The position numbers and the translations under genes were made by a program. Positions 1 to 64,000 of a DNA stretch of 64,000 bases are shown here, one piece after another (within the stretch, counting starts at the first letter, position 1; the number at the start of each line of letters is the position of its first letter). The stretch lies in the NCBI RefSeq assembly GCF_900115495.1, contig NZ_FOWR01000004.1, positions 124,001 through 188,000 on the forward strand. The letters are read 5' to 3'. A model generated the notes under the pieces. It saw only the letters and a list, made by a program, of their open reading frames with translations, searched no databases and was not told the DNA's origin. This DNA comes from Enterovibrio norvegicus DSM 15893 (GTDB lineage Bacteria > Pseudomonadota > Gammaproteobacteria > Enterobacterales > Vibrionaceae).

Positions 1-2491
1 TGTAACCTTGTGGTAAGTCAGTGACCGCTAATCCTTCAAGGAAGGCGATGGCATCGCCCATTGCAACATTTGGGGCAGGCACAGCTTCAATCGAAATAGA
101 GTTCATTTGGTTGTAATGGGGCAGTGATTTCGCTTGTCCATCCACGGTGAAGCTGACCAAGCTAGAGAGCGGAATGGCGGATCCGTCTTGTGTCGTCACG
201 TAGAATTTATTGATGTTATGCGGGTTGGCGCGGTTAACCCGATCAAGTTGCGGAACGACCTCATAAGAGCGACCATCAATGTTGACGCGATTGATGTACC
301 CGCCACTCATCATGGTGCCTAACGTCGCGCCTATCTCTTGCATGGTGACGCCATACGCCCCGGCTGCATTTCTATCAATGTGCAGACGCACTAAGCCTGA
401 ATCGTATTTTAAATTCACGTCCGAATAGACGAAAAGCGGGCTGGCTTTCACTTTCTCTAAGATCTTGTTGCCAATGTTGAACAAGGTTTCAAAATCTGCA
501 GGGCTTGTGATCACGAACTGAACCGGCAAGCCGCCAGATGCGCCGGGCAACGAGGGCATTTGATAGGCAGTTGCATTGATGCCTGGGATGTCTTTCGCCG
601 CTTTGTTGATGTTGGCGGATATTTCTTTCTGGCTTAACGCTCTGTCACTCCACGGAATCAATGGGCCAATCGCGATGCCTTGGCTGCTGGTCGGCACGCC
701 GACAAGGGCTAGCGACGCTTCTGCTTGTGGTTGATCGGCGATGATATTCGCAATCAATTTCATGTTGGCTTGAATGTAATCGTTATTCGACGTGGAAGGT
801 GTGCTGCCTATTACCACGACCACGCCCTGATCTTCATCAGGCGCGAGTTGGGAAGGTACAAAGGTAAACAGCATGGGAAGGGCGACGAACACGGCAATCG
901 CAAAGACAACCACGACGCGTTTGTGTTCCATGATGGCGTGAAGGCCGTGCTGATAGCGCTGGGTTAATCCACCTAACACGCGTTCAACCGTGGCTTCAAA
1001 GCGGCTCGGTTGGGTGTGTGGTTTGAGCATTTTGGAACACATCATGGGCGACAAGGTGAGCGCCACGAAGCCTGAGATAAACACGGCGCCAGCGAGGGTG
1101 AGCGCGAATTCTTTGAACAATGCGCCTGTGACGCCGCCCATCAGGGCAATCGGTGCGTAAACCGCGGCAAGGGTGATGGTCATTGAGATGATAGGGACGG
1201 CGATTTCTCGTGTCGCTTCGAGCGCGGCTTTAAAAGGTTTGGTACCCATCTTGATGTGTCTATCGACGTTTTCCACCACCACAATGGCATCGTCGACCAC
1301 CAGCCCGATGGCCAATACCATGGCGAGTAAGGTCATCAAATTCAACGTGAAGCCAAAGGCTTGCATGACGACAGCGACGCCAATGAGTGACAAGGGAATG
1401 GTAACAATAGGAATGACGACGGCGCGAAACGATCCAAGGAACAGCAAGATCACCACAATCACAATGAGTGCGGCTTCGCCGATGGTTTTTACGACTTCGT
1501 CGATTGAATCTATGATTGCCAGCGTGGAGTCATACAGTACGCTGGCTTTCATGGTGGACGGCAAATTGTGTTGAATCGACGTGAACAAACCACTGATGCC
1601 TGCTGCCACGTCCAGCGGATTGGCGGTTGGGGTGGCGTTAATACCGATAATGACCGCTTCTCGTCCGTTGGCTAACGCGCGGAAGCTGTCGTTACTTTTG
1701 CTCATGTTCACTTCGGCCACGTCACTGAGCAGCACAACTTGGCCTTTCTGGCTTTTAATGATGAGGTTGCGTAACCCTTCTACCGTGTCAACTTGGCTGT
1801 CGATCGTACTGTTTAACACAGTGAAATAACTGCTGAACTGGCCGACGGCGGATTGATAGTTGTTTTGCTGCAAGATGCCGACAAGATCTGAGGTGGAGAG
1901 CTCGTACTGTCCCAACTTTTCCGGATCTGGCCATATTCGCAAAGCGAACGGGGCGCCGCCCATCATGGAAATATTGGACACCCCGTTGATGGTCGAAAGT
2001 TGAGGGTTCACCACCCGTTCTAGGTAGTCTGCGATTTGGCTGGAGTTGAGGTCTTCGCTGAAAAACGACAAATACATGATCGACGTCGTGGAGCCTGTCG
2101 ATGAGGTCACTGACGGATCGTAAGCTTCTTGCGGCAATTGGTTTGTGACGGAATTGATTTGGGAGAGGACGTTCGCCAATGCCTCATCGGGGTTAGTGTT
2201 CAGCATCATGTTCAACACGATGCTCGAACTGCCAAGCTCGCTCGCGGAGGTCATGAAATCAAGGTTGTCCACTTGAGACAACGCTTGTTCTAAAGGCTGG
2301 GTGATAAAGCCTTCCACCAATTCTGCATCTGCCCCCGGATACGCGGTGCCCACGGTGATGACGGTATTTGTCATTTCTGGGTATTGCCGCACTTGCAGAT
2401 CTTTTAACGCATTCAAGCCGAGCAATAGCAATAAAATGCTGAGTGATGTCGCCATAACAGGGCGGTAGATAAATATATCTGTAAATTTCAT
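1..2491 (-). CDS. RND efflux transporter, inner-membrane pump subunit (partial, C-terminus outside window)
   Basis: Proton-driven inner-membrane pump of the AcrB/MexB (HAE1) family. About 830 of the usual 1,020-1,050 residues are present; the C-terminus runs off the left edge. The start ATG at 2491-2489 has an AAGGAG site that overlaps the stop of the upstream adaptor gene, so the two are translationally coupled. The N-terminus has the family's short cytoplasmic lead and first membrane helix (MKFTDIFIYRPVMATSLSIL). Around residue 400 (nt 1276-1304) lies GLVVDDAIVVV, the TM4 motif whose paired Asp residues relay protons. It should work with the adaptor at 2503-3606 and an outer-membrane TolC-like channel, which is not in the window. 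The substrate cannot be told from sequence. Confidence 0.93.
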   Translation of the reverse strand, partial: MKFTDIFIYRPVMATSLSILLLLLGLNALKDLQVRQYPEMTNTVITVGTAYPGADAELVEGFITQPLEQALSQVDNLDFMTSASELGSSSIVLNMMLNTNPDEALANVLSQINSVTNQLPQEAYDPSVTSSTGSTTSIMYLSFFSEDLNSSQIADYLERVVNPQLSTINGVSNISMMGGAPFALRIWPDPEKLGQYELSTSDLVGILQQNNYQSAVGQFSSYFTVLNSTIDSQVDTVEGLRNLIIKSQKGQVVLLSDVAEVNMSKSNDSFRALANGREAVIIGINATPTANPLDVAAGISGLFTSIQHNLPSTMKASVLYDSTLAIIDSIDEVVKTIGEAALIVIVVILLFLGSFRAVVIPIVTIPLSLIGVAVVMQAFGFTLNLMTLLAMVLAIGLVVDDAIVVVENVDRHIKMGTKPFKAALEATREIAVPIISMTITLAAVYAPIALMGGVTGALFKEFALTLAGAVFISGFVALTLSPMMCSKMLKPHTQPSRFEATVERVLGGLTQRYQHGLHAIMEHKRVVVVFAIAVFVALPMLFTFVPSQLAPDEDQGVVVVIGSTPSTSNNDYIQANMKLIANIIADQPQAEASLALVGVPTSSQGIAIGPLIPWSDRALSQKEISANINKAAKDIPGINATAYQMPSLPGASGGLPVQFVITSPADFETLFNIGNKILEKVKASPLFVYSDVNLKYDSGLVRLHIDRNAAGAYGVTMQEIGATLGTMMSGGYINRVNIDGRSYEVVPQLDRVNRANPHNINKFYVTTQDGSAIPLSSLVSFTVDGQAKSLPHYNQMNSISIEAVPAPNVAMGDAIAFLEGLAVTDLPQGY

Positions 2492-2502
2492 CGTCTGACT
2501 CC

Positions 2503-3606
2503 TTACAACTGTGGCATGGAATCAGGAACAGAAATGGGGTTTGGCACAATCTTCACTTTGGTGTTGTTGCCCAAATTCAAAATGCCTGTGGTGACAACGT
2601 CCTCATTGAATTTCAGCGCTCCCGATATCAAGGCGTTGTTACCGTTTCGCGCAACCACGTCAACCGTGACCTGTTTTACCCGTGTTTCGTCGTCTTTCTT
2701 CTCGGTGACATACACTGAGTTACCGTACAAGGCGAAGACGATGGCGGTTTGTGGAACCACAAACTGTTTGTCCAAATCTGTCAGTGCAACGGCGACGTCG
2801 GCAAACATACCGCCACGCAATGACCTGTCCTCATTGGGCAGTTCGGCTTGAATGGCGACTAAACCTGTTTGGGCGTTTACCACAGGTTCGATGGCGTTGA
2901 TTTTTCCTTCATATGCCCGGTCGGGATACGCTTCAACAGTGAGTGAAATGGGCTGACCGATGCTGATTTTCCCGAGTTCCGATTGCGGCACACTGAATCG
3001 CACACGCATGACGGACAAATCATCGAGACGGACAATGTCAGAACCTACAGAGGCATATTGACCGAGATTAACGTTGCGAATACCGAGTAAACCATTAAAG
3101 GGAGCCTTGATTTCTCGGAGGGCAATGGTGGCTTGCAGGCTTTCAATACTGGCAAGCAGCGCCTCATATTTTGATTGCGCTGCCTCGACGCTTTGCTCTG
3201 ATACCGAGCGCTCTTTATAGAGTTTGACGAGGCGGTTGTAGTCATCGCGCACCGACGGCAATTGCACTTGCTGTGCTTTCAGATCGGCGGCTTGCACGGA
3301 AGCATCAAGATTGACCAACACGGTGGCTTTTTCCACAGATTGGCCGTTTTCAAAGTTAATGCCGGTGACGATGCCCGCGACCTCATTAGAGATATTGACC
3401 CCTTGATTAGGTTCGATAAACCCGATCGCACTGATATTTTGCGGCCACACTGTTGGGGTGAGCGTTTCAATCGTCACCGGGTAAACAGGCTCTGGCAGAT
3501 TGGCGAGGGTATTTTTAATCTTATTGTTCACGAAAAGGTTAAAGCCAATAACGGTGCCAAAGGCGAGCAAGATGATCACCAGCATTCCTAAGATCCATTT
3601 GTTCAT
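2503..3606 (-). CDS. RND efflux periplasmic adaptor (membrane fusion protein)
   Basis: A 367-residue HlyD/AcrA-family adaptor that bridges the RND pump and an outer-membrane channel in the periplasm. One N-terminal membrane anchor (about residues 5-27) is followed by a lipoyl half-motif (GIVTGINFENGQSVEKATVL), a coiled-coil hairpin (about 105-165), the second lipoyl half (IKAPFNGLLGIRNVNLGQ), and beta-barrel and membrane-proximal domains. It has no lipobox, so it is anchored by the helix rather than by lipid. It is the first gene of a two-gene operon, with the pump gene starting 11 nt after its stop. A GGGAG site precedes the ATG. No linked TetR or two-component regulator is visible. Confidence 0.92.
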   Translation of the reverse strand: MNKWILGMLVIILLAFGTVIGFNLFVNNKIKNTLANLPEPVYPVTIETLTPTVWPQNISAIGFIEPNQGVNISNEVAGIVTGINFENGQSVEKATVLVNLDASVQAADLKAQQVQLPSVRDDYNRLVKLYKERSVSEQSVEAAQSKYEALLASIESLQATIALREIKAPFNGLLGIRNVNLGQYASVGSDIVRLDDLSVMRVRFSVPQSELGKISIGQPISLTVEAYPDRAYEGKINAIEPVVNAQTGLVAIQAELPNEDRSLRGGMFADVAVALTDLDKQFVVPQTAIVFALYGNSVYVTEKKDDETRVKQVTVDVVARNGNNALISGALKFNEDVVTTGILNLGNNTKVKIVPNPISVPDSMPQL

Positions 3607-3911
3607 GCGTAATGCTCCCCGCTCGAGTTAGCGTGTGTTGACAAGGAATTATGTTGGTGTACGTCAGTGAAACGTGGTGGCTGAATGTCCATTTTTGCTG
3701 CCTCTCCAGTGCGATACGAAAAAGTATAAGCAACCTGTCACATTGGGTTGTGTCCATCTTGGGACGAATGAAACGCGAAAATTGCGCGCCAAGGGATAAA
3801 CATTTGAGGTGTGAGAAATGAAAAGTAAATCAGACAGTTGAAGGCGGTGTGGTGTGAGAGGGAAAAGTCAGAACGCGGGTGATCTTTTTCATTGAGGGTG
3901 TGAAAGACACG

Positions 3912-3936
3912 AAAAAGGAGGCGTTTCGCCTCCTTT
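3912..3936 (-). terminator. Rho-independent terminator after the betaine-binding-protein gene
   Basis: A 10-bp GC-rich stem (AAAGGAGGCG / CGCCTCCTTT) with a 3-nt loop, followed on the minus strand by a T-run. It ends transcription from the gene at 4015-5001. The rest of 3607-4014 holds the presumed promoter of the efflux operon; no gene is seen there. Confidence 0.85.
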
Positions 3937-4014
3937 GGTTTTTAAAATGTCGCCGCAATACATATCGAAAACAGTGTCGATAAATGACGGGGAATATTTG
4001 TCGAGATGATGTGC

Positions 4015-5001
4015 CTACAATGCGTCTTTCACTTTAGCTGCAACGTCAGCAGGCACCCATTGGCTCCATAGCTGCGGGTAGGATTCAAGGAATTCTAGCG
4101 CCGCGATTTCGCCATCCGCTTGGTTTTCTTCCATCCATGCCATCATCGCGCTCATGTCAGCATTCGGGTACGCACGATTGGCGATGTATGTGTAAGCCTC
4201 AGGGGAGTCCGTTGCAAAAGATTCCGTTGTGATGGTGTTTACGGCAGACGGTGGGTAAGCCGTCACTTTTGGCGATTCACAGCCTTCTTGCGTAATGCAC
4301 GCCTCATAGTGAACGGGATCGGCTTCTACACCGAAGTCGACTTTTACCATGTCGTAGCGACCAAGCACGGGCGTTGGAGACCAGTAGTAACCAAACCAGG
4401 GTTTCTCGCGGTCATACGCACGGGCGATTGAACCTGCCAGCGCAGCGCCTGAGCCTGGGTCAACCATTTCAAAACCGGCGTCTTCAAGGTTGAGTGCATT
4501 AAATAGATGGCCTGCGGTGATTTGGCACGTCCAACCTGACGGACAGGTCATGAAGCCTGATTTACTGTCATCTTCTGGATGAGGGAAGAGCTTGGCATTC
4601 GCCTTCACACCCTCAATCGTGGCAAGTTCGGGATGTTTCTCGACCATGTATTTTGGTATCCAAAACCCTTCTTCGCCGCCTTCAGCAAATGCTTTACCGG
4701 CAAAGCGGAGTTTTTTCTCGCTGACGCCTTTTTCAAGCATTTCCTTGTGTGAGTTGCTCCAGAATTCAGGGGCAATATCTGGTTCGCCTTTTTCCGTCAT
4801 GGAGATGCCCGTTGGCATAGTATCTCCCGGCACAAGTTCGGCGTCGCAGCCGTAGCCATTCTCAAGAATAAATTTATCTACGTTTGCAATGAGTGTGGCT
4901 GAATTCCAGTTCATGTCCGCGATGGTGACGTTGCCACATTCATCTGCAGATGCGAAAGGAGAGAGAGCTAGCAGCGCAAGCGGAAGATAGCGTTTTTGCA
5001 T
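4015..5001 (-). CDS. Glycine betaine/proline-type ABC transporter substrate-binding protein (orphan, ProX/OpuAC family)
   Basis: A 328-residue periplasmic binding protein of the OpuAC family, which binds quaternary ammonium compatible solutes such as glycine betaine or choline. A signal peptide is visible (MQKRYLPLALLALSPFASA, cleavage near residue 19). The mature domain begins with the typical strand (GNVTIADMNWNSATLIANV) and contains many Trp/Tyr residues (APEFWSNSH, WFGYYWSPTP) consistent with an aromatic cation cage. No cognate ATPase or permease is adjacent: the neighbouring ABC system is polyamine-type with its own binding protein. It therefore probably feeds a transporter encoded elsewhere. 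It has its own terminator downstream. Confidence 0.85.
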   Translation of the reverse strand: MQKRYLPLALLALSPFASADECGNVTIADMNWNSATLIANVDKFILENGYGCDAELVPGDTMPTGISMTEKGEPDIAPEFWSNSHKEMLEKGVSEKKLRFAGKAFAEGGEEGFWIPKYMVEKHPELATIEGVKANAKLFPHPEDDSKSGFMTCPSGWTCQITAGHLFNALNLEDAGFEMVDPGSGAALAGSIARAYDREKPWFGYYWSPTPVLGRYDMVKVDFGVEADPVHYEACITQEGCESPKVTAYPPSAVNTITTESFATDSPEAYTYIANRAYPNADMSAMMAWMEENQADGEIAALEFLESYPQLWSQWVPADVAAKVKDAL

Positions 5002-5393
5002 GTGAAAATCTCCGGCAGTAGACGATGTTCGTCTTTTTATTTTTTGGTGTGTTAAACCTTATGCCAACGCAACATGAAGGTGCAGAATTCAGGGCGTTTT
5101 ACGGGGGTTGTGAGCGCCTCTGAGCTCAAGCATCTTCAGGTCGTTTGAGTCTAGTTTTCAGCGTAATGCCTTCAGTGAAAGACGATAACAAAGTGTATGA
5201 ATGAAGCGTGTGAATTTAACGGTAATCGTGACGTTTGTTAGATTTTGCTAATTCAAAGTTAAAAATGAGTGTTTCATAACTGGGAGCAGGATGAATTGAT
5301 CAGCCTCTCATTGGGGGGGCATGCTCTTTGATCAATGTTAATGCCATGTTATACGCTCTAGGTTGGTTAAAAGTGTAAAGGATGGCATTCACC
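5002..5393. promoter_or_regulatory. Divergent intergenic region between the betaine-binding protein and the ABC importer
   Basis: About 390 bp without a gene, holding both divergent promoters. An inverted repeat ATTGATCA (5295-5302) / TGATCAAT (5329-5336), each half containing the palindrome TGATCA, flanks a G-run. It could be an operator, but no regulator can be assigned. Confidence 0.4.
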
Positions 5394-6542
5394 ATGCAAG
5401 ATGCTGGGAACGGACAAGGAAACATCCGCGAAATCATTCAGGAACAGAAAAGCGACAGTGGGTCTCCTTTTGTGCGTTTCGACAATGTTCAAAAGAGCTA
5501 TGACGGGAGAAGTTTGGTCGTCAAAGGGTTCGATCTTGATATTCAACAGGGTGAATTCATCACGCTTCTTGGCCCATCTGGTTCGGGAAAATCGACTGTT
5601 CTCATGATGATGGCGGGTTTCGAACAACCTACCCATGGTGAGATCTACCTGAACAACCAACCGATTAAGACGTTGCCTCCTCACAAACGTGGCATTGGAT
5701 TGGTATTCCAAAACTACGCGTTGTTTCCCCATATGACGGTGGAAGAAAACCTCGCCTTTCCTTTGCAAGTTCGCAACCTTTCTAAATCTGACACTGAAAA
5801 AAAAGTGAAACGTGCCTTAGATATGGTGCGTCTTTCTGAGTTTGGGCATCGCCGTCCGGCCCACCTTTCGGGTGGTCAGCAACAACGCGTTGCCGTGGCT
5901 CGCGCTTTGGTGTTTGAACCAGAATTGGTATTGATGGACGAACCACTCGGTGCGCTGGATAAAAACTTGCGTGAAGAGATGCAGTACGAAATCAAACACA
6001 TTCAGCAAGATCTGGGTGTCACCATGATTTACGTAACGCATGATCAATCCGAAGCACTGACCATGTCTGATCGCATTGCTGTATTTAATGACGGTGTCGT
6101 CCAGCAACTAGCGACACCAGAAGAATTATACGAGCGACCCGTGAATGCGTTCGTGGCGCAATTTATTGGTGAGAATAATCGTTTGAAAGGCGATGTCATC
6201 GAGTTAAGCGATTCGCAGTGCCGCGTAAAAGTACCGAATGGCGACATCATTACGGCGAAACCCGTGGCGGTAGACAGCATGGGGTCGCAGTCAACCTTGT
6301 CACTTCGCCCTGAACGTATCGTCATTAACCCCGAAGATGGCGCAATGGCGAATGTGTTTGATGCGAAAGTCGAGGAAGTGATTTACCTCGGCGATCATTT
6401 GCGCACTCGCGTGAATGTTTGCGAAAACAACGAATTTATTATCAAAACCCCCAATGCTGACGGTCACCCAAACTTGCGCCGCGGAGAAATGATCCGTGTC
6501 GGTTGGGCTGAAGAAGATTGTCGTGCATTGGATGCCTCATAG
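5394..6542 (+). CDS. Polyamine-type ABC transporter ATP-binding protein (PotA family)
   Basis: ATPase subunit of a PotABCD-type importer, about 380 residues. It shows Walker A GPSGSGKST, Q-loop FQNYALFPHMT, signature LSGGQQQR, Walker B LVLMDEP, the H-loop THDQSEALTMSDR, and a C-terminal TOBE regulatory domain (about 280-380). The ATG at 5394 is preferred because the AAAGG site (5377-5381) directly abuts the alternative ATG at 5382, leaving no spacing. It heads an operon with the binding protein (6750) and two permeases (7908, 9173). The family transports spermidine or putrescine, but related alphaproteobacterial-type systems take other cationic or small organic substrates, so specificity is open. 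Confidence 0.9.
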   Translation: MQDAGNGQGNIREIIQEQKSDSGSPFVRFDNVQKSYDGRSLVVKGFDLDIQQGEFITLLGPSGSGKSTVLMMMAGFEQPTHGEIYLNNQPIKTLPPHKRGIGLVFQNYALFPHMTVEENLAFPLQVRNLSKSDTEKKVKRALDMVRLSEFGHRRPAHLSGGQQQRVAVARALVFEPELVLMDEPLGALDKNLREEMQYEIKHIQQDLGVTMIYVTHDQSEALTMSDRIAVFNDGVVQQLATPEELYERPVNAFVAQFIGENNRLKGDVIELSDSQCRVKVPNGDIITAKPVAVDSMGSQSTLSLRPERIVINPEDGAMANVFDAKVEEVIYLGDHLRTRVNVCENNEFIIKTPNADGHPNLRRGEMIRVGWAEEDCRALDAS

Positions 6543-6652
6543 CATCACCTCACTCTGTTTAAATTGGCGTGTATGCCCAGTTTGAACGTGACGTAAAAAC
6601 GTACAACACATGGAAAACGAGGACTGAAAGACGGGCACTTAGGAACGCAGTT

Positions 6653-6693
6653 TTTTGCATGGCATGAAAGAGGACTATTGATGCCATGCAAAA
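6653..6693 (+). other. Strong intercistronic hairpin between ATPase and binding-protein genes
   Basis: Perfect 13-bp inverted repeat (TTTTGCATGGCAT / ATGCCATGCAAAA) with a 15-nt loop and no following T-run. It is not a classical terminator. It may stabilise or process mRNA upstream of the highly expressed binding-protein gene, or be an operator. Confidence 0.6.
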
Positions 6694-6749
6694 GTGGATT
6701 CCTGCACCTGTCTAGATGTTAACAAGCGATAGACTTGAGGAAGAAAATA

Positions 6750-7835
6750 ATGAAAAAACTCGCGTTGCAAGTTGCAATCCTGACAGGACTAACGGGTGTT
6801 GCATCCGCGTCTTTTGCAGAAGAGTCGTTAAATGTTGTGTCTTGGGGTGGTGCGTATACTGCCAGCCAAACCAAGGCATATCATGAACCTTGGACGGCTA
6901 AAACGGGTCAGAAAGTCATCAATATCGATAAATCTCAGAACGGCCTTTCAGGCCTGCGCGCGCAAGTTGAAGCGGGCAATGTTAGCTGGGATTTGGTAGA
7001 CATTCTGCCTTCTGATGCCATTGTCGCGTGTGATGAAGGCTTGGCTGAGCCTCTTGATCACGATGTATTGCTTGCCGCTTCGCCAGATGGCATGCCAGCG
7101 ACAAAAGACTTCCTTGCAGGCTCTTTGAGTGAGTGTTTTGTTCCTTCGATCGTTTACTCGAACATTGTTGCCTTCAACACTGAAATGTTTAAGGGCAAAC
7201 AGCCAAACTCTATCAATGACGTGTTTGACCTGAAGAAATTCCCAGGTAAGCGCTCGCTTCAGAAAAAACCTATCAACAACCTTGAGTGGGCATTGATTGC
7301 AGACGGCGTTCCTGCAGGCGAAGTCTACGATGTGCTAAGCACCGAAGAAGGTGTTCAACGTGCCTTCAAGAAACTCGACACCATTAAAGATTCTGTGATT
7401 TGGTGGGAAGAGGGCGCGCAGCCACCACAACTTCTTGCTGACAAAGAAGTGGCATTTGCTTCTGCGTACAACGGCCGAATCTTTAACGCGGCGGTGAATG
7501 AAAAGCAACCATTTGACATCATTTGGGACGGCCAAGTGTTTGAGCTGGATGGTTGGGTCGTGCCAAAAGGTAAGCTAGACAAAGTGAAAGATTACCTTCG
7601 CTTTGCGACAGACTCTCAGCGTTTGGCTGATCAAGCGAAATACATTTCGTATGGCCCAGCAAGAAACTCTTCCGCGGCGATGGTGACAACGCATGCGGAC
7701 ACGGGTATCGACATGAAACCGCACATGCCAACCTTTGGTCCTAACTTCAGCACAGCGATTCCGAAAGATGATGAGTTCTGGGCTGACAATGGTGATGAAC
7801 TGGCACAACGCTTTAACGCGTGGTTAGTACAGTAA
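6750..7835 (+). CDS. Polyamine-type ABC transporter periplasmic substrate-binding protein (PotD family)
   Basis: A 361-residue extracellular binding protein. The ATG at 6750 has a GAGGAAG site 6 nt upstream; an upstream in-frame TTG at 6735 lacks one. The signal peptide covers about residues 1-23 (ALQVAILTGLTGVASASFAEE). The mature protein starts with LNVVSWGGAYTAS, typical of PotD/PotF-like proteins, and ends in a Trp-rich lobe. Its place directly before two permease genes shows that it is the receptor of this importer. It is followed by a terminator-like hairpin that would lower expression of the permeases relative to this protein. The ligand is not predictable; spermidine or putrescine is only the family default. 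Confidence 0.9.
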   Translation: MKKLALQVAILTGLTGVASASFAEESLNVVSWGGAYTASQTKAYHEPWTAKTGQKVINIDKSQNGLSGLRAQVEAGNVSWDLVDILPSDAIVACDEGLAEPLDHDVLLAASPDGMPATKDFLAGSLSECFVPSIVYSNIVAFNTEMFKGKQPNSINDVFDLKKFPGKRSLQKKPINNLEWALIADGVPAGEVYDVLSTEEGVQRAFKKLDTIKDSVIWWEEGAQPPQLLADKEVAFASAYNGRIFNAAVNEKQPFDIIWDGQVFELDGWVVPKGKLDKVKDYLRFATDSQRLADQAKYISYGPARNSSAAMVTTHADTGIDMKPHMPTFGPNFSTAIPKDDEFWADNGDELAQRFNAWLVQ

Positions 7836-7844
7836 CGTAACAAT

Positions 7845-7882
7845 AAGTCGGCGGATGACGTACGGTTATCCGCCGACTTTTT
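7845..7882 (+). terminator. Intercistronic terminator/attenuator
   Basis: A 12-bp stem (AAGTCGGCGGAT / ATCCGCCGACTT) followed by T's, 10 nt after the binding-protein stop and 26 nt before the permease start. It probably gives partial termination, so that receptor exceeds permease. Confidence 0.8.
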
Positions 7883-7907
7883 GTGAGCAAGCGGTTGGAG
7901 AGAGTAC

Positions 7908-9164
7908 GTGCAGGGAAGTAAAACACAAGAATTGACGACAGCAGATGGCGTTTCACTTCGCGTCAGTCAAGAAAGATCAATTCGACGCAACAAAATCAAA
8001 GCGTTTTTATTGGTGGCTCCGCTGCTGATATTTCTGCTGGTGGCGTTCGTTTTACCCATTGTCGATATGCTAAAACGCAGTGTCGAAAACCCCGAAGTAC
8101 TCACTTACCTTCCCACCACAACTGTTGCGCTGCAAGAATGGAATGACGACGAACTGCCTGATGAAAGTGTGTTTGCTGCGTTGGCAGTGGATCTAAAAGC
8201 AGGTGCAGAAGCGCGAACCATTGGTAAAGTCGCGTCACGACTAAACTATGAAAAATCGGGTATGCGCTCGCTGATCATGAAATCAGCACGTAAATCCAAA
8301 CGCTTTAAAGAAGGGGCGTACAAAGAACAGTTGTTGAAGGCAGATAAACGCTGGGCCGATGTTGGTGTGTGGAAACTTATTCAGCGTGAGTCTAGCCCTT
8401 ATACGTTCTCTTATTATCTTAACGCGGTTGACCACAAATACGCTGACAATGGCGACATCGTGGCGCAGCCCGAACATCTCCAAATCTATAATTCTCTCTT
8501 CTTCCGAACGATTTACATGAGTATCGCGATCACTTCCTTGTGTTTGTTGTTGGGATACCCGATAGCCTATTTGTTGGCAAACCTGCCACTTCGTCAGGCG
8601 AATTTACTGATGATTTTGGTGTTGTTACCGTTCTGGACGTCATTGCTTGTGCGTACTGCAACATGGATTGCGATTCTTCAACAGCAAGGCGTGTTGAATG
8701 ACCTTATGGTGGGGGCTGGCATTCTGTCGGACGAAGACCGGATACAAATGATCTATAACCAGACTGGCACCTTGATTGCGATGACACACATATTGCTGCC
8801 GTTCATGATATTGCCACTCTATTCCGTCATGAAAACCATATCTCCAAGTTATGTGCGTGCTGCGCGTTCTATGGGGGCGACACCGTTTACCGCGTTTAGG
8901 CGTGTTTACTTCCCTCAAACATTGCCCGGTATTGGTGCTGGCTCGATTTTGGTGTTTATTCTTGCGATTGGTTACTACATCACCCCCGCATTAGTGGGCG
9001 GACAAACCGGTACCTTTATCACTAACTTTATTGCGTACCACATGCAAACCTCGCTGAACTGGGGCTTGGCTGCTGCCATTGCGTCGATTCTTCTGATCAT
9101 CGTTATCGGATTGTATTGGCTTTATAACCGCCTTATTGGCGTCGATAACGTGAAATTAGGGTAG
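7908..9164 (+). CDS. Polyamine-type ABC transporter permease 1 (PotB family)
   Basis: A 418-residue inner-membrane permease with a GTG start preceded by GGAGAG. TM1 (about 27-50) is followed by a long periplasmic insertion of about 145 residues (about 52-200) before the remaining five helices. This explains a length above the E. coli PotB size (about 275-285) and is common in the longer PotB-type proteins of marine bacteria. The cytoplasmic coupling motif is seen near residue 320 (AARSMGATPFTAFRRVYFP), which contacts the ATPase. The gene lies 8 nt before the second permease. Confidence 0.9.
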   Translation: MQGSKTQELTTADGVSLRVSQERSIRRNKIKAFLLVAPLLIFLLVAFVLPIVDMLKRSVENPEVLTYLPTTTVALQEWNDDELPDESVFAALAVDLKAGAEARTIGKVASRLNYEKSGMRSLIMKSARKSKRFKEGAYKEQLLKADKRWADVGVWKLIQRESSPYTFSYYLNAVDHKYADNGDIVAQPEHLQIYNSLFFRTIYMSIAITSLCLLLGYPIAYLLANLPLRQANLLMILVLLPFWTSLLVRTATWIAILQQQGVLNDLMVGAGILSDEDRIQMIYNQTGTLIAMTHILLPFMILPLYSVMKTISPSYVRAARSMGATPFTAFRRVYFPQTLPGIGAGSILVFILAIGYYITPALVGGQTGTFITNFIAYHMQTSLNWGLAAAIASILLIIVIGLYWLYNRLIGVDNVKLG

Positions 9165-9172
9165 GAGATAAC

Positions 9173-10021
9173 ATGGCTATTCCAGAGTGCGCCACCACGA
9201 GTGAAAAGGTTTGGTATGTTGCGTTTCGTATCATTTGTGCCGGTATATTCTTGTTCCTTATTGGCCCTTTGTTGGTCATTATCCCGCTAAGTTTTAACGC
9301 TGAACCCTATTTTACGTTCACACCTGAAATGTTGAGCTTTAGTCCCGAAGGCTTTTCTCTGCGTTGGTATGACGATTTTTTTAGCTCCGAATCTTGGCAG
9401 ACCGCCATTAAGAACAGCCTGATTGTGGCGATAGCATCGACGATCCTTGCGACAGTGCTCGGAACCACCGCCGCGCTTGGTTTATCAAGCCGTTACATGC
9501 CATACAAAGATGCCATCATGGCGATTCTCATCTCGCCAATGATTGTGCCGTTGATCATCTCAGCGGCAGCAATGTTCTTCTTCTTCTCCCGATTCCAAAT
9601 GACACATACGTACATTGGCGTTGTGCTCGCTCACACGGCGTTAGGTATCCCGTTTGTTGTTATCACGGTGACAGCTACCTTGAGCGGCTTTGACCACTCA
9701 CTTACCCGCGCTGCGGCGAGTTTGGGGGCGAATCCGGTTTATACCTTCTTTAAAGTCGTCCTGCCGCTGGTAACGCCCGGCGTGATTTCTGGTGCGCTGT
9801 TCGCGTTTATTACGTCGTTCGATGAAGTGGTGGTGGTGCTGTTTATTGCAGGGCCTGAGCAAACAACGTTGCCGATTCAGATGTGGTCGGGGATCCGTGA
9901 AGAAATCAGCCCAACGATCTTGGCTGCAGCAACCTTGCTTGTGGTTTTATCGATTGCATTGTTAACAACGTTAGAGTTTTTACGCCGTCGAAGTGCACGT
10001 TTGCGTGGCATTGAAGAGTAG
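9173..10021 (+). CDS. Polyamine-type ABC transporter permease 2 (PotC family)
   Basis: A 282-residue partner permease with six predicted helices. The EAA-type coupling loop is AAASLGANPVYTFFKVVLP. A GGAGA site precedes the ATG. It is the last gene of the importer operon, and only an imperfect hairpin without a T-run lies downstream. Confidence 0.9.
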   Translation: MAIPECATTSEKVWYVAFRIICAGIFLFLIGPLLVIIPLSFNAEPYFTFTPEMLSFSPEGFSLRWYDDFFSSESWQTAIKNSLIVAIASTILATVLGTTAALGLSSRYMPYKDAIMAILISPMIVPLIISAAAMFFFFSRFQMTHTYIGVVLAHTALGIPFVVITVTATLSGFDHSLTRAAASLGANPVYTFFKVVLPLVTPGVISGALFAFITSFDEVVVVLFIAGPEQTTLPIQMWSGIREEISPTILAAATLLVVLSIALLTTLEFLRRRSARLRGIEE

Positions 10022-10137
10022 TTTGTGGCGCGCAGTTGTTGAAAAGTAGGTGTTGAAACCGGAGTAAGTTAATGGCGGCGGTTTATTGATGTTTGTCAGT
10101 AGGCCTTCGTTTGATGTTTTTTCTTAGAAAGGCTGGC

Positions 10138-10176
10138 TTGCCAACGACCCATTCCCCCAAATAAGGTCATTGGCAA
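10138..10176. other. Imperfect inverted repeat downstream of the ABC operon
   Basis: TTGCCAACGACC (10138-10149) pairs with GGTCATTGGCAA (10165-10176) with one mismatch and a 15-nt loop. No T-run follows, so termination is uncertain. Confidence 0.5.
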
Positions 10177-10200
10177 ACCGAGCACAAATCGCAGATTATT

Positions 10201-10249
10201 TTCTCGCTTCTCGCTTCTCGCTTCTCGCTTCTCGCTTCTCGCTTCTCGC
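10201..10249. repeat. 7-bp tandem repeat (TTCTCGC) x7
   Basis: Seven perfect head-to-tail copies of TTCTCGC, lying in the 250-bp gap between convergent genes just before the stop of the gene at 10271. This is a microsatellite-like array outside any coding frame. It could vary in copy number by slippage. Confidence 0.95.
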
Positions 10250-10270
10250 TTTAGATAACCTCGTATCTCG

Positions 10271-10624
10271 TTAACGCATTACCTCTTTCCAACTCGGCAC
10301 ACCTTTGCGCTTCGCAGAAAACTTGTACCAGCTCGCCATCAATAGGCCGAAGACAACGCCCGTAAACAGTGATGCGTTGAATGCGTAAAACACAGAGACA
10401 CCTAAACTGCGCCATTGCATAAACCACATGATCACACCCCAAATGGTGCCAAACCATACAATCCCGAACAGCACGTTAACGGCAAACGCGCAAAATTGCG
10501 GTGGCGGAACCTTAATGCCAACGCGACGCGCTAAACGGTAGATGATTGGGCTGATAGAAGAAGGAAGAAAGCCCTTTTCGAGCAGTACTTGGTGTGCGTG
10601 GTCTAATTGTTGTTCGAATTTCAT
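10271..10624 (-). CDS. Small membrane protein, DUF6404-like
   Basis: A 117-residue protein with an amphipathic N-terminal part (MKFEQQLDHAHQVLLEKG...), a PPPQF motif, and two membrane helices (about 47-70 and 77-98), ending in a basic tail. The layout resembles the DUF6404 family of gammaproteobacteria as I recall it. The function is unknown. It is a single gene with no operon partner. Confidence 0.6.
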   Translation of the reverse strand: MKFEQQLDHAHQVLLEKGFLPSSISPIIYRLARRVGIKVPPPQFCAFAVNVLFGIVWFGTIWGVIMWFMQWRSLGVSVFYAFNASLFTGVVFGLLMASWYKFSAKRKGVPSWKEVMR

Positions 10625-10910
10625 TCTGACTAACTGTATTCAATAGATTGCATGCACTTTAACGCATTGACATTCGTAGGGTAGGGGCAGTTTAGCGTTC
10701 GGTGAGCTTGCTCTCACTCGCCAATCCAAGATGGGTGATTCGTGAGACAAACATAGAAGTTATTATGGATTTTTGGGTGATTTTTAAGCATGCATCAAGG
10801 CTTGGCCTTATCTCGGTCCATGTACCATTTCACTTACCATAGAGAAGACTTATTGGAATGAGTTCGATAGTCTCGAGCTACGTTACGCATCCTTGGAGCA
10901 TCATTCAGCC

Positions 10911-11813
10911 ATGAAAGTGGACTACAAGAAGCGCCTATTGCCTGTGATTCGGTTTTTGGAGGCAAATTTCAACGAACCGCTCAATCTGATTGAAGTGGCT
11001 GCGCTTGCCAACCTATCTCCCTACCATTTTCATCGAATGTTCAAAGCGGTGCAGCAAGAAACCCTGGCCGACTTTATCCGTCGTCTACGGCTAGAAGCGG
11101 CGGCTGAGGAGTTGTTCAAGGCCAAGCCTCCGGTGTTGAACGTTGCGCTTGATTATGGGTTCTCATCGTCACAGAGCCTTGCTAAAGCTTTTAAGCAGCA
11201 CTTTGGTGTTACACCTTCAGCGTTCAGAGACTGTGAAGACTGGCAAATGTTTGGTCAACTTTCTCGAAGCAGCAAGATTGGACACACGTTGCGCAAGATT
11301 GGAAACGCGGAACGAGACACAGAATTGTATATTGACTCAACGACATCAACGAGGAGTGAATTTATGGAAACGCAATATTTTGAGCGTGCTAAATTGGCGT
11401 ATGTACGTGTCACAGGCCCTTATGGTGAAGGTTATGAGCCAGCGGCAGGTAAGCTCTATCAATGGGCAGGGCCGAAAGGGCTTGCTGAGGCCACTTGCCT
11501 CTTTATTTACCACGATAACCCCGAAATTACGCCTGCTGAGAAATGCCGGACCGACATTTGTTTGATGGTGCCAGAAGACACGACTGTGCAAGGGGACATC
11601 GAACTGCAAGACTTTCCGGGGGGGAATTACGGTGTGATGCGCAAAACCATCACCGATTTTTCGCAGTATTCTGGGGCGTGGGATGACATCATGACAGACA
11701 TGATTAACTCTGGTCTTGAGCCTGATAATCGCCCTTGCTTTGAGTGGTACCACACTTACGACCAAGAACATCACATTGCTGATGTGAGTTTTTGTACGCC
11801 GATCAAGGCCTAA
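10911..11813 (+). CDS. AraC-family regulator with C-terminal GyrI-like effector domain
   Basis: A 300-residue protein with an N-terminal AraC double helix-turn-helix (about 10-110; IEVAALANLSPYHFHRMFK and a second helix pair NVALDYGFSSSQSLAKAFK). A GyrI/BmrR-like small-molecule binding domain follows (about 145-300). This Rob/SoxS-plus-GyrI architecture usually senses hydrophobic or cationic compounds and controls efflux or detoxification genes. The ATG at 10911 is preferred; an upstream TTG at 10893 is part of the likely GGAG ribosome site. No obvious target gene is adjacent. Confidence 0.88.
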   Translation: MKVDYKKRLLPVIRFLEANFNEPLNLIEVAALANLSPYHFHRMFKAVQQETLADFIRRLRLEAAAEELFKAKPPVLNVALDYGFSSSQSLAKAFKQHFGVTPSAFRDCEDWQMFGQLSRSSKIGHTLRKIGNAERDTELYIDSTTSTRSEFMETQYFERAKLAYVRVTGPYGEGYEPAAGKLYQWAGPKGLAEATCLFIYHDNPEITPAEKCRTDICLMVPEDTTVQGDIELQDFPGGNYGVMRKTITDFSQYSGAWDDIMTDMINSGLEPDNRPCFEWYHTYDQEHHIADVSFCTPIKA

Positions 11814-11900
11814 TCTGGCTCTATGGCTATTTCATTTCTTTAAACAGCAGTTCTGTCTCAGTGCTGCTGTTGTGCCTTCTCTATCCCTTTGACACTCTTT

Positions 11901-11930
11901 CAACCTCAACCTCAACCTCAACCTCAACCT
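11901..11930. repeat. 6-bp tandem repeat (CAACCT) x5
   Basis: Five perfect copies of CAACCT in the 390-bp gene-free region 11814-12204 between two AraC-type regulators. Confidence 0.9.
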
Positions 11931-12102
11931 CAGCAGACCCTAAGCATTCCAGAAGCACCCTATACCCATAAAGTAATCCGATAGACGTGATAGTGCCGTA
12001 TAGATTTCTATTCGACGTATCGTTGTAAACGCTATTTCGCTTCGCTGTGATTTCAGCGTATGCCCCTAAGGCACTATTTTGTCTACGGGATTGTTACTCT
12101 GC

Positions 12103-12207
12103 GAAACGGTTGCTTAATGTAACTACTGCTTAATGTAACTACCGCTCAACGGAGCTACTACTCAAAGTGGCTATGGTTAAAAGGAGCTATGGCTAAAAGG
12201 CACTATG
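12103..12207 (+). promoter_or_regulatory. Leader built of degenerate short duplications with an overlapping upstream mini-ORF
   Basis: Upstream of the regulator at 12205, short units recur: CTGCTTAATGTAACTAC occurs twice, and AAAAGGAGCTATGGCT is followed directly by AAAAGGCACTATGGCT. The first duplicate carries the good ribosome site (AAGGAG) and opens a 7-codon reading frame (MAKRHYG, 12189-12212) whose TGA overlaps the regulator's ATG. Translation of the regulator is therefore probably coupled to, or tuned by, this mini-ORF. Confidence 0.55.
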
Positions 12208-12969
12208 GCTGATATTTCTGAAACGACTTCATTCAATGCTGATCATTTGAATAACTTGGTGATTGGTGTTGCGGCTAATGTGGGCAGGCAAGATGTGCGT
12301 ATGCATCATCATGCTAAACCGCAACTGCTGTTCGCATCATCTGGTTGCATGAGCATTATGCTGAATGGTGTTTGGTGTGTATTGCCACCAACTCGTGCGG
12401 CGTGGATCCCTGCGGGCATTGATCATTGTACCGAAATGTTAAACGTAGAAGCCTATCGTTCTCTCTATTTCCACCGTGACGTCGCACCCATGTTGCCATC
12501 GGAGATAAAGATCATTTCGGTTAATGGGTTGATGAGAGAGTTGATAGAGCGCATGGCGTATTGGGATTGGGAGATGCCAATGCAGGCGCAAAAACCTGCG
12601 TTTTCATTGTTCTGTGAGGAGCTTAAATCCGCAAAGGAAGAACAGTTCTCGTTGATATTGCCCACGGATCGACGCATCGTGCGGTGGTTACAGGGCGTGT
12701 TGGATGGAGAGTATTTGCCTGCGCCATTAAATGAAATGGCACAGGATATTGGCGCAAGCGCCAAAACCATCAGCCGGATTTTTACTCGGGAAACGGGCAT
12801 GCCCTATCAATCATGGCGGCAGCAATGGCGATTGCAGACGTCTGTTGAGCGTCTGTCACAGGGTTACAGTGTATCAGACGTTGCAAGTGGGCTGCATTTC
12901 TCCAGCGACAGCGCCTTTATCAGTTTTTTCCGTAAGATGACTGGAAGCACGCCTGGGAGATATGTGTAA
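12205..12969 (+). CDS. AraC-family transcriptional regulator with N-terminal cupin domain (NimR/YeaM-like)
   Basis: A 254-residue regulator. The N-terminal cupin-like half (about 10-120) has a His-rich start (MHHHAKPQLLF) and the motif LPPTRAAWIPAGIDHCTEM typical of this subfamily. The C-terminal AraC DNA-binding domain (about 150-254) includes IGASAKTISRIFTRETGM and SDVASGLHFSSDSAFISFFRK. Members often regulate an adjacent exporter, but none is present here. The start is inside a duplicated leader with an upstream mini-ORF. Confidence 0.88.
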   Translation: MADISETTSFNADHLNNLVIGVAANVGRQDVRMHHHAKPQLLFASSGCMSIMLNGVWCVLPPTRAAWIPAGIDHCTEMLNVEAYRSLYFHRDVAPMLPSEIKIISVNGLMRELIERMAYWDWEMPMQAQKPAFSLFCEELKSAKEEQFSLILPTDRRIVRWLQGVLDGEYLPAPLNEMAQDIGASAKTISRIFTRETGMPYQSWRQQWRLQTSVERLSQGYSVSDVASGLHFSSDSAFISFFRKMTGSTPGRYV

Positions 12970-13132
12970 CATTCTATATCCGTTGTGCTGAGTCTTCTCC
13001 AAAACACCTTAACACCTGAGATGAACGCTCACAATTTACACTGTAATTTTACCGTCAGTTTGATGTTGAATTATTGTAATGAGAGTTATTCTCATCTAAT
13101 CTTAGTGGCAAGGCAGAGATTGGAGCGTCATC

Positions 13133-13348
13133 ATGGTTCATGGAAATATCGTTACTCATCCTCCAGCAGAGATAACGCCGAAAAAGCGAACGGTGCAGAT
13201 AGAGATATCAGTTGATAGCTTGGAACGGCTGTTTCTCAATGGGCAATTGTGTGCTGCAGAGTTTAGTTGTCTTGATGTCGAATCTAAGCAAGCAGTCCAA
13301 AAGTTATGTTTGAATGCATGTGTTCATCGTCTTCAAAAGGCGCAATAA
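13133..13348 (+). CDS. Small hypothetical protein
   Basis: A 71-residue soluble protein with a good TTGGAG ribosome site 7 nt before the ATG. A disordered basic start is followed by a hydrophobic-patterned segment (TVQIEISVDSLERLFLNGQ) and three cysteines (C42, C46, C60), ending LCLNACVHRLQKAQ. It resembles small conserved proteins of Vibrionaceae but I cannot name a family. It stands alone between the regulator at 12205 and ibpA. Confidence 0.6.
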   Translation: MVHGNIVTHPPAEITPKKRTVQIEISVDSLERLFLNGQLCAAEFSCLDVESKQAVQKLCLNACVHRLQKAQ

Positions 13349-13584
13349 GCGGCGCTTTGTTGCGAAATAAAAGTTAACAAAGTGTTAATTCATCTTGTTG
13401 CTAAATTAAATTTTTAAAATATTTATATCTACGCTTGAAAACGTTTGATTCTATCTCCATATCTTTAAGATTACCTTTTTTCTTTCTTCTTTTGGTGTTG
13501 ATTTTTTATCTCTTCAAAGGAGAAAAATAACGCCTTACTTTTCGTTAACTTATAAGTAAATTAAAAAATATTTTCCATGAGATA

Positions 13585-13613
13585 CTTGAAAATAGATTAG
13601 GTAGACGCCAAAT
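13585..13613 (+). promoter_or_regulatory. Candidate sigma-32 (RpoH) heat-shock promoter
   Basis: CTTGAAA (13585-13591), 14 nt, CGCCAAAT (13606-13613). This fits the RpoH pattern CTTGAA-N13-15-CCCCATNT closely in the -35 element and at six of eight positions in the -10. It would start transcription near 13620, giving a roughly 75-nt leader for the small heat-shock gene. Confidence 0.7.
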
Positions 13614-13672
13614 AGAGTGATGTAAGGTTGTGGCGATATTCGTGCGGCCTTTATATGAAAACTCTATTAACC

Positions 13673-13695
13673 ATATCGCTTCATTTGGAGGATAT
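13673..13695 (+). promoter_or_regulatory. ROSE-like RNA thermometer hairpin over the ibpA ribosome site
   Basis: ATATC-G-CTTC (13673-13682) pairs with GGAGGATAT (13687-13695) around a 4-nt loop. It forms nine base pairs with one bulged G (13678) and fully covers the GGAGG Shine-Dalgarno. The left strand contains UCGCU, matching the conserved U(U/C)GCU of ROSE elements, where the extra G opposite the SD is the hallmark. Known ROSE elements melt on heat shock and release the ribosome site of small heat-shock genes. Confidence 0.8.
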
Positions 13696-13696
13696 T

Positions 13697-14179
13697 ATGA
13701 TGAAAACTATCGATTTGACCCCACTGTACCGCAATAGCGTTGGCTTTGACCGCTTTGCATCTTTATTGGATAACGCTTTTCGAGCAGAAAGTGCTTCAGG
13801 CGGTTATCCTCCGTACAATATTGAGTCTCTAGAAGAGAATAAATATGCCATAACCCTTGCTGTAGCTGGGTTTACGCAAGATGAGTTAGACATCAATGTT
13901 GAACGTGGCGTGCTGACCATTCGTGGTGAGAGGGCAAAAGCCGAGGGTAAGCATTACCTCTATCAAGGTATCGCGAACCGTACGTTTGAGCGAAAGTTCA
14001 ACCTCGCTGATTATATCGAAATTACAGGTGCTGATTTAGAAAATGGCCTATTGACCATTAAACTTCTAAAACGTATTCCAGAAGCAATGAAACCAAGAAG
14101 CATTGCAATTAATGGACAACCACGCGTTGCGCCTGAACTTGAAAAATCCGTTGAAGAGAAGAACGCTGAACTTGTGTAA
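13697..14179 (+). CDS. ibpA: Small heat-shock protein (Hsp20/IbpA family)
   Basis: A 160-residue ATP-independent chaperone that binds aggregating proteins in the cytoplasm. The alpha-crystallin domain spans about 35-130 (PPYNIESLEENKYAITLAVA..., VERGVLTIRGERAKAEG, IANRTFERKFNLADYIEI), and NGLLTIKLLKRIPE carries the usual beta-strand before the C-terminal tail. The start is the first ATG of an ATG-ATG pair just after GGAGG; the ATG at 13700 is an alternative. Regulation is visible twice: a sigma-32-like promoter and a ROSE thermometer. Only one small heat-shock gene is present here, so an IbpA/IbpB pair cannot be claimed. Confidence 0.93.
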   Translation: MMKTIDLTPLYRNSVGFDRFASLLDNAFRAESASGGYPPYNIESLEENKYAITLAVAGFTQDELDINVERGVLTIRGERAKAEGKHYLYQGIANRTFERKFNLADYIEITGADLENGLLTIKLLKRIPEAMKPRSIAINGQPRVAPELEKSVEEKNAELV

Positions 14180-14234
14180 TTCTTCTGTTTATCTTGAACG
14201 ATAGATTACATTTAGTTTTGGGTTAAATAATAGT

Positions 14235-14262
14235 AGGGCCATTTTAATTAATGGCCCTTTGT
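14235..14262. terminator. Bidirectional terminator between ibpA and the GNAT gene
   Basis: A 9-bp stem AGGGCCATT / AATGGCCCT with loop TTAATT and T's on the + side. It overlaps the stop codon of the convergent gene at 14248. Confidence 0.75.
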
Positions 14263-14736
14263 TGCGTTTTTATTTTGATGTTGTTGGAGTTTTAGATGCA
14301 TGTTTATATGTTCAACACCCGTTCTTTTCGATAAATAGACGTTACCGGAAACAACAAATCCAACAGAAGTATAAAGACGAATAGCATTCAGCCTTGCACT
14401 CAGTGTGACATCCGTGGCTGACCGTGATCGTAAGTATTGAATGGCTTCGGTGACAAGTTGATGTCCAAACCCTTTTCCTTGGTCTTTTGGTGTCACTACC
14501 ATTTGCGACAATTGATAGTGGTTTTCCGATGTTTCAGTCACCCGTAAATAGGCCACCAGCGTGCCTTCTCGCGTGAGCGCGAGGTGATTACTGCGCGCTT
14601 CAATGTCATCAAAAATCACGTTCCTTGGAAGATTGACGGGCTCGAAGAACAAAGTGAACCTCAAATCCAGCGCATCTTGATAAAATGGTTCGTTGCGATT
14701 GAGCGTAACAAATTCAACATCACTGTTAACTTTCAT
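14248..14736 (-). CDS. GNAT-family N-acetyltransferase
   Basis: A 162-residue acetyl-CoA-dependent acetyltransferase. Motif A is clear (LSQMVVTPKDQGKGFGHQLVTEAI, with Q-G-K-G-F-G binding the CoA pyrophosphate), and motif B follows (LSARLNAIRLYTSVGF). ElaA/YitI-type members share this pattern. The substrate is unknown. It is followed 74 nt upstream on the same strand by the SDR gene, possibly the same transcript. Confidence 0.85.
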   Translation of the reverse strand: MKVNSDVEFVTLNRNEPFYQDALDLRFTLFFEPVNLPRNVIFDDIEARSNHLALTREGTLVAYLRVTETSENHYQLSQMVVTPKDQGKGFGHQLVTEAIQYLRSRSATDVTLSARLNAIRLYTSVGFVVSGNVYLSKRTGVEHINMHLKLQQHQNKNATKGH

Positions 14737-14809
14737 TCATGCCTCCATTCTTTTACGTTTTAATGCCTTAAACGATGCGCCTTGTTATTTTAAAACGGCG
14801 AGAAGTGAC

Positions 14810-15496
14810 TCACCAGACATGCTCTTTGCCTTCCCACGTAAAGAACTTACCGCTGTCTTGCATGGTTAAGCGGTGAGCCAGTAAGAGAATACCCGATGCG
14901 CTTTGTTCTGCCGTAATGTCCGCCTCACTGCCTCCCATGTCCGTTTGTACCCAACCAGGATGAACAGGGCAAACAACGATCTTTTGTGCCTTCAGTTCTA
15001 GCGATAATACCTGCATGACTTTGTTGATGGCAGCCTTAGAGCTTCTGTAAGCAATCATGCCTGTAGATTCTCTATGCAGCGCCCCCATTTGGCTGGAAAC
15101 CGTCACAACGCGTGGTGATGAACTTAGGGATAGATTCTTTAAGAGGGCGTTCATCACCATCAGTGGGGCAATGGTATTCACTTCGAATGTGTGTAACCAG
15201 CCTCGTGTGTCCATATCGTTGTAAGACTGTCTATCAGGACCGATGACACCCGCATTATTAATGAGGATGTCTATGTGCTGATTCGCTAACACGTCTGGCA
15301 GATGGGCGAGATCAGTCGCGTTGGTAACATCAAGTCGTAACCATGTGAGTCTGTTTTTCTCGTCTTGGGTAAGTGGAAGTTCAGGGGGCGTATCACCGCG
15401 ATAGGTGGCAAGTATGGCATCTTTGTTTTTCAGGCTTTGCTTAACGAGTTCCAAGCCAATACCCCTGTTGCCGCCAGTGATGAATAATGTTTGCAT
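14810..15496 (-). CDS. Short-chain dehydrogenase/reductase (SDR)
   Basis: A 228-residue classical SDR. The Rossmann motif TGGNRGIG (residues 7-14) binds NAD(P). NNAG is present, along with catalytic Ser in VTVSSQMG, the Y-x3-K pair in YRSSKAA, and PGWVQTDMGG. It resembles the CsgA/C-factor or sniffer-type SDRs. The substrate is unknown. It lies upstream of the GNAT gene on the same strand. Confidence 0.88.
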   Translation of the reverse strand: MQTLFITGGNRGIGLELVKQSLKNKDAILATYRGDTPPELPLTQDEKNRLTWLRLDVTNATDLAHLPDVLANQHIDILINNAGVIGPDRQSYNDMDTRGWLHTFEVNTIAPLMVMNALLKNLSLSSSPRVVTVSSQMGALHRESTGMIAYRSSKAAINKVMQVLSLELKAQKIVVCPVHPGWVQTDMGGSEADITAEQSASGILLLAHRLTMQDSGKFFTWEGKEHVW

Positions 15497-16067
15497 ATTT
15501 CCCTCGCATTTGTGTCTCCATAAATAGGCACACCATGTTGCGGCTTGGTGATCATTTGATGTCAGTAACTTTCACATTTAAGACGCTTCTTGGCAACGCT
15601 TACACGTGTTTTCCACCTATAAATTCAATACATTACGATGACTTTAAGAAGTTACCCACAGAAACGGTGGATAACCCTTTGGGTAACATTGGATTAATAC
15701 AAATGTCATCTTGAATAAAGTCGTTGAGTGCTTTTGTCAGGCGGCTTTAGCACAATTGCCTAAAACATGATTCGCCGTATTTAGAGGCCGAAAATGCTCG
15801 ATATTGCTCGCACATTTGACGCCTACTTACATCAAAGCTGGGTGAATTTACATCCAACTTTATTGGCAATAAAGAGGCGAGAGGTTTGAAGAAAACGCAG
15901 CGGTTAAAAAGTGTACAGTCCTTGTGGGTGACGGGTGACCAGTAACAGGTAACAAGTCTCGGCGTTCGGTGGTGTATGAGAGAAAACAGAACATCACATG
16001 GCAACATTGGCGGTGAACATTGGACAGCGCCGACCAATAAACTGCGAAAGAAACAGAAACGAACGAA
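15497..16067. other. Gene-free region with a coding-like remnant or dispersed-repeat candidate
   Basis: About 570 bp with no convincing gene. In the minus-strand frame over 15747-15905 there is a coding-like run (KLDVNSPSFDVSRRQMCEQ) that reminds me of short repetitive ORF-like sequences in Vibrionaceae genomes, but I cannot verify this. The promoter of the SDR gene should lie near 15500-15560. Confidence 0.3.
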
Positions 16068-16097
16068 AAACGCCCTCGTTGGGTTTCGAGGGCGTTT
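16068..16097 (-). terminator. Terminator after the GlxA-type regulator
   Basis: An 11-bp stem AAACGCCCTCG / CGAGGGCGTTT, followed on the minus strand by T's. Confidence 0.85.
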
Positions 16098-16143
16098 ACG
16101 TATTTACTGAGCCATTTATTCAAGCAAAGAAAGGGTTGCCTGA

Positions 16144-17187
16144 TTAAATCGCGATCTGCTCTTTGTTTTCTTCGTCCGCAACAAAGAGCTTATTCTTGGT
16201 TTGTTGTTGCGCGGTTTTTTGGCTCAACCCCAAACGCTCTTCTCTTGGCGGAATACCAAAGTAATCACGGTAGCACTTGCTAAAGTGTGGCGTAGATACA
16301 AACCCACACGCAATCGAAATTTCGATGACGGACAGGTTGGTCTGCGTGAGCAATTGCCTTGCGCGGCTTAGCCTCAAATGCAAATAATAGCGAGAAGGTG
16401 AGCATTGAAGATGGCGTTGGAAGAGGCGCTCAAGCTGCCGACGAGACAACTCGACAAGTCCTGCAAGTTCATCAATGCAGAAAGGCTCCTCGAGGTTAGC
16501 TTCCATTAGGGAAACCGTTTCAAGTAACTTGGGTTGTGCTGTGCCAATCAAATTCCGCAGCGGGACTTTCTGCACATCTTCCGTGTTTCGCACGCGCTCG
16601 CACACAAACATTTCAGAGATGGCAGCGCTCAGCTTGTTACCATGCTCGCGAGTGACCATGGTAAGCATCATGTCCATTGGCGCTGTGCCACCCGCGCTGG
16701 TCATGCGCGTATCACTGATCGTGAAAAGCTTGTTGCTGATGCGAACGGTGGGGAAGGCCTCTTGCAGTCCTGCTAGGTTTTCCCAATGCACAGAGCAGGC
16801 TTTGTCATGCATAACGCCTGCTTTTGCAAGGACGTAGCTGCCCGTACAGATGGCACCAATTTTAAGATGCTTTCTGTCTTGTTGTGCAATCCAACTGAGC
16901 AACTTGGGGGAGCAGTTTTCGTGGACATCAATCCCGCCGCATACGATCACGACATCAAGGTCCATACTGTTTGGGATCTTGTCGTCGACATTAATGGCGA
17001 GTGAATCGCTGGCTGATACAGGCTCTCCGTCTTCGCTGAACGTATACCAACGGTAAAGGGTTTCCCCTGAAAGTTGGTTGGCCATTCGTAACACTTCGAT
17101 TGCTGACGCCATTGCAATCATGGTGAAGCGTTGGCAGAGGAAAAATCCTATTCTCACTGGTTGGCGGAGTGATGATACTGATCCCAT
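16144..17187 (-). CDS. GlxA-type AraC regulator with DJ-1/PfpI domain (GbdR/CdhR-like)
   Basis: A 347-residue regulator. The N-terminal DJ-1/PfpI-like amidotransferase-fold domain (about 10-190) has GFFLCQRFTMIAMASAIEVLR and AICTGSYVLAKAG, where the Cys sits at the nucleophile-elbow position. The C-terminal AraC HTH domain (about 225-325) has DELAGLVELSRRQLERLFQ and EISIACGFVSTPHFSKCYR. The subfamily includes GbdR and CdhR, which respond to glycine betaine or carnitine and activate their catabolic genes. No such catabolic operon is in the window, although a betaine-type binding protein lies at 4015-5001. The assignment is at family level only. Confidence 0.85.
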   Translation of the reverse strand: MGSVSSLRQPVRIGFFLCQRFTMIAMASAIEVLRMANQLSGETLYRWYTFSEDGEPVSASDSLAINVDDKIPNSMDLDVVIVCGGIDVHENCSPKLLSWIAQQDRKHLKIGAICTGSYVLAKAGVMHDKACSVHWENLAGLQEAFPTVRISNKLFTISDTRMTSAGGTAPMDMMLTMVTREHGNKLSAAISEMFVCERVRNTEDVQKVPLRNLIGTAQPKLLETVSLMEANLEEPFCIDELAGLVELSRRQLERLFQRHLQCSPSRYYLHLRLSRARQLLTQTNLSVIEISIACGFVSTPHFSKCYRDYFGIPPREERLGLSQKTAQQQTKNKLFVADEENKEQIAI

Positions 17188-17542
17188 CGTTAATCCCTTC
17201 TATCTCTTTGCACTGCTCAATTATTTTATTGATATCAAGGTTGAAATGATTACAACACGTAGAGAATCGCATTCGACAGAAAAACGGCATCTCTTCTCTG
17301 CATATACCAATGTTAAAAAAAAGTAAATGTTGCGTTGGCGTTTAAAAGGAAATAGACGTGAAAAAGGTATCTCAATAGCGTTTAGAACGCGATCGTATCA
17401 AAAATGAAACAGTCTACTCTGGGTGCTTTTTTGTTACACGGCGTTAACAATGCTTAGTGCTGTAAAGAAAAAAATCGATGTTTTCTTTGTTTTTTGACGT
17501 GCTATAAAATGCGGGTGAATCAACGCGGAAGAGATGAGTGTA

Positions 17543-17580
17543 AAAAAGGTGCGGCACTGAAAGTTAAACGCATGCCGCAC
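17543..17580 (-). terminator. Terminator after psuG
   Basis: GTGCGGCA (17549-17556) pairs with TGCCGCAC (17573-17580), followed on the minus strand by CCTTTTTTA. The rest of 17188-17542 holds the presumed promoter of the GlxA-type gene and no visible gene. Confidence 0.8.
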
Positions 17581-17594
17581 ATGGATAGAGGGGG

Positions 17595-18509
17595 TTAGTT
17601 GCAATAAGCAACGGCAATCTTCGACGCGAGCGCCGCGTTGTTTAAAACTAAGGCGATATTGGCCTTTAAACTTTCGCCCTGTGTTTTTTCTGCCACTTTG
17701 GCGAGTAAAAAAGGGGTAGAGGCTTTGCCTTTTATGCCTTGGGCATCCATTTCCTCAATGGCACTTTGAATGACATGGTCAATGTCTTCATTTGCCATGG
17801 CATGTTCCTTTGGAATTGGATTGGCAATGATGGCGCCGCCTTCTAAAGACATCGCCCATTTCGCTTTTAGTGCATCGGCGATTTGCTGCGGCGCATCGAG
17901 GCGGTAATCAACGTTAAATGCACTCTCTCTACTGTAAAATGCAGGTAACGTGTCGGTTTGGTATCCCACCACGGGCACACCCTTGGTTTCGAGGTATTCC
18001 AAGGTTAAACCAAGATCTAGAATGGATTTGATACCTGCACAGACTACAGCCACTTTGGTTTGAGCAAGTTCTTCCAAATCCGCTGAAATATCTAAACTGT
18101 TTTCCGCACCGCGATGCACACCGCCTATGCCGCCTGTTGCAAACACACGAATTCCCGCCATATCCGCCAGTATCATCGTTGAAGCAACCGTCGTAGCGCC
18201 ATCGCCTTTTGTGGCAACGATGAATGGGATATCACGTCGGCTGGTTTTCATTGCCTTTAGACCCTGTTGGCCGAGATAGGTGATTTCTTCTTCAGAGAGC
18301 CCGACTTTTAGGCGGCCTTTCAAGATGGCGATGGTCGCGGGTATCGCGCCGCTATCTCGTACTTTTTGCTCTACGCGTAGCGCGGTTTCAACATTTTGTG
18401 GGTAGGGCATGCCGTGAGAAATGATGGTGGATTCTAACGCCACGACAGGTTTTCCCTCTGCAATCGCGCGTTCGATATCAGGATGGATATCGAGATACGG
18501 GTTTAACAT
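17595..18509 (-). CDS. psuG: Pseudouridine-5'-phosphate glycosidase
   Basis: A 304-residue enzyme that cleaves the C-C glycosidic bond of pseudouridine 5'-phosphate to uracil and ribose 5-phosphate (Mn-dependent, cytoplasmic). Characteristic family motifs are VALESTIISHGMPYPQN near the start (Glu and His of the active site), VATKGDGATTVASTM, FATGGIGGVHRG and VVCAGIKSILDLG. The length matches the family (about 300-310). Its ATG overlaps the end of psuK by 7 nt, so the two are translationally coupled, and a GAGGA site lies within psuK. Confidence 0.96.
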   Translation of the reverse strand: MLNPYLDIHPDIERAIAEGKPVVALESTIISHGMPYPQNVETALRVEQKVRDSGAIPATIAILKGRLKVGLSEEEITYLGQQGLKAMKTSRRDIPFIVATKGDGATTVASTMILADMAGIRVFATGGIGGVHRGAENSLDISADLEELAQTKVAVVCAGIKSILDLGLTLEYLETKGVPVVGYQTDTLPAFYSRESAFNVDYRLDAPQQIADALKAKWAMSLEGGAIIANPIPKEHAMANEDIDHVIQSAIEEMDAQGIKGKASTPFLLAKVAEKTQGESLKANIALVLNNAALASKIAVAYCN

Positions 18510-19594
18510 GGCACGTCCTCTATGCGTTGTTGAACCAACAATTCATTGATGTTGGGGTTGATGGTGTTGGTATGTTCCAATGCGATGGCCGCGCAGCCCG
18601 ATGCAAAATGACAGGCTTCAATGTCTGATAGCCCTGCGAGTTGGCCATGAACAATACCCGCTAGGAATGCATCACCTGCGCCGTTGGCGTTAACGACCTT
18701 AACGGGTAGCGGTCGGACTAATTGTTCATTGTTCTGCGTACGGTACAAAACACCGTCTGCTCCCATGGTGAGAAATAGCCTTTGTACGCCGTGTTGAATG
18801 AACCAATCCGCGATGTTGTCAATGTCTAACTCCGATTCAAGCGGCAGGCCTGATATGGCTTGTGCCTCGATCAAGTTAGGTTTCAGCGTGTGGACTCGAG
18901 ACAAGTAAGGCTTTGCTTTGCTTGCTTTGGCTGATGAGACGGCGTCGAGATAAATGTTCTTGTCAGAGAATTTGCTAAAGATATACGCGAGCGTGGTATC
19001 TGAAAGGTTGGTATCCACAATGACTGCCGAGGCGTTTCGAATGAGCTCGACGTATTGCGACAGCAAACCCACGTTCAAGTGTTTCAAGATTGACATGTCA
19101 GACACTGCAGCCACCATGTCGCCCTGATTGTCGAGTAAAGACAAATAGGTGGACGTGGTTTGGTTGCTGATCTGGTTGACGGCGTTGATATCCACTCCCG
19201 CCATTTTGGTTTGATTCAGGATCAAATCACCATAGGCATCATCGCCAACGACGGATATAAGTCTGACGTCTGTCCCTAGCCGTGCGAGGTTTTCTGCGAT
19301 GTTTCTGCCTACGCCGCCAGCAGAGCCTTTCACTTTCCCTGGGTTTGAATCACGTTCGATGAATGCATTATCAGGTTGGCCAAGGATGTCCATGTTCATG
19401 CCGCCAATCACCACGACATATTGTTGGTTGGCGATGAAATACCCTTTCCCTTGGATTATCCCTTTCTTCGTCATGTTCATGATATGAACAGCGACGGCTG
19501 ATCGGCTAATGTTGAGTAAATCCGCAATGGCTTGCTGCTGGATGAATGGGTCCCCTTTGATCAGCTGCAATATCTCATCTTCACGTGATGTCAT
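18503..19594 (-). CDS. psuK: Pseudouridine kinase with N-terminal winged-helix domain
   Basis: A 363-residue PfkB-family sugar kinase that phosphorylates pseudouridine to its 5'-phosphate for PsuG. An N-terminal helix-turn-helix (about 1-55; IADLLNISRSAVAVHIMNM) precedes the kinase domain, which begins YVVVIGGMNMDILGQP. The two PfkB signatures are GGVGRNIAENLARLG and the C-terminal NANGAGDAFLAGIVHG with the catalytic Asp. The ATG at 19594 follows GAGG with good spacing; an in-frame ATG at 19624 lacks one. The fused HTH suggests possible self-regulation, as in other YeiC-type kinases. No nucleoside transporter is adjacent. Confidence 0.93.
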   Translation of the reverse strand: MTSREDEILQLIKGDPFIQQQAIADLLNISRSAVAVHIMNMTKKGIIQGKGYFIANQQYVVVIGGMNMDILGQPDNAFIERDSNPGKVKGSAGGVGRNIAENLARLGTDVRLISVVGDDAYGDLILNQTKMAGVDINAVNQISNQTTSTYLSLLDNQGDMVAAVSDMSILKHLNVGLLSQYVELIRNASAVIVDTNLSDTTLAYIFSKFSDKNIYLDAVSSAKASKAKPYLSRVHTLKPNLIEAQAISGLPLESELDIDNIADWFIQHGVQRLFLTMGADGVLYRTQNNEQLVRPLPVKVVNANGAGDAFLAGIVHGQLAGLSDIEACHFASGCAAIALEHTNTINPNINELLVQQRIEDVPC

Positions 19595-19863
19595 CGTTAC
19601 CTCTACAGCTCTGTATAAACACATGTTCGGTTGTTAAACAAATGTTAGTGTTGGCGTGTTTGAGTTAATAGTCAATTGCAAACGAACAACAATTGATAAG
19701 ATTGTGAACAGCGCATCTTTTTCGTTTGGATTAGCAAGTGATTAGGTGTTGTTTGCATCCTCTTGCACGTCGCAACTCGACCATGAAACGTCTCAATTCG
19801 CCAACAGGCGAGGAAGTAAATCGCACTACAATTAGACTATTGGTCTACTCGCAAGGAATGCAA

Positions 19864-20409
19864 ATGGAAAAGACGACACCTCCCACATCATCATGTGGTG
19901 CGTCGTTGGCGACCCCTCCGCTAACCGAATCTCAATGTCAGGTCGTGAATGAAGCATTGAATTTACTCAGCACATCGCCGGGCGCATTGTTGCCTGTGCT
20001 GCATCATATCCAAAAGGTATTGCGCTTTGTTCCGCCTGCCGCCATCCCTCAGATTGCCAGAACGTTAAACCAATCTGAGGCCGATGTTCATGGCACCATG
20101 AGCTTTTATCATGAGTTCCGAAATTCGCCGCCTGGTGCAACCGTCATTCAGGTGTGTCGAGCAGAGTCCTGTCAATCCATGGGTTCTCTCGCGCTTGAAG
20201 CCTATGTTCGTTCGCGACTCGGCATCGATTTTCATCAAACGACGCGCGACAACAACTTCACGCTTGAACCGGTTTATTGCTTGGGAAATTGCATGAATTC
20301 TCCATCGATCCGCGTCGAAGATGAGATACATGGCGATATGAATGCAGCGCGTTTTGATGCGTTGGTGGAAGGGTGTCTAACACAAGTGATCGAGGTGAAA
20401 GCACCATGA
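19864..20409 (+). CDS. fdsG: NAD-dependent formate dehydrogenase gamma subunit
   Basis: A 181-residue NuoE-like thioredoxin-fold subunit carrying one [2Fe-2S] cluster. Ligands C98, C103 (CRAESC), C139 and C143 (CLGNC) are present. The start ATG at 19864 has AAGGA six nt upstream; in-frame upstream starts lack a site. It is the first gene of fdsGBAD and its stop overlaps fdsB (ATGA). The complex oxidises formate to CO2 with NAD+ in the cytoplasm. Its promoter lies in 19595-19863, divergent from psuK. Confidence 0.93.
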   Translation: MEKTTPPTSSCGASLATPPLTESQCQVVNEALNLLSTSPGALLPVLHHIQKVLRFVPPAAIPQIARTLNQSEADVHGTMSFYHEFRNSPPGATVIQVCRAESCQSMGSLALEAYVRSRLGIDFHQTTRDNNFTLEPVYCLGNCMNSPSIRVEDEIHGDMNAARFDALVEGCLTQVIEVKAP

Positions 20410-22004
20410 CATATAAAATCTATGTGCCCCTTGATACGTCAGCGGTTTCCCTTGGTGCTGACAAAGTGGCAGCCAGAATGGAACACCTCGCCGTGAACAG
20501 CGGCGAAGCAGTGTCCGTGATTCGAACGGGATCCCGAGGCATGTTCTGGCTGGAACCCATGGTGGAAGTGGATACGCCGCAAGGCCGTGTCGCTTTTGGG
20601 CCTGTGTCGGAAGACGACGTAGATGCCCTTATGGCATTGCGTTTTTTTGATGTCGAAGGTTCAGGAAAGGGAGGCCAAGAACACGCTCTCTATCTTGGTC
20701 CAACCGAAGCGCTTCCTTGGTTGAAGAAACAACAACGGCTCACCTTTTCACGCGTGGGCATTGTCGATCCTTTGGATGTGAATGACTACAAACGTCATGG
20801 TGGGTTTGAAGGGCTGAAGAATGCCTTGGCCATGAATGCACAAGAAATTCTGGATGCGGTGAAACAATCCGGATTGAGAGGGCGTGGCGGTGCGGCTTTC
20901 CCGACGGGCATCAAATGGCAAACGGTCGCCGACCAACAAGAAGGCCAAAAGTACGTGATCTGCAATGCCGATGAAGGGGATTCAGGTACGTTTGCTGACC
21001 GCATGCTGATGGAAGGCGATCCGCTCACTTTGATTGAAGGCATGATCATTTGCGCCATTTCTGTTGGTGCAACGCAAGGCTATGTCTACACACGCTCTGA
21101 ATACCCGAAAGCTTGCGAGATTTTTATCAAGGCGATAGAAAAAGCCTATGAAGCGGGCTATCTCGGTGAGGACATTTGCGGTTCTGGCCATCATTTCGAT
21201 CTTGAACTTCGTATGGGCGCAGGTGCGTACATTTGCGGCGAAGAAACCTCCTTGATGGAAAGCCTTGAAGGAAAACGAGGCATAGTGCGTAACAAACCGC
21301 CTTTGCCTGCCATTGAAGGCTTGTTTGGTCGCCCAACGGTAATCAACAACGTGATTTCGTTAGCGTCTGTCCCAACCATTTTGGCGAAGGGCGCAAGCTA
21401 CTATGAAAACTTCGGCCAAGGCCGTTCGCGAGGCACCATGCCTTTGCAATTGGCGGGCAACATTAAACGTGGCGGCTTGGTAGAGTTGGCGTTTGGTGTA
21501 TCGCTCAATGAACTGATGTATGACTTTGGCGGCGGCAGCAAAACAGGTCGTCCGCTAAAGGCTGCGCAATTGGGTGGGCCACTCGGGGCGTATTTGCCGG
21601 CTTCGCAGTGGGATGTCGACATGGATTATGAGGCGTTGTCTTCTAAAGGGGCGATGCTCGGTCATGGTGGCATTGTGGCGTTTGATGATCAAATCGACAT
21701 GAGCCACATGGCGCGGTTCGCCATGGAATTCTGCGTGTTGGAATCGTGTGGGAAATGCACGCCTTGCCGCATTGGCGCCGTGCGTGGTGTGGAAGTGATT
21801 GACCAATTGGTTGAAGCCTCTGGTGATGAAAAGCTAGAGCGACATGAATTGCTGCAAGATCTCTGCGACACAATGGAACTGGGTTCAATGTGCGCCATGG
21901 GTGGGATGACACCGTATCCTGTGAAAAGCGCCCTCTTGCATTTCCCTGAAGACTTTGGCCTCGCGGCCATTCACCACACCAACGCTGCGGGCAACGGCGA
22001 TTAG
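20406..22004 (+). CDS. fdsB: NAD-dependent formate dehydrogenase beta subunit (FMN/NAD-binding)
   Basis: A 532-residue NuoF-like diaphorase subunit. The N-terminal thioredoxin-like part (about 1-110) is followed by the NADH/FMN domain with GLRGRGGAAFPTGIKW and CNADEGDSGTFADR, the SLBB region, and a C-terminal [4Fe-4S] site ESCGKCTPCRIGAVRG plus a later Cys (near residue 490). It passes electrons from the iron-sulfur chain to NAD+. It starts at the ATG overlapping the fdsG stop by 4 nt. Confidence 0.95.
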   Translation: MTYKIYVPLDTSAVSLGADKVAARMEHLAVNSGEAVSVIRTGSRGMFWLEPMVEVDTPQGRVAFGPVSEDDVDALMALRFFDVEGSGKGGQEHALYLGPTEALPWLKKQQRLTFSRVGIVDPLDVNDYKRHGGFEGLKNALAMNAQEILDAVKQSGLRGRGGAAFPTGIKWQTVADQQEGQKYVICNADEGDSGTFADRMLMEGDPLTLIEGMIICAISVGATQGYVYTRSEYPKACEIFIKAIEKAYEAGYLGEDICGSGHHFDLELRMGAGAYICGEETSLMESLEGKRGIVRNKPPLPAIEGLFGRPTVINNVISLASVPTILAKGASYYENFGQGRSRGTMPLQLAGNIKRGGLVELAFGVSLNELMYDFGGGSKTGRPLKAAQLGGPLGAYLPASQWDVDMDYEALSSKGAMLGHGGIVAFDDQIDMSHMARFAMEFCVLESCGKCTPCRIGAVRGVEVIDQLVEASGDEKLERHELLQDLCDTMELGSMCAMGGMTPYPVKSALLHFPEDFGLAAIHHTNAAGNGD

Positions 22005-22025
22005 TTTTCGCCAAGGAGTATTACA

Positions 22026-24899
22026 ATGGTTGAGTTTTACATTCCCATTGATCAAGACCGAAAAGATTTTGGTACACCCAATGTCACCGGCGAAGATCTT
22101 AAGCAAATTACGTTAAACATCGATGGCTGGCCTATCACCGTCCCAGAGGGGACATCGGTGATGCGTGCGGCATCCATGTTGAATATTCAAATCCCCAAAT
22201 TATGCGCGACTGACAGCTTGGATGCGTTTGGATCGTGCCGCATGTGCGTGGTGGATATTGAGGGTATGCGCGGAAAACCCGCGTCTTGCACCACACCTGT
22301 GTCGGAAGGCATGAAAGTCACCACACAAAATGCGGCACTGTCAAAGTTACGCCGTAACGTGATGGAGTTGTACATCTCTGATCACCCCCTTGATTGTTTG
22401 ACCTGTGCCGTGAATGGCGATTGTGAATTACAAGACGTCGCCGGTGCTGTCGGCCTGCGTGATGTGCGATATGGCTTCGAAGGTGAAAACCATCTCAAGA
22501 TGGAAAAAGACACGTCAAACCCGTATTTCACCTTTGATAGCAGTAAATGCATTGTGTGCTCGCGTTGCGTGCGCTCGTGCTCTGACATCCAAGGTCAGTT
22601 TGCGTTAACCGTTGAAGGCCGTGGGTTTGATTCTCGCATTGTGGCGGGTAGCAATAACTTCATGGATTCTGAATGTGTGTCGTGTGGCGCGTGTGTTCAA
22701 GCATGCCCTACGGCAGCATTGACGGAAAATAGCGTGATTGAGCAGGGCACGCCGAGTCATTTTCGTGTCACAACGTGCGCGTATTGCGGCGTAGGTTGTT
22801 CGTTCAGAGCGGAAATGAAAGGCGACCAGCTTGTGCGTATGGTGCCGAACAAAGACGGCAAAGCAAACCAAGGCCATTCTTGTGTGAAAGGGCGCTTTGC
22901 ATTTGGTTATGCAACACACAGTGATCGTATGCTTGACCCAATGATCCGTGATTCCATCGATCAACCTTGGCGCAAAGTGAGCTGGGAAGAGGCCATCGAC
23001 TTTGCCGCCAACCGCATTAATACGTTACGTGACAAATACGGCGCGAACGCGCTGGGCGGGATCACCTCTTCACGTTGCACCAACGAAGAAACCTACTTAG
23101 TGCAGAAATTGGTTCGTGCAGGGTTCGGGACGAACAATGTCGATACCTGTGCGCGTGTTTGCCATTCACCAACGGGCTACGGCTTGAAAACCACGTTAGG
23201 TGAATCCGCAGGGACACAGACGTTTGATTCGGTGCAAAAAGCGGACGTGGTGGTCGTGATTGGTGCGAACCCCACTGATGGACACCCTGTTTTCGCCTCG
23301 CAGCTTAAACGTCGCCTACGCAATGGCGCGAAGTTGATAGTGATTGACCCTCGCGAAATTGATTTGGTGAATGCACCGCATGTGCGCGCCAAGTTCCACC
23401 TACAACTTCGTCCGGGCACCAACGTTGCAGTGCTGAATGCATTGGCACACGTGATTGTGTCGGAAGGGTTGGATGCAAAAGCATTCATTGACGAGCGTTG
23501 CGACACGGCGGAATTCGAAAAATGGCGCACATTTATTGCTGACGAACACCATTCGCCAGAAGCAATGGAAAGTGAAACGGGGGTGCCAGCCATGCTTATC
23601 CGCGAAGCGGCTCGGCTTTATGGCGGTGCGAACAACGGTGCCATTTACTATGGTCTCGGTGTGACAGAACACAGCCAAGGCAGCTCCGCCGTGATGGCCA
23701 TTGCTAACCTTGCGATGGTTACGGGCAACATTGGCCGTGAAGGTGTGGGTGTGAATCCGCTTCGTGGCCAGAACAACGTACAAGGTAGTTGCGACATGGG
23801 CTCGTTCCCTCATGAATTGCCGGGCTACCGCCATGTTTCAGACCCAGACGTTCGCGCGCTGTTTGAAGGCGAGTGGGGGGTGAAGATTGATGACGAACCA
23901 GGGCTTCGTATTCCTAATATGTTCGATGCTGCGATCGCAGGTCGATTCAAAGCCTTGTATGTGCAGGGCGAAGACATCGCGCAATCTGACCCAAATACAC
24001 AGCACGTCGAAGCTGCACTCTCTTCGCTTGAATGTTTGATCGTGCAAGACATCTTCTTAAATGAAACCGCGAAATTTGCGCATGTGTTCTTGCCAGGAGC
24101 GACCTTCCTCGAAAAAGACGGCACTTTCACGAACGCTGAACGACGAATTTCTCCGGTAAGAAAAGTCATGGCACCTCTGTCAGGAAAGGCGGATTGGGAA
24201 GCAACCGTCGCGCTGGCGAATGCGCTGGGTTGTGAAATGACGTATCAACATCCGTCAGAAATCATGGATGAAATTGCCAAGTTGACGCCGACATTTCATG
24301 GTGTGAGTTATGAAAAATTGGATGAACTGGGTTCTATTCAATGGCCATGTAACGATGACGCGCCGCAGGGTACGCCAACCATGCACATTGACGCGTTTGT
24401 GAAAGGTAAAGGCAGTTTTGTGGTGACGGAGTATGTCGCATCACAAGAGAAAGTGAACAAGCGGTTCCCATTGTTGCTGACCACGGGTCGGATCCTGAGT
24501 CAATACAATGTTGGCGCGCAAACCCGAAGAACGGAAAACTCGCGATGGCATGAAGAAGATGTGCTCGAGCTTCATCCATTAGACGCGGAAGATCGCGGCA
24601 TTGTGGATGGCACGCCAGTTCGCATTCGCAGCCGTGCAGGGGAGGTAACATTACCTGCGTTAATCAGTAATCGGATGCAACCGGGTGTGGTTTATACCAC
24701 TTTCCACCATCCTGTTTCGGGTACCAATGTGATCACCACGAATAACTCTGATTGGGCGACCAATTGTCCAGAGTACAAAGTGACCGCAGTACAAGTGCGA
24801 GTGGCTGCAGATCAAGCACAGTGGCAAGAACGCTTCCGCGCGTTTGATGAAGAGCAGCAAGCACACGTCTCGGCGGCGTATCAAGAAGATACGGACTGA
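22026..24899 (+). CDS. fdsA: NAD-dependent formate dehydrogenase alpha subunit (molybdopterin, catalytic)
   Basis: A 957-residue catalytic subunit. The N-terminal NuoG-like region has a [2Fe-2S] ferredoxin domain (CRMC pair near residue 75), a His-Cys cluster (HPLDCLTCAVNGDC) and two [4Fe-4S] motifs (CIVCSRCVRSC, CVSCGACVQAC). The bis-MGD domain starts with CAYCGVGC. The metal ligand is cysteine C379 (ARVCHSPTG), not selenocysteine, as expected for oxygen-tolerant Fds enzymes. A C-terminal molydop-binding domain ends the protein. AAGGAG precedes the ATG. Confidence 0.96.
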   Translation: MVEFYIPIDQDRKDFGTPNVTGEDLKQITLNIDGWPITVPEGTSVMRAASMLNIQIPKLCATDSLDAFGSCRMCVVDIEGMRGKPASCTTPVSEGMKVTTQNAALSKLRRNVMELYISDHPLDCLTCAVNGDCELQDVAGAVGLRDVRYGFEGENHLKMEKDTSNPYFTFDSSKCIVCSRCVRSCSDIQGQFALTVEGRGFDSRIVAGSNNFMDSECVSCGACVQACPTAALTENSVIEQGTPSHFRVTTCAYCGVGCSFRAEMKGDQLVRMVPNKDGKANQGHSCVKGRFAFGYATHSDRMLDPMIRDSIDQPWRKVSWEEAIDFAANRINTLRDKYGANALGGITSSRCTNEETYLVQKLVRAGFGTNNVDTCARVCHSPTGYGLKTTLGESAGTQTFDSVQKADVVVVIGANPTDGHPVFASQLKRRLRNGAKLIVIDPREIDLVNAPHVRAKFHLQLRPGTNVAVLNALAHVIVSEGLDAKAFIDERCDTAEFEKWRTFIADEHHSPEAMESETGVPAMLIREAARLYGGANNGAIYYGLGVTEHSQGSSAVMAIANLAMVTGNIGREGVGVNPLRGQNNVQGSCDMGSFPHELPGYRHVSDPDVRALFEGEWGVKIDDEPGLRIPNMFDAAIAGRFKALYVQGEDIAQSDPNTQHVEAALSSLECLIVQDIFLNETAKFAHVFLPGATFLEKDGTFTNAERRISPVRKVMAPLSGKADWEATVALANALGCEMTYQHPSEIMDEIAKLTPTFHGVSYEKLDELGSIQWPCNDDAPQGTPTMHIDAFVKGKGSFVVTEYVASQEKVNKRFPLLLTTGRILSQYNVGAQTRRTENSRWHEEDVLELHPLDAEDRGIVDGTPVRIRSRAGEVTLPALISNRMQPGVVYTTFHHPVSGTNVITTNNSDWATNCPEYKVTAVQVRVAADQAQWQERFRAFDEEQQAHVSAAYQEDTD

Positions 24900-24934
24900 G
24901 TGTCACTCAATAAGAAAGAAGGAAGAGCCTGAGT

Positions 24935-25171
24935 ATGGACGGCGAAGCACATAGAAACGAACAGCTGTATGCGATGGCAAACCAAATTGCCGATAATCTT
25001 GCCCATGGACGAAGTGAAGAAGAGACCATTGATGAAGTGGCATCTCATATTCGTCGTTTTTGGTCGCGAGACATGAAAGACAGTTTGTTTGACGCATTAG
25101 AATCGGGTGAGCTCAATCCGCTTGCAGAAGAAGCGGCGTCAAACTTAGCAAGAGAATATCAGTTTAAATAG
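24935..25171 (+). CDS. fdsD: NAD-dependent formate dehydrogenase delta subunit
   Basis: A 78-residue small acidic helical protein (MDGEAHRNEQLYAMANQIADNL at its start), matching FdsD in size, position and the N-terminal pattern of Met-Ala-Asn-Gln-Ile-Ala. The sequence and structure role of FdsD is assembly or stability of the FdsGBA complex. In other bacteria fdsC (FdhD-like sulfurtransferase for the molybdenum cofactor) lies between fdsA and fdsD; here only 35 nt separate them and fdsC is absent. Confidence 0.88.
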   Translation: MDGEAHRNEQLYAMANQIADNLAHGRSEEETIDEVASHIRRFWSRDMKDSLFDALESGELNPLAEEAASNLAREYQFK

Positions 25172-25223
25172 AACCCAATCTTGAATAGCGGCGAAAGCAA
25201 CTGAACCTTATGTGTGACCCAAT

Positions 25224-25252
25224 AAAAAAGCGGCTGATTCAGCCGCTTTTTT
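25224..25252. terminator. Bidirectional terminator between fdsD and the GH16 gene
   Basis: A 13-bp stem AAAAAAGCGGCTG / CAGCCGCTTTTTT with loop ATT. It serves both convergent genes. Confidence 0.9.
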
Positions 25253-25268
25253 CATACCAAAGGATGGG

Positions 25269-26834
25269 TTACTTTTCGTATCGAATGTTATCGATGTAAA
25301 GCACCATTGGCCCTGTTGGTTCAATAACGAAGATGTTTTTCAGACCTTCTACATTGGCTTTCGCGCCAGGTGCAAAACGGTTACCGTTATTGATCAAGTC
25401 AGCGAAGTTAATACGCACTTCACGCCATTGTCCAAGAGGTGGGATTTCCACATCAACGTCACTCGCTGCTGGCCAGCCGCTGTCGACTTTCAACATCAGG
25501 TTAGCTGCTGGATCTTTCTCTTCAACCAGAAGGTCAAAGACAATGTCACCACCGCTCATCCACTCGCCCATGTTGACTTCTGGTGATTCGAAGTAGAAGT
25601 TACCGATGTCGCCAGTCTTCTTAATCGCCAGAATGTCGCCACGGCCTTCAGCTTGCTTGGTTTCAACATACACCTTGAACTGCGGATCGTATTCTTTCGA
25701 GCGCAGGTGCTTGTCTAGGCTGTCGCCGTACAGCAAGAACTCAGGGCCTGTTGCATAGTCTGGACCTGGAATGATGATTTCAGGTGCAGGTGTACCTGCA
25801 ACAAACTTGGCGTCTTCCGACACTGTCGCACAACCTTTGCCATTAACCGGATCTTTTGCACATTCGTAGACACGAACGTAGTCAACTTCCATGGTTTGCG
25901 GGAAGATGGAATCATCAATGCCGCCTTCGTTGGCATTCGCCGCCCATGAACCGCCAATAGCAAGGTTTAAGATCATGTGGAAACGCTGGTTAAACGGCGC
26001 GTCTTCTTCTCCAGTGACAATCTTGCCACCTTCTTTGTATTGACTGAACCAACCATCAGAACGCTGCGTTGCGTAGTGGATATCATCGATATACCAACGC
26101 ATTTCGTTCTTCTCCCACTCTATGGCATAGGTATGGAAGCCATCAGCAGGGTTGACGTGATCAGGGAGGTGATATTCTGCAGCAGTGCTCACGTTGTCAG
26201 GCCACTCGCGACCGTAGTGCAAAGTACCGTGAATACGCGCTTCTTCTTTGCCCGGCTCCGCGCCTAGCTCGTCCGTCGGCGTTTTCAGGTTAACGGCTTC
26301 AACGATATCAATCTCGCCCGATGCAGCCCAGCCACCATAAACATAGTCCGTTGGAAGCATCCAAATCGCAGGCCAAGTACCTTGGCCAAACGGAAGCTTA
26401 GCTCGCACTTCAAAACGACCATATTGCCAATCGCCTTTGTTCATGGTTCTTAGGCGAGCAGAGGTGTAGGGGAGTGTCGCTTTGCGGCGGCTCTTTCCTT
26501 CAGGGTCTGATGGACCCGTGAATTGGAAATCACGTGCAACAATGTGCAATTTACCGTCTTCAACAAACGAGTTAACGTCACGATCGGTATAGCATTGGCG
26601 TTCTGCGTTACCGCCGCCGTAGCAGTTTTCTTCGTGACTCCATTTGCTCTTATCAATGGCAGCACCACTGAATTCGTCGTTCCATACCAGCGTCCATGTT
26701 TTTGGCGCTTTGATCATTGGTCCACTGGTATCAGGCCCTTGAGAAATGGGCTGATAGACTTTCGACGAACACCCAGCCACTGCAGCAACTACTGCAGTCG
26801 CAATCAGTGCGCGACGATAGGGGAAATTAGTCAT
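25269..26834 (-). CDS. GH16 beta-1,3-glucanase (laminarinase-type) lipoprotein
   Basis: A 521-residue predicted lipoprotein. The start ATG at 26834 has AAGGA 8 nt upstream. The lipobox AVAGC makes C22 the lipidated residue. The GH16 domain (about 45-330) has the catalytic motif GEIDIVEAV with E174 as nucleophile, D176 and E179 as acid/base, plus WPAIWMLP and NLAIGGSW, typical of GH16_3 laminarinases. The C-terminal domain (about 350-521) is an ExoP-like beta-sandwich, probably glucan-binding, and resembles modules in the GH17 protein at 29043. It lies 113 nt downstream of the porin gene, likely one transcript. Expected role: endo-cleavage of algal laminarin at the outer membrane. Confidence 0.9.
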   Translation of the reverse strand: MTNFPYRRALIATAVVAAVAGCSSKVYQPISQGPDTSGPMIKAPKTWTLVWNDEFSGAAIDKSKWSHEENCYGGGNAERQCYTDRDVNSFVEDGKLHIVARDFQFTGPSDPEGKSRRKATLPYTSARLRTMNKGDWQYGRFEVRAKLPFGQGTWPAIWMLPTDYVYGGWAASGEIDIVEAVNLKTPTDELGAEPGKEEARIHGTLHYGREWPDNVSTAAEYHLPDHVNPADGFHTYAIEWEKNEMRWYIDDIHYATQRSDGWFSQYKEGGKIVTGEEDAPFNQRFHMILNLAIGGSWAANANEGGIDDSIFPQTMEVDYVRVYECAKDPVNGKGCATVSEDAKFVAGTPAPEIIIPGPDYATGPEFLLYGDSLDKHLRSKEYDPQFKVYVETKQAEGRGDILAIKKTGDIGNFYFESPEVNMGEWMSGGDIVFDLLVEEKDPAANLMLKVDSGWPAASDVDVEIPPLGQWREVRINFADLINNGNRFAPGAKANVEGLKNIFVIEPTGPMVLYIDNIRYEK

Positions 26835-26947
26835 TTTCGTATCCTTACAGGTCGAACTTTTGGTGCTCAAAAAACACGCAACACATACAAACTTAAGATA
26901 GCTGCCGATTACTCGTAACATAGGAGCAATTGGCATCACCCCATCTA

Positions 26948-28369
26948 TTACCAGTAGGCATCAGCCTGAATGCCGAAGACAATGTCATCCGTTGTTGGAA
27001 CGGTAGGATCGTTTTGTGCGCCTGTTGTCCAAGAACTAGGGAGATAAGTGGCAGTAAATCGAATTTCTGCTGTAGATAACCCGTCAGATAAGACAAATGT
27101 AGGAGCGACAGTAAATTTAGACTGGTGCCAGTGACCGCCATTTTGAACATTCTCGTAATATCCCACTTCAGTTTGTACGATAAAGTTACCTTTAACAGGG
27201 AAAATATTACGCATCATGGCTGAAACCCAATAGTTATAGCCAGAATGAACACCGTCTAGGCTATTGCCATTTGTATAGTAGTCATCATTTGTCCCTTCAT
27301 CGTTATATTGAATTTGTACAGAAGGGAAAAATCCGATGCCATTATCCATGGTGTATCCACCCCAGAGCAGAAGTCGAGCAGAAGTCGCATCATCTTCTCT
27401 GAAAGTTATACGGGAATAAGGGTCGCCAAACCACGGGCCTTGTTCACCTACTTTATAACCTTGAATGAGTGACCCTGGACGTAGAGATGAATAGTCAGTG
27501 ACCGTGCTGCCTAGAAGATTTCCTGAACCAAGGCCTCTACCAGCTTGAAGAATGGCGTAAGAAAAAGCGTTACCTTTGAGGCCAAAGAAATCTAGCATGT
27601 GATAGATAGCAGTTACATCATACCCAGTGTCTGCCCACTCTTTGCCATCAAGCGCATAGTTATCTGGCAAATATTTTAGGTTACCGTGTAGTGTTAAAGC
27701 GCCCAAAGTGTATGCAGCATGAAGGGTATGCATGGAGTTATTTTGGTTTGCAACTACTTGCTCGCGTTGGGACTCAGTAAAGAATCTTTTGTTAAAATTC
27801 TCATCTAACTCGCCATTTTCAAATGCTGTATTAACGAAGTCGTCATAATCTCCGTAATCCAAGCTTATGTTTCGTTCACTAGATATATATGCAAGATCCA
27901 AAAATGAGTCACCGACTTCAAAATCTTGAATACCGACACCGATACCTTCTAGATCCGTATAGAAAAAATCTGTCATGAAGATGTAGTTTTCTTCTGCCAG
28001 CTTTCTCTTGCCTGCCCATAAAGTACCAGATGGAAGCACGCCATCCATTTCTAAATAGCCAATTAGATCATCGAATTCGGTGTCGCCGACACCAATATGA
28101 ATACGGAGTTGTTGGTCTTCATTGATATTGGTAATGGTGGTGAAACCAAAGTTACCGTCATTGTCGGATTCCAAGCCTAAACGACCGAGCTGTTCCTTTT
28201 GACCACCGATATCTGCTTTTTTAAAATCATTTTCTTTACTGGCAAAAAAACCAGCGCGAAAGTAACCGTGAAATTCGACTTCGTCGATAATGGCGGCATT
28301 CGCAGCAGGTATGCTTGATAGCACACCTGCAACAGCGAGCGCTGCTATCGACAGTTTTGACTTTTTCAT
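26948..28369 (-). CDS. LamB-like carbohydrate porin
   Basis: A 473-residue outer-membrane protein with a signal peptide (cleavage near ANA-A, residue 25). The mature start VEFHGYFRAGFFAS matches the LamB/maltoporin family N-terminus, and the alternating aromatic strands and C-terminal Trp (ending QADAYW) fit an 18-strand barrel. GGAG precedes the ATG. It is the first gene of the minus-strand unit with the GH16 lipoprotein, so the likely cargo is beta-1,3-gluco-oligosaccharides rather than maltodextrin. Palindromic operators lie directly upstream. Confidence 0.85.
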   Translation of the reverse strand: MKKSKLSIAALAVAGVLSSIPAANAAIIDEVEFHGYFRAGFFASKENDFKKADIGGQKEQLGRLGLESDNDGNFGFTTITNINEDQQLRIHIGVGDTEFDDLIGYLEMDGVLPSGTLWAGKRKLAEENYIFMTDFFYTDLEGIGVGIQDFEVGDSFLDLAYISSERNISLDYGDYDDFVNTAFENGELDENFNKRFFTESQREQVVANQNNSMHTLHAAYTLGALTLHGNLKYLPDNYALDGKEWADTGYDVTAIYHMLDFFGLKGNAFSYAILQAGRGLGSGNLLGSTVTDYSSLRPGSLIQGYKVGEQGPWFGDPYSRITFREDDATSARLLLWGGYTMDNGIGFFPSVQIQYNDEGTNDDYYTNGNSLDGVHSGYNYWVSAMMRNIFPVKGNFIVQTEVGYYENVQNGGHWHQSKFTVAPTFVLSDGLSTAEIRFTATYLPSSWTTGAQNDPTVPTTDDIVFGIQADAYW

Positions 28370-28405
28370 TCTGACTCCGTGAAGAGATCTTAAAGGTTGT
28401 TTCGC

Positions 28406-28421
28406 AAGAAAGCGCTTTCTT
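28406..28421. promoter_or_regulatory. Palindromic operator 1 (porin-proximal)
   Basis: A perfect 16-bp palindrome AAGAAAGCGCTTTCTT, 37 nt upstream of the porin start. Central CG and A/T-rich flanks are typical of LacI/GalR-family operators. Confidence 0.75.
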
Positions 28422-28753
28422 TCTGTGCTTATAAATGCTCGAAATCGACATCGAATAAACCTGACACCCAGAGAGGTTTTTTTCTAGAAAAAATCGAGGT
28501 TGACTAGCTTTTCACCTTCTTTGTCGGTGATGTTAAACATCGGTCCGTGTAAATCTCAAAGAAAGCGCTATGCAATTGCGACGTTAAGAAGGTCTGCCTT
28601 CAACTGCAATCAGTAACTGTAAAAACCTTTAACTAATTCACATAATATTTACATTTGGCCTTATTTATTGGTCATTAAGACCATGACTATCGGCTCTGTC
28701 TTAAAAATAATTCACATTTTGATGTGACGTATCACTTGTGAGTCTTGTTACAA

Positions 28754-28767
28754 AGAGAGCGCTTTCT
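28754..28767. promoter_or_regulatory. Palindromic operator 2
   Basis: AGAGAGCGCTTTCT, the same palindrome with one mismatch, flanked by A's and T's. Confidence 0.65.
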
Positions 28768-28913
28768 TTTGTGAGTGTTTCTATTAATTGAAAGAATGAA
28801 ATTAAATTCATGTTGTATCGACCTGTCCATTAACAATATTTTTACAAGCTAGGCGATGGGTCTATCCATCTGCAAGTCAAAGTCAGTTTTCTGGCTTTGT
28901 TTTTAAGCACTGC

Positions 28914-28927
28914 TGAAAGCGCTTTCT
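28914..28927. promoter_or_regulatory. Palindromic operator 3 (GH17-proximal)
   Basis: TGAAAGCGCTTTCT, near-perfect palindrome about 115 nt upstream of the GH17 gene start. Confidence 0.7.
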
Positions 28928-29042
28928 TTTGGCGGCGACACCCAACCAAAGCAAGTTTCTCCGTTCGACAGGGGAGTTCTGAACTTCCGCAATGCGCGCA
29001 GCGCTGTTGCGGTCAAGATGTAGGATTAGAAATACGGACGAT

Positions 29043-32000
29043 ATGATGAAGAATATATTTGCAAAAATGCTGTTGATGGCGTCTGTCGCCTTAACTGGCT
29101 GTGGTGGTGGGGATGACCCTATCGTGGGTGAGTCGATAGAAGGCTCGCCCCGTTCTGAAGATGTTTTAACCGTTCAATCCTCTGGTGCACTGCGCTCTGG
29201 ATTGGGGTTGAATGGTTGGGAAGGTGTTGCTCGCATTACTTCTGGTGATGCAGTCACTGTTACTACTCCTTCTAGCGAAGCAGAGGCGGGTGATTTTGGC
29301 GATTTTAAATGGGGAGCGGGCGTAACTTCAGATCCTGCACTTGATCTTTCAGGCTACGGTGATGGTTATCTAAATTTTGAAGTGAAAGGTACTGTTCAAT
29401 CTCCGGTGACTATCGGCTTCCAGACCGGAGAGTTTGGTAATGCAGATCGCCCTGACGCATCTAACGGAGTTGTGTTTGAGCCAACTGCTGCATCACCTAA
29501 CAGTGGTGTAAATGCGCTTGCCGGCGGTCGTACGATTACTAGTGATTGGCAAACTTATCAGATTAGTATTTCTGAGTTGACTAGCGGCTTGCCTATTGAT
29601 TTTACAGATGTATCGTCACCTTTATTCATTGCAGGACCAGGTGTTGACGGCGGTACAGTAGAAGTCCGGAACGCATTTTTTTCAAAATCTCCTAATTCCG
29701 AAATTGGTACTGACAGTGAGCAATGGACCGTTTTTAACGGTGCTGTAACTGCTAACTCATACATCGCATACAGTGGTCAACAATCTACATTGCCTGTTGA
29801 AATTTGGTTCGATAATTTTGGTAGTGGTTCTACTGTCTCGAACTTGACGGGAGAGGAATATTCGACAGCTTTTGAGCTCACTAGCGGCAATGAGTGGGGA
29901 ATCGACGTTGCAGTAACTGCATTTGGCCTACCAAACAATCCGGCAGACATCTCCGCGTATAATTTTGCTCGATTCAAGGTTCAACCTGGTAACTTTACAG
30001 GTGTCGAAAGTGTTGTTATTCAACCAAATGAGAATGATCCCGAAAACCCTTTTGAAACACGCTATCACTATGGTTTTTCTAGCGGAACCGATCTCGGTAA
30101 TGGCTGGATCCAAATGCAAGTGCCTGTCCCCGCAGGTGTAGAGGACTTAGCATGGTACGCGATTCAATTTAACGGCGTGGGCAAGATGAAGCTCGCCGAT
30201 ATAGAATTTGTCAACGTTGGTGCTGGGCAAGGTCAAGGTATTGACGGCGGAACTGACGGTGGCACCGATGGTGGTTCAAACTCTTCTGGTACAGGCTACA
30301 TTCTCTACACTGGTCAAGAAGCCAATGTTTCTTTCGAAGAGTTACAAGCATGGAATGGTGCAGGTATTTCGGAAGTATCTGGTGGTACTTATGATCCTGC
30401 ACTTGAGCTAACTGTCACTGGTGGTTGGGGAGCTTTAGCTTGGGCTAGCTCATCAAGCGTTGTCGATTTCACTCCATACACTCATGCACAATTCAAAGTG
30501 AAGACTGACGCTGCTCAAGTACGTGTGTCTATCACTGGTCAAAGTGACGGAGAAGTTGCGAACGATCACCAGCTTTCGACAGGCACAGCATTAGCTGACG
30601 GCTGGGTGCAAATGGAAATACCCGTCCCGGCTTTTGCAGATGTAACTACGTTTGCTTTGGTGCTAGGACAAGATGGTACGTTGCAGATTGCTGACATTGC
30701 TTTGGTGAACAACAATACCGATGGCGGCACTGACGCTCCAGATACAGGTTACATTCTCTACACTGGTCAAGAAGCTAATATTGCTTTCGAAGATCTACAA
30801 GCGTGGAATGGTGCTGGTATTTCGGAAGTTTCTGGCGGTACTTATGACCCAGTACTTGAGCTGACCGTTACTGGTGGATGGGGTGCATTAGCTTGGGCTA
30901 ACTCATCAAGCGTTGTCGATTTCACTCCATACACTCACGCGCAATTCAAAGTGAAGACTGATGCTGCTCAGGTACGTGTGTCTATCACTGGCCAGAGTGA
31001 CGGAGAAGTTGCGAACGAATACGCGCTTTCGACAGGTACAGCACTAGCTGACGGCTGGGTGCAAATGGAAATACCGGTCCCAGCCTTTGCAGATGTGACT
31101 ACATTCGCTGTGGTGCTAGGACAAGATGGCACGTTGCAGATAGCTGATATTGCTCTGGTCAAGAACGATACTGACGGCGGCACCGATGGTGGCACTGACG
31201 GCGGCACTGATGGTGGCACTGACGGCGGCACTGACGGCGGCACTGATGGTGGCACTGACGGCAGCAGCACTGAATACTCAGTAGCGCCTGAAATTGCGCC
31301 ACAACCAACGGCAACGGGTGACTTCCCAGTTTCAACCGTTACTGGTGGTGATGCATCAGGACAGCCTGTGCTTGGCACTGCTCAACTGCCTGCAATCTCT
31401 TACGGTGCATATCGCACAAACGTGCGTTCTAATGAAAATGCTCCAAGCGTTGCGGAAGTTAAAGAAGACCTGAAAATCATGCATGCAACTGGCATTCGTA
31501 TGCTGCGTACATATAACACTCAGGACTTCGTAGACACTGAACGTTTACTTCAGGCGATTGATGAGCTTCAGCAGGAAGACGCTAGCTTCGAAATGAACGT
31601 CATGCTTGGTGTGTGGATTTCAGCACTCAATGCATTCTCTAATGTAGAAATAGACAGTTCACAAGAACATGCCAACAACCAATTGGAAATGGATAAAGCG
31701 GTTGAGTTCGCTCAAACCTATCCAAACATTATCAAAGTGATTGCGGTTGGTAATGAGGCAATGGTTGAGTGGGCGAGCAGCTACCGTGTTGAGCCTGGTA
31801 TTATCCTGAGCCGTGTTAACGAACTTCAAGCAATGAAGGCCGATGGCACAATCAGTGATGATATTTGGATCACCAGTTCTGAAAACTGGGCGGTTTGGTC
31901 TATCAACAATGGTTACTACCAAGCGCATGAAGCAGACATCAAAGCACTGATTCAAGCAGTTGACTACGTGTCCGTTCATGTTTACCCATTCCACGATACA

Positions 32001-35000
32001 TTCCATGACGGTGATTTCTGGCCAGTTCCTGAGTCAGAGCAATCTCTTACTCGTCAAGAACAAGCTGATAAAGCCATGGAGCGCGCGTTCAACAAAGCGC
32101 TAACTCAAATTGATGCTGTTAAAGACAGTGTCATGGCAATTGACAGCACTAAGCAGATTCACATTGGTGAAACAGGTTGGTCGACTGAGTCGAACACTGG
32201 TTTCGGTGCTGGTGGAACGGGTGCTTCTGATGAGTACAAACAGAAGAAATACTATGATGCGATGAGCCAATGGGCTATCGACTACGGCGCATCTGTATTC
32301 TTCTTCCAAGCATTTGATGAACCATGGAAAGGTGGTGCTGAAAACACTGGCGATCCAGAGAAACACTTTGGTCTGATCGACATTGATGGTAATGCGAAAT
32401 ATGCCATTTGGGATCTGGTTGATGCCGGTGCGTTTGAAGGAATCACTCGCGGTGGTAATCAGATCGTTAAGTCAAACGGCGGTGTTGAGCAAAACGTCAT
32501 TGACGCTATTCACGCTATTCCGTACGAAACGGGTTCTGATACCTCTGGTGCTGGGTACGTCATGTATACCGGTAAAGACACTGTTCACGGCTTCGACGAC
32601 ATTCAAGTATGGTCGCAAGACGGTTCGGGTGCTTCAATTGGTGCCGGAAGTGACAGCACTTATTCACCTGTTCAAGAACTTACGGTAACGGGTGATTGGG
32701 GTTCTGCTGCTTGGTTGTTTAACACAACACAAGTAGACCTTACGCCATACACACATGCCGAGTTCAAAGTTAAAACATCTGCTGCGAATGTTGATGTCAC
32801 TTTCATCAACCAAGCAGATGAAACAACAGCTAACCCATACTCACTGTCATCAGGTACTTCACTTGATAATGGTTGGGTTCAAATGAGCGTGCCAGTGCCT
32901 TCTTATACTGATATGAAGACATTCGCGTTGACGCTTGGTGAAAACGGAACACTTGAGATCGCTGACATTGCATTCGTGAACAACGATAGCAGTGGCGGTA
33001 CTGACGCTCCAGAAACGGGCTATGTACTTTACACCGGTCAAGAGACAAACATTGTCTTTGAAGACGTTCAAGTATGGAACAATGCTGGTTTAAGCGAGGT
33101 CGCTAATGACACGTACAATCCAGTACTAGAACTCGACGTAACGGACGGTTGGGGCGCGGTTGCTTGGGTTAGCAGCTCAAATCCAATTGATATCTCGTCT
33201 TACACACATGCACAGTTCAAAGTGCGCACAGATGCAAGCGCGGTTCGATTGTCTATTCAGAGTCTGTCACAGGATGAGGTCGCTAATGACTACTCACTGT
33301 CACAGGGTACTGCTCTGACTGATGGCTGGGTACAAATGGAAGTGCCATTACCCGCATTCACAGACATGACAACCTTCGCGATGGTATTGAGCCAAAACGG
33401 CACCTTGGAAATTGCTGATGTTGCTTATGTGAACAAAGGCAATGGTGGTGCTGCGCCAGAAGTTGGCTACATCCTGTATACAGGCCAAGAAACCAACCTT
33501 GTTTTCGATGATGTTCAAGTCTGGAACAATGCAGGTCTAGGTGATGCTACCAGTGACTTGTATAACCCTGTACTTGAATTGACAGTCACTGATGGTTGGG
33601 GTGCATTGGCGTGGTCAAGTACGCTTAACCCAATTGACGTTACGTCATACACACACGCACGCTTCAAGCTTCTGACTGACCTTGCTCAGGTTCGCATCTC
33701 AATCCAAGGTGTAACCGATGGTGAAGTGGCTGATGATTACTTGCTTTCAAACGGAACAGCGCTGACAGATGGCTGGGTACAAATGGAACTACCACTGCCT
33801 GACTTCGCGGATTTAACAACCTTCGCGGTTGTCCTGTCAGAAAACGGTAGCTTCCAGATTGCAGACCTCGCGTTTGTAAACGCTGATAATGACGGCGGCA
33901 CCGATGGTGGTACTGACGGTGGCACCGATGGTGGCACCGATGGTGGCACCGATGGTGGTACTGACGGTGGCACCGATGGTGGTACTGACGGTGGCACCGA
34001 TGGTGGTACTGACGGTGGCACCGATGGTGGTACTGACGGCGGCACTGATGGTGGTACTGACGGCGGCACCGATGGTGGTACTGACGGCGGCACTGACGGC
34101 GGAACCGATGGTGGCACTGACGGTGTGACTATCACAGCGAGCGATATTATTGACTTCGAAGCCAACACAGTAACGTGGGAAGTGTTCGAAAACGATGACA
34201 ACCCAGCGGTTGAGCTTGTTGCTAACCCAGATACATCTGGTGCAAATGTTTCTGCGACAGCAGCCAAGCTAATTGCACGTGAAAATGGCCAACCATGGGC
34301 TGGTGCAATCACTCGCGACGTAGAACCGTTTACCCTTGATGCGACCAACAGCGTTGTTCGTATGATGGTGTATAAAGACAAAATCAGCACAGTACGTTTC
34401 AAACTGGAAACAGCAAGTGGTTATGCGCAAGAGCTTCTTGCTAACAATACGCTTGTTAACCAGTGGGAAGAGTTGACGTTTGATTTCTCTTCTGTCGCAG
34501 ACTTGTATGACGGTCCTGTAACAGGCGTAGTTGTGTTCCCTGATTTTGTTGATGCGGATACTATGCGTGATGCTGATGCAGTCATGTACTTCGACAACAT
34601 CACATTCAATGCAGCGGACACGGACGGCGGCACTGATGGTGGAACTGACGGCGGAACTGACGGCGGTACCGATGGTGGTACGACTGGAAGTGTGACGTCT
34701 ATCTTTAGTGATGATTACACCGATATTGCCATCAATGAATGGGGCCCTAACTGGGGTGACTCTTCAGCTCGCATCATCGATGGCACTCTGAATGACAGCC
34801 CAGCCAAAGTGATCACGCTTGGCGCAGGTCAAACATTCGCCGGTATTGATTTCTCATCAGCAGCATTTGACGCGACGAGTCTTACTACTTTCCATATGCA
34901 GTACAAATTAGATCCTTTGTTAGCTGGGCAAGTGGTTAATATTAAGTTGTCAAATCATGATGGTGGCAATGGCGAAACCGGTGCGATTCAATACACCAGC

Positions 35001-36482
35001 GTACCTTCAAGTGAAGATGTCGTTACGCTTGCGATTCCGTTTACTGAATTTACAGACGCAAGTGGCAGTGGTGATTTATCACGAAATGCTATCGCACAAA
35101 TCGTCATTTCTGCGGCAAGATCTGATGGCAGTGCGCCAGTAGATATCTATCTCGATAATATCTATTTCAGTGATGGCAGCACCGATGGTGGCACTGACGG
35201 CGGTACCGATGGTGGCACTGACGGCGGCACCGATGGTGGTACTGACGGCGGCACCGATGGTGGCACTGACGGCGGCACCGATGGTGGTACTGACGGCGGC
35301 ACCGATGGTGGAACTGACGGCAGCACCGATGGTGGTACTGACGGCGGCACCGATGGTGGTACTGACGGCGGCACCGATGGTGGCACTGACGGCGGCACAG
35401 ACGGTGGAACTGACGGCGGCACGACTGACAACACGCCAATCGTTATCTTTAACGATGCGGCTAACCCGCAGTGGGTAGCATGGGATTGTTGTGGTGGAAC
35501 GACGCCACCTGTTACGACGGATAGTGATGCGACTTACGGCGCTGTGACCTTCTTTGAAGTGGCTAATGCGACAGTGAACGGCTTTAGTTCTCGTGACGGT
35601 GTTGCTACGGATCCTCAGCCAATCGATGTGAATGCATGGATGGTAGAAGGTGTCATCTCATTTGATATCAAGCTACTTGCTGCAGGTGAAACACCTGCTG
35701 ATGTTTGGAACTTCAAAGTAGAGTCAAATGGTGGTAGTGAAGCTGTGGAGCTGCGTTTAGACACTGTTCCAGAGTTGAACGTATGGAAGAACTACACGTT
35801 CAACCTGAGCGACCTGTCGAACAACGGCCTAGACCTCACTGCAATTGACCTGATTATGGTGTTCCCAGCTTGGGATACAGGAATCGGTTCTGAGTACGTG
35901 ATAGACAATGTTGTCATCTCTCCGACTGCTAATGATGGCGGCACTGACGGTGGCACTGATGGTGGTACTGATGGCGGCACTGACACAACAGGTGACGTTG
36001 TTTCCATCTTCAGTGATGACTACACCGATATCACTGTAAATGAGTGGGGCCCTAACTGGGGTGACTCTTCAGCACGTATCACTGATGGCGATCTTAACGG
36101 TAGTCCAGCTAAAGTGATTAATGTTGAAGCAGGTCAAGTGTTTGCCGGCATTGATTTCTCTTCGGCAGCATTTGATGCATCTAGCTTCACGACATTCAAC
36201 ATGCAATACAAAGTCGATCCTTTGTTAGCAGGTCAGGTGATTAACATTAAGTTGTCTAACCATGCTGGAGGCTCTGGTGAGACTGGTGCGATTCAATACA
36301 CCAGTGTTCCTTCAAGTACTGATGTAGTGACATTGAGTGTTTCGCTAGATGATTTTACCGATGCGAGTGGCAGCGGTGATTTATCAAGAGATGCGATTGC
36401 ACAAATTGTTATCACTGCTTCAAGAGCTGATAGCAATGAGTCTGTCGATGTTTATTTAGATAACATTTATTTCAGTAAATGA
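29043..36482 (+). CDS. Giant multimodular GH17 beta-1,3-glucanase lipoprotein
   Basis: About 2,479 residues, far larger than usual GH17 enzymes (300-500). The lipobox LTGC (C about 19) follows MMKNIFAKMLLMASVA, predicting outer-membrane anchoring. The GH17 barrel is at about 780-1160, with acid/base E905 in VGNEAM and nucleophile E1043 in HIGETGWST. Around it are carbohydrate-binding-like beta-sandwiches: an ExoP-like domain (about 45-235), a divergent module (about 240-400), five related modules starting at 418, 569, 1171, 1326 and 1475, and four C-terminal modules (about 1695-1858, 1884-2043, 2128-2297, 2318-2479; the second and fourth are close copies). Thr-Asp-Gly-Gly repeats link them. 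The in-frame upstream ATG at 28992 would spoil the signal peptide. It probably binds and trims laminarin at the cell surface with the GH16 protein and porin. Confidence 0.9.
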   Translation: MMKNIFAKMLLMASVALTGCGGGDDPIVGESIEGSPRSEDVLTVQSSGALRSGLGLNGWEGVARITSGDAVTVTTPSSEAEAGDFGDFKWGAGVTSDPALDLSGYGDGYLNFEVKGTVQSPVTIGFQTGEFGNADRPDASNGVVFEPTAASPNSGVNALAGGRTITSDWQTYQISISELTSGLPIDFTDVSSPLFIAGPGVDGGTVEVRNAFFSKSPNSEIGTDSEQWTVFNGAVTANSYIAYSGQQSTLPVEIWFDNFGSGSTVSNLTGEEYSTAFELTSGNEWGIDVAVTAFGLPNNPADISAYNFARFKVQPGNFTGVESVVIQPNENDPENPFETRYHYGFSSGTDLGNGWIQMQVPVPAGVEDLAWYAIQFNGVGKMKLADIEFVNVGAGQGQGIDGGTDGGTDGGSNSSGTGYILYTGQEANVSFEELQAWNGAGISEVSGGTYDPALELTVTGGWGALAWASSSSVVDFTPYTHAQFKVKTDAAQVRVSITGQSDGEVANDHQLSTGTALADGWVQMEIPVPAFADVTTFALVLGQDGTLQIADIALVNNNTDGGTDAPDTGYILYTGQEANIAFEDLQAWNGAGISEVSGGTYDPVLELTVTGGWGALAWANSSSVVDFTPYTHAQFKVKTDAAQVRVSITGQSDGEVANEYALSTGTALADGWVQMEIPVPAFADVTTFAVVLGQDGTLQIADIALVKNDTDGGTDGGTDGGTDGGTDGGTDGGTDGGTDGSSTEYSVAPEIAPQPTATGDFPVSTVTGGDASGQPVLGTAQLPAISYGAYRTNVRSNENAPSVAEVKEDLKIMHATGIRMLRTYNTQDFVDTERLLQAIDELQQEDASFEMNVMLGVWISALNAFSNVEIDSSQEHANNQLEMDKAVEFAQTYPNIIKVIAVGNEAMVEWASSYRVEPGIILSRVNELQAMKADGTISDDIWITSSENWAVWSINNGYYQAHEADIKALIQAVDYVSVHVYPFHDTFHDGDFWPVPESEQSLTRQEQADKAMERAFNKALTQIDAVKDSVMAIDSTKQIHIGETGWSTESNTGFGAGGTGASDEYKQKKYYDAMSQWAIDYGASVFFFQAFDEPWKGGAENTGDPEKHFGLIDIDGNAKYAIWDLVDAGAFEGITRGGNQIVKSNGGVEQNVIDAIHAIPYETGSDTSGAGYVMYTGKDTVHGFDDIQVWSQDGSGASIGAGSDSTYSPVQELTVTGDWGSAAWLFNTTQVDLTPYTHAEFKVKTSAANVDVTFINQADETTANPYSLSSGTSLDNGWVQMSVPVPSYTDMKTFALTLGENGTLEIADIAFVNNDSSGGTDAPETGYVLYTGQETNIVFEDVQVWNNAGLSEVANDTYNPVLELDVTDGWGAVAWVSSSNPIDISSYTHAQFKVRTDASAVRLSIQSLSQDEVANDYSLSQGTALTDGWVQMEVPLPAFTDMTTFAMVLSQNGTLEIADVAYVNKGNGGAAPEVGYILYTGQETNLVFDDVQVWNNAGLGDATSDLYNPVLELTVTDGWGALAWSSTLNPIDVTSYTHARFKLLTDLAQVRISIQGVTDGEVADDYLLSNGTALTDGWVQMELPLPDFADLTTFAVVLSENGSFQIADLAFVNADNDGGTDGGTDGGTDGGTDGGTDGGTDGGTDGGTDGGTDGGTDGGTDGGTDGGTDGGTDGGTDGGTDGGTDGGTDGGTDGVTITASDIIDFEANTVTWEVFENDDNPAVELVANPDTSGANVSATAAKLIARENGQPWAGAITRDVEPFTLDATNSVVRMMVYKDKISTVRFKLETASGYAQELLANNTLVNQWEELTFDFSSVADLYDGPVTGVVVFPDFVDADTMRDADAVMYFDNITFNAADTDGGTDGGTDGGTDGGTDGGTTGSVTSIFSDDYTDIAINEWGPNWGDSSARIIDGTLNDSPAKVITLGAGQTFAGIDFSSAAFDATSLTTFHMQYKLDPLLAGQVVNIKLSNHDGGNGETGAIQYTSVPSSEDVVTLAIPFTEFTDASGSGDLSRNAIAQIVISAARSDGSAPVDIYLDNIYFSDGSTDGGTDGGTDGGTDGGTDGGTDGGTDGGTDGGTDGGTDGGTDGGTDGSTDGGTDGGTDGGTDGGTDGGTDGGTDGGTDGGTTDNTPIVIFNDAANPQWVAWDCCGGTTPPVTTDSDATYGAVTFFEVANATVNGFSSRDGVATDPQPIDVNAWMVEGVISFDIKLLAAGETPADVWNFKVESNGGSEAVELRLDTVPELNVWKNYTFNLSDLSNNGLDLTAIDLIMVFPAWDTGIGSEYVIDNVVISPTANDGGTDGGTDGGTDGGTDTTGDVVSIFSDDYTDITVNEWGPNWGDSSARITDGDLNGSPAKVINVEAGQVFAGIDFSSAAFDASSFTTFNMQYKVDPLLAGQVINIKLSNHAGGSGETGAIQYTSVPSSTDVVTLSVSLDDFTDASGSGDLSRDAIAQIVITASRADSNESVDVYLDNIYFSK
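30294..31166 (+). repeat. Tandem 453-bp module duplication within the GH17 gene
   Basis: Two nearly identical binding-like modules (each starting GYILYTGQEAN) with a period of 453 nt (30294 and 30747). Three more diverged copies follow the catalytic domain at 32553, 33018 and 33465. The high nucleotide identity of the first pair indicates a recent duplication or gene conversion. Confidence 0.85.
31170..31265 (+). repeat. 12-bp in-frame repeat encoding TDGG linker (8 units)
   Basis: Eight 12-nt units, seven TDGG and a final TDGS, immediately before the GH17 catalytic domain. Confidence 0.9.
33900..34127 (+). repeat. 12-bp in-frame repeat encoding TDGG linker (18 units plus one variant)
   Basis: Eighteen TDGG units ending in TDGV. 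Synonymous codons alternate (ACC GAT GGT GGT / ACT GAC GGC GGC), forming higher-order 24-bp periods. A shorter 5-unit array lies at 34620-34679. Confidence 0.92.
35181..35420 (+). repeat. 12-bp in-frame repeat encoding TDGG linker (20 units)
   Basis: Twenty units, one being TDGS, between C-terminal binding-like modules. Another short array (3 units) lies near 35935-35985 before the last module. Confidence 0.92.
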
Positions 36483-36540
36483 TAAGGTGATTAAGTAACT
36501 GTTGAGTACGTTAATCAATAGTTCTTCAACTTAAAATATA

Positions 36541-36569
36541 AAGGCCAAGTATTGTTACTTGGCCTTTTT
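36541..36569 (+). terminator. Terminator after the GH17 gene
   Basis: An 11-bp stem AAGGCCAAGTA / TACTTGGCCTT, 4-nt loop, then T's. Confidence 0.9.
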
Positions 36570-36627
36570 GTTTTTCATGTGTGTGAGTTTTTGGTGCGAA
36601 AAAGATCGTATTAAAAGATGTCTCTCT

Positions 36628-37302
36628 TTAACAATACTTCCCGTCAGCAAGATTAAACCCAAATAAAACTCCCTCATCATTCTCATTCCATTTTGGATGG
36701 CTCACCATCGCTTTAGAAAATAGCGGATCATTGTAATGATTAATCAGCCATGCGCGTAAATGGGGAAGTGGTGATTGGGCGTACCATTTTTTATCGACGC
36801 GAGAGAATTGGCGGATAAAAGGAAGAATGGCGTAATCCACCAAGCTTGGTGAATTACCCATGATATACGCATGTTGAGAGAGCTTATTTTCAATGTCTAC
36901 TAACCATTCGCAGCATCTATAACGCCATTCGATTGCATTGTCATCGTGGTAGCGGGAAGCAGCGCGGTATTTTTGCAAAGCATGGACAAAATCGGAATCG
37001 CTGCTTTGTATTAAGCGCAACATGAGGGGCAGTTGTTGGTCATCGTGGGAATAGAGGAGGTTGCTAGGATCAGATAAAGATAACGCCCATACCATCACAT
37101 CAATGCTTTCTTCTATCACTGTGCCGTCTTGGCACTGCAAAACCGGAACCGTGCCTTTTGGTGAAATAGACAGCATCTCTTGCGGTTTATTGTTCATGTC
37201 GATATCACGGAGCTCTACTACTTGACGAGCGTGGAGTATTCCGAGACGAGCTCGCATGGCATAGGGGCATTGTCGCAATGAGTAAAGAATCGGCGCTGTC
37301 AT
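36628..37302 (-). CDS. Glutathione S-transferase family protein
   Basis: A 224-residue protein with an N-terminal thioredoxin-like domain starting ILYSLRQCPYAMRAR (Cys-Pro-Tyr-Ala, with C11 as likely catalytic residue), the cis-Pro glutathione motif KGTVPVLQCQDG and EES, and an all-helical C-terminal domain with the N-capping motif SLVDYAILPFIRQF. Cytoplasmic. It may be a glutathionyl reductase or deglutathionylation-type enzyme given the Cys. It stands alone. Confidence 0.85.
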   Translation of the reverse strand: MTAPILYSLRQCPYAMRARLGILHARQVVELRDIDMNNKPQEMLSISPKGTVPVLQCQDGTVIEESIDVMVWALSLSDPSNLLYSHDDQQLPLMLRLIQSSDSDFVHALQKYRAASRYHDDNAIEWRYRCCEWLVDIENKLSQHAYIMGNSPSLVDYAILPFIRQFSRVDKKWYAQSPLPHLRAWLINHYNDPLFSKAMVSHPKWNENDEGVLFGFNLADGKYC

Positions 37303-37486
37303 CGGCTAAGTACCTAAAAAACGTTGGCTTGTTTGACATCTTATCGGATAGAAGGAGGGGATTCACGAAGATTTCTATCATGATCTAGGTCAAGAAAAGC
37401 GTTCGTGTGTGGCAATGAAAGCGTGAGGCGAGTAGAATACTCCCTCAAAAATTACTACATAAAATACCGAAGCGAGCAATCTCACA

Positions 37487-39739
37487 ATGAGTAGAAAACT
37501 TGAATTATTGGCACCAGGCGGTGATGTCGAAGCGATCAAAGCGGCCATCGTTGCAGGGGCAAATGCCGTTTATTGTGGCTTAGATATATTCAACGCCCGT
37601 AATCGCGCATCCAATCTTTCATTTGATGAGCTAAATGGCGTATTACGACTGGCTCATGAATACGGTTGTGAAGTATTTCTGACGCTAAATGTGGTTATTT
37701 TAGAACGTGAGATTAAATCACTTGTAAAGTTGTTAAATCAACTCGTGAATACAACGATCGATGGCATTATTGTACAAGATCTCGGTGTGTTTAATTTGGT
37801 GAAAAAATATTTCCCAACATTAGATGTTCACGCTTCTACACAGCTAACCACGCACAATGAAGGTCAATTGCAGTTCTTAAGTAAGGTGGGTGCTTCGCGC
37901 GTTAACTTATCTCGTGAACTTAATATTGATGAAATTAAAGAAATGACGGCAGTGGCTCATGAACATGACATGCTCACGGAAGTGTTTGTTCATGGCTCTT
38001 TGTGTATCGCCTTCTCTGGTCAATGTTATTCAAGTTCAGTTAGCGTCGGTAACTCGGGCAACCGTGGGCGTTGTAGCCAAGCGTGTCGTGACGAATATGA
38101 AGTGACAAACGTTGGCACAAAATACCCGCTCAACTTGAAAGACAATTCAGCCTATTTTGATCTTCCTGAATTGGTTGAGGCGAAAGTCGACTCACTGAAA
38201 ATTGAAGGTCGTATTAAAGGCGCGCACTACGTTTACACTGTTGTTGAGAACTGGCGTAAGAACATCAACAAATTTGTAGAAACGGGCGAATTGTATGAAG
38301 ACGACTCGAACCTGCACAAAGTGTTTAACCGTGGGCTAACGAACAAGTTTCTGAAAGGCAACTTAACCAGAGACATGTTTATCGATAACCCGCGTGATAA
38401 CAGCGTGAATTATGCGGTTGAAAAAAATAACGCGATTGATGTTGTTCAGATCCAGGACGTGAGAAAAGACCTTTATAACGACAAGAACGCAATTGGCGCG
38501 ACGCTTGAAGATAAAGTGAAGGGCTTAGACATTGATAAAATTGCGATTACCATTGCGTTCAAAGCAACAGTGGGTGAACCGCTTACTGTAGTTGTGACAC
38601 CAAGCAAAGGTGTTCAAGACGCATTTGAAGTGACGACCACTTCGCTGCTCCGTGAAGTGAGCGAAAAGGCAATCACATCCGTTGAGTTAGAGAAACGCTT
38701 TAAAGGGGTGATCACCCCAAATTACGAACTGCTTGGATATGATTTCTCAGATCTTGACGAAAACCTCTCGGTTCCTTTAAGAGAAGTGACGGAATTGAAA
38801 GATCGTGTCGCATTCTTGTTGAATGGCTCCAAAGCGTTGATCAAACACGTTGATGTGCCAGCATTGCCACAGCAAGTGAAAGTGGCTGAGAAGCCAACGC
38901 TTTCGATGCTGATTGCGGATGTGGCAGATTTGAATGTGTGTGATGTGACAGACGCAGATATTTACTTCAAGTTGCCTGAAAGCTTTAAAAAGCGTGACCG
39001 TAAATACATCAATATTTTCCTAGAAAACCCACGCCTGATTCCATGGTTCCCTGCGGTACTGATTGGCAAAGACTATGACGAAGCAGTCAAAGTGCTAGAA
39101 GAAGTGAAGCCTGCGCGAATTGTCACGAACAATACAGGTATTGCTTACAAAGCGTATGAGATGGGGATTGAGTGGGTCGCGGGTCCATTCTTAAACACCA
39201 CAAACTCACATGCTCTCGTTACGATGAAAGAATCGCTAAATTGCGCAGGTGCCTTCATCTCTAATGAAATCAATAGAATGCAAATTAAGGATATTCGTCG
39301 TCCTGAAAACTTCAAATTGGCTTACAGCATTTATCACCCGATTTTGATGATGACGAGCCGTCAGTGCTTCTTCCAGCAGACGGTAGGTTGCAACAAGCCA
39401 GCCATTGAAGCGGGTTGTATGCTGCGATGTGAAAAAGCGACCACCATAACGAATGTAAAGGGCGTTTCATTCGCAGTGGACAAGCAAAAAGGCGGTTACC
39501 CAAGCATTTATAACCACGAGCAATTCTTGAACATGGATATCGTGACCGATTTGTCGCACCTGTTTGATGAGTTCTTTATTGATTTAACTAACATTGGCGG
39601 CGGCTCTAAAGAGAAGGCTGACAAAGTAGAGTTGGTTAATCATTTTGAGAAACTGATTAATGGTGATATCACGGTACGAGAAGAGCTATTTACAATGGTT
39701 CCTATCAACACCAATGATCAGTACCAGCAAGGCCTATAG
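37487..39739 (+). CDS. U32 peptidase-family protein, RlhA/YdcP-like
   Basis: A 750-residue cytoplasmic protein of the U32 (COG0826) family, whose studied members TrhP and RlhA hydroxylate tRNA or 23S rRNA using prephenate-dependent chemistry with an Fe-S cluster. The barrel start KLELLAPGGDVEAIKAAI, VHGSLCIAFSGQCY and GRCSQACRDEY carry the conserved cysteines. A second Cys group is near the C-terminus (CFFQQTVGC, GCMLRC). It is longer than E. coli RlhA (653) or TrhP (453). The sequence is closest to the RlhA type by ASNLSFDELNG and HASTQLTT, but I do not assign the symbol. It is monocistronic with a terminator. Confidence 0.85.
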   Translation: MSRKLELLAPGGDVEAIKAAIVAGANAVYCGLDIFNARNRASNLSFDELNGVLRLAHEYGCEVFLTLNVVILEREIKSLVKLLNQLVNTTIDGIIVQDLGVFNLVKKYFPTLDVHASTQLTTHNEGQLQFLSKVGASRVNLSRELNIDEIKEMTAVAHEHDMLTEVFVHGSLCIAFSGQCYSSSVSVGNSGNRGRCSQACRDEYEVTNVGTKYPLNLKDNSAYFDLPELVEAKVDSLKIEGRIKGAHYVYTVVENWRKNINKFVETGELYEDDSNLHKVFNRGLTNKFLKGNLTRDMFIDNPRDNSVNYAVEKNNAIDVVQIQDVRKDLYNDKNAIGATLEDKVKGLDIDKIAITIAFKATVGEPLTVVVTPSKGVQDAFEVTTTSLLREVSEKAITSVELEKRFKGVITPNYELLGYDFSDLDENLSVPLREVTELKDRVAFLLNGSKALIKHVDVPALPQQVKVAEKPTLSMLIADVADLNVCDVTDADIYFKLPESFKKRDRKYINIFLENPRLIPWFPAVLIGKDYDEAVKVLEEVKPARIVTNNTGIAYKAYEMGIEWVAGPFLNTTNSHALVTMKESLNCAGAFISNEINRMQIKDIRRPENFKLAYSIYHPILMMTSRQCFFQQTVGCNKPAIEAGCMLRCEKATTITNVKGVSFAVDKQKGGYPSIYNHEQFLNMDIVTDLSHLFDEFFIDLTNIGGGSKEKADKVELVNHFEKLINGDITVREELFTMVPINTNDQYQQGL

Positions 39740-39772
39740 AGCCTACGGCTACTAGGTTCTAGCGTGAGAAAC

Positions 39773-39803
39773 AAAAAACCGCGATCATGATTCGCGGTTT
39801 TTT
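39773..39803. terminator. Terminator after the U32 gene
   Basis: A 12-bp stem AAAAAACCGCGA / TCGCGGTTTTTT with 7-nt loop, usable from both sides. Confidence 0.9.
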
Positions 39804-39872
39804 GCGTTATAAAGGACTCATCATGTGTCCTTTTATGGAGTGCTCCGCTATTTCGTCAGAATCACACCAGGA

Positions 39873-40649
39873 TCACGCCACGCCTTCTGCGTCTTTTTGC
39901 TTGATCACTTTGTGGCCTTCTTCGGTCACCCCATTTTTCCAATAGCTGCTGATGTAGATGTTATCTCGATCGACGTCTTTTTCGTTGCGGAAGTATTGGC
40001 GGAGTTCGCGCATCGTGTCGAATTCGCTCGCACTCCAGACGAATACGTCGCCGTTTAGCCATGCTTTTTGCTTCGCTCGAACAGCCAGAGATTCACTTTT
40101 GCCTGCGACCACCCAATCAAACTCGATCCCTTCAGGTGCCTCAAGCGCTTGAATGTCTTCTTTGGACAGCACCTCAACCACGGCATAGCCTTTTGCGTTG
40201 TCCGGCAGGGTTTTGAGTTTTGCTGACAGTGCAGGTAGGGATGTCATGTCAGCGACCATGAAGAACCAATCCGCTGCACTGTTGATGTTTTGAATCGTGC
40301 CAGGGCCTGCGATGTTAATGGTGTCGCCGGGTTTTGCGTTTAATGCCCAACGCGCCGCATGGCCACAACCGCAATTATCGACTTCATGACGTACAAAATC
40401 GACGGTCATTGTTTGGGTCATGAAGTCGAGTGTTCGAATGGTATAGGTGCGCATGACAGGACGCTCACCGTCGGCTAGGTTGCTTAAATCCGCGCTGCCT
40501 TCTTTTGTAAACATCAATTTGATGTAGCCGCCTTCACAATCAGCAGGAAAGCGAGCCAATCCCTCACCATGGAGCTCAATGCGTTGCATGTTAGGCGTGA
40601 TTTGCGTGCTGGATTGAACAACAAGCGATGTAGGGCTAGGTTTCTTCAT
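39873..40649 (-). CDS. viuB: Siderophore-interacting protein / ferric-siderophore reductase (ViuB-like)
   Basis: A 258-residue flavoprotein of the SIP/ViuB family that reduces Fe(III)-siderophore in the cytoplasm to release iron. The FAD motif is RTYTIR (about 66-71), followed by MTVDFVRH and the NAD(P) region with DMTSLPALSA. The C-terminal motif YWKNGVTEEGHKVIK is characteristic. A strong Fur box lies about 75 nt upstream, indicating iron repression. No siderophore receptor or biosynthesis genes are adjacent. The symbol follows the Vibrio homolog and the exact siderophore is unknown. Confidence 0.88.
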   Translation of the reverse strand: MKKPSPTSLVVQSSTQITPNMQRIELHGEGLARFPADCEGGYIKLMFTKEGSADLSNLADGERPVMRTYTIRTLDFMTQTMTVDFVRHEVDNCGCGHAARWALNAKPGDTINIAGPGTIQNINSAADWFFMVADMTSLPALSAKLKTLPDNAKGYAVVEVLSKEDIQALEAPEGIEFDWVVAGKSESLAVRAKQKAWLNGDVFVWSASEFDTMRELRQYFRNEKDVDRDNIYISSYWKNGVTEEGHKVIKQKDAEGVA

Positions 40650-40723
40650 TCATTGTCTCTTTGTTTTTATGCGTGTTTATTGTCATTACCTGCTCACAAT
40701 ATCGTCACACCCCTTACGCTGTC

Positions 40724-40742
40724 AATGATAATTATTCTCATT
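40724..40742 (-). promoter_or_regulatory. Fur box upstream of viuB-like gene
   Basis: AATGATAATTATTCTCATT, close to the 19-bp Fur consensus GATAATGATAATCATTATC. It sits between the gene start (40649) and the upstream terminator. Confidence 0.85.
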
Positions 40743-40759
40743 TGAGTTTAATTCAAAAA

Positions 40760-40787
40760 AAAGCCCTTACACACAAGTAAGGGCTTT
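40760..40787 (-). terminator. Terminator of the small secreted protein gene
   Basis: An 11-bp stem AAAGCCCTTAC / GTAAGGGCTTT; the A-run at 40755-40762 gives a T-run on the minus strand. Confidence 0.88.
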
Positions 40788-40812
40788 CGTTATACGTGGT
40801 TACTGGGCTCGA

Positions 40813-41118
40813 TTATCTTTCGCCGGTAATAAAGCGCTTAACACTTTGACTGTTACCTTCGTTATCAGTAACAGTAAACTCTACATATTGTGAGCGCTGT
40901 GATACCAAGTTATAGAAGGTTGAGCCTTCGTCATTTGTTACCGCAGAGAATTTATTGGCTGTTACCGTTGCACCTTCAATTGGTGTGCCATCTCGAAAAA
41001 CTTTTACGGTCGCCGAACCGTCATTAACGTGCACCGAAACGTCTAGGTTATGGCTAGGCATCGCAGTTGCCGTCATTGAAGCAAGAATAAGGCTTAGAGC
41101 TGTTAGAGTTGTTTTCAT
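40813..41118 (-). CDS. Small periplasmic protein with Ig-like/carboxypeptidase-regulatory fold
   Basis: A 101-residue protein with a signal peptide (cleavage near TATA-M or AMP, residues 18-21). The mature part looks like a single beta-sandwich of the carboxypeptidase-regulatory or Ig-like type (ATVKVFRDGTPIEGATVTAN). The function is unknown. It has its own terminator, and a small putative promoter region lies upstream (41119-41369, no gene seen). Confidence 0.75.
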   Translation of the reverse strand: MKTTLTALSLILASMTATAMPSHNLDVSVHVNDGSATVKVFRDGTPIEGATVTANKFSAVTNDEGSTFYNLVSQRSQYVEFTVTDNEGNSQSVKRFITGER

Positions 41119-41369
41119 GATCGTATCTCCTACATGGGTGATAGTTGTTTTGTTATCGGATGCAGTAACGATAGGTCAGTGACGAACAGAAAAAAATGGG
41201 ATAATTTTGTTGATCTTGTTCAAATACTCTGTGCAAGATTATGTAAAATTACCGGTCAAACTTACTCATAATAAATAAATTTCACACTTTTCAGCGATTA
41301 CTATCGACAGTGTTAAATGAATAAAGGGCCTGTCTCCAACAATAGCTAAGTTGAAGTCTGAGCTTGAGG

Positions 41370-42503
41370 TTATCCCTCAAACCCTAGCCCACCTTGAGTA
41401 ATATTGATCACCTTGTGTCGCTTGATTGCCTCTTGTGCGGCGAGGCCGAGTACAACCGCTTTAAGACCGTCTTCCAGCGTCACTTCCACAGATTGCTCAC
41501 CCAAGATGGCGCGCTGAAATTTCTGGTGTTGATAGAAGGTTGAACCGTTGTGGTCACCTGCTTCTAGCAATTCTGGATCGACAGGTACATCCATCTGTTT
41601 TGGCCCTTTCGGATTGCGAGGGCTAGAGATGACTTTTGAAACAGGAGCTTCTCCAAGCGTTTCCGTTGGCCAAAAACGACCAGGCCCAGGGACGAAGCAT
41701 TCAATTTTTCCCGCATCCCCCACGGCACAAATTTCTTCTTGGTAGCGTGAACCTTCTGCAAACATGCAAAGTTCCAAACTGGCTCGCGTACCGTTACCAA
41801 ACTCTACGGTGACGAAAGCATTGTCGAGAATGTCAGGTGTTTGACCGTCATATTGTTCGTCACGGTGGTTCACGGCTTGGCTGCCAGAGCCGAATACACG
41901 AACCGGATTGGCTTGGGTTAGTAAACGCATGAGATCGAAAAAGTGACAGCATTTCTCAACCAGGGTGCCGCCTGTTTTGTGGTTGAAGCGGTTCCAGTCA
42001 TCCACTTTCTCTAGGAAAGGAAAACGGTGCTCGCGAATCGAAAACAGATGACGCTGACCGACTTCGCCGTTATCGAGCAATGAGAGTAACTTGGTGATCG
42101 GCGGCATATAACGGTATTCCATCGCCACCCAAATAGGAGAAGGGTGTGTTGCAGCAGCGTCGAGCAGCAGGTTTACGTCTTCGATGCGCGTGCAAATGGG
42201 CTTTTCAATCAGTATGGGTAGAGAGCAGCGGCTCAACATGCCCAATAATTGCTCTGCATGCTGGTAGTTAGGTGTGGCCACGACAATGGCATCGACATTG
42301 TTTGTTTCCATCAAGGCGTCTAAGTCATCAACACAGGTTGCTTCTGGCACGAGTGTGTGGGCAAGCTCGCGCATTTCAGCGTTAGGTTCGGCCAATACAG
42401 TGATTTCGACATTGTCTAACAGTTGAATATTGCGAATGTGCTCGCGTCCCATCATGCCGCACCCGAGAATACCGTAGCGAAGAGGGGTTCCTTGTTGTGT
42501 CAT
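41370..42503 (-). CDS. Gfo/Idh/MocA-family NAD-dependent enzyme (candidate NAD+-dependent sulfoquinovosidase, GH188-like)
   Basis: A 377-residue protein with an N-terminal Rossmann domain (YGILGCGMMGREHIRN), the EKPICT motif whose Lys is the usual catalytic or binding residue, and a C-terminal alpha/beta domain with GGTLVEKCCHFFDLM. Family members are sugar dehydrogenases, but some are NAD-dependent glycosidases (GH4/GH109-like logic), and GH188 sulfoquinovosidases belong to this superfamily. It is transcribed with the GntR gene 66 nt upstream and divergent from a monooxygenase set resembling the Smo pathway, so release of sulfoquinovose from its glycosides is an attractive but unproven role. 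A plain sugar dehydrogenase is the alternative. Confidence 0.8.
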   Translation of the reverse strand: MTQQGTPLRYGILGCGMMGREHIRNIQLLDNVEITVLAEPNAEMRELAHTLVPEATCVDDLDALMETNNVDAIVVATPNYQHAEQLLGMLSRCSLPILIEKPICTRIEDVNLLLDAAATHPSPIWVAMEYRYMPPITKLLSLLDNGEVGQRHLFSIREHRFPFLEKVDDWNRFNHKTGGTLVEKCCHFFDLMRLLTQANPVRVFGSGSQAVNHRDEQYDGQTPDILDNAFVTVEFGNGTRASLELCMFAEGSRYQEEICAVGDAGKIECFVPGPGRFWPTETLGEAPVSKVISSPRNPKGPKQMDVPVDPELLEAGDHNGSTFYQHQKFQRAILGEQSVEVTLEDGLKAVVLGLAAQEAIKRHKVINITQGGLGFEG

Positions 42504-42569
42504 TGCATTGTCCTTATGAAAAATGGGAGGAATACCGTCAAGACCGATTGTTATAAAAAACGATAGTTA

Positions 42570-43277
42570 TTAAGACCATCGTGCGGCGTAACGGACGGTA
42601 TGGGGATCAAACCAAGTGAATGAGACTTCTTCGATGCGGTCTCGGTTGGACCAACTCATTCGTTCGATATAGCCGCAGGGTGAGCCTTCAGCTAACTCAA
42701 ATTCTTTGGGCTTCCAATCTGGCACGTTACTGACAGTGATGCTGTCTTGAACACGGGAGATCCAAAACCCCAACTTCTCGCGGTAATACACGTAAAGTGA
42801 TTCCACTAATTCTTGCGGGTCTATGGCAGTACGGTGTCGCCCATCGATCCAAATTTCTTCTACTGCAGCGGGTTTTTGATCAAGACGACGCAAACGGCGA
42901 AATCGCCACAATGGCGCATTCGAAGGCAGGCTGAGTAAAGAGGCCACATAGGTGTTCTGCATTTTATCTACACTAAGAAAATCCGCATTCGGCAACCCGC
43001 CACCGCTTTGCAGTTCTAACCTGAAAAAGTGGTAGATGGCATTGTCGCTCAATGTTTCTTTTACATAGGTGCCAGAACCTTGTTTTCGTTCTAAAAGCCC
43101 TTTGTTTTCCAATTCTGCGAGTGCTTTGCGGAGCGTGCCTGTCGCAACCCCCAGTTTTTTTGACAATTCTGCTTCCGTTGGCAATCGCTCGCCTGGCAGC
43201 CAATAGCCAGCGGTGATTTCTCTGTGCAACAGCTCGCTAATTTGAATGAACAGGGGTAATCGGATTGATTCACTCAT
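42570..43277 (-). CDS. GntR-family regulator (HutC subfamily, UTRA domain)
   Basis: A 235-residue repressor. The N-terminal winged helix (about 1-75; PGERLPTEAELSKKLGVATGTL) precedes a UTRA effector domain (about 90-230) that binds small ligands such as sugar derivatives. It starts the minus-strand unit with the Gfo/Idh/MocA gene and is divergent from the monooxygenase-TRAP operon. It is therefore the likely local repressor of both, with the pathway substrate or intermediate as inducer. Confidence 0.9.
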   Translation of the reverse strand: MSESIRLPLFIQISELLHREITAGYWLPGERLPTEAELSKKLGVATGTLRKALAELENKGLLERKQGSGTYVKETLSDNAIYHFFRLELQSGGGLPNADFLSVDKMQNTYVASLLSLPSNAPLWRFRRLRRLDQKPAAVEEIWIDGRHRTAIDPQELVESLYVYYREKLGFWISRVQDSITVSNVPDWKPKEFELAEGSPCGYIERMSWSNRDRIEEVSFTWFDPHTVRYAARWS

Positions 43278-43537
43278 TTCTAAAAATTCTCGAAATTAAT
43301 AAATGCTTTTAATTTAATGGTTTACCGCTCGCTAGCGATATCTTAGTGCTAAATCAACATCAAATTCATTCAGCATTGATTTACTTTTCATATTTATCTT
43401 ATAGCATTATTTAACAAATCATTCACTATTCATTTACCTTGTGGGTATTTTCGCATGGAGCGTTAGGTGCTGATTGTTAAGCACTTTCGGTGTGCGTGAA
43501 TTGAGTTTAAAAAGAAAAAAGAGCGGGAGATTGGACA
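43278..43537. promoter_or_regulatory. Divergent promoter/operator region of the monooxygenase-TRAP cluster
   Basis: 260 bp, AT-rich. It contains TCGCTAGCGA (43329-43338, perfect palindrome), the inverted repeat TAAATCAA / TTGATTTA (43350-43357, 43376-43383) and GTGCT/AGCAC near 43467-43484. Any could be the GntR operator; the sequence alone does not decide. Confidence 0.5.
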
Positions 43538-44695
43538 ATGAGTGTAGTGCCCATCACAAGTGCAGGATTAGATGCCTCGGAGGTGTCTTGGTTTGCACCT
43601 ATTTGCAGTGATGACTATCGCTATCTAGGTGTGCCAGATGGCAATTTGAGAAGTAATTGGGAAAACACGCGAGACATCGTACTCACCGCTGAAAAGCAGG
43701 GTTTTCGTAACATTTTATGTCCTTCGTCTTACCAAGTCGGGCAAGACACCATGACCTTCGCGTCGGCGATGGGTCCACTGACTGAGCGCATTAACCTGTT
43801 GGCTGCGATTCGTTGTGGTGAGGTTCATCCTGCGATGTTGGCACGCTCGGTAGCGACACTCGATCACATCATGAAAGGGCGACTCACCCTGAATGTGATT
43901 TCCTCTGATTTCCCCGGACAGAAAGAAGACAGCGCGTTTCGCTATCGCCGTTCGAAAGAAGTGGTTGAGATCCTGCGCCAAGCATGGACGCAAGATGAAA
44001 TCCGCTACCAAGGCGAGATTTATAACTTGAGCGATTTGTCGACAGATCCGGTGCGCCCATATCAACAAAACGGTGGCCCGTTACTGTATTTCGGCGGTTA
44101 CTCACCAGATGCCTTAGAGCTGTGTGGTTCTGAGTGTGATGTCTACCTGATGTGGCCGGAAACGCAAGACATGTTGGCGAATCGTATGCGCGCGGTGAAT
44201 GAAGTGGCACAACGCCACAATCGCACCTTGGATTACGGATTGCGTGTTCACATGGTGGTGCGTGATACCGAAGCAGAAGCCAAAGAATATGCAGAGTCAT
44301 TGGTTTCGAAGCTTGACGATGAATTTGGTCGCTCGATCAAAGAGCGTGCGTTAGATGCAACCAGCCTTGGTGTGGCGCTTCAGTCGAAGCAGCGTGAAGA
44401 CGCAGACAAGTTTGGTTACACCGAATCGAACCTTTGGACGGGCGTAGGTCGCGCGCGCTCTGGGTGCGGTGCGGCCTTGGTAGGCAGTGTTGACCAAGTG
44501 CTGACCAAAATTGAGGAATACCAAAAAATGGGGATTCGCGCGTTTATCTTCTCGGGATACCCGCACAAAGACGAATGTGAAATTGTGGGCCAGAAAATTC
44601 TGCCACACCTGAAAACCTGTTCAATGCCAGAAGAATATGGCCGTGTGCCGGCAACAACACCAGCAACACCTTTGGGTGTGGGAGAAAGAAAGTAA
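43538..44695 (+). CDS. LLM-class flavin-dependent monooxygenase (SmoC/SsuD-like, candidate sulfoquinovose monooxygenase)
   Basis: A 385-residue bacterial-luciferase-like TIM-barrel protein using reduced flavin from a partner reductase. SsuD-type motifs are visible: WFAPICSDDYRYLGVPDG at the start, GRLTLNVISSDFPGQKEDS and YFGGYSPDALEL. The C-terminal LWTGVGRARSGCGAALVG resembles SmoC (sulfoquinovose monooxygenase), as far as I recall that protein. It would cleave the C-S bond with O2, releasing sulfite and 6-oxo-glucose. GGGAGA precedes the ATG; the stop overlaps the next start (TAATG). Alkanesulfonate monooxygenase is the alternative. Confidence 0.85.
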   Translation: MSVVPITSAGLDASEVSWFAPICSDDYRYLGVPDGNLRSNWENTRDIVLTAEKQGFRNILCPSSYQVGQDTMTFASAMGPLTERINLLAAIRCGEVHPAMLARSVATLDHIMKGRLTLNVISSDFPGQKEDSAFRYRRSKEVVEILRQAWTQDEIRYQGEIYNLSDLSTDPVRPYQQNGGPLLYFGGYSPDALELCGSECDVYLMWPETQDMLANRMRAVNEVAQRHNRTLDYGLRVHMVVRDTEAEAKEYAESLVSKLDDEFGRSIKERALDATSLGVALQSKQREDADKFGYTESNLWTGVGRARSGCGAALVGSVDQVLTKIEEYQKMGIRAFIFSGYPHKDECEIVGQKILPHLKTCSMPEEYGRVPATTPATPLGVGERK

Positions 44696-45597
44696 TGAAG
44701 TACACCCAACTGAACGACGCTTTACCTGCTTTTAGTCGCATTGTTTATGGCGCTTGGCGTTTAGCCGACGATGTTGATACCTCAGAAGCGAATGTCCGCG
44801 CGAAAGTCGATGCGTGTTTAGAGCAAGGCATTACCACGTTTGATCATGCGGATATTTACGGCGATTACGAATGTGAGGCGGTGTTTGGTCAAGTGTTGGC
44901 GAAAACGCCGTCACTGCGTGATCAAATACAGCTCGTAAGCAAATGCGACATCATGTTGCTGTCCGACAAATACGCCGATCGTCGCGTGAAGTACTACGAT
45001 ACCTCGCCAGCGCACATCCGCACGTCGGTACATAACTCGTTAAAACACCTGAATACCGATCACCTTGATTTACTGCTGATTCACCGTCCGGATCCTTTCA
45101 TGGATCACCATGCCACTGGGCAAGCGCTGGATGCCTTGATTGATGAAGGCTTGGTGAAAGGCGTTGGTGTATCGAACTTCCAACGCTGGGATTGGGATTT
45201 ACTCCAATCTGGCATGAAAAACCCATTGGTGACCAATCAAGTCGAAATGAGCTTGCTTGCGCGTGACAGCTTTACTGATGGCACCTTGGCGTTTATGCAG
45301 CAACACGGCATCAAGCCGATGGCATGGTCACCGCTTGCGGGTGGTGAGTTGTTTGGTAATGGCGAAGCAGCGCAGCGCGTGAAGCCATTGTTACAACGTG
45401 AAGCGGAGCGTTTTGGCGTAGGCATTGATGCGGTGGCGGTTGCTTGGTTATTGGCACACCCAGCGGGCATTTTGCCTGTGGTTGGCACCAATAATTTGGC
45501 ACGTATTCGTACCGCAAGTGATGCACTGAAGGTGAACATTGACCGAGAAACATGGTTTGAACTCTTAACGGCAGCCGCCGGGGAGGAAGTGGCATGA
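44695..45597 (+). CDS. Aldo/keto reductase (YdhF-type; SmoB-like candidate)
   Basis: A 300-residue NADPH-dependent (beta/alpha)8 reductase with the full catalytic tetrad visible: D50, Y55 (FDHADIYGDYE), K83 (LVSKCD) and H130 (LLLIHRPDP). In the sulfo-SMO pathway SmoB reduces 6-oxo-glucose to glucose, and the position between the monooxygenase and flavin-reductase genes fits that step. The gene is coupled on both sides by 1- and 4-nt overlaps. A general aldehyde-detoxifying role is possible. Confidence 0.87.
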   Translation: MKYTQLNDALPAFSRIVYGAWRLADDVDTSEANVRAKVDACLEQGITTFDHADIYGDYECEAVFGQVLAKTPSLRDQIQLVSKCDIMLLSDKYADRRVKYYDTSPAHIRTSVHNSLKHLNTDHLDLLLIHRPDPFMDHHATGQALDALIDEGLVKGVGVSNFQRWDWDLLQSGMKNPLVTNQVEMSLLARDSFTDGTLAFMQQHGIKPMAWSPLAGGELFGNGEAAQRVKPLLQREAERFGVGIDAVAVAWLLAHPAGILPVVGTNNLARIRTASDALKVNIDRETWFELLTAAAGEEVA

Positions 45598-46070
45598 GTA
45601 AGGAACTGCGCAACGCATTAGGACGCTTTGCAACGGGCGTGACGGTCATCACCGCACGCCATGAAGGCGAAGATTACGGGCTGACCTGTTCATCGTTCAA
45701 TTCTGTGTCGCTTGAGCCTGCCATTGTGCTGTGGAGCTTAAACAGTGGGTCGTCGTCGAAAGTGCCGATCCTTGAATCGGGCGGTTACACGGTAAGTGTG
45801 CTTGCCGTGGAACACTCTGAGCTCGCGATGAAGTTTTGCCGCGGAAGCCACGAAGAACGTTTCAGCGATGTCGACATTGAACGTGCACCCAGTGGTCGCG
45901 CTATCATTTCTGGCGCTGTGGCGTGGTTTGATTGTGATATGCATGGCGTGGTGGCTGCAGGCGATCACGACATCATGCTGGGCAAAGTGACGGACTTTAG
46001 CTCTGGCCGTGAAGGTTCGGGGTTGGTGTTTGAACAAAGCCGATTTGGTCGTGTAGGAGAAGTGGCTTAA
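45594..46070 (+). CDS. Flavin reductase (HpaC/RutF-type; SmoA-like candidate)
   Basis: A 158-residue NAD(P)H:flavin oxidoreductase of the flavin_reduct family. The N-terminal motif RNALGRFATGVTVITARHEG, TCSSFNSVSLEPAIVLWSL, and a GDHDIMLGKV segment are typical. It supplies reduced FMN to the monooxygenase at 43538. It overlaps the aldo/keto reductase by ATGA and the TRAP gene by TAATG, so all belong to one operon. Confidence 0.9.
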   Translation: MSKELRNALGRFATGVTVITARHEGEDYGLTCSSFNSVSLEPAIVLWSLNSGSSSKVPILESGGYTVSVLAVEHSELAMKFCRGSHEERFSDVDIERAPSGRAIISGAVAWFDCDMHGVVAAGDHDIMLGKVTDFSSGREGSGLVFEQSRFGRVGEVA

Positions 46071-46645
46071 TGGCATTTATGACGACGAGTTTAACCGCAA
46101 TTTCCGCGATCAACGATCGCATCGGGAAGATTGGCTCATCGATCGCGTGGGTGTTGGTGGCGTTAATGGTCGGCAGCATTTTGCTTCAAGTGGTGTGTCG
46201 CTACGTGTTCAATTCCGCCCTACCTTGGCCGGAAGAAGTCGCGCGCGCATTGATGATTTGGATGATGGCATTGGTTGCTGGTGAAGCGTATCGAAAAGGC
46301 ATGTTTGTCTCGATCGATATGATCCATAACTACTTACCTGCCAGCGTTAGCCGGTTCATCAAAATCTTTCTGCTTGCGCTGGCGTTTGCCGTGTTGGTTC
46401 AACTGTTCGTCGTTGCTCTTGAGTTTTTTGACCGCGGGTTTCGTACCCGCGCTGCGTCGTTTCCATTGAAACGCGCATGGATTTACCTCGCGATGCCTGT
46501 GTGCTTCGGCACCATGTTATTGGCGAATGTTGAATTGTTCCTTCGCGCTTTACTGCCAGGCAGTGCGTCGTCTGATGGTGATGCGTCTGAAGACAAAGGC
46601 GGTGATGAGGGAACATCCATTAACGCGAGTACGGAAAAAGGATAG
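46070..46645 (+). CDS. TRAP transporter small membrane subunit (DctQ family)
   Basis: A 191-residue inner-membrane protein with four predicted helices (about 25-48, 57-75, 97-118, 137-160) and the DctQ motif WPEEVARALMIWMMALVAGEAYRK (within residues 55-78). It has an extended acidic, Ser-rich C-terminal tail beyond the last helix. It partners with the large permease at 46737. Its start overlaps the flavin reductase stop, tying uptake to the monooxygenase pathway. Confidence 0.9.
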   Translation: MAFMTTSLTAISAINDRIGKIGSSIAWVLVALMVGSILLQVVCRYVFNSALPWPEEVARALMIWMMALVAGEAYRKGMFVSIDMIHNYLPASVSRFIKIFLLALAFAVLVQLFVVALEFFDRGFRTRAASFPLKRAWIYLAMPVCFGTMLLANVELFLRALLPGSASSDGDASEDKGGDEGTSINASTEKG

Positions 46646-46736
46646 CGGCGATAGCCATATTTATTGGCACGTCGATGGGTAACGTGAGGCATGAAATATG
46701 CCCAAACCCACGCTCAACATAGGGAAGTGGTTGTAA

Positions 46737-48023
46737 ATGTTAATCCTGTTTTTACCTCTGTTCTTACTGATCCTCATGCTTGGCATGCCCGTGTTTTTTG
46801 CCCTGCTGACCGCGCCTGGCTTAATGCTGTATGCAGAAGGCATGGATCGCGATATTCCTTTGCTGTTCCGCAACATCTACAACGGCATTGATTCATTCCC
46901 ACTGATGGCGATCCCCTTCTTTATGTTGGCGGGCGAGGTGATGAACCGAAGCGGTATCACCCTCAGCTTGGTGAGCTTTTCCCAGTCTTTGATTGGGCAT
47001 GTGCGTGGCGGTTTGGCGCATGTGAATGTTATGTCGAGCATGTTGTTTGCAGGGCTATCAGGCTCTGCGGTGGCTGATACCTCTGCAATCGGCTCCATGA
47101 TGATCCCTGCCATGGAAAAGAACGGGTACTCACGAAAATTTGCGGCGGCCATTACCGCGGCTTCGTCCGTGATTGGCCCGATCATTCCGCCTTCAGGCAT
47201 CATGATCATTTATGCCTACACCATGGAAATATCTGTCGCAGCATTGTTTGCGGCGGGTGTGGTGCCAGGGCTGTTGATTGGTGGTGGGTTAATGGCGCTG
47301 ATTGCCTTGATGGCGAAGAGCCAAAATTTGCCCATTGCCAGTGAAAAAGCGACGTGGCGAGAGCGTGGTGTGGCAACGAAAAATGCCTTCTGGCCGTTGC
47401 TCACGCCTGTGATCATTTTGGGTGGTATCTTAGGGGGTATTTTTACCCCGACAGAAGCATCGGCAATTGCCGTTGTGTATACCCTTGTCGTGGGAATGTT
47501 TGTTCTTAAAACCGTCAAATTGAAAGATATCCCAGACATCTTTACCAGCAGTGCAAAATCGTCAGCGGTTATCTTGTTGCTGGTGGGTTCCGCGCTGGCC
47601 TTTAAAACCGTGGTGTCGCTTTCTCACGCAGCAGAAGCCATGGCGGAGTTCACGCTGGGCATCAGTGATAACCCGCTGATCCTACTCTTCTTGATCAACA
47701 TTTTACTCTTTGTGATTGGTATGTTCCTCGATGCCGGTCCTGCCATCATTATTCTTGGCCCAATCTTGGCGCCTGTTTTTATCAGCCTGGGTATCGACCC
47801 AGTGCATTTCGCCATCATCATGAGCGTCAATTTAACGGTTGGCCTTGCGACGCCGCCGATGGGCCTTGTGCTCTTTGTCGCCTCCAGTGTGTCTGGTGAA
47901 AAAGTGGAAACCATCTCCCGTGCCATTTTGCCGTTCTTGGCAGTCGAAGTATTGGTGATATTCCTGATTACGTTTTTCCCGGCTCTGTCTATGACTATCC
48001 CGCAGTGGTTAGGCTTGGCGTGA
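46737..48023 (+). CDS. TRAP transporter large permease subunit (DctM family)
   Basis: A 428-residue permease with about 12 helices. Motifs typical of DctM: GMPVFFALL, MNRSGITLSLVSF, LSGSAVADTSAIGSMMIP, VIGPIIPPSG (substrate/Na+ region) and LFVIGMFLDAGPAIIILGP. It uses a sodium gradient. It is separated from dctQ by 91 nt, which contain only a short leader. It forms the transporter with the Q and P subunits in this operon. Confidence 0.94.
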   Translation: MLILFLPLFLLILMLGMPVFFALLTAPGLMLYAEGMDRDIPLLFRNIYNGIDSFPLMAIPFFMLAGEVMNRSGITLSLVSFSQSLIGHVRGGLAHVNVMSSMLFAGLSGSAVADTSAIGSMMIPAMEKNGYSRKFAAAITAASSVIGPIIPPSGIMIIYAYTMEISVAALFAAGVVPGLLIGGGLMALIALMAKSQNLPIASEKATWRERGVATKNAFWPLLTPVIILGGILGGIFTPTEASAIAVVYTLVVGMFVLKTVKLKDIPDIFTSSAKSSAVILLLVGSALAFKTVVSLSHAAEAMAEFTLGISDNPLILLFLINILLFVIGMFLDAGPAIIILGPILAPVFISLGIDPVHFAIIMSVNLTVGLATPPMGLVLFVASSVSGEKVETISRAILPFLAVEVLVIFLITFFPALSMTIPQWLGLA

Positions 48024-48110
48024 GTGGGTTTGTAAGCAACGGAGAACTGACGTTCTCGCCTTAACAAAGTCAGTGTTCGACTGGCTATCCACGGATGTGA
48101 AAGGTGAAGT

Positions 48111-49199
48111 ATGAAAACAACAGTAAAAACAATGCATAAAGCATTGAAAGGAAGTGCTCTCGGACTGGCTGCTGTCATGTCGACAATGGCAATGACCGCG
48201 CCAACAATGGCCGCCGATTTTAACCTTCGTGCCGTCGCGAATTCGAACGAAAACGATGAAGATTATGATGGTCTTGTTGTCTTCAAGGATTTTGTTGAAT
48301 CACACTCAAACGGCAAGATTAAAGTCGATCTTTTCATTGGTACCCAACTTTGCGGCAACGGCACCGAGTGCATCCAAGCAGTAGAAGATGGCTCTGTTGA
48401 TGTTTATATTTCAACCTCTGGTGGCGCGGCTAACATGTTCCCGTATATCCAAGTGCTGGATCTGCCGTATGTATTGCCTGATGATCGAACCGCTGAAGCC
48501 GTGCTTCAAGGTGATTTTGTGCGTGAACTACGTAAAGAAATCCTCGCTGACACCGACAACAAATTGCGTTTGATGGCGATTGGTAACACGGGTGGTTGGC
48601 GTAATTTTGCTAACACCAAACGCACGGTAAAACAGCCAAGTGACATGGAAGGGTTGAAAATCCGTACCGTGGTGGCTGATTTGCCGCAGGAACTTGTTAA
48701 AGCGCTGGGCGCTAGCCCTACGCCAATCCCATGGCCTGAGCTTTACACCTCATTCCAAACGGGCGTGGTTGAAGGCTCAAAAAACGGCATTACTGACATC
48801 ATGGGCATGAAGTTTCCAGAAGCGGGCCTGAAATATGTCACGCTCGATGGTCACGCATACATGTCAGCACTGTGGTACATGAATAACGAAGTGTTCATGG
48901 ACATGCCTGTTGAGCAGCGCAAAGTGATCGTTGACGGTTTCCGCGCGTTGCAACAAGCAACGTTTGCGTCTCCGAAGCGTAAATCGATTGCCGCCTATGA
49001 AGCCTTCAAAAAATCAGGCGGTAAGCTTTATGTGCCATCGCCAGCAGACAAAGCCAAGTTCCAAGCAGCGGCTGCACCTGTGTACACCTGGTTCCAAGAG
49101 AACGTAGACGATGGCAAGAAGTGGTTTGATCTTCTGCAAGTTGAAGCTGATAAAGCCAAAGCGAAAATCGCTGCGGATGATAAAGCGGATTTGATGTAA
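48111..49199 (+). CDS. TRAP transporter substrate-binding protein (DctP family)
   Basis: A 362-residue periplasmic receptor. A signal peptide (cleavage about residue 34, PTMA-ADF) precedes a typical DctP domain with GVVEGSKNGITDIMGMKF and KIRTV, where an Arg normally grips the ligand carboxylate. Here a sulfonate would have to fill that role if the cluster handles sulfosugars. It has a Cys pair in the first lobe (QLCGNGTECIQA), possibly a disulfide. Last gene of the operon, followed by a terminator. Confidence 0.92.
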   Translation: MKTTVKTMHKALKGSALGLAAVMSTMAMTAPTMAADFNLRAVANSNENDEDYDGLVVFKDFVESHSNGKIKVDLFIGTQLCGNGTECIQAVEDGSVDVYISTSGGAANMFPYIQVLDLPYVLPDDRTAEAVLQGDFVRELRKEILADTDNKLRLMAIGNTGGWRNFANTKRTVKQPSDMEGLKIRTVVADLPQELVKALGASPTPIPWPELYTSFQTGVVEGSKNGITDIMGMKFPEAGLKYVTLDGHAYMSALWYMNNEVFMDMPVEQRKVIVDGFRALQQATFASPKRKSIAAYEAFKKSGGKLYVPSPADKAKFQAAAAPVYTWFQENVDDGKKWFDLLQVEADKAKAKIAADDKADLM

Positions 49200-49229
49200 C
49201 CGCCTAAGCGCTGTTGCATTATCTGCATA

Positions 49230-49256
49230 AAACCAGCCGAGAGGCTGGTTTTTTTG
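49230..49256 (+). terminator. Terminator of the monooxygenase-TRAP operon
   Basis: A 9-bp stem AAACCAGCC / GGCTGGTTT with GAGA loop and seven T's. Confidence 0.92.
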
Positions 49257-49286
49257 TGCATTCATTTTATAGCCTGCAAGACAAAA

Positions 49287-49319
49287 AAAGAGCTCGACCA
49301 ACCTTGGTTCGAGCTCTTT
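49287..49319 (-). terminator. Terminator after katG
   Basis: An 11-bp stem AAAGAGCTCGA / TCGAGCTCTTT; T-run on the minus strand from 49283-49289. Confidence 0.85.
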
Positions 49320-49370
49320 GGACAGGAAGCGACATTGGGATGAGATCGCTATGTCTTAAAGGAAGTTTCC

Positions 49371-52284
<2,914 letters not shown>

Positions 52285-52707
52285 ATGAAACAAGCGCTGA
52301 TCCATGTAGCGATTGTGGTTAGAGATTACGACGAGGCACTCCAGTTTTACGTCAATAAGTTGAAGTTTGAGGTGGTAGAAGATACTTACCAGCCTGAACA
52401 GGATAAGCGTTGGGTTGTCATTTCTCCGCCGGGTTCGAAGGGCATGACACTGTTGCTTGCAAGAGCTTCTACCGAGGAGCAAAGCACCTTCATCGGTAAT
52501 CAAGCGGGTGGCCGTGTGTTCCTATTTCTTTCTACGGATGATTTCTGGCGCGACTACAACCGAATGCGTGAAGAGGGCGTGCATTTTATCCGCGAGCCTA
52601 TGGAGGCGGATTATGGCACGGTGGCCGTGTTTGAAGATCTCTATGGTAATCGCTGGGATCTTCTGCAGCTAACGCCTGAACACCCAATGGCTTCTCGACG
52701 CGTTTAA
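52285..52707 (+). CDS. VOC-family (glyoxalase/bleomycin-resistance-like) protein
   Basis: A 140-residue metal-dependent VOC fold protein with two beta-alpha-beta-beta-beta modules (LIHVAIVVRDYDEALQFYV and the C-terminal VAVFEDLYGNRWDLLQL). The likely metal ligands are H7, E near the centre and the C-terminal Glu/Asp. Substrate unknown. It is followed by a second VOC gene 34 nt downstream. Confidence 0.85.
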   Translation: MKQALIHVAIVVRDYDEALQFYVNKLKFEVVEDTYQPEQDKRWVVISPPGSKGMTLLLARASTEEQSTFIGNQAGGRVFLFLSTDDFWRDYNRMREEGVHFIREPMEADYGTVAVFEDLYGNRWDLLQLTPEHPMASRRV

Positions 52708-52741
52708 GAAAGCGATCGCCACATCATTTATTGGAGGCCAT

Positions 52742-53146
52742 GTGAAAGTCAGTCATCTCGACCATTTAGTGCTTACTGTTACGGATATTAACGCCTCTGC
52801 GGATTTCTATCATCGTGTGCTTGGCATGAACATCGTTACTTTTGGTGATGGCCGAACGGCGCTTAGCTTTGGTCATCAGAACGTTGGCTACCAAAAGATA
52901 AACCTGCATCAAAAGGGCGCGGAGTTCCTGCCCCATGCGCGCCATGTTCAATCAGGAAGTGCTGACTTATGCTTCATCTTGTCCACCCCGCTGAGCGAGG
53001 CGGCTCAACACTTACGCCGCGAGGGTGTCGCCATTGAAGAAGGGCCAGTGCTGCGCACAGGGGCGCAAGGCGCGATTGAATCATTGTACTTTCGCGACCT
53101 TGATGGCAATTTGATAGAAATATCGAATTATGTGCATCCCGTTTGA
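52742..53146 (+). CDS. VOC-family protein (second)
   Basis: A 134-residue protein with GTG start preceded by GGAGG. It begins VSHLDHLVLTVTDINASADF and ends YFRDLDGNLIEISNYV, the classical glyoxalase-like metal frame with H7 and E128. Related to the FosX/YaeR-like VOC proteins. It is probably co-transcribed with the preceding VOC gene and the following acetyltransferase. Confidence 0.85.
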   Translation: MKVSHLDHLVLTVTDINASADFYHRVLGMNIVTFGDGRTALSFGHQNVGYQKINLHQKGAEFLPHARHVQSGSADLCFILSTPLSEAAQHLRREGVAIEEGPVLRTGAQGAIESLYFRDLDGNLIEISNYVHPV

Positions 53147-53187
53147 GTGTGATGGACGCAGCTTTAAAGGCGTAAAGGATTAACGTT

Positions 53188-53724
53188 ATGTTTACCACTG
53201 TTATCGATGAAGACATTTCACTCGCGCTTGTTCAACCTTCCTTTGCTCATGATTATTTCGACATTGTCAGTCGCGATAGGGAGTATTTGGCAAAATGGTT
53301 AGCATGGCCACCGCATGCCGATGGTGTTGCCTTTTTTGAAGGGTTTGTCCGACGCTCGCTTCATGATTACGCTGATGGGAAATCGTTAACCTGCGCGATG
53401 CTCTACCAAGGGGAGGTGGTGGGAAACATCAGTTTCAATACGATTTCTCATGACCTAAAGAAAGTGGAAATCGGCTATTGGATTTGCCAAAACCAGCAAG
53501 GAAAAGGCATTGTTTCTCGCTGCGTGATGGCACTTGTTCGCATAGCTTTTGAAACGCTTGGTATGGAAAAAGTGGAAATATCTGCTGCGACGGAAAATAA
53601 AGCCAGCCGCGCGATATGTGAGAGGTTAGGCTTCACATTGGAAGGTGTAATCCGACAGGCAGAAAAGCTGGATGATCGCATCGTCGACCATGCTGTTTAT
53701 GGCCTTTATCGCGCGCGCGGGTGA
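53188..53724 (+). CDS. GNAT acetyltransferase, RimL/YdaF-like
   Basis: A 178-residue acetyltransferase resembling ribosomal-protein-serine acetyltransferases: LAWPPHADG near the start, VEIGYWICQNQQGKGIVSR (acetyl-CoA motif A with Q-G-K-G) and ENKASRAICERLGFTLEG. Cytoplasmic. It runs to within 1 nt of the gene remnant at 53726. Confidence 0.87.
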   Translation: MFTTVIDEDISLALVQPSFAHDYFDIVSRDREYLAKWLAWPPHADGVAFFEGFVRRSLHDYADGKSLTCAMLYQGEVVGNISFNTISHDLKKVEIGYWICQNQQGKGIVSRCVMALVRIAFETLGMEKVEISAATENKASRAICERLGFTLEGVIRQAEKLDDRIVDHAVYGLYRARG

Positions 53725-53725
53725 A

Positions 53726-53986
53726 ATGTCCCATTCAACGGACGAACAGGCAAAACCACTCACTTTTCTAAAAGGGGCGTTATTTCGGTGGCTCAATGCG
53801 AAAGCGTGGGTTGTAGCCACGGGAGCCATTGCCGCTTTCACCTCCGTCGGAGAGGGCTTTTATACACAAAACGCCATCATCGCGACAACCTTCTTTTTTG
53901 TGTCATTTCCCAGTGTGGGCATATGGCTGTTATTCGGCTCAATGCTGAAAAAGTGCTTATATATTGGCGAGAAGAAAGGTGTTTAA
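53726..53986 (+). pseudogene. LysE/RhtB-family exporter remnant (C-terminal part only)
   Basis: About 86 codons from an ATG at 53726. FRWLNAKAWVVATGAIAAF and SFPSVGIWLLFGSMLKK match the second half of LysE/RhtB amino-acid exporters. The N-terminal half (about 110 residues with the first helices) is missing; the acetyltransferase gene ends directly in front. It is most simply a deletion remnant. Confidence 0.65.
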
Positions 53987-54111
53987 CTACAGCATGTCAC
54001 TGTTATTAGTATTGTCGGTCATACCGATCATTCGAGATATTGTATTGCACATCATGCCCTGAGCTGGTCAGCATGAAAAAATAGCGCTAACAAGAACAAG
54101 GAATGTTACGA

Positions 54112-54570
54112 ATGAAATCGTTAGATCTATGGTTTGAGGAGTATGGCGAGAGCCACCAGAACCCCACTAACCAAAAAATTCATAAGGTCGCCGTTCCTGG
54201 GATTTTCTTTTCCGTGGCGGGCTTTTTATGGCTCATTCCGTCGCTATCTGTTGCGGGTGTGAACATAGCGCCGTATTTCATCGTGCTGGCATTTGTGCTG
54301 GGTTTCTACGCCATGATGTCAATCAAAGCATTCATCGTGATGACGGCTTTCTCCATGTTTTGTACTCTGATCTTAGTCCAGCTTCAACATGCCCAAGTGA
54401 GCGTGTTTGTGTTGTCATCGGCACTGTTTATCCCACTCTGGATACTGCAATTCGTTGGCCATCATATCGAGGGTAAAAAACCGTCTTTCTTTAAGGATAT
54501 TCAGTTCTTACTCATTGGGCCGGCGTGGGTTTTTCATTTCTTCTTCCCTCTTACGAAACACGACAGTTAG
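54112..54570 (+). CDS. Mpo1/YGL010W-like membrane protein (DUF962)
   Basis: A 152-residue inner-membrane protein with four helices. Conserved His motifs are seen: ESHQNPTNQKIH at the N-terminus and FVGHHIEGKKPSFF near residue 120. Yeast Mpo1 with the same motifs is an Fe(II)-dependent dioxygenase in 2-hydroxy fatty acid alpha-oxidation; the bacterial role is unknown. The ATG at 54112 has AAGGA at suitable distance; an ATG at 54103 is too close to it. Confidence 0.85.
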   Translation: MKSLDLWFEEYGESHQNPTNQKIHKVAVPGIFFSVAGFLWLIPSLSVAGVNIAPYFIVLAFVLGFYAMMSIKAFIVMTAFSMFCTLILVQLQHAQVSVFVLSSALFIPLWILQFVGHHIEGKKPSFFKDIQFLLIGPAWVFHFFFPLTKHDS

Positions 54571-54835
54571 TTTTTAACCCCTCAAAAAAGGCAAAAAAAA
54601 TCCCAACCACCGATGATTGTGAGTTGGGCTGCTATCTTAGCTAAAAGAGAATGTTTACACGTGTTTATCCAAATAACCTGACATTCACTGTTTTTTCATC
54701 GTTAGGCTATCCAGAGAGTTAATCACTACATTCACGAGACTGTTTTCTGTTTATGCTGAATGTAATCAGCGCCAATGTACGGGAGGGTTGGTACTGATTT
54801 GTTTACATCTTGGTCACATAAAGTTTGGCTAAACG

Positions 54836-54849
54836 TGAAAGCGCTTTCA
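54836..54849. promoter_or_regulatory. Stray GAAAGCGCTTTC palindrome
   Basis: A perfect 14-bp palindrome TGAAAGCGCTTTCA, identical in core to the laminarin-locus operators. It lies in the 470-bp gene-free stretch 54571-55041 with no sugar gene next to it. It may be a leftover of a deleted target. Confidence 0.55.
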
Positions 54850-54971
54850 ATGAAAAGATGATATTTGAACAAATTGCATAAATTAGAATGAATGAAGAAT
54901 GAGTTTTACGAGGGTTTTGTTTGAAAAATTTACATTTAAAAGAATGAGTTTGTAACGAGAACAATAAAAAT

Positions 54972-55043
54972 CCCTTGTCTAATACATTGAATATTTTAGA
55001 TTCTATTCATTTAGACAAGGGTAAAGTGGTTTATTTTACCCTT
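54972..55043. repeat. Two overlapping inverted repeats
   Basis: CCCTTGTCTAA (54972-54982) pairs with TTAGACAAGGG (55011-55021) around 28 nt. Then AAGGGTAAA (55017-55025) pairs with TTTACCCTT (about 55035-55043). The two stems share AAGGG, so they are mutually exclusive, as in an attenuator, or they may be the end of a small mobile element. Confidence 0.65.
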
Positions 55044-55290
55044 ATTTTAGTCTTAGTTTGTTGTTTGAAAGTGGGGTTTCAAATAGCTTTCTCCATGCCG
55101 ACGGTGAGATACCAAATGATTTTTTAAAGTGATGTCGTAAGGTGACAGCATTATTGAACCCACAAGCGTCTGCAATTTGCTCGACGGACTGAGTGGTTGA
55201 TTCGAGCAACTGCTGACAATGCGACAATCTTGCGTGCGATTTACACGCAATCTCTACACACATAGCACTGACACTCAGTGAATCATTGCT
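55042..55290 (-). pseudogene. AraC-family regulator remnant (C-terminal HTH only)
   Basis: About 73 codons from an ATG at 55263, with an in-frame stop just upstream (near 55291). SVEQIADACGFNNAVTLRHHF and FGISPSAWRKLF match the second helix-turn-helix of a GlxA/FtrA-type AraC regulator. The sensor domain and the first HTH are absent, so it is most likely a broken copy. Confidence 0.7.
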
Positions 55291-55539
55291 ATCTTATCAA
55301 AATTTGAAATTCAACTAAGTTGCTGAATGTAATTAAATTAATGGAGATTGTTCAGTTTTGACGAAAGGTCAATTCTGTTTATGTCTGTTTTTTGTGTTGG
55401 AGGGCATCTGTATCTTATTGACTGGGATTTTATGTCCTAAATGTCTTATTCATAGTGCACCAAAAGGAGGCAATGAGTCGTGCTACGAAAAACAACAAAA
55501 ATGTAGCCAATGGATATCTGACAAAAAGGGGAGAACTGA

Positions 55540-56340
55540 ATGTCACTACCTACGCAGGCGAGTATGGGCCAAAGAATGCCTGCGCTGTTTATCGGGCACG
55601 GGACGCCGATTTATACGTTATCTGAAAACCGTTACACGAATGCTTGGAAACAAATCGCAAGAGGCATGGCAGTGCCTAAGGCAATCTTATGCATTTCCGC
55701 ACATTGGATGACACGCGGCACGCGCATTACAACAGCCGACTATCCAAAAACGATCTACGATTTTGGGCCCATCGATACGAGGCTCAACGTCATTGAATAC
55801 AAAGCTCCTGGTGCGCCGTCGTTAGCTAGAGACATTGCAGGACGTCTCCCGTTCGACATTGAGCTAGATGAAGGATGGGGAATCGATCATGGTGCATGGA
55901 CGGTACTTCGGCACATGTATCCAGATGCAAATGTCCCTGTTGTACAAATGAGTTTGGACATGAATTTGTCGGCGCGAGAGCATTTTGAACGCGGCAAAGC
56001 ACTCGACTTTTTGCGTTATGAAAATGTTCTCATTCTCGCGAGTGGCAACATTGTCCATAACCTCACAGTGATCGATCCTCGCGAAGATCACGCTTACCCG
56101 TGGGCGTTGCATGCGGACGCAAAAATGGCGCATCACATGGTGCAAAACGACATCGAGTCTCTGATCGATTACAGTTCATTGGGGGAAGACATCGAACTCG
56201 CGATTCCTACCCCCGAGCATTACTGGCCGTTGTTGTATGCGCTGGGCGCGAAGAATGATGACGATATATTGAGTTTTCCTGTGATGGGTATTTCTCATGG
56301 CAGCAACAGCATGCGCTCGGTGCTGATCAGCCCTCAATAG
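55540..56340 (+). CDS. ygiD: 4,5-DOPA-extradiol-dioxygenase-like protein (YgiD family)
   Basis: A 266-residue LigB-superfamily dioxygenase. Metal-site residues are seen in FIGHGTP, SAHWMTRG, WGIDHGAW and GISHGS, arranged as in the DODA family with Zn(II) or Fe(II). GGGGAG precedes the ATG. E. coli YgiD converts L-DOPA to 4,5-seco-DOPA; the physiological substrate here is unknown. The upstream 55291-55539 carries only the presumed promoter. Confidence 0.9.
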   Translation: MSLPTQASMGQRMPALFIGHGTPIYTLSENRYTNAWKQIARGMAVPKAILCISAHWMTRGTRITTADYPKTIYDFGPIDTRLNVIEYKAPGAPSLARDIAGRLPFDIELDEGWGIDHGAWTVLRHMYPDANVPVVQMSLDMNLSAREHFERGKALDFLRYENVLILASGNIVHNLTVIDPREDHAYPWALHADAKMAHHMVQNDIESLIDYSSLGEDIELAIPTPEHYWPLLYALGAKNDDDILSFPVMGISHGSNSMRSVLISPQ

Positions 56341-56379
56341 TGTCGCCTTCATCTTGATGAATACTTTCGCGTGAAAACG

Positions 56380-56410
56380 AAAAGCCCCATTATTGCTAAT
56401 GGGGCTTTTT
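56380..56410. terminator. Bidirectional terminator between ygiD and phoX
   Basis: An 11-bp stem AAAAGCCCCAT / ATGGGGCTTTT with T's on both sides, serving two convergent genes. Confidence 0.9.
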
Positions 56411-56458
56411 AGTAGGCTTGCGTTTATCTCGAGCTATCTTACGAAAAACATGGGCGGG

Positions 56459-58354
56459 TTATGCGCCAATCACGCCGCCGTCTTTGCGTGTAATTCGCAT
56501 GACAGTCGAACGCGGGATTGCATTGCCACCTTCTGGGAAATGGGAAGGCGCGAGACCTTCACCTGGGTGTTGAATACCGACAAACATGGTTTTGTAATCG
56601 GGTGAGAATGTCAGCCCCGTGACTTCACATGCGATAGGGCCTGTTAAGAAACGGCGAATTTCCCCTGTTTTTGGATCCGCACACAGCATTTGATTGTTAC
56701 CCATGCCTGCGAAGTTGTCTTTGTTCGAATATTTGCCGTCCGTCATGATCCACATGCGCCCAGCCGCATCAAACCCTAAGCCATCAGGGCTGTTGAACAT
56801 GTTGTCCTTGTTAACGTTATCCGTTCCGGCCATCAAGCCTTTGTGTACTTCCGGGTTACCTGCCATCACGAACAGATCCCAATCGAAGTCTGTCGCCGTG
56901 TGGTCGCCACCTTTTGGTTCCCATCGAATGATGTGTCCATAAGGGTTTTCAACGCGTGGATTGGCAACATTAACCGGTTGTGTGTCTTTCACACCACGGT
57001 ATTTGTTGTTGGTTAGCGTACAGAAAACGTGTTTGTTATCTGGGTGAACGGCAACCCATTCAGGGCGATCCATGGTGGTTGCGCCAACATGTGTTGCGGC
57101 TTTACGTGCAAAGATCATCACTTCGGCTTGGCTGTTGAAGCCGTTTTCAGGCGTGAGGCCATTTTTACCGAAGGTCAGCTCTAGCCATTGGCCGTTGCCT
57201 TTAAGCTCGCCTTCTTTTCCGTCCAGTTTTGCAACGTAAAGCGTGCCTTCTTCCAAAAGGTCTAGGTTGGAACTGTGGGTACCAGGCTTATATTTGTTTT
57301 TAGAAACAAATTTGTACAGATGCTCACCGCGTTCATCATCACCCAGATACACAACAACGTGGCCGTCATCGTTGATCGCCATCGCGGCGTTTTCATGCTT
57401 AAAACGGCCCAGTGTAGAGCGTTTCTTCGGTGTTGAATTTGGGTTCATTGGATCGATTTCGACAACCCAACCAAAACGGTTTGGCTCGTTGGGTGTTTTC
57501 GCGATATCGAAGCGATCATCGTGTTTCCACCAGTCATAGCCCCAGTCTTTCTCTTTTACACCGTAACGTTTGTATTCGTCTGTTAACTCAACCTCTTTAG
57601 ACGCAGCAAAGTAACCATTGAAGTTTTCTTCACAGGCAAGATAGGTCCCCCATGGGGTTTGACCGTTTGCGCAGTTGTTGTATGTGCCCAGTATTTTCGT
57701 TCCTGTTGGGTCATCTTTGGTTTTCAATAAATCATGACCCGCCGCTGGACCTGTCATTTCCATGGGCGTATAGGCGGTGAGTTTGCGATTTAGCCGACCT
57801 TCAGTGTTCACTTGCCACTTGCCGTCTTTTTTGACCAATTCAACGATAGAGACGGCGTGAGCAGCCTGAGATTTGCGCACATCATCAGCAGAAATATTTT
57901 CGCCTTGGTGTGGATATAGGTACTCGTTATTGGTGTATTCGTTGTTTGCCACTAAAACTGCACGTGTGTCTGAGATAGGGAAAAAGGTCATGCCGTCGGT
58001 GTTATCGCCGTATTGCATTTCTTGTGCTTTTGAGTCGTTGCTTTGGCTGAACTTAGGCGAGTTAGCAAACAGTGCATCACCCCAAGAGATCAGCGGCTCT
58101 GCCACATAACCTTTAGGAACGATGACTGTATCTGCCGTTGAAATTGGGATGGCTTCAAAGCCCATAAGTTCGCTTTTTTTCATTGTACCGGCAACGGCTT
58201 GTGCTACCGGAGTCGCAGCAAAAAAAGCCACCGTGCCAGCTGCGCCAGTAGCACGCAGGAAGTTACGGCGATTCATCGCAGCATCAATGAAACGATTAAA
58301 TGCAGGCTCGCTGTCTAGCGGGCGTTGGTCGTCATGTTGATTATATTCGCTCAC
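56459..58354 (-). CDS. phoX: Tat-exported PhoX-family alkaline phosphatase
   Basis: A 631-residue periplasmic phosphatase of the PhoX family (Ca/Fe cofactor). The Tat signal MNRRNFLRATGAAG (around residues 27-40) follows an unusually long N-terminal lead. Conserved PhoX segments include GHDLL, GTYNNCANGQTPWGTYLACEENFNGYF (Cys linked to the iron site, read from 57600-57680), RFGWVVEIDP and FTCTLTNN-like FCTLTNNKYRG. Start is GTG with AAGGAAG before it. A candidate Pho box lies about 85 nt upstream, so phosphate starvation should induce it. Releases phosphate from organic phosphate esters. Confidence 0.9.
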   Translation of the reverse strand: MSEYNQHDDQRPLDSEPAFNRFIDAAMNRRNFLRATGAAGTVAFFAATPVAQAVAGTMKKSELMGFEAIPISTADTVIVPKGYVAEPLISWGDALFANSPKFSQSNDSKAQEMQYGDNTDGMTFFPISDTRAVLVANNEYTNNEYLYPHQGENISADDVRKSQAAHAVSIVELVKKDGKWQVNTEGRLNRKLTAYTPMEMTGPAAGHDLLKTKDDPTGTKILGTYNNCANGQTPWGTYLACEENFNGYFAASKEVELTDEYKRYGVKEKDWGYDWWKHDDRFDIAKTPNEPNRFGWVVEIDPMNPNSTPKKRSTLGRFKHENAAMAINDDGHVVVYLGDDERGEHLYKFVSKNKYKPGTHSSNLDLLEEGTLYVAKLDGKEGELKGNGQWLELTFGKNGLTPENGFNSQAEVMIFARKAATHVGATTMDRPEWVAVHPDNKHVFCTLTNNKYRGVKDTQPVNVANPRVENPYGHIIRWEPKGGDHTATDFDWDLFVMAGNPEVHKGLMAGTDNVNKDNMFNSPDGLGFDAAGRMWIMTDGKYSNKDNFAGMGNNQMLCADPKTGEIRRFLTGPIACEVTGLTFSPDYKTMFVGIQHPGEGLAPSHFPEGGNAIPRSTVMRITRKDGGVIGA

Positions 58355-58438
58355 GTTGTCTTCCTTTACTTTCTGTATTTAAGGGGGAATTTCTTATCGT
58401 TATGGCTGCGGATTTTGGTTCTACATTGTTAACTATTG

Positions 58439-58467
58439 GTGACAAGTCGATGAAGAAAACATGTCAA
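58439..58467 (-). promoter_or_regulatory. Candidate Pho box upstream of phoX
   Basis: On the minus strand three 7-mers with 11-bp period: TTGACAT, TCTTCAT, TTGTCAC (consensus CTGTCAT; 5, 4 and 5 matches). The spacing is correct for PhoB, the individual matches are moderate. Nothing else is visible in the 378-bp gap 58355-58732. Confidence 0.45.
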
Positions 58468-58732
58468 CTATCGCCTTTGTCGCCTAGCCAGAAATAAACG
58501 GGCCATTTAAATATGCACCAAGATGCGCAAAGAGATAAATACTGTGATATTGGAGGGGTTAAGCGATATCTAATCCAATATCGAGCCGAGTATAGGATGT
58601 TGAGAACGGCGACAGTGTATCGAAAGTTGAAGAGCTGATGATGGATTTTTGAGCATCTGTTCGAATGCGTTCATTGATTTCGTGCATTTCTAACGCGTAT
58701 CGCTATGATGCCGCTAGAAAAGGAGAAGTCGA

Positions 58733-59074
58733 ATGTTACTACGCTATTTTATTGCTTTATCAGTATTTTTTACCTCGTTACCCCTATCGGCGGACATGCC
58801 TGTAGGAAACTCGGATTTGGGGCAAAACAAGGCTTACTCCTGTCAATTTTGTCATGGTGTAACGGGGTATAGTCAGCGCGATGATTATCCGCACCTGAAC
58901 GGTCAAAATGCGCAATACTTGTTTAGCGCCATGCAAGGTTATCAGCAGAGCGAGCGTGGCGGTGTCATGGCGAAAATGATGCAGCAACAGCTTTCTGCTT
59001 TAAATGATCAAGATTTGGCGGATATCGCTACATTTTATGCCGTTCAGAAGGCCGGAAAACCTAGCGCGGAATGA
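58733..59074 (+). CDS. Class I cytochrome c
   Basis: A 113-residue periplasmic monoheme cytochrome. Signal peptide (cleavage near LSA-D, residue 20), heme motif CQFCH (C37, C40, H41) and a Met-rich region (GGVMAKMMQQQ) that supplies the axial Met. The C-terminal helix LNDQDLADIATFYAVQK is the usual closing helix of small cytochrome c553-like proteins. Its partner oxidase or dehydrogenase is not adjacent. Confidence 0.9.
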   Translation: MLLRYFIALSVFFTSLPLSADMPVGNSDLGQNKAYSCQFCHGVTGYSQRDDYPHLNGQNAQYLFSAMQGYQQSERGGVMAKMMQQQLSALNDQDLADIATFYAVQKAGKPSAE

Positions 59075-59140
59075 GAGATATTGCTTAGCCAGAGTTTGGC
59101 TGATAATGTTCGCTGCAATTGATGTTTGAGGAAAATATAC

Positions 59141-59593
59141 ATGGCAACCATTTGGGTCGATGCTGATGCATGTCCGGCAGTGATTAAAGAAGTGCTTTTT
59201 AGAGCCGCAGACAGAACCCAAACGCCTGTGGTGCTTGTTGCAAACCAAGGGCTAAGAACGCCTCCTTCGCGTTATATATCTAGTCTCCAAGTTGAAAAAG
59301 GGTTTGATGTCGCGGATGACGAAATCGTCAAGCGTGTTGAAGTGGGGGATTTGGTGATCACCGCTGATATTCCTTTGGCTGCTGAAGTGATTGAGCAAAA
59401 AGCGTTAGCGTTAAACCCGCGCGGTGAGCTGTATACGCTAGAGAATATTCGACAACGTCTTAACATGCGTGACTTCATGGATACTATGCGTTCGAGTGGT
59501 GTGCAGATGGGGGGGCCTGCTGCACTGAGTCAGCAAGATCGCCAGAAATTTGCCAATGAATTGGATAAGTTTTTGCAGCGTAGCAAACGTTGA
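59141..59593 (+). CDS. yaiI: YaiI/YqxD-family (DUF188) protein
   Basis: A 150-residue protein of the UPF0178 family (PIN/NYN-like fold). [19 protein letters not shown] holds the conserved DADACP motif, and [13 protein letters not shown] and [17 protein letters not shown] are the other signatures. Function unknown; a nuclease-like fold has been suggested for the family. The ATG at 59141 has GAGGA upstream; an in-frame TTG at 59126 is part of the site. Confidence 0.92.
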
Positions 59594-59610
59594 GACACAA
59601 AGAAAAAGTA

Positions 59611-59642
59611 AAAAGGGGAGCGACATGTCGCTCCCCTTTTTT
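59611..59642. terminator. Bidirectional terminator (perfect 30-bp palindrome)
   Basis: AAAAGGGGAGCGACA paired with its complement with no loop bases spare, followed by T's. It separates yaiI (+) and the Calx-beta protein (-). Confidence 0.92.
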
Positions 59643-59654
59643 GTTGTGTTTTAG

Positions 59655-61313
59655 TTAGCAACCATTGGTGCAGATTACACTAGGGTTGGAACCGTATTGA
59701 GCTTTTGTACCGCGTCGGATGTTATAAGTTCTGCCGCCGTAGTGAAGTTTGCCCCATGCGACCTGCCCATCATACATTCTTAATTCAGTGTTACTGTCGC
59801 CATAATAGAATCCTCCAGTAGATGTGATTGTATGCCAGCGTGATCCTGAACCATTCACAATAATTTCGAGTCTAATTCCGCCCGGAGGGAGGCTATAACC
59901 GCTATTGATGTAAGCATGTATACCTCGAATAAGGGCTGGGTTTCGACCTTGGCTGCCATGCCAAGCAACACCCGAACCCTCGGCAATAGACTGAACTACT
60001 TCATAGTAGTCAGGATCGTTATCAACGATGGTGACGTTAGCAGTGCCAAGATCACTCTTATCGTCATTGATCCACGCCTGCATCGTGAAGTATTCATTGT
60101 CCTCATGGGTTGAATCATTCACTGTTGGCACGCCAATGCGCACTGAAGTAACACCTTGTGGCATGGTGACCGCAGTGAGAGTTGAAGAAATCGTCGCCGA
60201 TGCTGTAGTGCCATCTGAATAGAGTAACTCAACTGTATTGCGGTAGTCGCTGTTCAAAAGCGCGCTGCCATTTTTAAGCGCTAAACGAATCTGAGTCGTT
60301 GCGTTCGCTGTTTCCTTATCAAATGACGCAGTGAAGTAAGCTGTGGAGCCTTCACTCACTGAACCTGCATTAGCAGCAAAGCCAGACACTTCTGGTTTTG
60401 AATCGCTAGGGAATACAGTTTTCTCGTAACAGGTATGGTCTTCAGACGTCACGGTTGCCATGGCACTGATACGGCTCGGGAAGAGACCAACACGCTTTTT
60501 CTCACCTGTAGATGGTTTAATGCGGTAAAGAATGTTGCTGTTTACGTTGCCGGAAACATTTTGATTTTTTGCCGCAATAAGCATTTGTCCATTTTGGTCC
60601 AACGTTGCTGCTGCAATGAAATCGACGAAATGGAAGGCTTTAAATGTTTGTGCGCCCGTGGTCGTATTGATAGAGAATGTACGGCCATTTGTGACAAACA
60701 AGAGTTCACCATCTTGGAAGACGAAATCCCCCCAGTTTGAAAATCCGCCATTCTTTAAGCCAGAGTCAAAATTACCCAGATGAGTGATTGCCCCTGTCAC
60801 CGGGTCAACGCTGAAAATGGTTTGAGAATCTGATGCGAAAAGCTCCCCTGAGTCAGGATCAAAGGCCATGCGCAAAATCTGCTTCTTCACCGTTGGGCCG
60901 TTCACATGATTGCCTGTCGCTGGATCGAAATAGGCCAGTTGAAATGCTTCTATGGTTTTAGCGTGGAGATCTAAGCTCTTCAACTCTTCAGCAGTTACGT
61001 CATTTTGAGCACCAGTCACATGATATGACGTCGGCTGAGGCGCATTGGTGTAATAGAGACGGTCAGTGATTCGATCGTACGACATGCTTGAAGCACTAAA
61101 CAGTGCACGCGAATTATATGCGCTGCGGTCAGACGCATCAGCACTGTACAAGCTGCCCATTACTTCGGCCTCTTGTACATCTAACAGCAGTCCAACATGG
61201 CCGCGACCAGCGTTCATTGAATAAACATTACCTGCACAATTTGCGGCTGCTTGAGCAGAAACGAAGGTGCTCGCGATTATTGCTGTTGAGATCAACGTTT
61301 TCTTCATGTTCAT
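59655..61313 (-). CDS. Secreted protein with beta-propeller-like N-terminus and Calx-beta domain
   Basis: A 552-residue exported protein. Signal peptide MNMKKTLISTAIIASTFVSAQA; AAAGGG lies before the first ATG (61313). Residues about 25-320 show repeated strand patterns (MAFDPDSGELFASDSQTIFS, FDSGLKNGGF) like NHL or SMP-30-type propellers. A Calx-beta domain follows (about 340-450; SVSEGSTAYFTASF, NVTIVDNDPDY). The C-terminal 100 residues contain WHGSQGRNPALIRGIHAYI and an ending with paired cysteines (CTNGC). I know no family for the C-terminal part. Possibly surface or periplasmic, Ca-binding. Confidence 0.75.
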   Translation of the reverse strand: MNMKKTLISTAIIASTFVSAQAAANCAGNVYSMNAGRGHVGLLLDVQEAEVMGSLYSADASDRSAYNSRALFSASSMSYDRITDRLYYTNAPQPTSYHVTGAQNDVTAEELKSLDLHAKTIEAFQLAYFDPATGNHVNGPTVKKQILRMAFDPDSGELFASDSQTIFSVDPVTGAITHLGNFDSGLKNGGFSNWGDFVFQDGELLFVTNGRTFSINTTTGAQTFKAFHFVDFIAAATLDQNGQMLIAAKNQNVSGNVNSNILYRIKPSTGEKKRVGLFPSRISAMATVTSEDHTCYEKTVFPSDSKPEVSGFAANAGSVSEGSTAYFTASFDKETANATTQIRLALKNGSALLNSDYRNTVELLYSDGTTASATISSTLTAVTMPQGVTSVRIGVPTVNDSTHEDNEYFTMQAWINDDKSDLGTANVTIVDNDPDYYEVVQSIAEGSGVAWHGSQGRNPALIRGIHAYINSGYSLPPGGIRLEIIVNGSGSRWHTITSTGGFYYGDSNTELRMYDGQVAWGKLHYGGRTYNIRRGTKAQYGSNPSVICTNGC

Positions 61314-61749
61314 ATAAAATCCCTTTACCCAAAAAGTTAACCTTTCATCATGTGGTGCGTCGCTACTCAGCTTCATGGCTTTGATGAGGACCGACGTTAG
61401 ATACACTTGAAAGGTTTTCGGTGCTAGGGCAATGCATTGCCCAGCAGATGACGAGAGAATATGTAACTCACTAAACAATTACTGTCTCATTAATGAGGCG
61501 TTTTGATTTTTGATATTATTTAACGAGAACTTCATAGGAGTGTTGTGGTTTTAGGATGAGTAAAGTTTGTGTTTTCATTACCAGATGGCTGTTTGCATAT
61601 ATTGATTTACGATGAGTAAAGTATGAGTTGTGAGATTTTTATCTCACTTTGCCTTTCTCTGAATATCACTAATTAATCATTTAGGTTTTACTAATGTATT
61701 CATAGATGTGGGGAATAGCGCTTGTTTTAAACGGTGGGGTGATAATGCG
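61314..61749. other. Gene-free region
   Basis: 436 bp, AT-rich, holding the promoter of the Calx-beta gene. It contains related segments AGGATGAGTAAAGTTTGTG and ACGATGAGTAAAGTATGAG about 60 nt apart (near 61553 and 61608), whose role is unclear. Confidence 0.4.
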
Positions 61750-62604
61750 CTAATGTTTGTCAAAATAGTTTTTTCTTCTGATATATTTGTCCATAAAGTG
61801 ATACGAAATCGGGCGCAGTAGCCAACTTATTAGTACTCGAAAAATACGAATTAAAGACGGCATATTGCGATAGATTTTATCGTTGTGTAGCCAAAGTAAC
61901 TCGCCAACATGCCAAAAAAGCAGGGGAATACCTGGCAGAAACGTCACCATGTCAACATCGCAACAAATACGATAGGTTTTTGCATTTAAACGGTATCGTT
62001 TTTTGAAATTCCAATACCCTGTTGCTGGCTGTCCAAACGTGACGATACGTTTAATGCAATTGGGATAGGTTTGCTCCAAGATTTCGCCCGCGATGATTGC
62101 CATGCTTCCACCTGATGAATGCCCCGTGAAAGACAATCGCTTGCCTTGCTCGATCAGAGGAAGCAGACAGTGCTCTAACTTTTCCATTACAGAATGTCCA
62201 TTTAACGCTGAGCGTTCTCTTGAGTGAACAAGGTCGGCTTGCAACCCTGCAGGCAGGTTCGCGATATCACGATGGCGATTGATCCTTCTCGGTATACTGG
62301 GTTGTCGAAGCAAAAAGTGGAATCCCCAATGCACATATCCCGCATGTTTAGGTGCATCAACGCGGGTGGGGATGAAGACCAAATTTAACAGCCAATCCCA
62401 CACACTTTGCGATCCTTTAAATACCACCACCGCATCTCCTTCGTCTCGCCACAATACGCGAATGATGGTTTTTCCCCATCGATTGTGGATATCAATGCGG
62501 CCATCTGGTGAAAATCCATAGCGTTCATGATCGAAGACTTTTGGGTAAGCATCTCGACACAGTATGGCGTAGCGTTCGTATTGGTAGCGTTTGAGTCTTT
62601 TCAC
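61750..62604 (-). CDS. Lipase, class 3 family
   Basis: A 284-residue alpha/beta hydrolase. The nucleophile elbow GHSSGGSMA (Ser about residue 164) and the preceding oxyanion region FKGSQSVWDWLLNL match the fungal-type lipase_3 family. Asp in DVDMVTFLPG and His near WLHNDK are candidates for the rest of the triad. No signal peptide is visible, so cytoplasmic or membrane-associated through the basic C-terminal helix (RIFRVLISWLLRPISYHF). It stands alone. Confidence 0.85.
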   Translation of the reverse strand: MKRLKRYQYERYAILCRDAYPKVFDHERYGFSPDGRIDIHNRWGKTIIRVLWRDEGDAVVVFKGSQSVWDWLLNLVFIPTRVDAPKHAGYVHWGFHFLLRQPSIPRRINRHRDIANLPAGLQADLVHSRERSALNGHSVMEKLEHCLLPLIEQGKRLSFTGHSSGGSMAIIAGEILEQTYPNCIKRIVTFGQPATGYWNFKKRYRLNAKTYRICCDVDMVTFLPGIPLLFWHVGELLWLHNDKIYRNMPSLIRIFRVLISWLLRPISYHFMDKYIRRKNYFDKH

Positions 62605-62712
62605 CAGAACCTAAATGAGTGAGAGCATAGTGTTTAGTGTAATAGAGAAAAATGACGAAACTGCGACAGAGAAAAGTGTGAAGGTCGAAATAGGGGGAGT
62701 CTACACGAAACG

Positions 62713-62741
62713 AAAAGACTGCAAGATTAGCAGTCTTTTTT
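62713..62741. terminator. Terminator between the unknown gene at 62772 and the lipase gene
   Basis: A 10-bp stem AAAAGACTGC / GCAGTCTTTT with 7-nt loop. T-runs are on both sides, longer on the + side. Confidence 0.75.
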
Positions 62742-62771
62742 GTGTTTTACGGAGATAAGTCGCTGGTGGGC

Positions 62772-63275
62772 TTAGTCGTAGTGCTGCAAAAATGGTGCGC
62801 TATGGCTACTGTAAGTCAGTGCCTTGATCGCGCCGTGGTTTCGGATTAACCATTCTGCTTTTGTACAGTTACCAATGCCTATGATGGCTTGCACGAGGAG
62901 CTTAAAATCTCTTAACCAGCGGTCTTTCTGATCTTCACTCCAATCATCTCGATACACTTCTAAATAGTGCTCAACCCACCAATACGAACCACGAATGAAA
63001 CCCGCAACGATTTGGGTCGCAGGTTGAATTTGATCATCATTGCCATCAATGGCGTAGTCATCCGCCAGTGGTTTGCCTTGTGAAAACGCGGCGTAGTTAA
63101 TGCAGTACTTGAATAACGCCAACTGAAGAGAAGACGCGGAATCGTAGTGGGTTAATGGCAAGGTCGTCACTGGTAGGTGTTTATTGTTGCTGCGGAAAAG
63201 CTCTACCGTGCGTTTACCGGGTAGCAGCCTTTCAATGACGAAAAACAAATCGATACTGATCAGTTTGTTGCTCAA
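62772..63275 (-). CDS. Hypothetical protein
   Basis: A 167-residue soluble protein, Trp- and Tyr-rich in the middle (GSYWWVEHYLEVYRDDW), mostly helical, with no known motif I recognise. Best start is a TTG at 63275 with AAGGA 7 nt before. Its start overlaps the stop of the small frame at 63272 by 4 nt, suggesting coupling. Confidence 0.65.
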   Translation of the reverse strand: MSNKLISIDLFFVIERLLPGKRTVELFRSNNKHLPVTTLPLTHYDSASSLQLALFKYCINYAAFSQGKPLADDYAIDGNDDQIQPATQIVAGFIRGSYWWVEHYLEVYRDDWSEDQKDRWLRDFKLLVQAIIGIGNCTKAEWLIRNHGAIKALTYSSHSAPFLQHYD

Positions 63276-63475
63276 CGTAAAATCCTTGATTGATGCTTTG
63301 CAATGGCGAATCTAAAGGCAGGCCGAAAAAAATTGAGCAAAGACATGATTTTTAACACGATAAGTGAAGCATACTCTCTCGCTTCAAAAAACGGAATGTC
63401 TTTGCTGTGCCACAGCGTTAGCCCGTGACCCAAGCATAAAGATAACTGTGCGTTGCTAAACAAATAAATGCACAT
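63272..63475 (-). CDS. Small hypothetical protein, possibly coupled to the next gene
   Basis: A 67-residue frame ending in a TGA that overlaps the start of the gene at 62772. It has a hydrophobic stretch near residues 38-56 (LIVLKIMSLLNFF) and a basic C-terminus. The coupling overlap supports it, but no ribosome site is convincing. It may not be a gene. Confidence 0.3.
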   Translation of the reverse strand: MCIYLFSNAQLSLCLGHGLTLWHSKDIPFFEAREYASLIVLKIMSLLNFFRPAFRFAIAKHQSRILR

Positions 63476-63630
63476 TCACTCGCCTTTCCTGCAGTAAAAG
63501 AACGTCACACTCGCAAACTTTGTAATGGCGCTGTTAAGAACGTTTCCTTCGGAACATGAGCGACATTAATAAGCGCGCATATTGTTTAATAATTAGTCGC
63601 TTAGCAATGAACCTCATGGAAGGAGATGAC

Positions 63631-64000
63631 ATGAAAACTATCCTCGCAGGCGCGGTATTGAGCGCGTGTATAGCGACGCCAATTTTCGCCGAAAACAACA
63701 TAGTGGGTGGGTATTTCGCAGATTGGCAATATGCCAACCTTGACAATCCGTATACCGTTGCGGATATTCCCGCGGATAAGATGACGCATGTTATATACGC
63801 ATTTTTAAGTATGTGTGGGCCTCACAATAGTGCGTCAGAGTTGGTTCAAAAGCAGGTAGAAACTGCGTGCAAGGGGAAAGCACCATTCTCTGCTGTGGTT
63901 GTCGATCAAGAAGCCGCGTTGGAAATCGATTTTGGTTCGGTGTCGGTGGACGTTCCGTTTAAAGGCCACTTTGCGCAGTTAGCGCAGCTTAAAAAAGACA
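63631..64000 (+). CDS. GH18 chitinase (N-terminus only, runs off window)
   Basis: The first 123 residues of a secreted chitinase. AAGGAG precedes the ATG. Signal peptide MKTILAGAVLSACIATPIFA (cleavage after residue 20), then NIVGGYFADWQYANLDNPY and KMTHVIYAFLSMCG, which match the first strands of the ChiA-type GH18 barrel. The catalytic DxxDxDxE lies beyond the right edge. The Cys in the YAFLSMCG region is also found in Vibrio ChiA-like enzymes. Chitin degradation, marine lifestyle. Confidence 0.88.
   Translation, partial: MKTILAGAVLSACIATPIFAENNIVGGYFADWQYANLDNPYTVADIPADKMTHVIYAFLSMCGPHNSASELVQKQVETACKGKAPFSAVVVDQEAALEIDFGSVSVDVPFKGHFAQLAQLKKD

Follow-up and report, generated by a model that had tools for sequence, protein, structure and literature searches.

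A predicted sulfo-SMO operon for sulfoquinovose with a GH188 enzyme and a TRAP importer in Enterovibrio norvegicus

Gene content and the intergenic motif

Positions 41370-49199 of the 64,000-nt stretch of Enterovibrio norvegicus DNA that we analyzed (the window) hold eight genes, each read as an uninterrupted open reading frame (Table 1). An earlier note on this DNA had placed these genes here in this order, and our results confirm it: all eight reading frames are intact and their products carry, always above the cut-off, the Pfam domains GFO_IDH_MocA, GntR and UTRA, Bac_luciferase, Aldo_ket_red, Flavin_Reduct, DctQ, DctM, and DctP. Along smoC, smoB, smoA, and dctQ the end of one gene overlaps the start of the next by 1-4 bases; dctM follows after a gap of 91 bases and dctP after one of 87. 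The GC content of the cluster (49.7%, versus 47.3% for the window) gives no clear sign for or against recent insertion. As for the neighboring laminarin genes mentioned in the earlier note, a LamB porin and a GH16 enzyme are indeed encoded upstream.

Table 1. Features of the locus, in window coordinates.
Feature	Position	Strand	Details and basis
GH188 NAD+-dependent sulfoquinovosidase (SqgA), predicted	41370..42503	-	377 aa; Pfam GFO_IDH_MocA, structure-chain scores
GntR/UTRA regulator	42570..43277	-	235 aa; UTRA 85.5, GntR 66.3 bits
Operator-like site 1	43363..43384	+	AATTCATTCAGCATTGATTTAC, score 28.6
Operator-like site 2	43416..43437	+	AAATCATTCACTATTCATTTAC, score 18.0; 53 bases downstream of site 1
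SmoC, FMNH2-dependent sulfoquinovose monooxygenase, predicted	43538..44695	+	385 aa; identity and tree
SmoB, aldo/keto reductase (6-dehydroglucose to glucose), predicted	44695..45597	+	300 aa; bit score to 7bby
SmoA, flavin reductase	45594..46070	+	158 aa; Pfam Flavin_Reduct
DctQ, TRAP small permease	46070..46645	+	Pfam
DctM, TRAP large permease	46737..48023	+	Pfam; TIGR00786, 425 bits
DctP, TRAP solute-binding protein	48111..49199	+	Pfam; signal peptide by eye

Between gntR and smoC lies an operator-like motif. In 77 of 80 intergenic regions from related loci its best site exceeds a score of 8, and its information content is 30.4 bits, versus 8.0-8.4 in five resampled sets. A second copy with the same spacing is found in all nine Vibrionaceae regions displayed (the window's own and those of eight out of nine loci). 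In L014, L029, and L045, the three regions from outside the Vibrionaceae that were scanned for it, the second copy is weak or missing. A promoter scan was not informative, with 2 matches where 8.1 were expected.

The enzymes and their conserved order

The monooxygenase aligns without gaps to the protein chains of PDB entries 7olf (72.9% identity, 280 of 384 positions) and 7oh2 (72.1%), which we take to be solved SmoC structures, and is 33.7% identical to SsuD. The PDB names of these entries are methanesulfonate sulfonatase (7olf) and alkanesulfonate monooxygenase (7oh2), and no paper turned up in a literature search for the codes 7olf, 7oh2, 7bby, and 8zn9. A tree of 85 proteins places the window’s enzyme with the 80 locus proteins, 7olf, and 7oh2, in a group split at 100/100 from SsuD and 7jv3, the latter presumably MsuD. 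The clustering with alkanesulfonate enzymes that would have spoken against the SmoC-type assignment of the earlier note did not occur; the window contains a SmoC orthologue distinct from SsuD, provided that 7olf and 7oh2 are indeed SmoC. The aldo/keto reductase scores 373 bits to 7bby, which we assume to be a SmoB structure (PDB name, aryl-alcohol dehydrogenase), versus at most 229 for the YdhF group. Residues D50, Y55, K83, and H130 align with identical residues of 7bby; going by the aldo/keto reductase family these presumably form the catalytic tetrad, which had rightly been described as intact. SmoB, if 7bby is indeed a SmoB, and SmoA lie in the same cluster as SmoC.

The divergently encoded Gfo/Idh/MocA protein scores 447 bits to 8zn9 (PDB name only ‘oxidoreductase, putative’) and 381 to the GH188 structures 8qc2 and 8qc3, versus 69 for the next best match, which bears out its proposed likeness to GH188; an inositol dehydrogenase reading was rejected, with 116 bits to the NCBIfam iolG model against a cut-off of 355. 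In the GH188 enzyme ArSqgA, the residues contacting sulfoquinovose (SQ) or its sulfonate are K107, Y136, R166, L170, K172, E189, H193, and H321 (Kaur et al. 2023, PMC10755693). With an offset of 13 between the ArSqgA chain and the paper’s numbering, which fits all eight contacts, every one is matched in the window (K101, Y130, R160, L164, K166, E183, H187, and H318). For ArSqgA Glu163, the window has an aligned Glu (E158) that under the same offset corresponds to 164 rather than 163. Each SQ-contacting residue is kept in 76 of the 77 loci with a GH188 match, and the remaining locus does not reach the position. No signal peptide was seen by eye. Because a PRK10426-type GH31 was not found in the window’s own genome (a weak control), the GH188 enzyme is probably the genome’s sole SQase.

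Within 11 kb of smoC, the 80 related loci encode homologues of GH188 (77), GntR (79), SmoB (79), and SmoA (75). All genes but the unscored dctQ (seven of eight) share order and strands with the window in 55 of the 80 loci, which by title are mostly Rhodobacterales, and 54 of the 55 have a DctQ match as well; this shared order is not due to chance. The earlier note had regarded the C-B-A order with a TRAP importer and a GH188 enzyme as unusual. The combination is indeed present, but it is the common form in relatives, and the occurrence of GH188 with sulfo-SMO in Roseobacter clusters, as in the window, was already published in 2023 (Kaur et al. 2023, PMC10755693). Ruegeria sp. TM1040, as we read its locus, has all eight genes in exactly the window’s order. 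The window differs from the Roseobacter-clade clusters in its Vibrionaceae host and its clear second operator-like site; what is new here is the operon’s place in Enterovibrio and Grimontia, and the evidence on the importer.

The TRAP importer and its family

DctP, DctQ, and DctM occur together in the window, each recognized by Pfam and DctM also by TIGR00786. Among 198 Rhodobacteraceae-type genomes, 88 encode SmoC, 71 encode DctP (at least 55% identity), and 53 encode both, 49 of them within 7 kb; the DctP family thus accompanies SQ catabolism beyond chance (Fisher p = 1.6e-10, uncorrected for relatedness). All 10 plasmid-borne DctP matches above 60% have a SmoC match no more than 4 kb away. 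Relatives of DctP also occur in sulfo-EMP-like clusters, some with GH188 and others with GH31, in one sulfo-SDO-like cluster with a TauD-type dioxygenase (L138), and in GH31 clusters with a glycerol dehydrogenase and a DHA kinase. Vibrionaceae loci resembling hybrid sulfo-EMP clusters carry a related TRAP system as well (DctP 44-46%). The DctP loci without SmoC are mostly other SQ-type clusters; an SQ-specific gene is missing from 2 of 18 (L127 and L134), and from L085, whose DctP relative is at 46-50%.

Because DctP relatives sit in several kinds of SQ-type cluster, the importer most likely carries SQ or SQ-glycerol. More broadly, we think it probable that DctPQM belongs to a distinct TRAP family (DctP at least 42%) dedicated to these substrates across sulfo-SMO, sulfo-SDO, and sulfo-EMP pathways, with either GH188 or GH31. 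The substrate proposed for this family is a sugar with a sulfonate and without a carboxylate. R185 of DctP is invariant in 27 sequences and equivalent by sequence alignment to Arg-147 of SiaP, and we propose that it may hold the sulfonate. The TRAP system is not obligatory for SmoC loci, because DctP (at least 50%) is absent from 23 of 80 of them, some of which end early, and DctP (at least 55%) from 35 of the 88 SmoC-bearing Rhodobacteraceae-type genomes. ABC-type binding proteins were seen in 4 of 10 sampled SmoC loci lacking DctP, and an SQ cluster on a Marinovum plasmid has an ABC binding protein instead of TRAP. In the open-access literature text that was searched, we found no passage naming a TRAP transporter for SQ, nor any naming the importer of marine sulfo-SMO bacteria.

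Proposed route, alternatives, and known systems

SQ is a sulfur-containing sugar from the membranes of algae and plants. The identity of SmoC, its tree, and the GH188 contacts support the sulfo-SMO pathway proposed in the earlier note, and established with them at the level of sequence are the gene identities, the conserved catalytic residues, order, and motif, and the link of the importer family to several SQ pathways. We put at roughly 0.9 the probability that the operon serves to draw both carbon and sulfur from SQ and SQ glycosides by oxidative desulfonation. In the periplasm, DctP would capture SQ or SQ-glycerol for import by DctQM via an ion gradient; in the cytoplasm, the NAD+-dependent GH188 enzyme would free SQ. 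With flavin reduced by SmoA, SmoC would cleave the C-S bond with FMNH2 and O2, yielding sulfite and 6-dehydroglucose; the latter would be reduced by SmoB to glucose, which would enter glycolysis. As regulator, the GntR/UTRA protein is predicted to bind one or both sites between gntR and smoC and to be released when an SQ compound is present. The gene set for import, cleavage, and desulfonation to glucose looks complete; the importer’s substrate, induction, and growth on SQ, along with the regulator’s sites and ligand, are predictions. Counting against this reading, the eight genes include no sulfite exporter, though the genome encodes nine proteins of the TauE type and one of PF03601. Nor was a TIGR00749 glucokinase found in the genome, which has five ROK-family matches, of which one is partial and another carries an in-frame stop. 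A sulfo-SDO reading was rejected, as no Fe/2-oxoglutarate (TauD-type) dioxygenase is among the eight genes.

There is only a very slight chance that the monooxygenase acts generally on alkanesulfonates or methanesulfonate, in an operon scavenging sulfur from simple sulfonates. It belongs to the same superfamily, the PDB name of 7olf points that way, its best NCBIfam model is SsuD, and W206, R236, H238, R307, and Y341, which we take to be SsuD active-site residues, are common to both; however, the SsuD score of 242 bits is less than half of the cut-off of 518, and identity and the 100/100 split led us to reject an alkanesulfonate monooxygenase. Such a role would also leave the reductase and the GH188 enzyme, near SmoC in 77 of 80 loci, without function. 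Similarly slim is the prospect that another sulfo-sugar or sulfoglycoside, such as sulfofucose or a red-algal glycan, is the true substrate and SQ secondary: the SmoC and SmoB relatives are, we assume, enzymes characterized on SQ, and the GH188 protein closely resembles one characterized on SQ (PMC10755693), with all eight contacts kept. In favor of this alternative are the merely predicted nature of the substrate and the existence of sulfofucose catabolism (PMC12421959).

Distinctly unlikely, too, is that the enzymes are sulfo-SMO while the TRAP system, linked to them by history only, imports a carboxylate, isethionate, or DHPS. TRAP proteins mostly bind carboxylates (PMC4646407, available in part), three loci (L127, L134, and L085) carry the family without SQ genes, and the isethionate protein IseP (8t9t), a sulfonate binder as proposed for DctP, has a target TM score of 0.92 to the DctP model, joint highest with 4p47 among the 50 matches listed. 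IseP is 27% identical to DctP, and its ligand is small and not a sugar. Against this alternative, the DctP family tracks SQ-type genes across five settings with different catabolic enzymes, in which the shared steps, as far as seen, are uptake and glycoside cleavage. The ABC binding proteins of some SQ clusters without this TRAP also argue against it.

Where the window has GH188, the Agrobacterium sulfo-SMO cluster presumably has a GH31 sulfoquinovosidase. Its SmoA, SmoB, and SmoC chemistry is as in the window, whereas SQ-glycerol enters through an ABC importer rather than TRAP (available sections of PMC9594981). A sulfate exporter lies beside the clusters of TM1040 and Rhizobium SL42, and none beside the window’s operon. 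According to PMC13372026, Vibrio also uses SQ, as proposed here, through hybrid sulfo-EMP clusters with C-C cleavage to DHPS in place of desulfonation, a ten-gene cluster being induced in V. mediterranei AbY-1905; the same 2026 survey reports sulfo-SMO in 1 of 6854 Vibrio genomes. Enterovibrio and Grimontia would join the organisms likely to desulfonate SQ, of which about 10 billion tons are produced per year (PMC10755693). If the TRAP family does carry SQ or SQ-glycerol, it would offer an uptake marker valid across catabolic pathways and widen the TRAP substrate range beyond mostly carboxylates. Of the nine Vibrionaceae loci, six have a SIP gene near the cluster. Only L002 has an entire katG, which in L004 is cut by the end of the compared stretch; the stretches end soon after.

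Gene content of the probable sulfoquinovose cluster

An ORF check placed all eight genes of the cluster where the earlier note had put them, and a Pfam search returned the families it had named; that reading is correct on the component genes and, judging from sequence, very probably correct on sulfoquinovose (SQ) function. Together the parts make up an operon of the Roseobacter type, here in a different host group.

Assignment of the monooxygenase turns on whether it groups with SmoC or with alkanesulfonate enzymes. It aligns gap-free over 384 residues with both 7olf (280 identical, 72.9%) and 7oh2 (72.1%), which we take to be SmoC structures under differing PDB names, and is 33.7% identical to SsuD. 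A phylogeny of 85 sequences (the window protein, those of the 80 loci, 7olf, 7oh2, SsuD and 7jv3, the last presumably MsuD under a different PDB name) splits off SsuD and 7jv3 at a fork supported at 100/100, where branches are very long, and nests 7olf and 7oh2 among the locus proteins; the window protein clusters with them. Residues W206, R236, H238, R307 and Y341 are conserved in 80/80 loci but do not discriminate, because SsuD has the same residues. SmoB scores 373 bits against 7bby (next group at most 229), which, like 7bbz, we take to be a SmoB structure whose PDB name differs. SmoA belongs to the HpaC/FerA kind of flavin reductase and stays under the cut-offs of all NCBIfam models listed. 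A literature search for the codes 7olf, 7oh2, 7bby and 8zn9 found no paper.

The suggestion that the glycosidase resembles GH188 was borne out: the protein scores 447 bits against 8zn9 (PDB name just ‘oxidoreductase, putative’) and 381 against 8qc2/8qc3, the GH188 proteins of Kaur et al., with the next match at 69. That paper (PMC10755693) shows eight ArSqgA residues in contact with SQ, and all eight are found by alignment in the window protein. Each is conserved in 76 of the 77 loci having a GH188 match, the sole missing locus being L052, or L060 for H318, where the matches stop short of the position. The window equivalent of ArSqgA Glu163 is uncertain by one position.

The window spans 124001-188000 of its contig in a 5.45-Mb genome. 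That genome has nine TauE-type proteins above cut-off, one PF03601 protein and five ROK matches (one partial, one with an in-frame stop), and no TIGR00749 glucokinase. A PRK10426-type GH31 was not found in the genome, a weak negative because none of 14 control genomes, E. coli included, reached the cut-off. A remark on neighbouring laminarin genes agrees with a GH16 enzyme adjoining a LamB porin. Nearby is a 2496-residue protein whose Pfam matches are all weak (CIA30, galactose-binding-like domain, WCX).

Operon layout and operator-like sites

The earlier note considered the C-B-A order with TRAP and GH188 unusual. The parts and their order stand; the unusualness does not, as among the 80 best SmoC loci out of 474 confirmed, 55 have the seven genes scored, DctQ being left out, in the window’s order and strands. 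DctQ is matched in 54 of these 55, and all nine Vibrionaceae loci, L002-L010, belong to the set. Within 11 kb of SmoC lie GH188 in 77/80 loci, GntR in 79, SmoB in 79, SmoA in 75, and DctM and DctP at 50% identity or above in 58 and 57. All eight genes are annotated on replicons of Ruegeria sp. TM1040 and Rhizobium sp. SL42, each of which also has a ‘putative sulfate exporter’ close by. In ten TRAP-less loci sampled, with one protein scanned in each, four have an ABC-type binding protein (L021, L027, L048, L073) and six of the scanned proteins are otherwise; on a Marinovum plasmid that lacks the TRAP, an ABC set is present. From these counts, replicons and samples, C-B-A with TRAP and GH188 is the usual form among the best 80 of 474 SmoC relatives. 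Record titles place most of these relatives in Rhodobacterales.

Within Vibrionaceae, SmoC (E ≤ 1e-120) occurs in 13 of 247 genomes: 12 belong to the window’s genus, among 18 such genomes listed (its own counted), and the other, G200, is of another genus and has a complete cluster. A survey of 6854 Vibrio genomes reports one with sulfo-SMO, Vibrio thalassae (PMC13372026); G200 may belong to that species. Window and Enterovibrio baiacu (Vibrionaceae) SmoC are 99% identical. DctQ is 86% identical between these two and its neighbouring genes 98-99%; DctM residue 16 lies 712 bases past the start of DctQ in the window, 682 in L002, 605 in L003 and 612 in L009.

The gntR-smoC gap contains the motif AATTsATwCAnnATTGATnTAC. 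With a seed from Vibrionaceae sites and a model (30.4 bits) fitted on the same 80 regions, one from the window and 79 from other loci, 77 score above 8; five resampled sets with the same base succession gave 38-46 such regions and 8.0-8.4 bits. These figures are inflated by relatedness, yet the printed Alpha- and Gammaproteobacteria gaps differ elsewhere. All nine Vibrionaceae gaps printed, that of the window and those of eight loci, have a second copy 53 bases further on. GntR would bind one or both of these candidate sites.

Coordinates of features in the window and in fetched loci
Feature	Sequence	Positions	Basis
Operator-like sites	window	43363-43384 and 43416-43437	motif scan
GH188 protein	window	41370-42503	
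GH16 enzyme and LamB porin	window	25269-28369	
2496-residue protein	window	28992-36482	
DctQ start to DctM residue 16	window	46070-46782	
MauG-like di-haem protein	L131	7290-9101	
SmoC-less sulfo-SMO-type operon	L135	7374-10848	
SmoC-less sulfo-SMO-type operon	L132	5192-9870	
PhyH-type dioxygenase and sulfatase-like piece	L127	2633-5683	

The DctP family across SQ-type clusters

The importer family is a stronger result than the operon reading itself. In 198 Rhodobacteraceae-type genomes (SmoC E ≤ 1e-100; DctP at least 55%; at most ten candidates scored per genome; two weaker DctP rows, 49% and 35%, left out), SmoC occurs in 88 and DctP in 71, together in 53, with 18 having DctP without SmoC and 35 the reverse (Fisher p 1.6e-10, relatedness ignored). 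DctP lies within 7 kb of SmoC in 49 of the 71; in four, SmoC is on a separate contig. On plasmids, 10 of 12 DctP matches exceed 60% identity, all ten within 4 kb of a SmoC match, and one of 11 SmoC matches above 60% (Marinovum) lacks such a DctP.

All 18 SmoC-less DctP loci were fetched and examined. Thirteen resemble sulfo-EMP clusters, every one with GH188, a PfkB kinase and a sulfoquinovose-isomerase-like protein (the one scanned scores 258 bits with NF048012, whose cut-off is 700), and 12 with a LacD-type aldolase. Beside DctP, L129 has GH188 and GntR, L135 has GH188, GntR, SmoB and SmoA, and L132 has SmoB and SmoA; no SQ-specific gene was found in the fetched loci L127 and L134. L135 and L132 hold sulfo-SMO-type operons with SmoB, SmoA and TRAP, SmoC being absent genome-wide at E ≤ 1e-100 and within the fetched stretch at E 0.1; about 1 kb upstream of the L132 operon, on the opposite strand, is a Rieske oxygenase alpha subunit. 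Adjoining the 67% DctP of L127, a locus without SQ genes, are a sulfatase-like piece and a PhyH-type dioxygenase, which may mark another sulfosugar cluster. Eleven of the 13 sulfo-EMP-like loci, as well as L127 and L129, encode a MauG-like di-haem protein, and a cytochrome c peroxidase lies near the TM1040 sulfo-SMO cluster; that the MauG-like protein oxidises sulfite is a guess.

Among 247 Vibrionaceae genomes, 37 have DctP (E ≤ 1e-55): 12 of the window’s genus, G200, G158 and 23 at 39-47%. One locus each was fetched from G200, G158 and 18 of the 23. That of G200 (L139) is a sulfo-SMO cluster; that of G158 (L138), with GH188, GntR, TRAP and a TauD-type dioxygenase, is sulfo-SDO-like. The remaining 18 have DctP at about 44-46%, and 17 have a GH31; the other, L154, has an isomerase/aldolase/sulfolactaldehyde-reductase set. 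In L150, the GH31 (the one checked) scores 852 bits against the solved YihQ sulfoquinovosidase and the reductase scores 497, above the cut-off of 348 for sulfolactaldehyde 3-reductase; the isomerase is a putative SQ isomerase, named from context because it is under cut-off and nearest to a D-mannose isomerase model. In six of the 18 (L145, L146, L147, L152, L155, L156), glycerol dehydrogenase and dihydroxyacetone kinase adjoin the GH31. Glycerol being the product expected from SQ-glycerol cleavage, these clusters are apparently suited to SQ-glycerol, which we infer to be their importers’ cargo. A LysR regulator is found in the same six clusters. Of the two plasmid DctP records at or below 60% identity, that of Photobacterium DA100 lies within a sulfo-EMP-like cluster; no SQ gene was found at the other, the Pacificitalea locus (L085).

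We found no paper on a TRAP importer for SQ or SQ-glycerol, a limited negative since key papers fall outside the search. Papers pairing sulfoquinovose with TRAP concern a taurine-respiring gut bacterium and Haloquadratum, those combining TRAP, sulfonate and sugar are general, and the main texts of PMC12890257 and PMC13372026 have no word beginning ‘trap’.

The 14 other DctP proteins of the host genome are at most 31% identical to the operon DctP. The AlphaFold model of the latter (pLDDT 86; residues 1-29 below 50) resembles TRAP proteins generally; among the 50 matches listed, the isethionate protein 8t9t ranks second by E-value, the first being a sialic acid protein, and is level with 4p47 on the top target TM-score of 0.92. 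A 27-member alignment has 71 invariant positions, including R164, R185, N225, H248, W163 and W208. PMC4646407 describes a TRAP arginine that binds carboxylate, sulfonate or phosphate being rare; by alignment, R185 is its probable equivalent.
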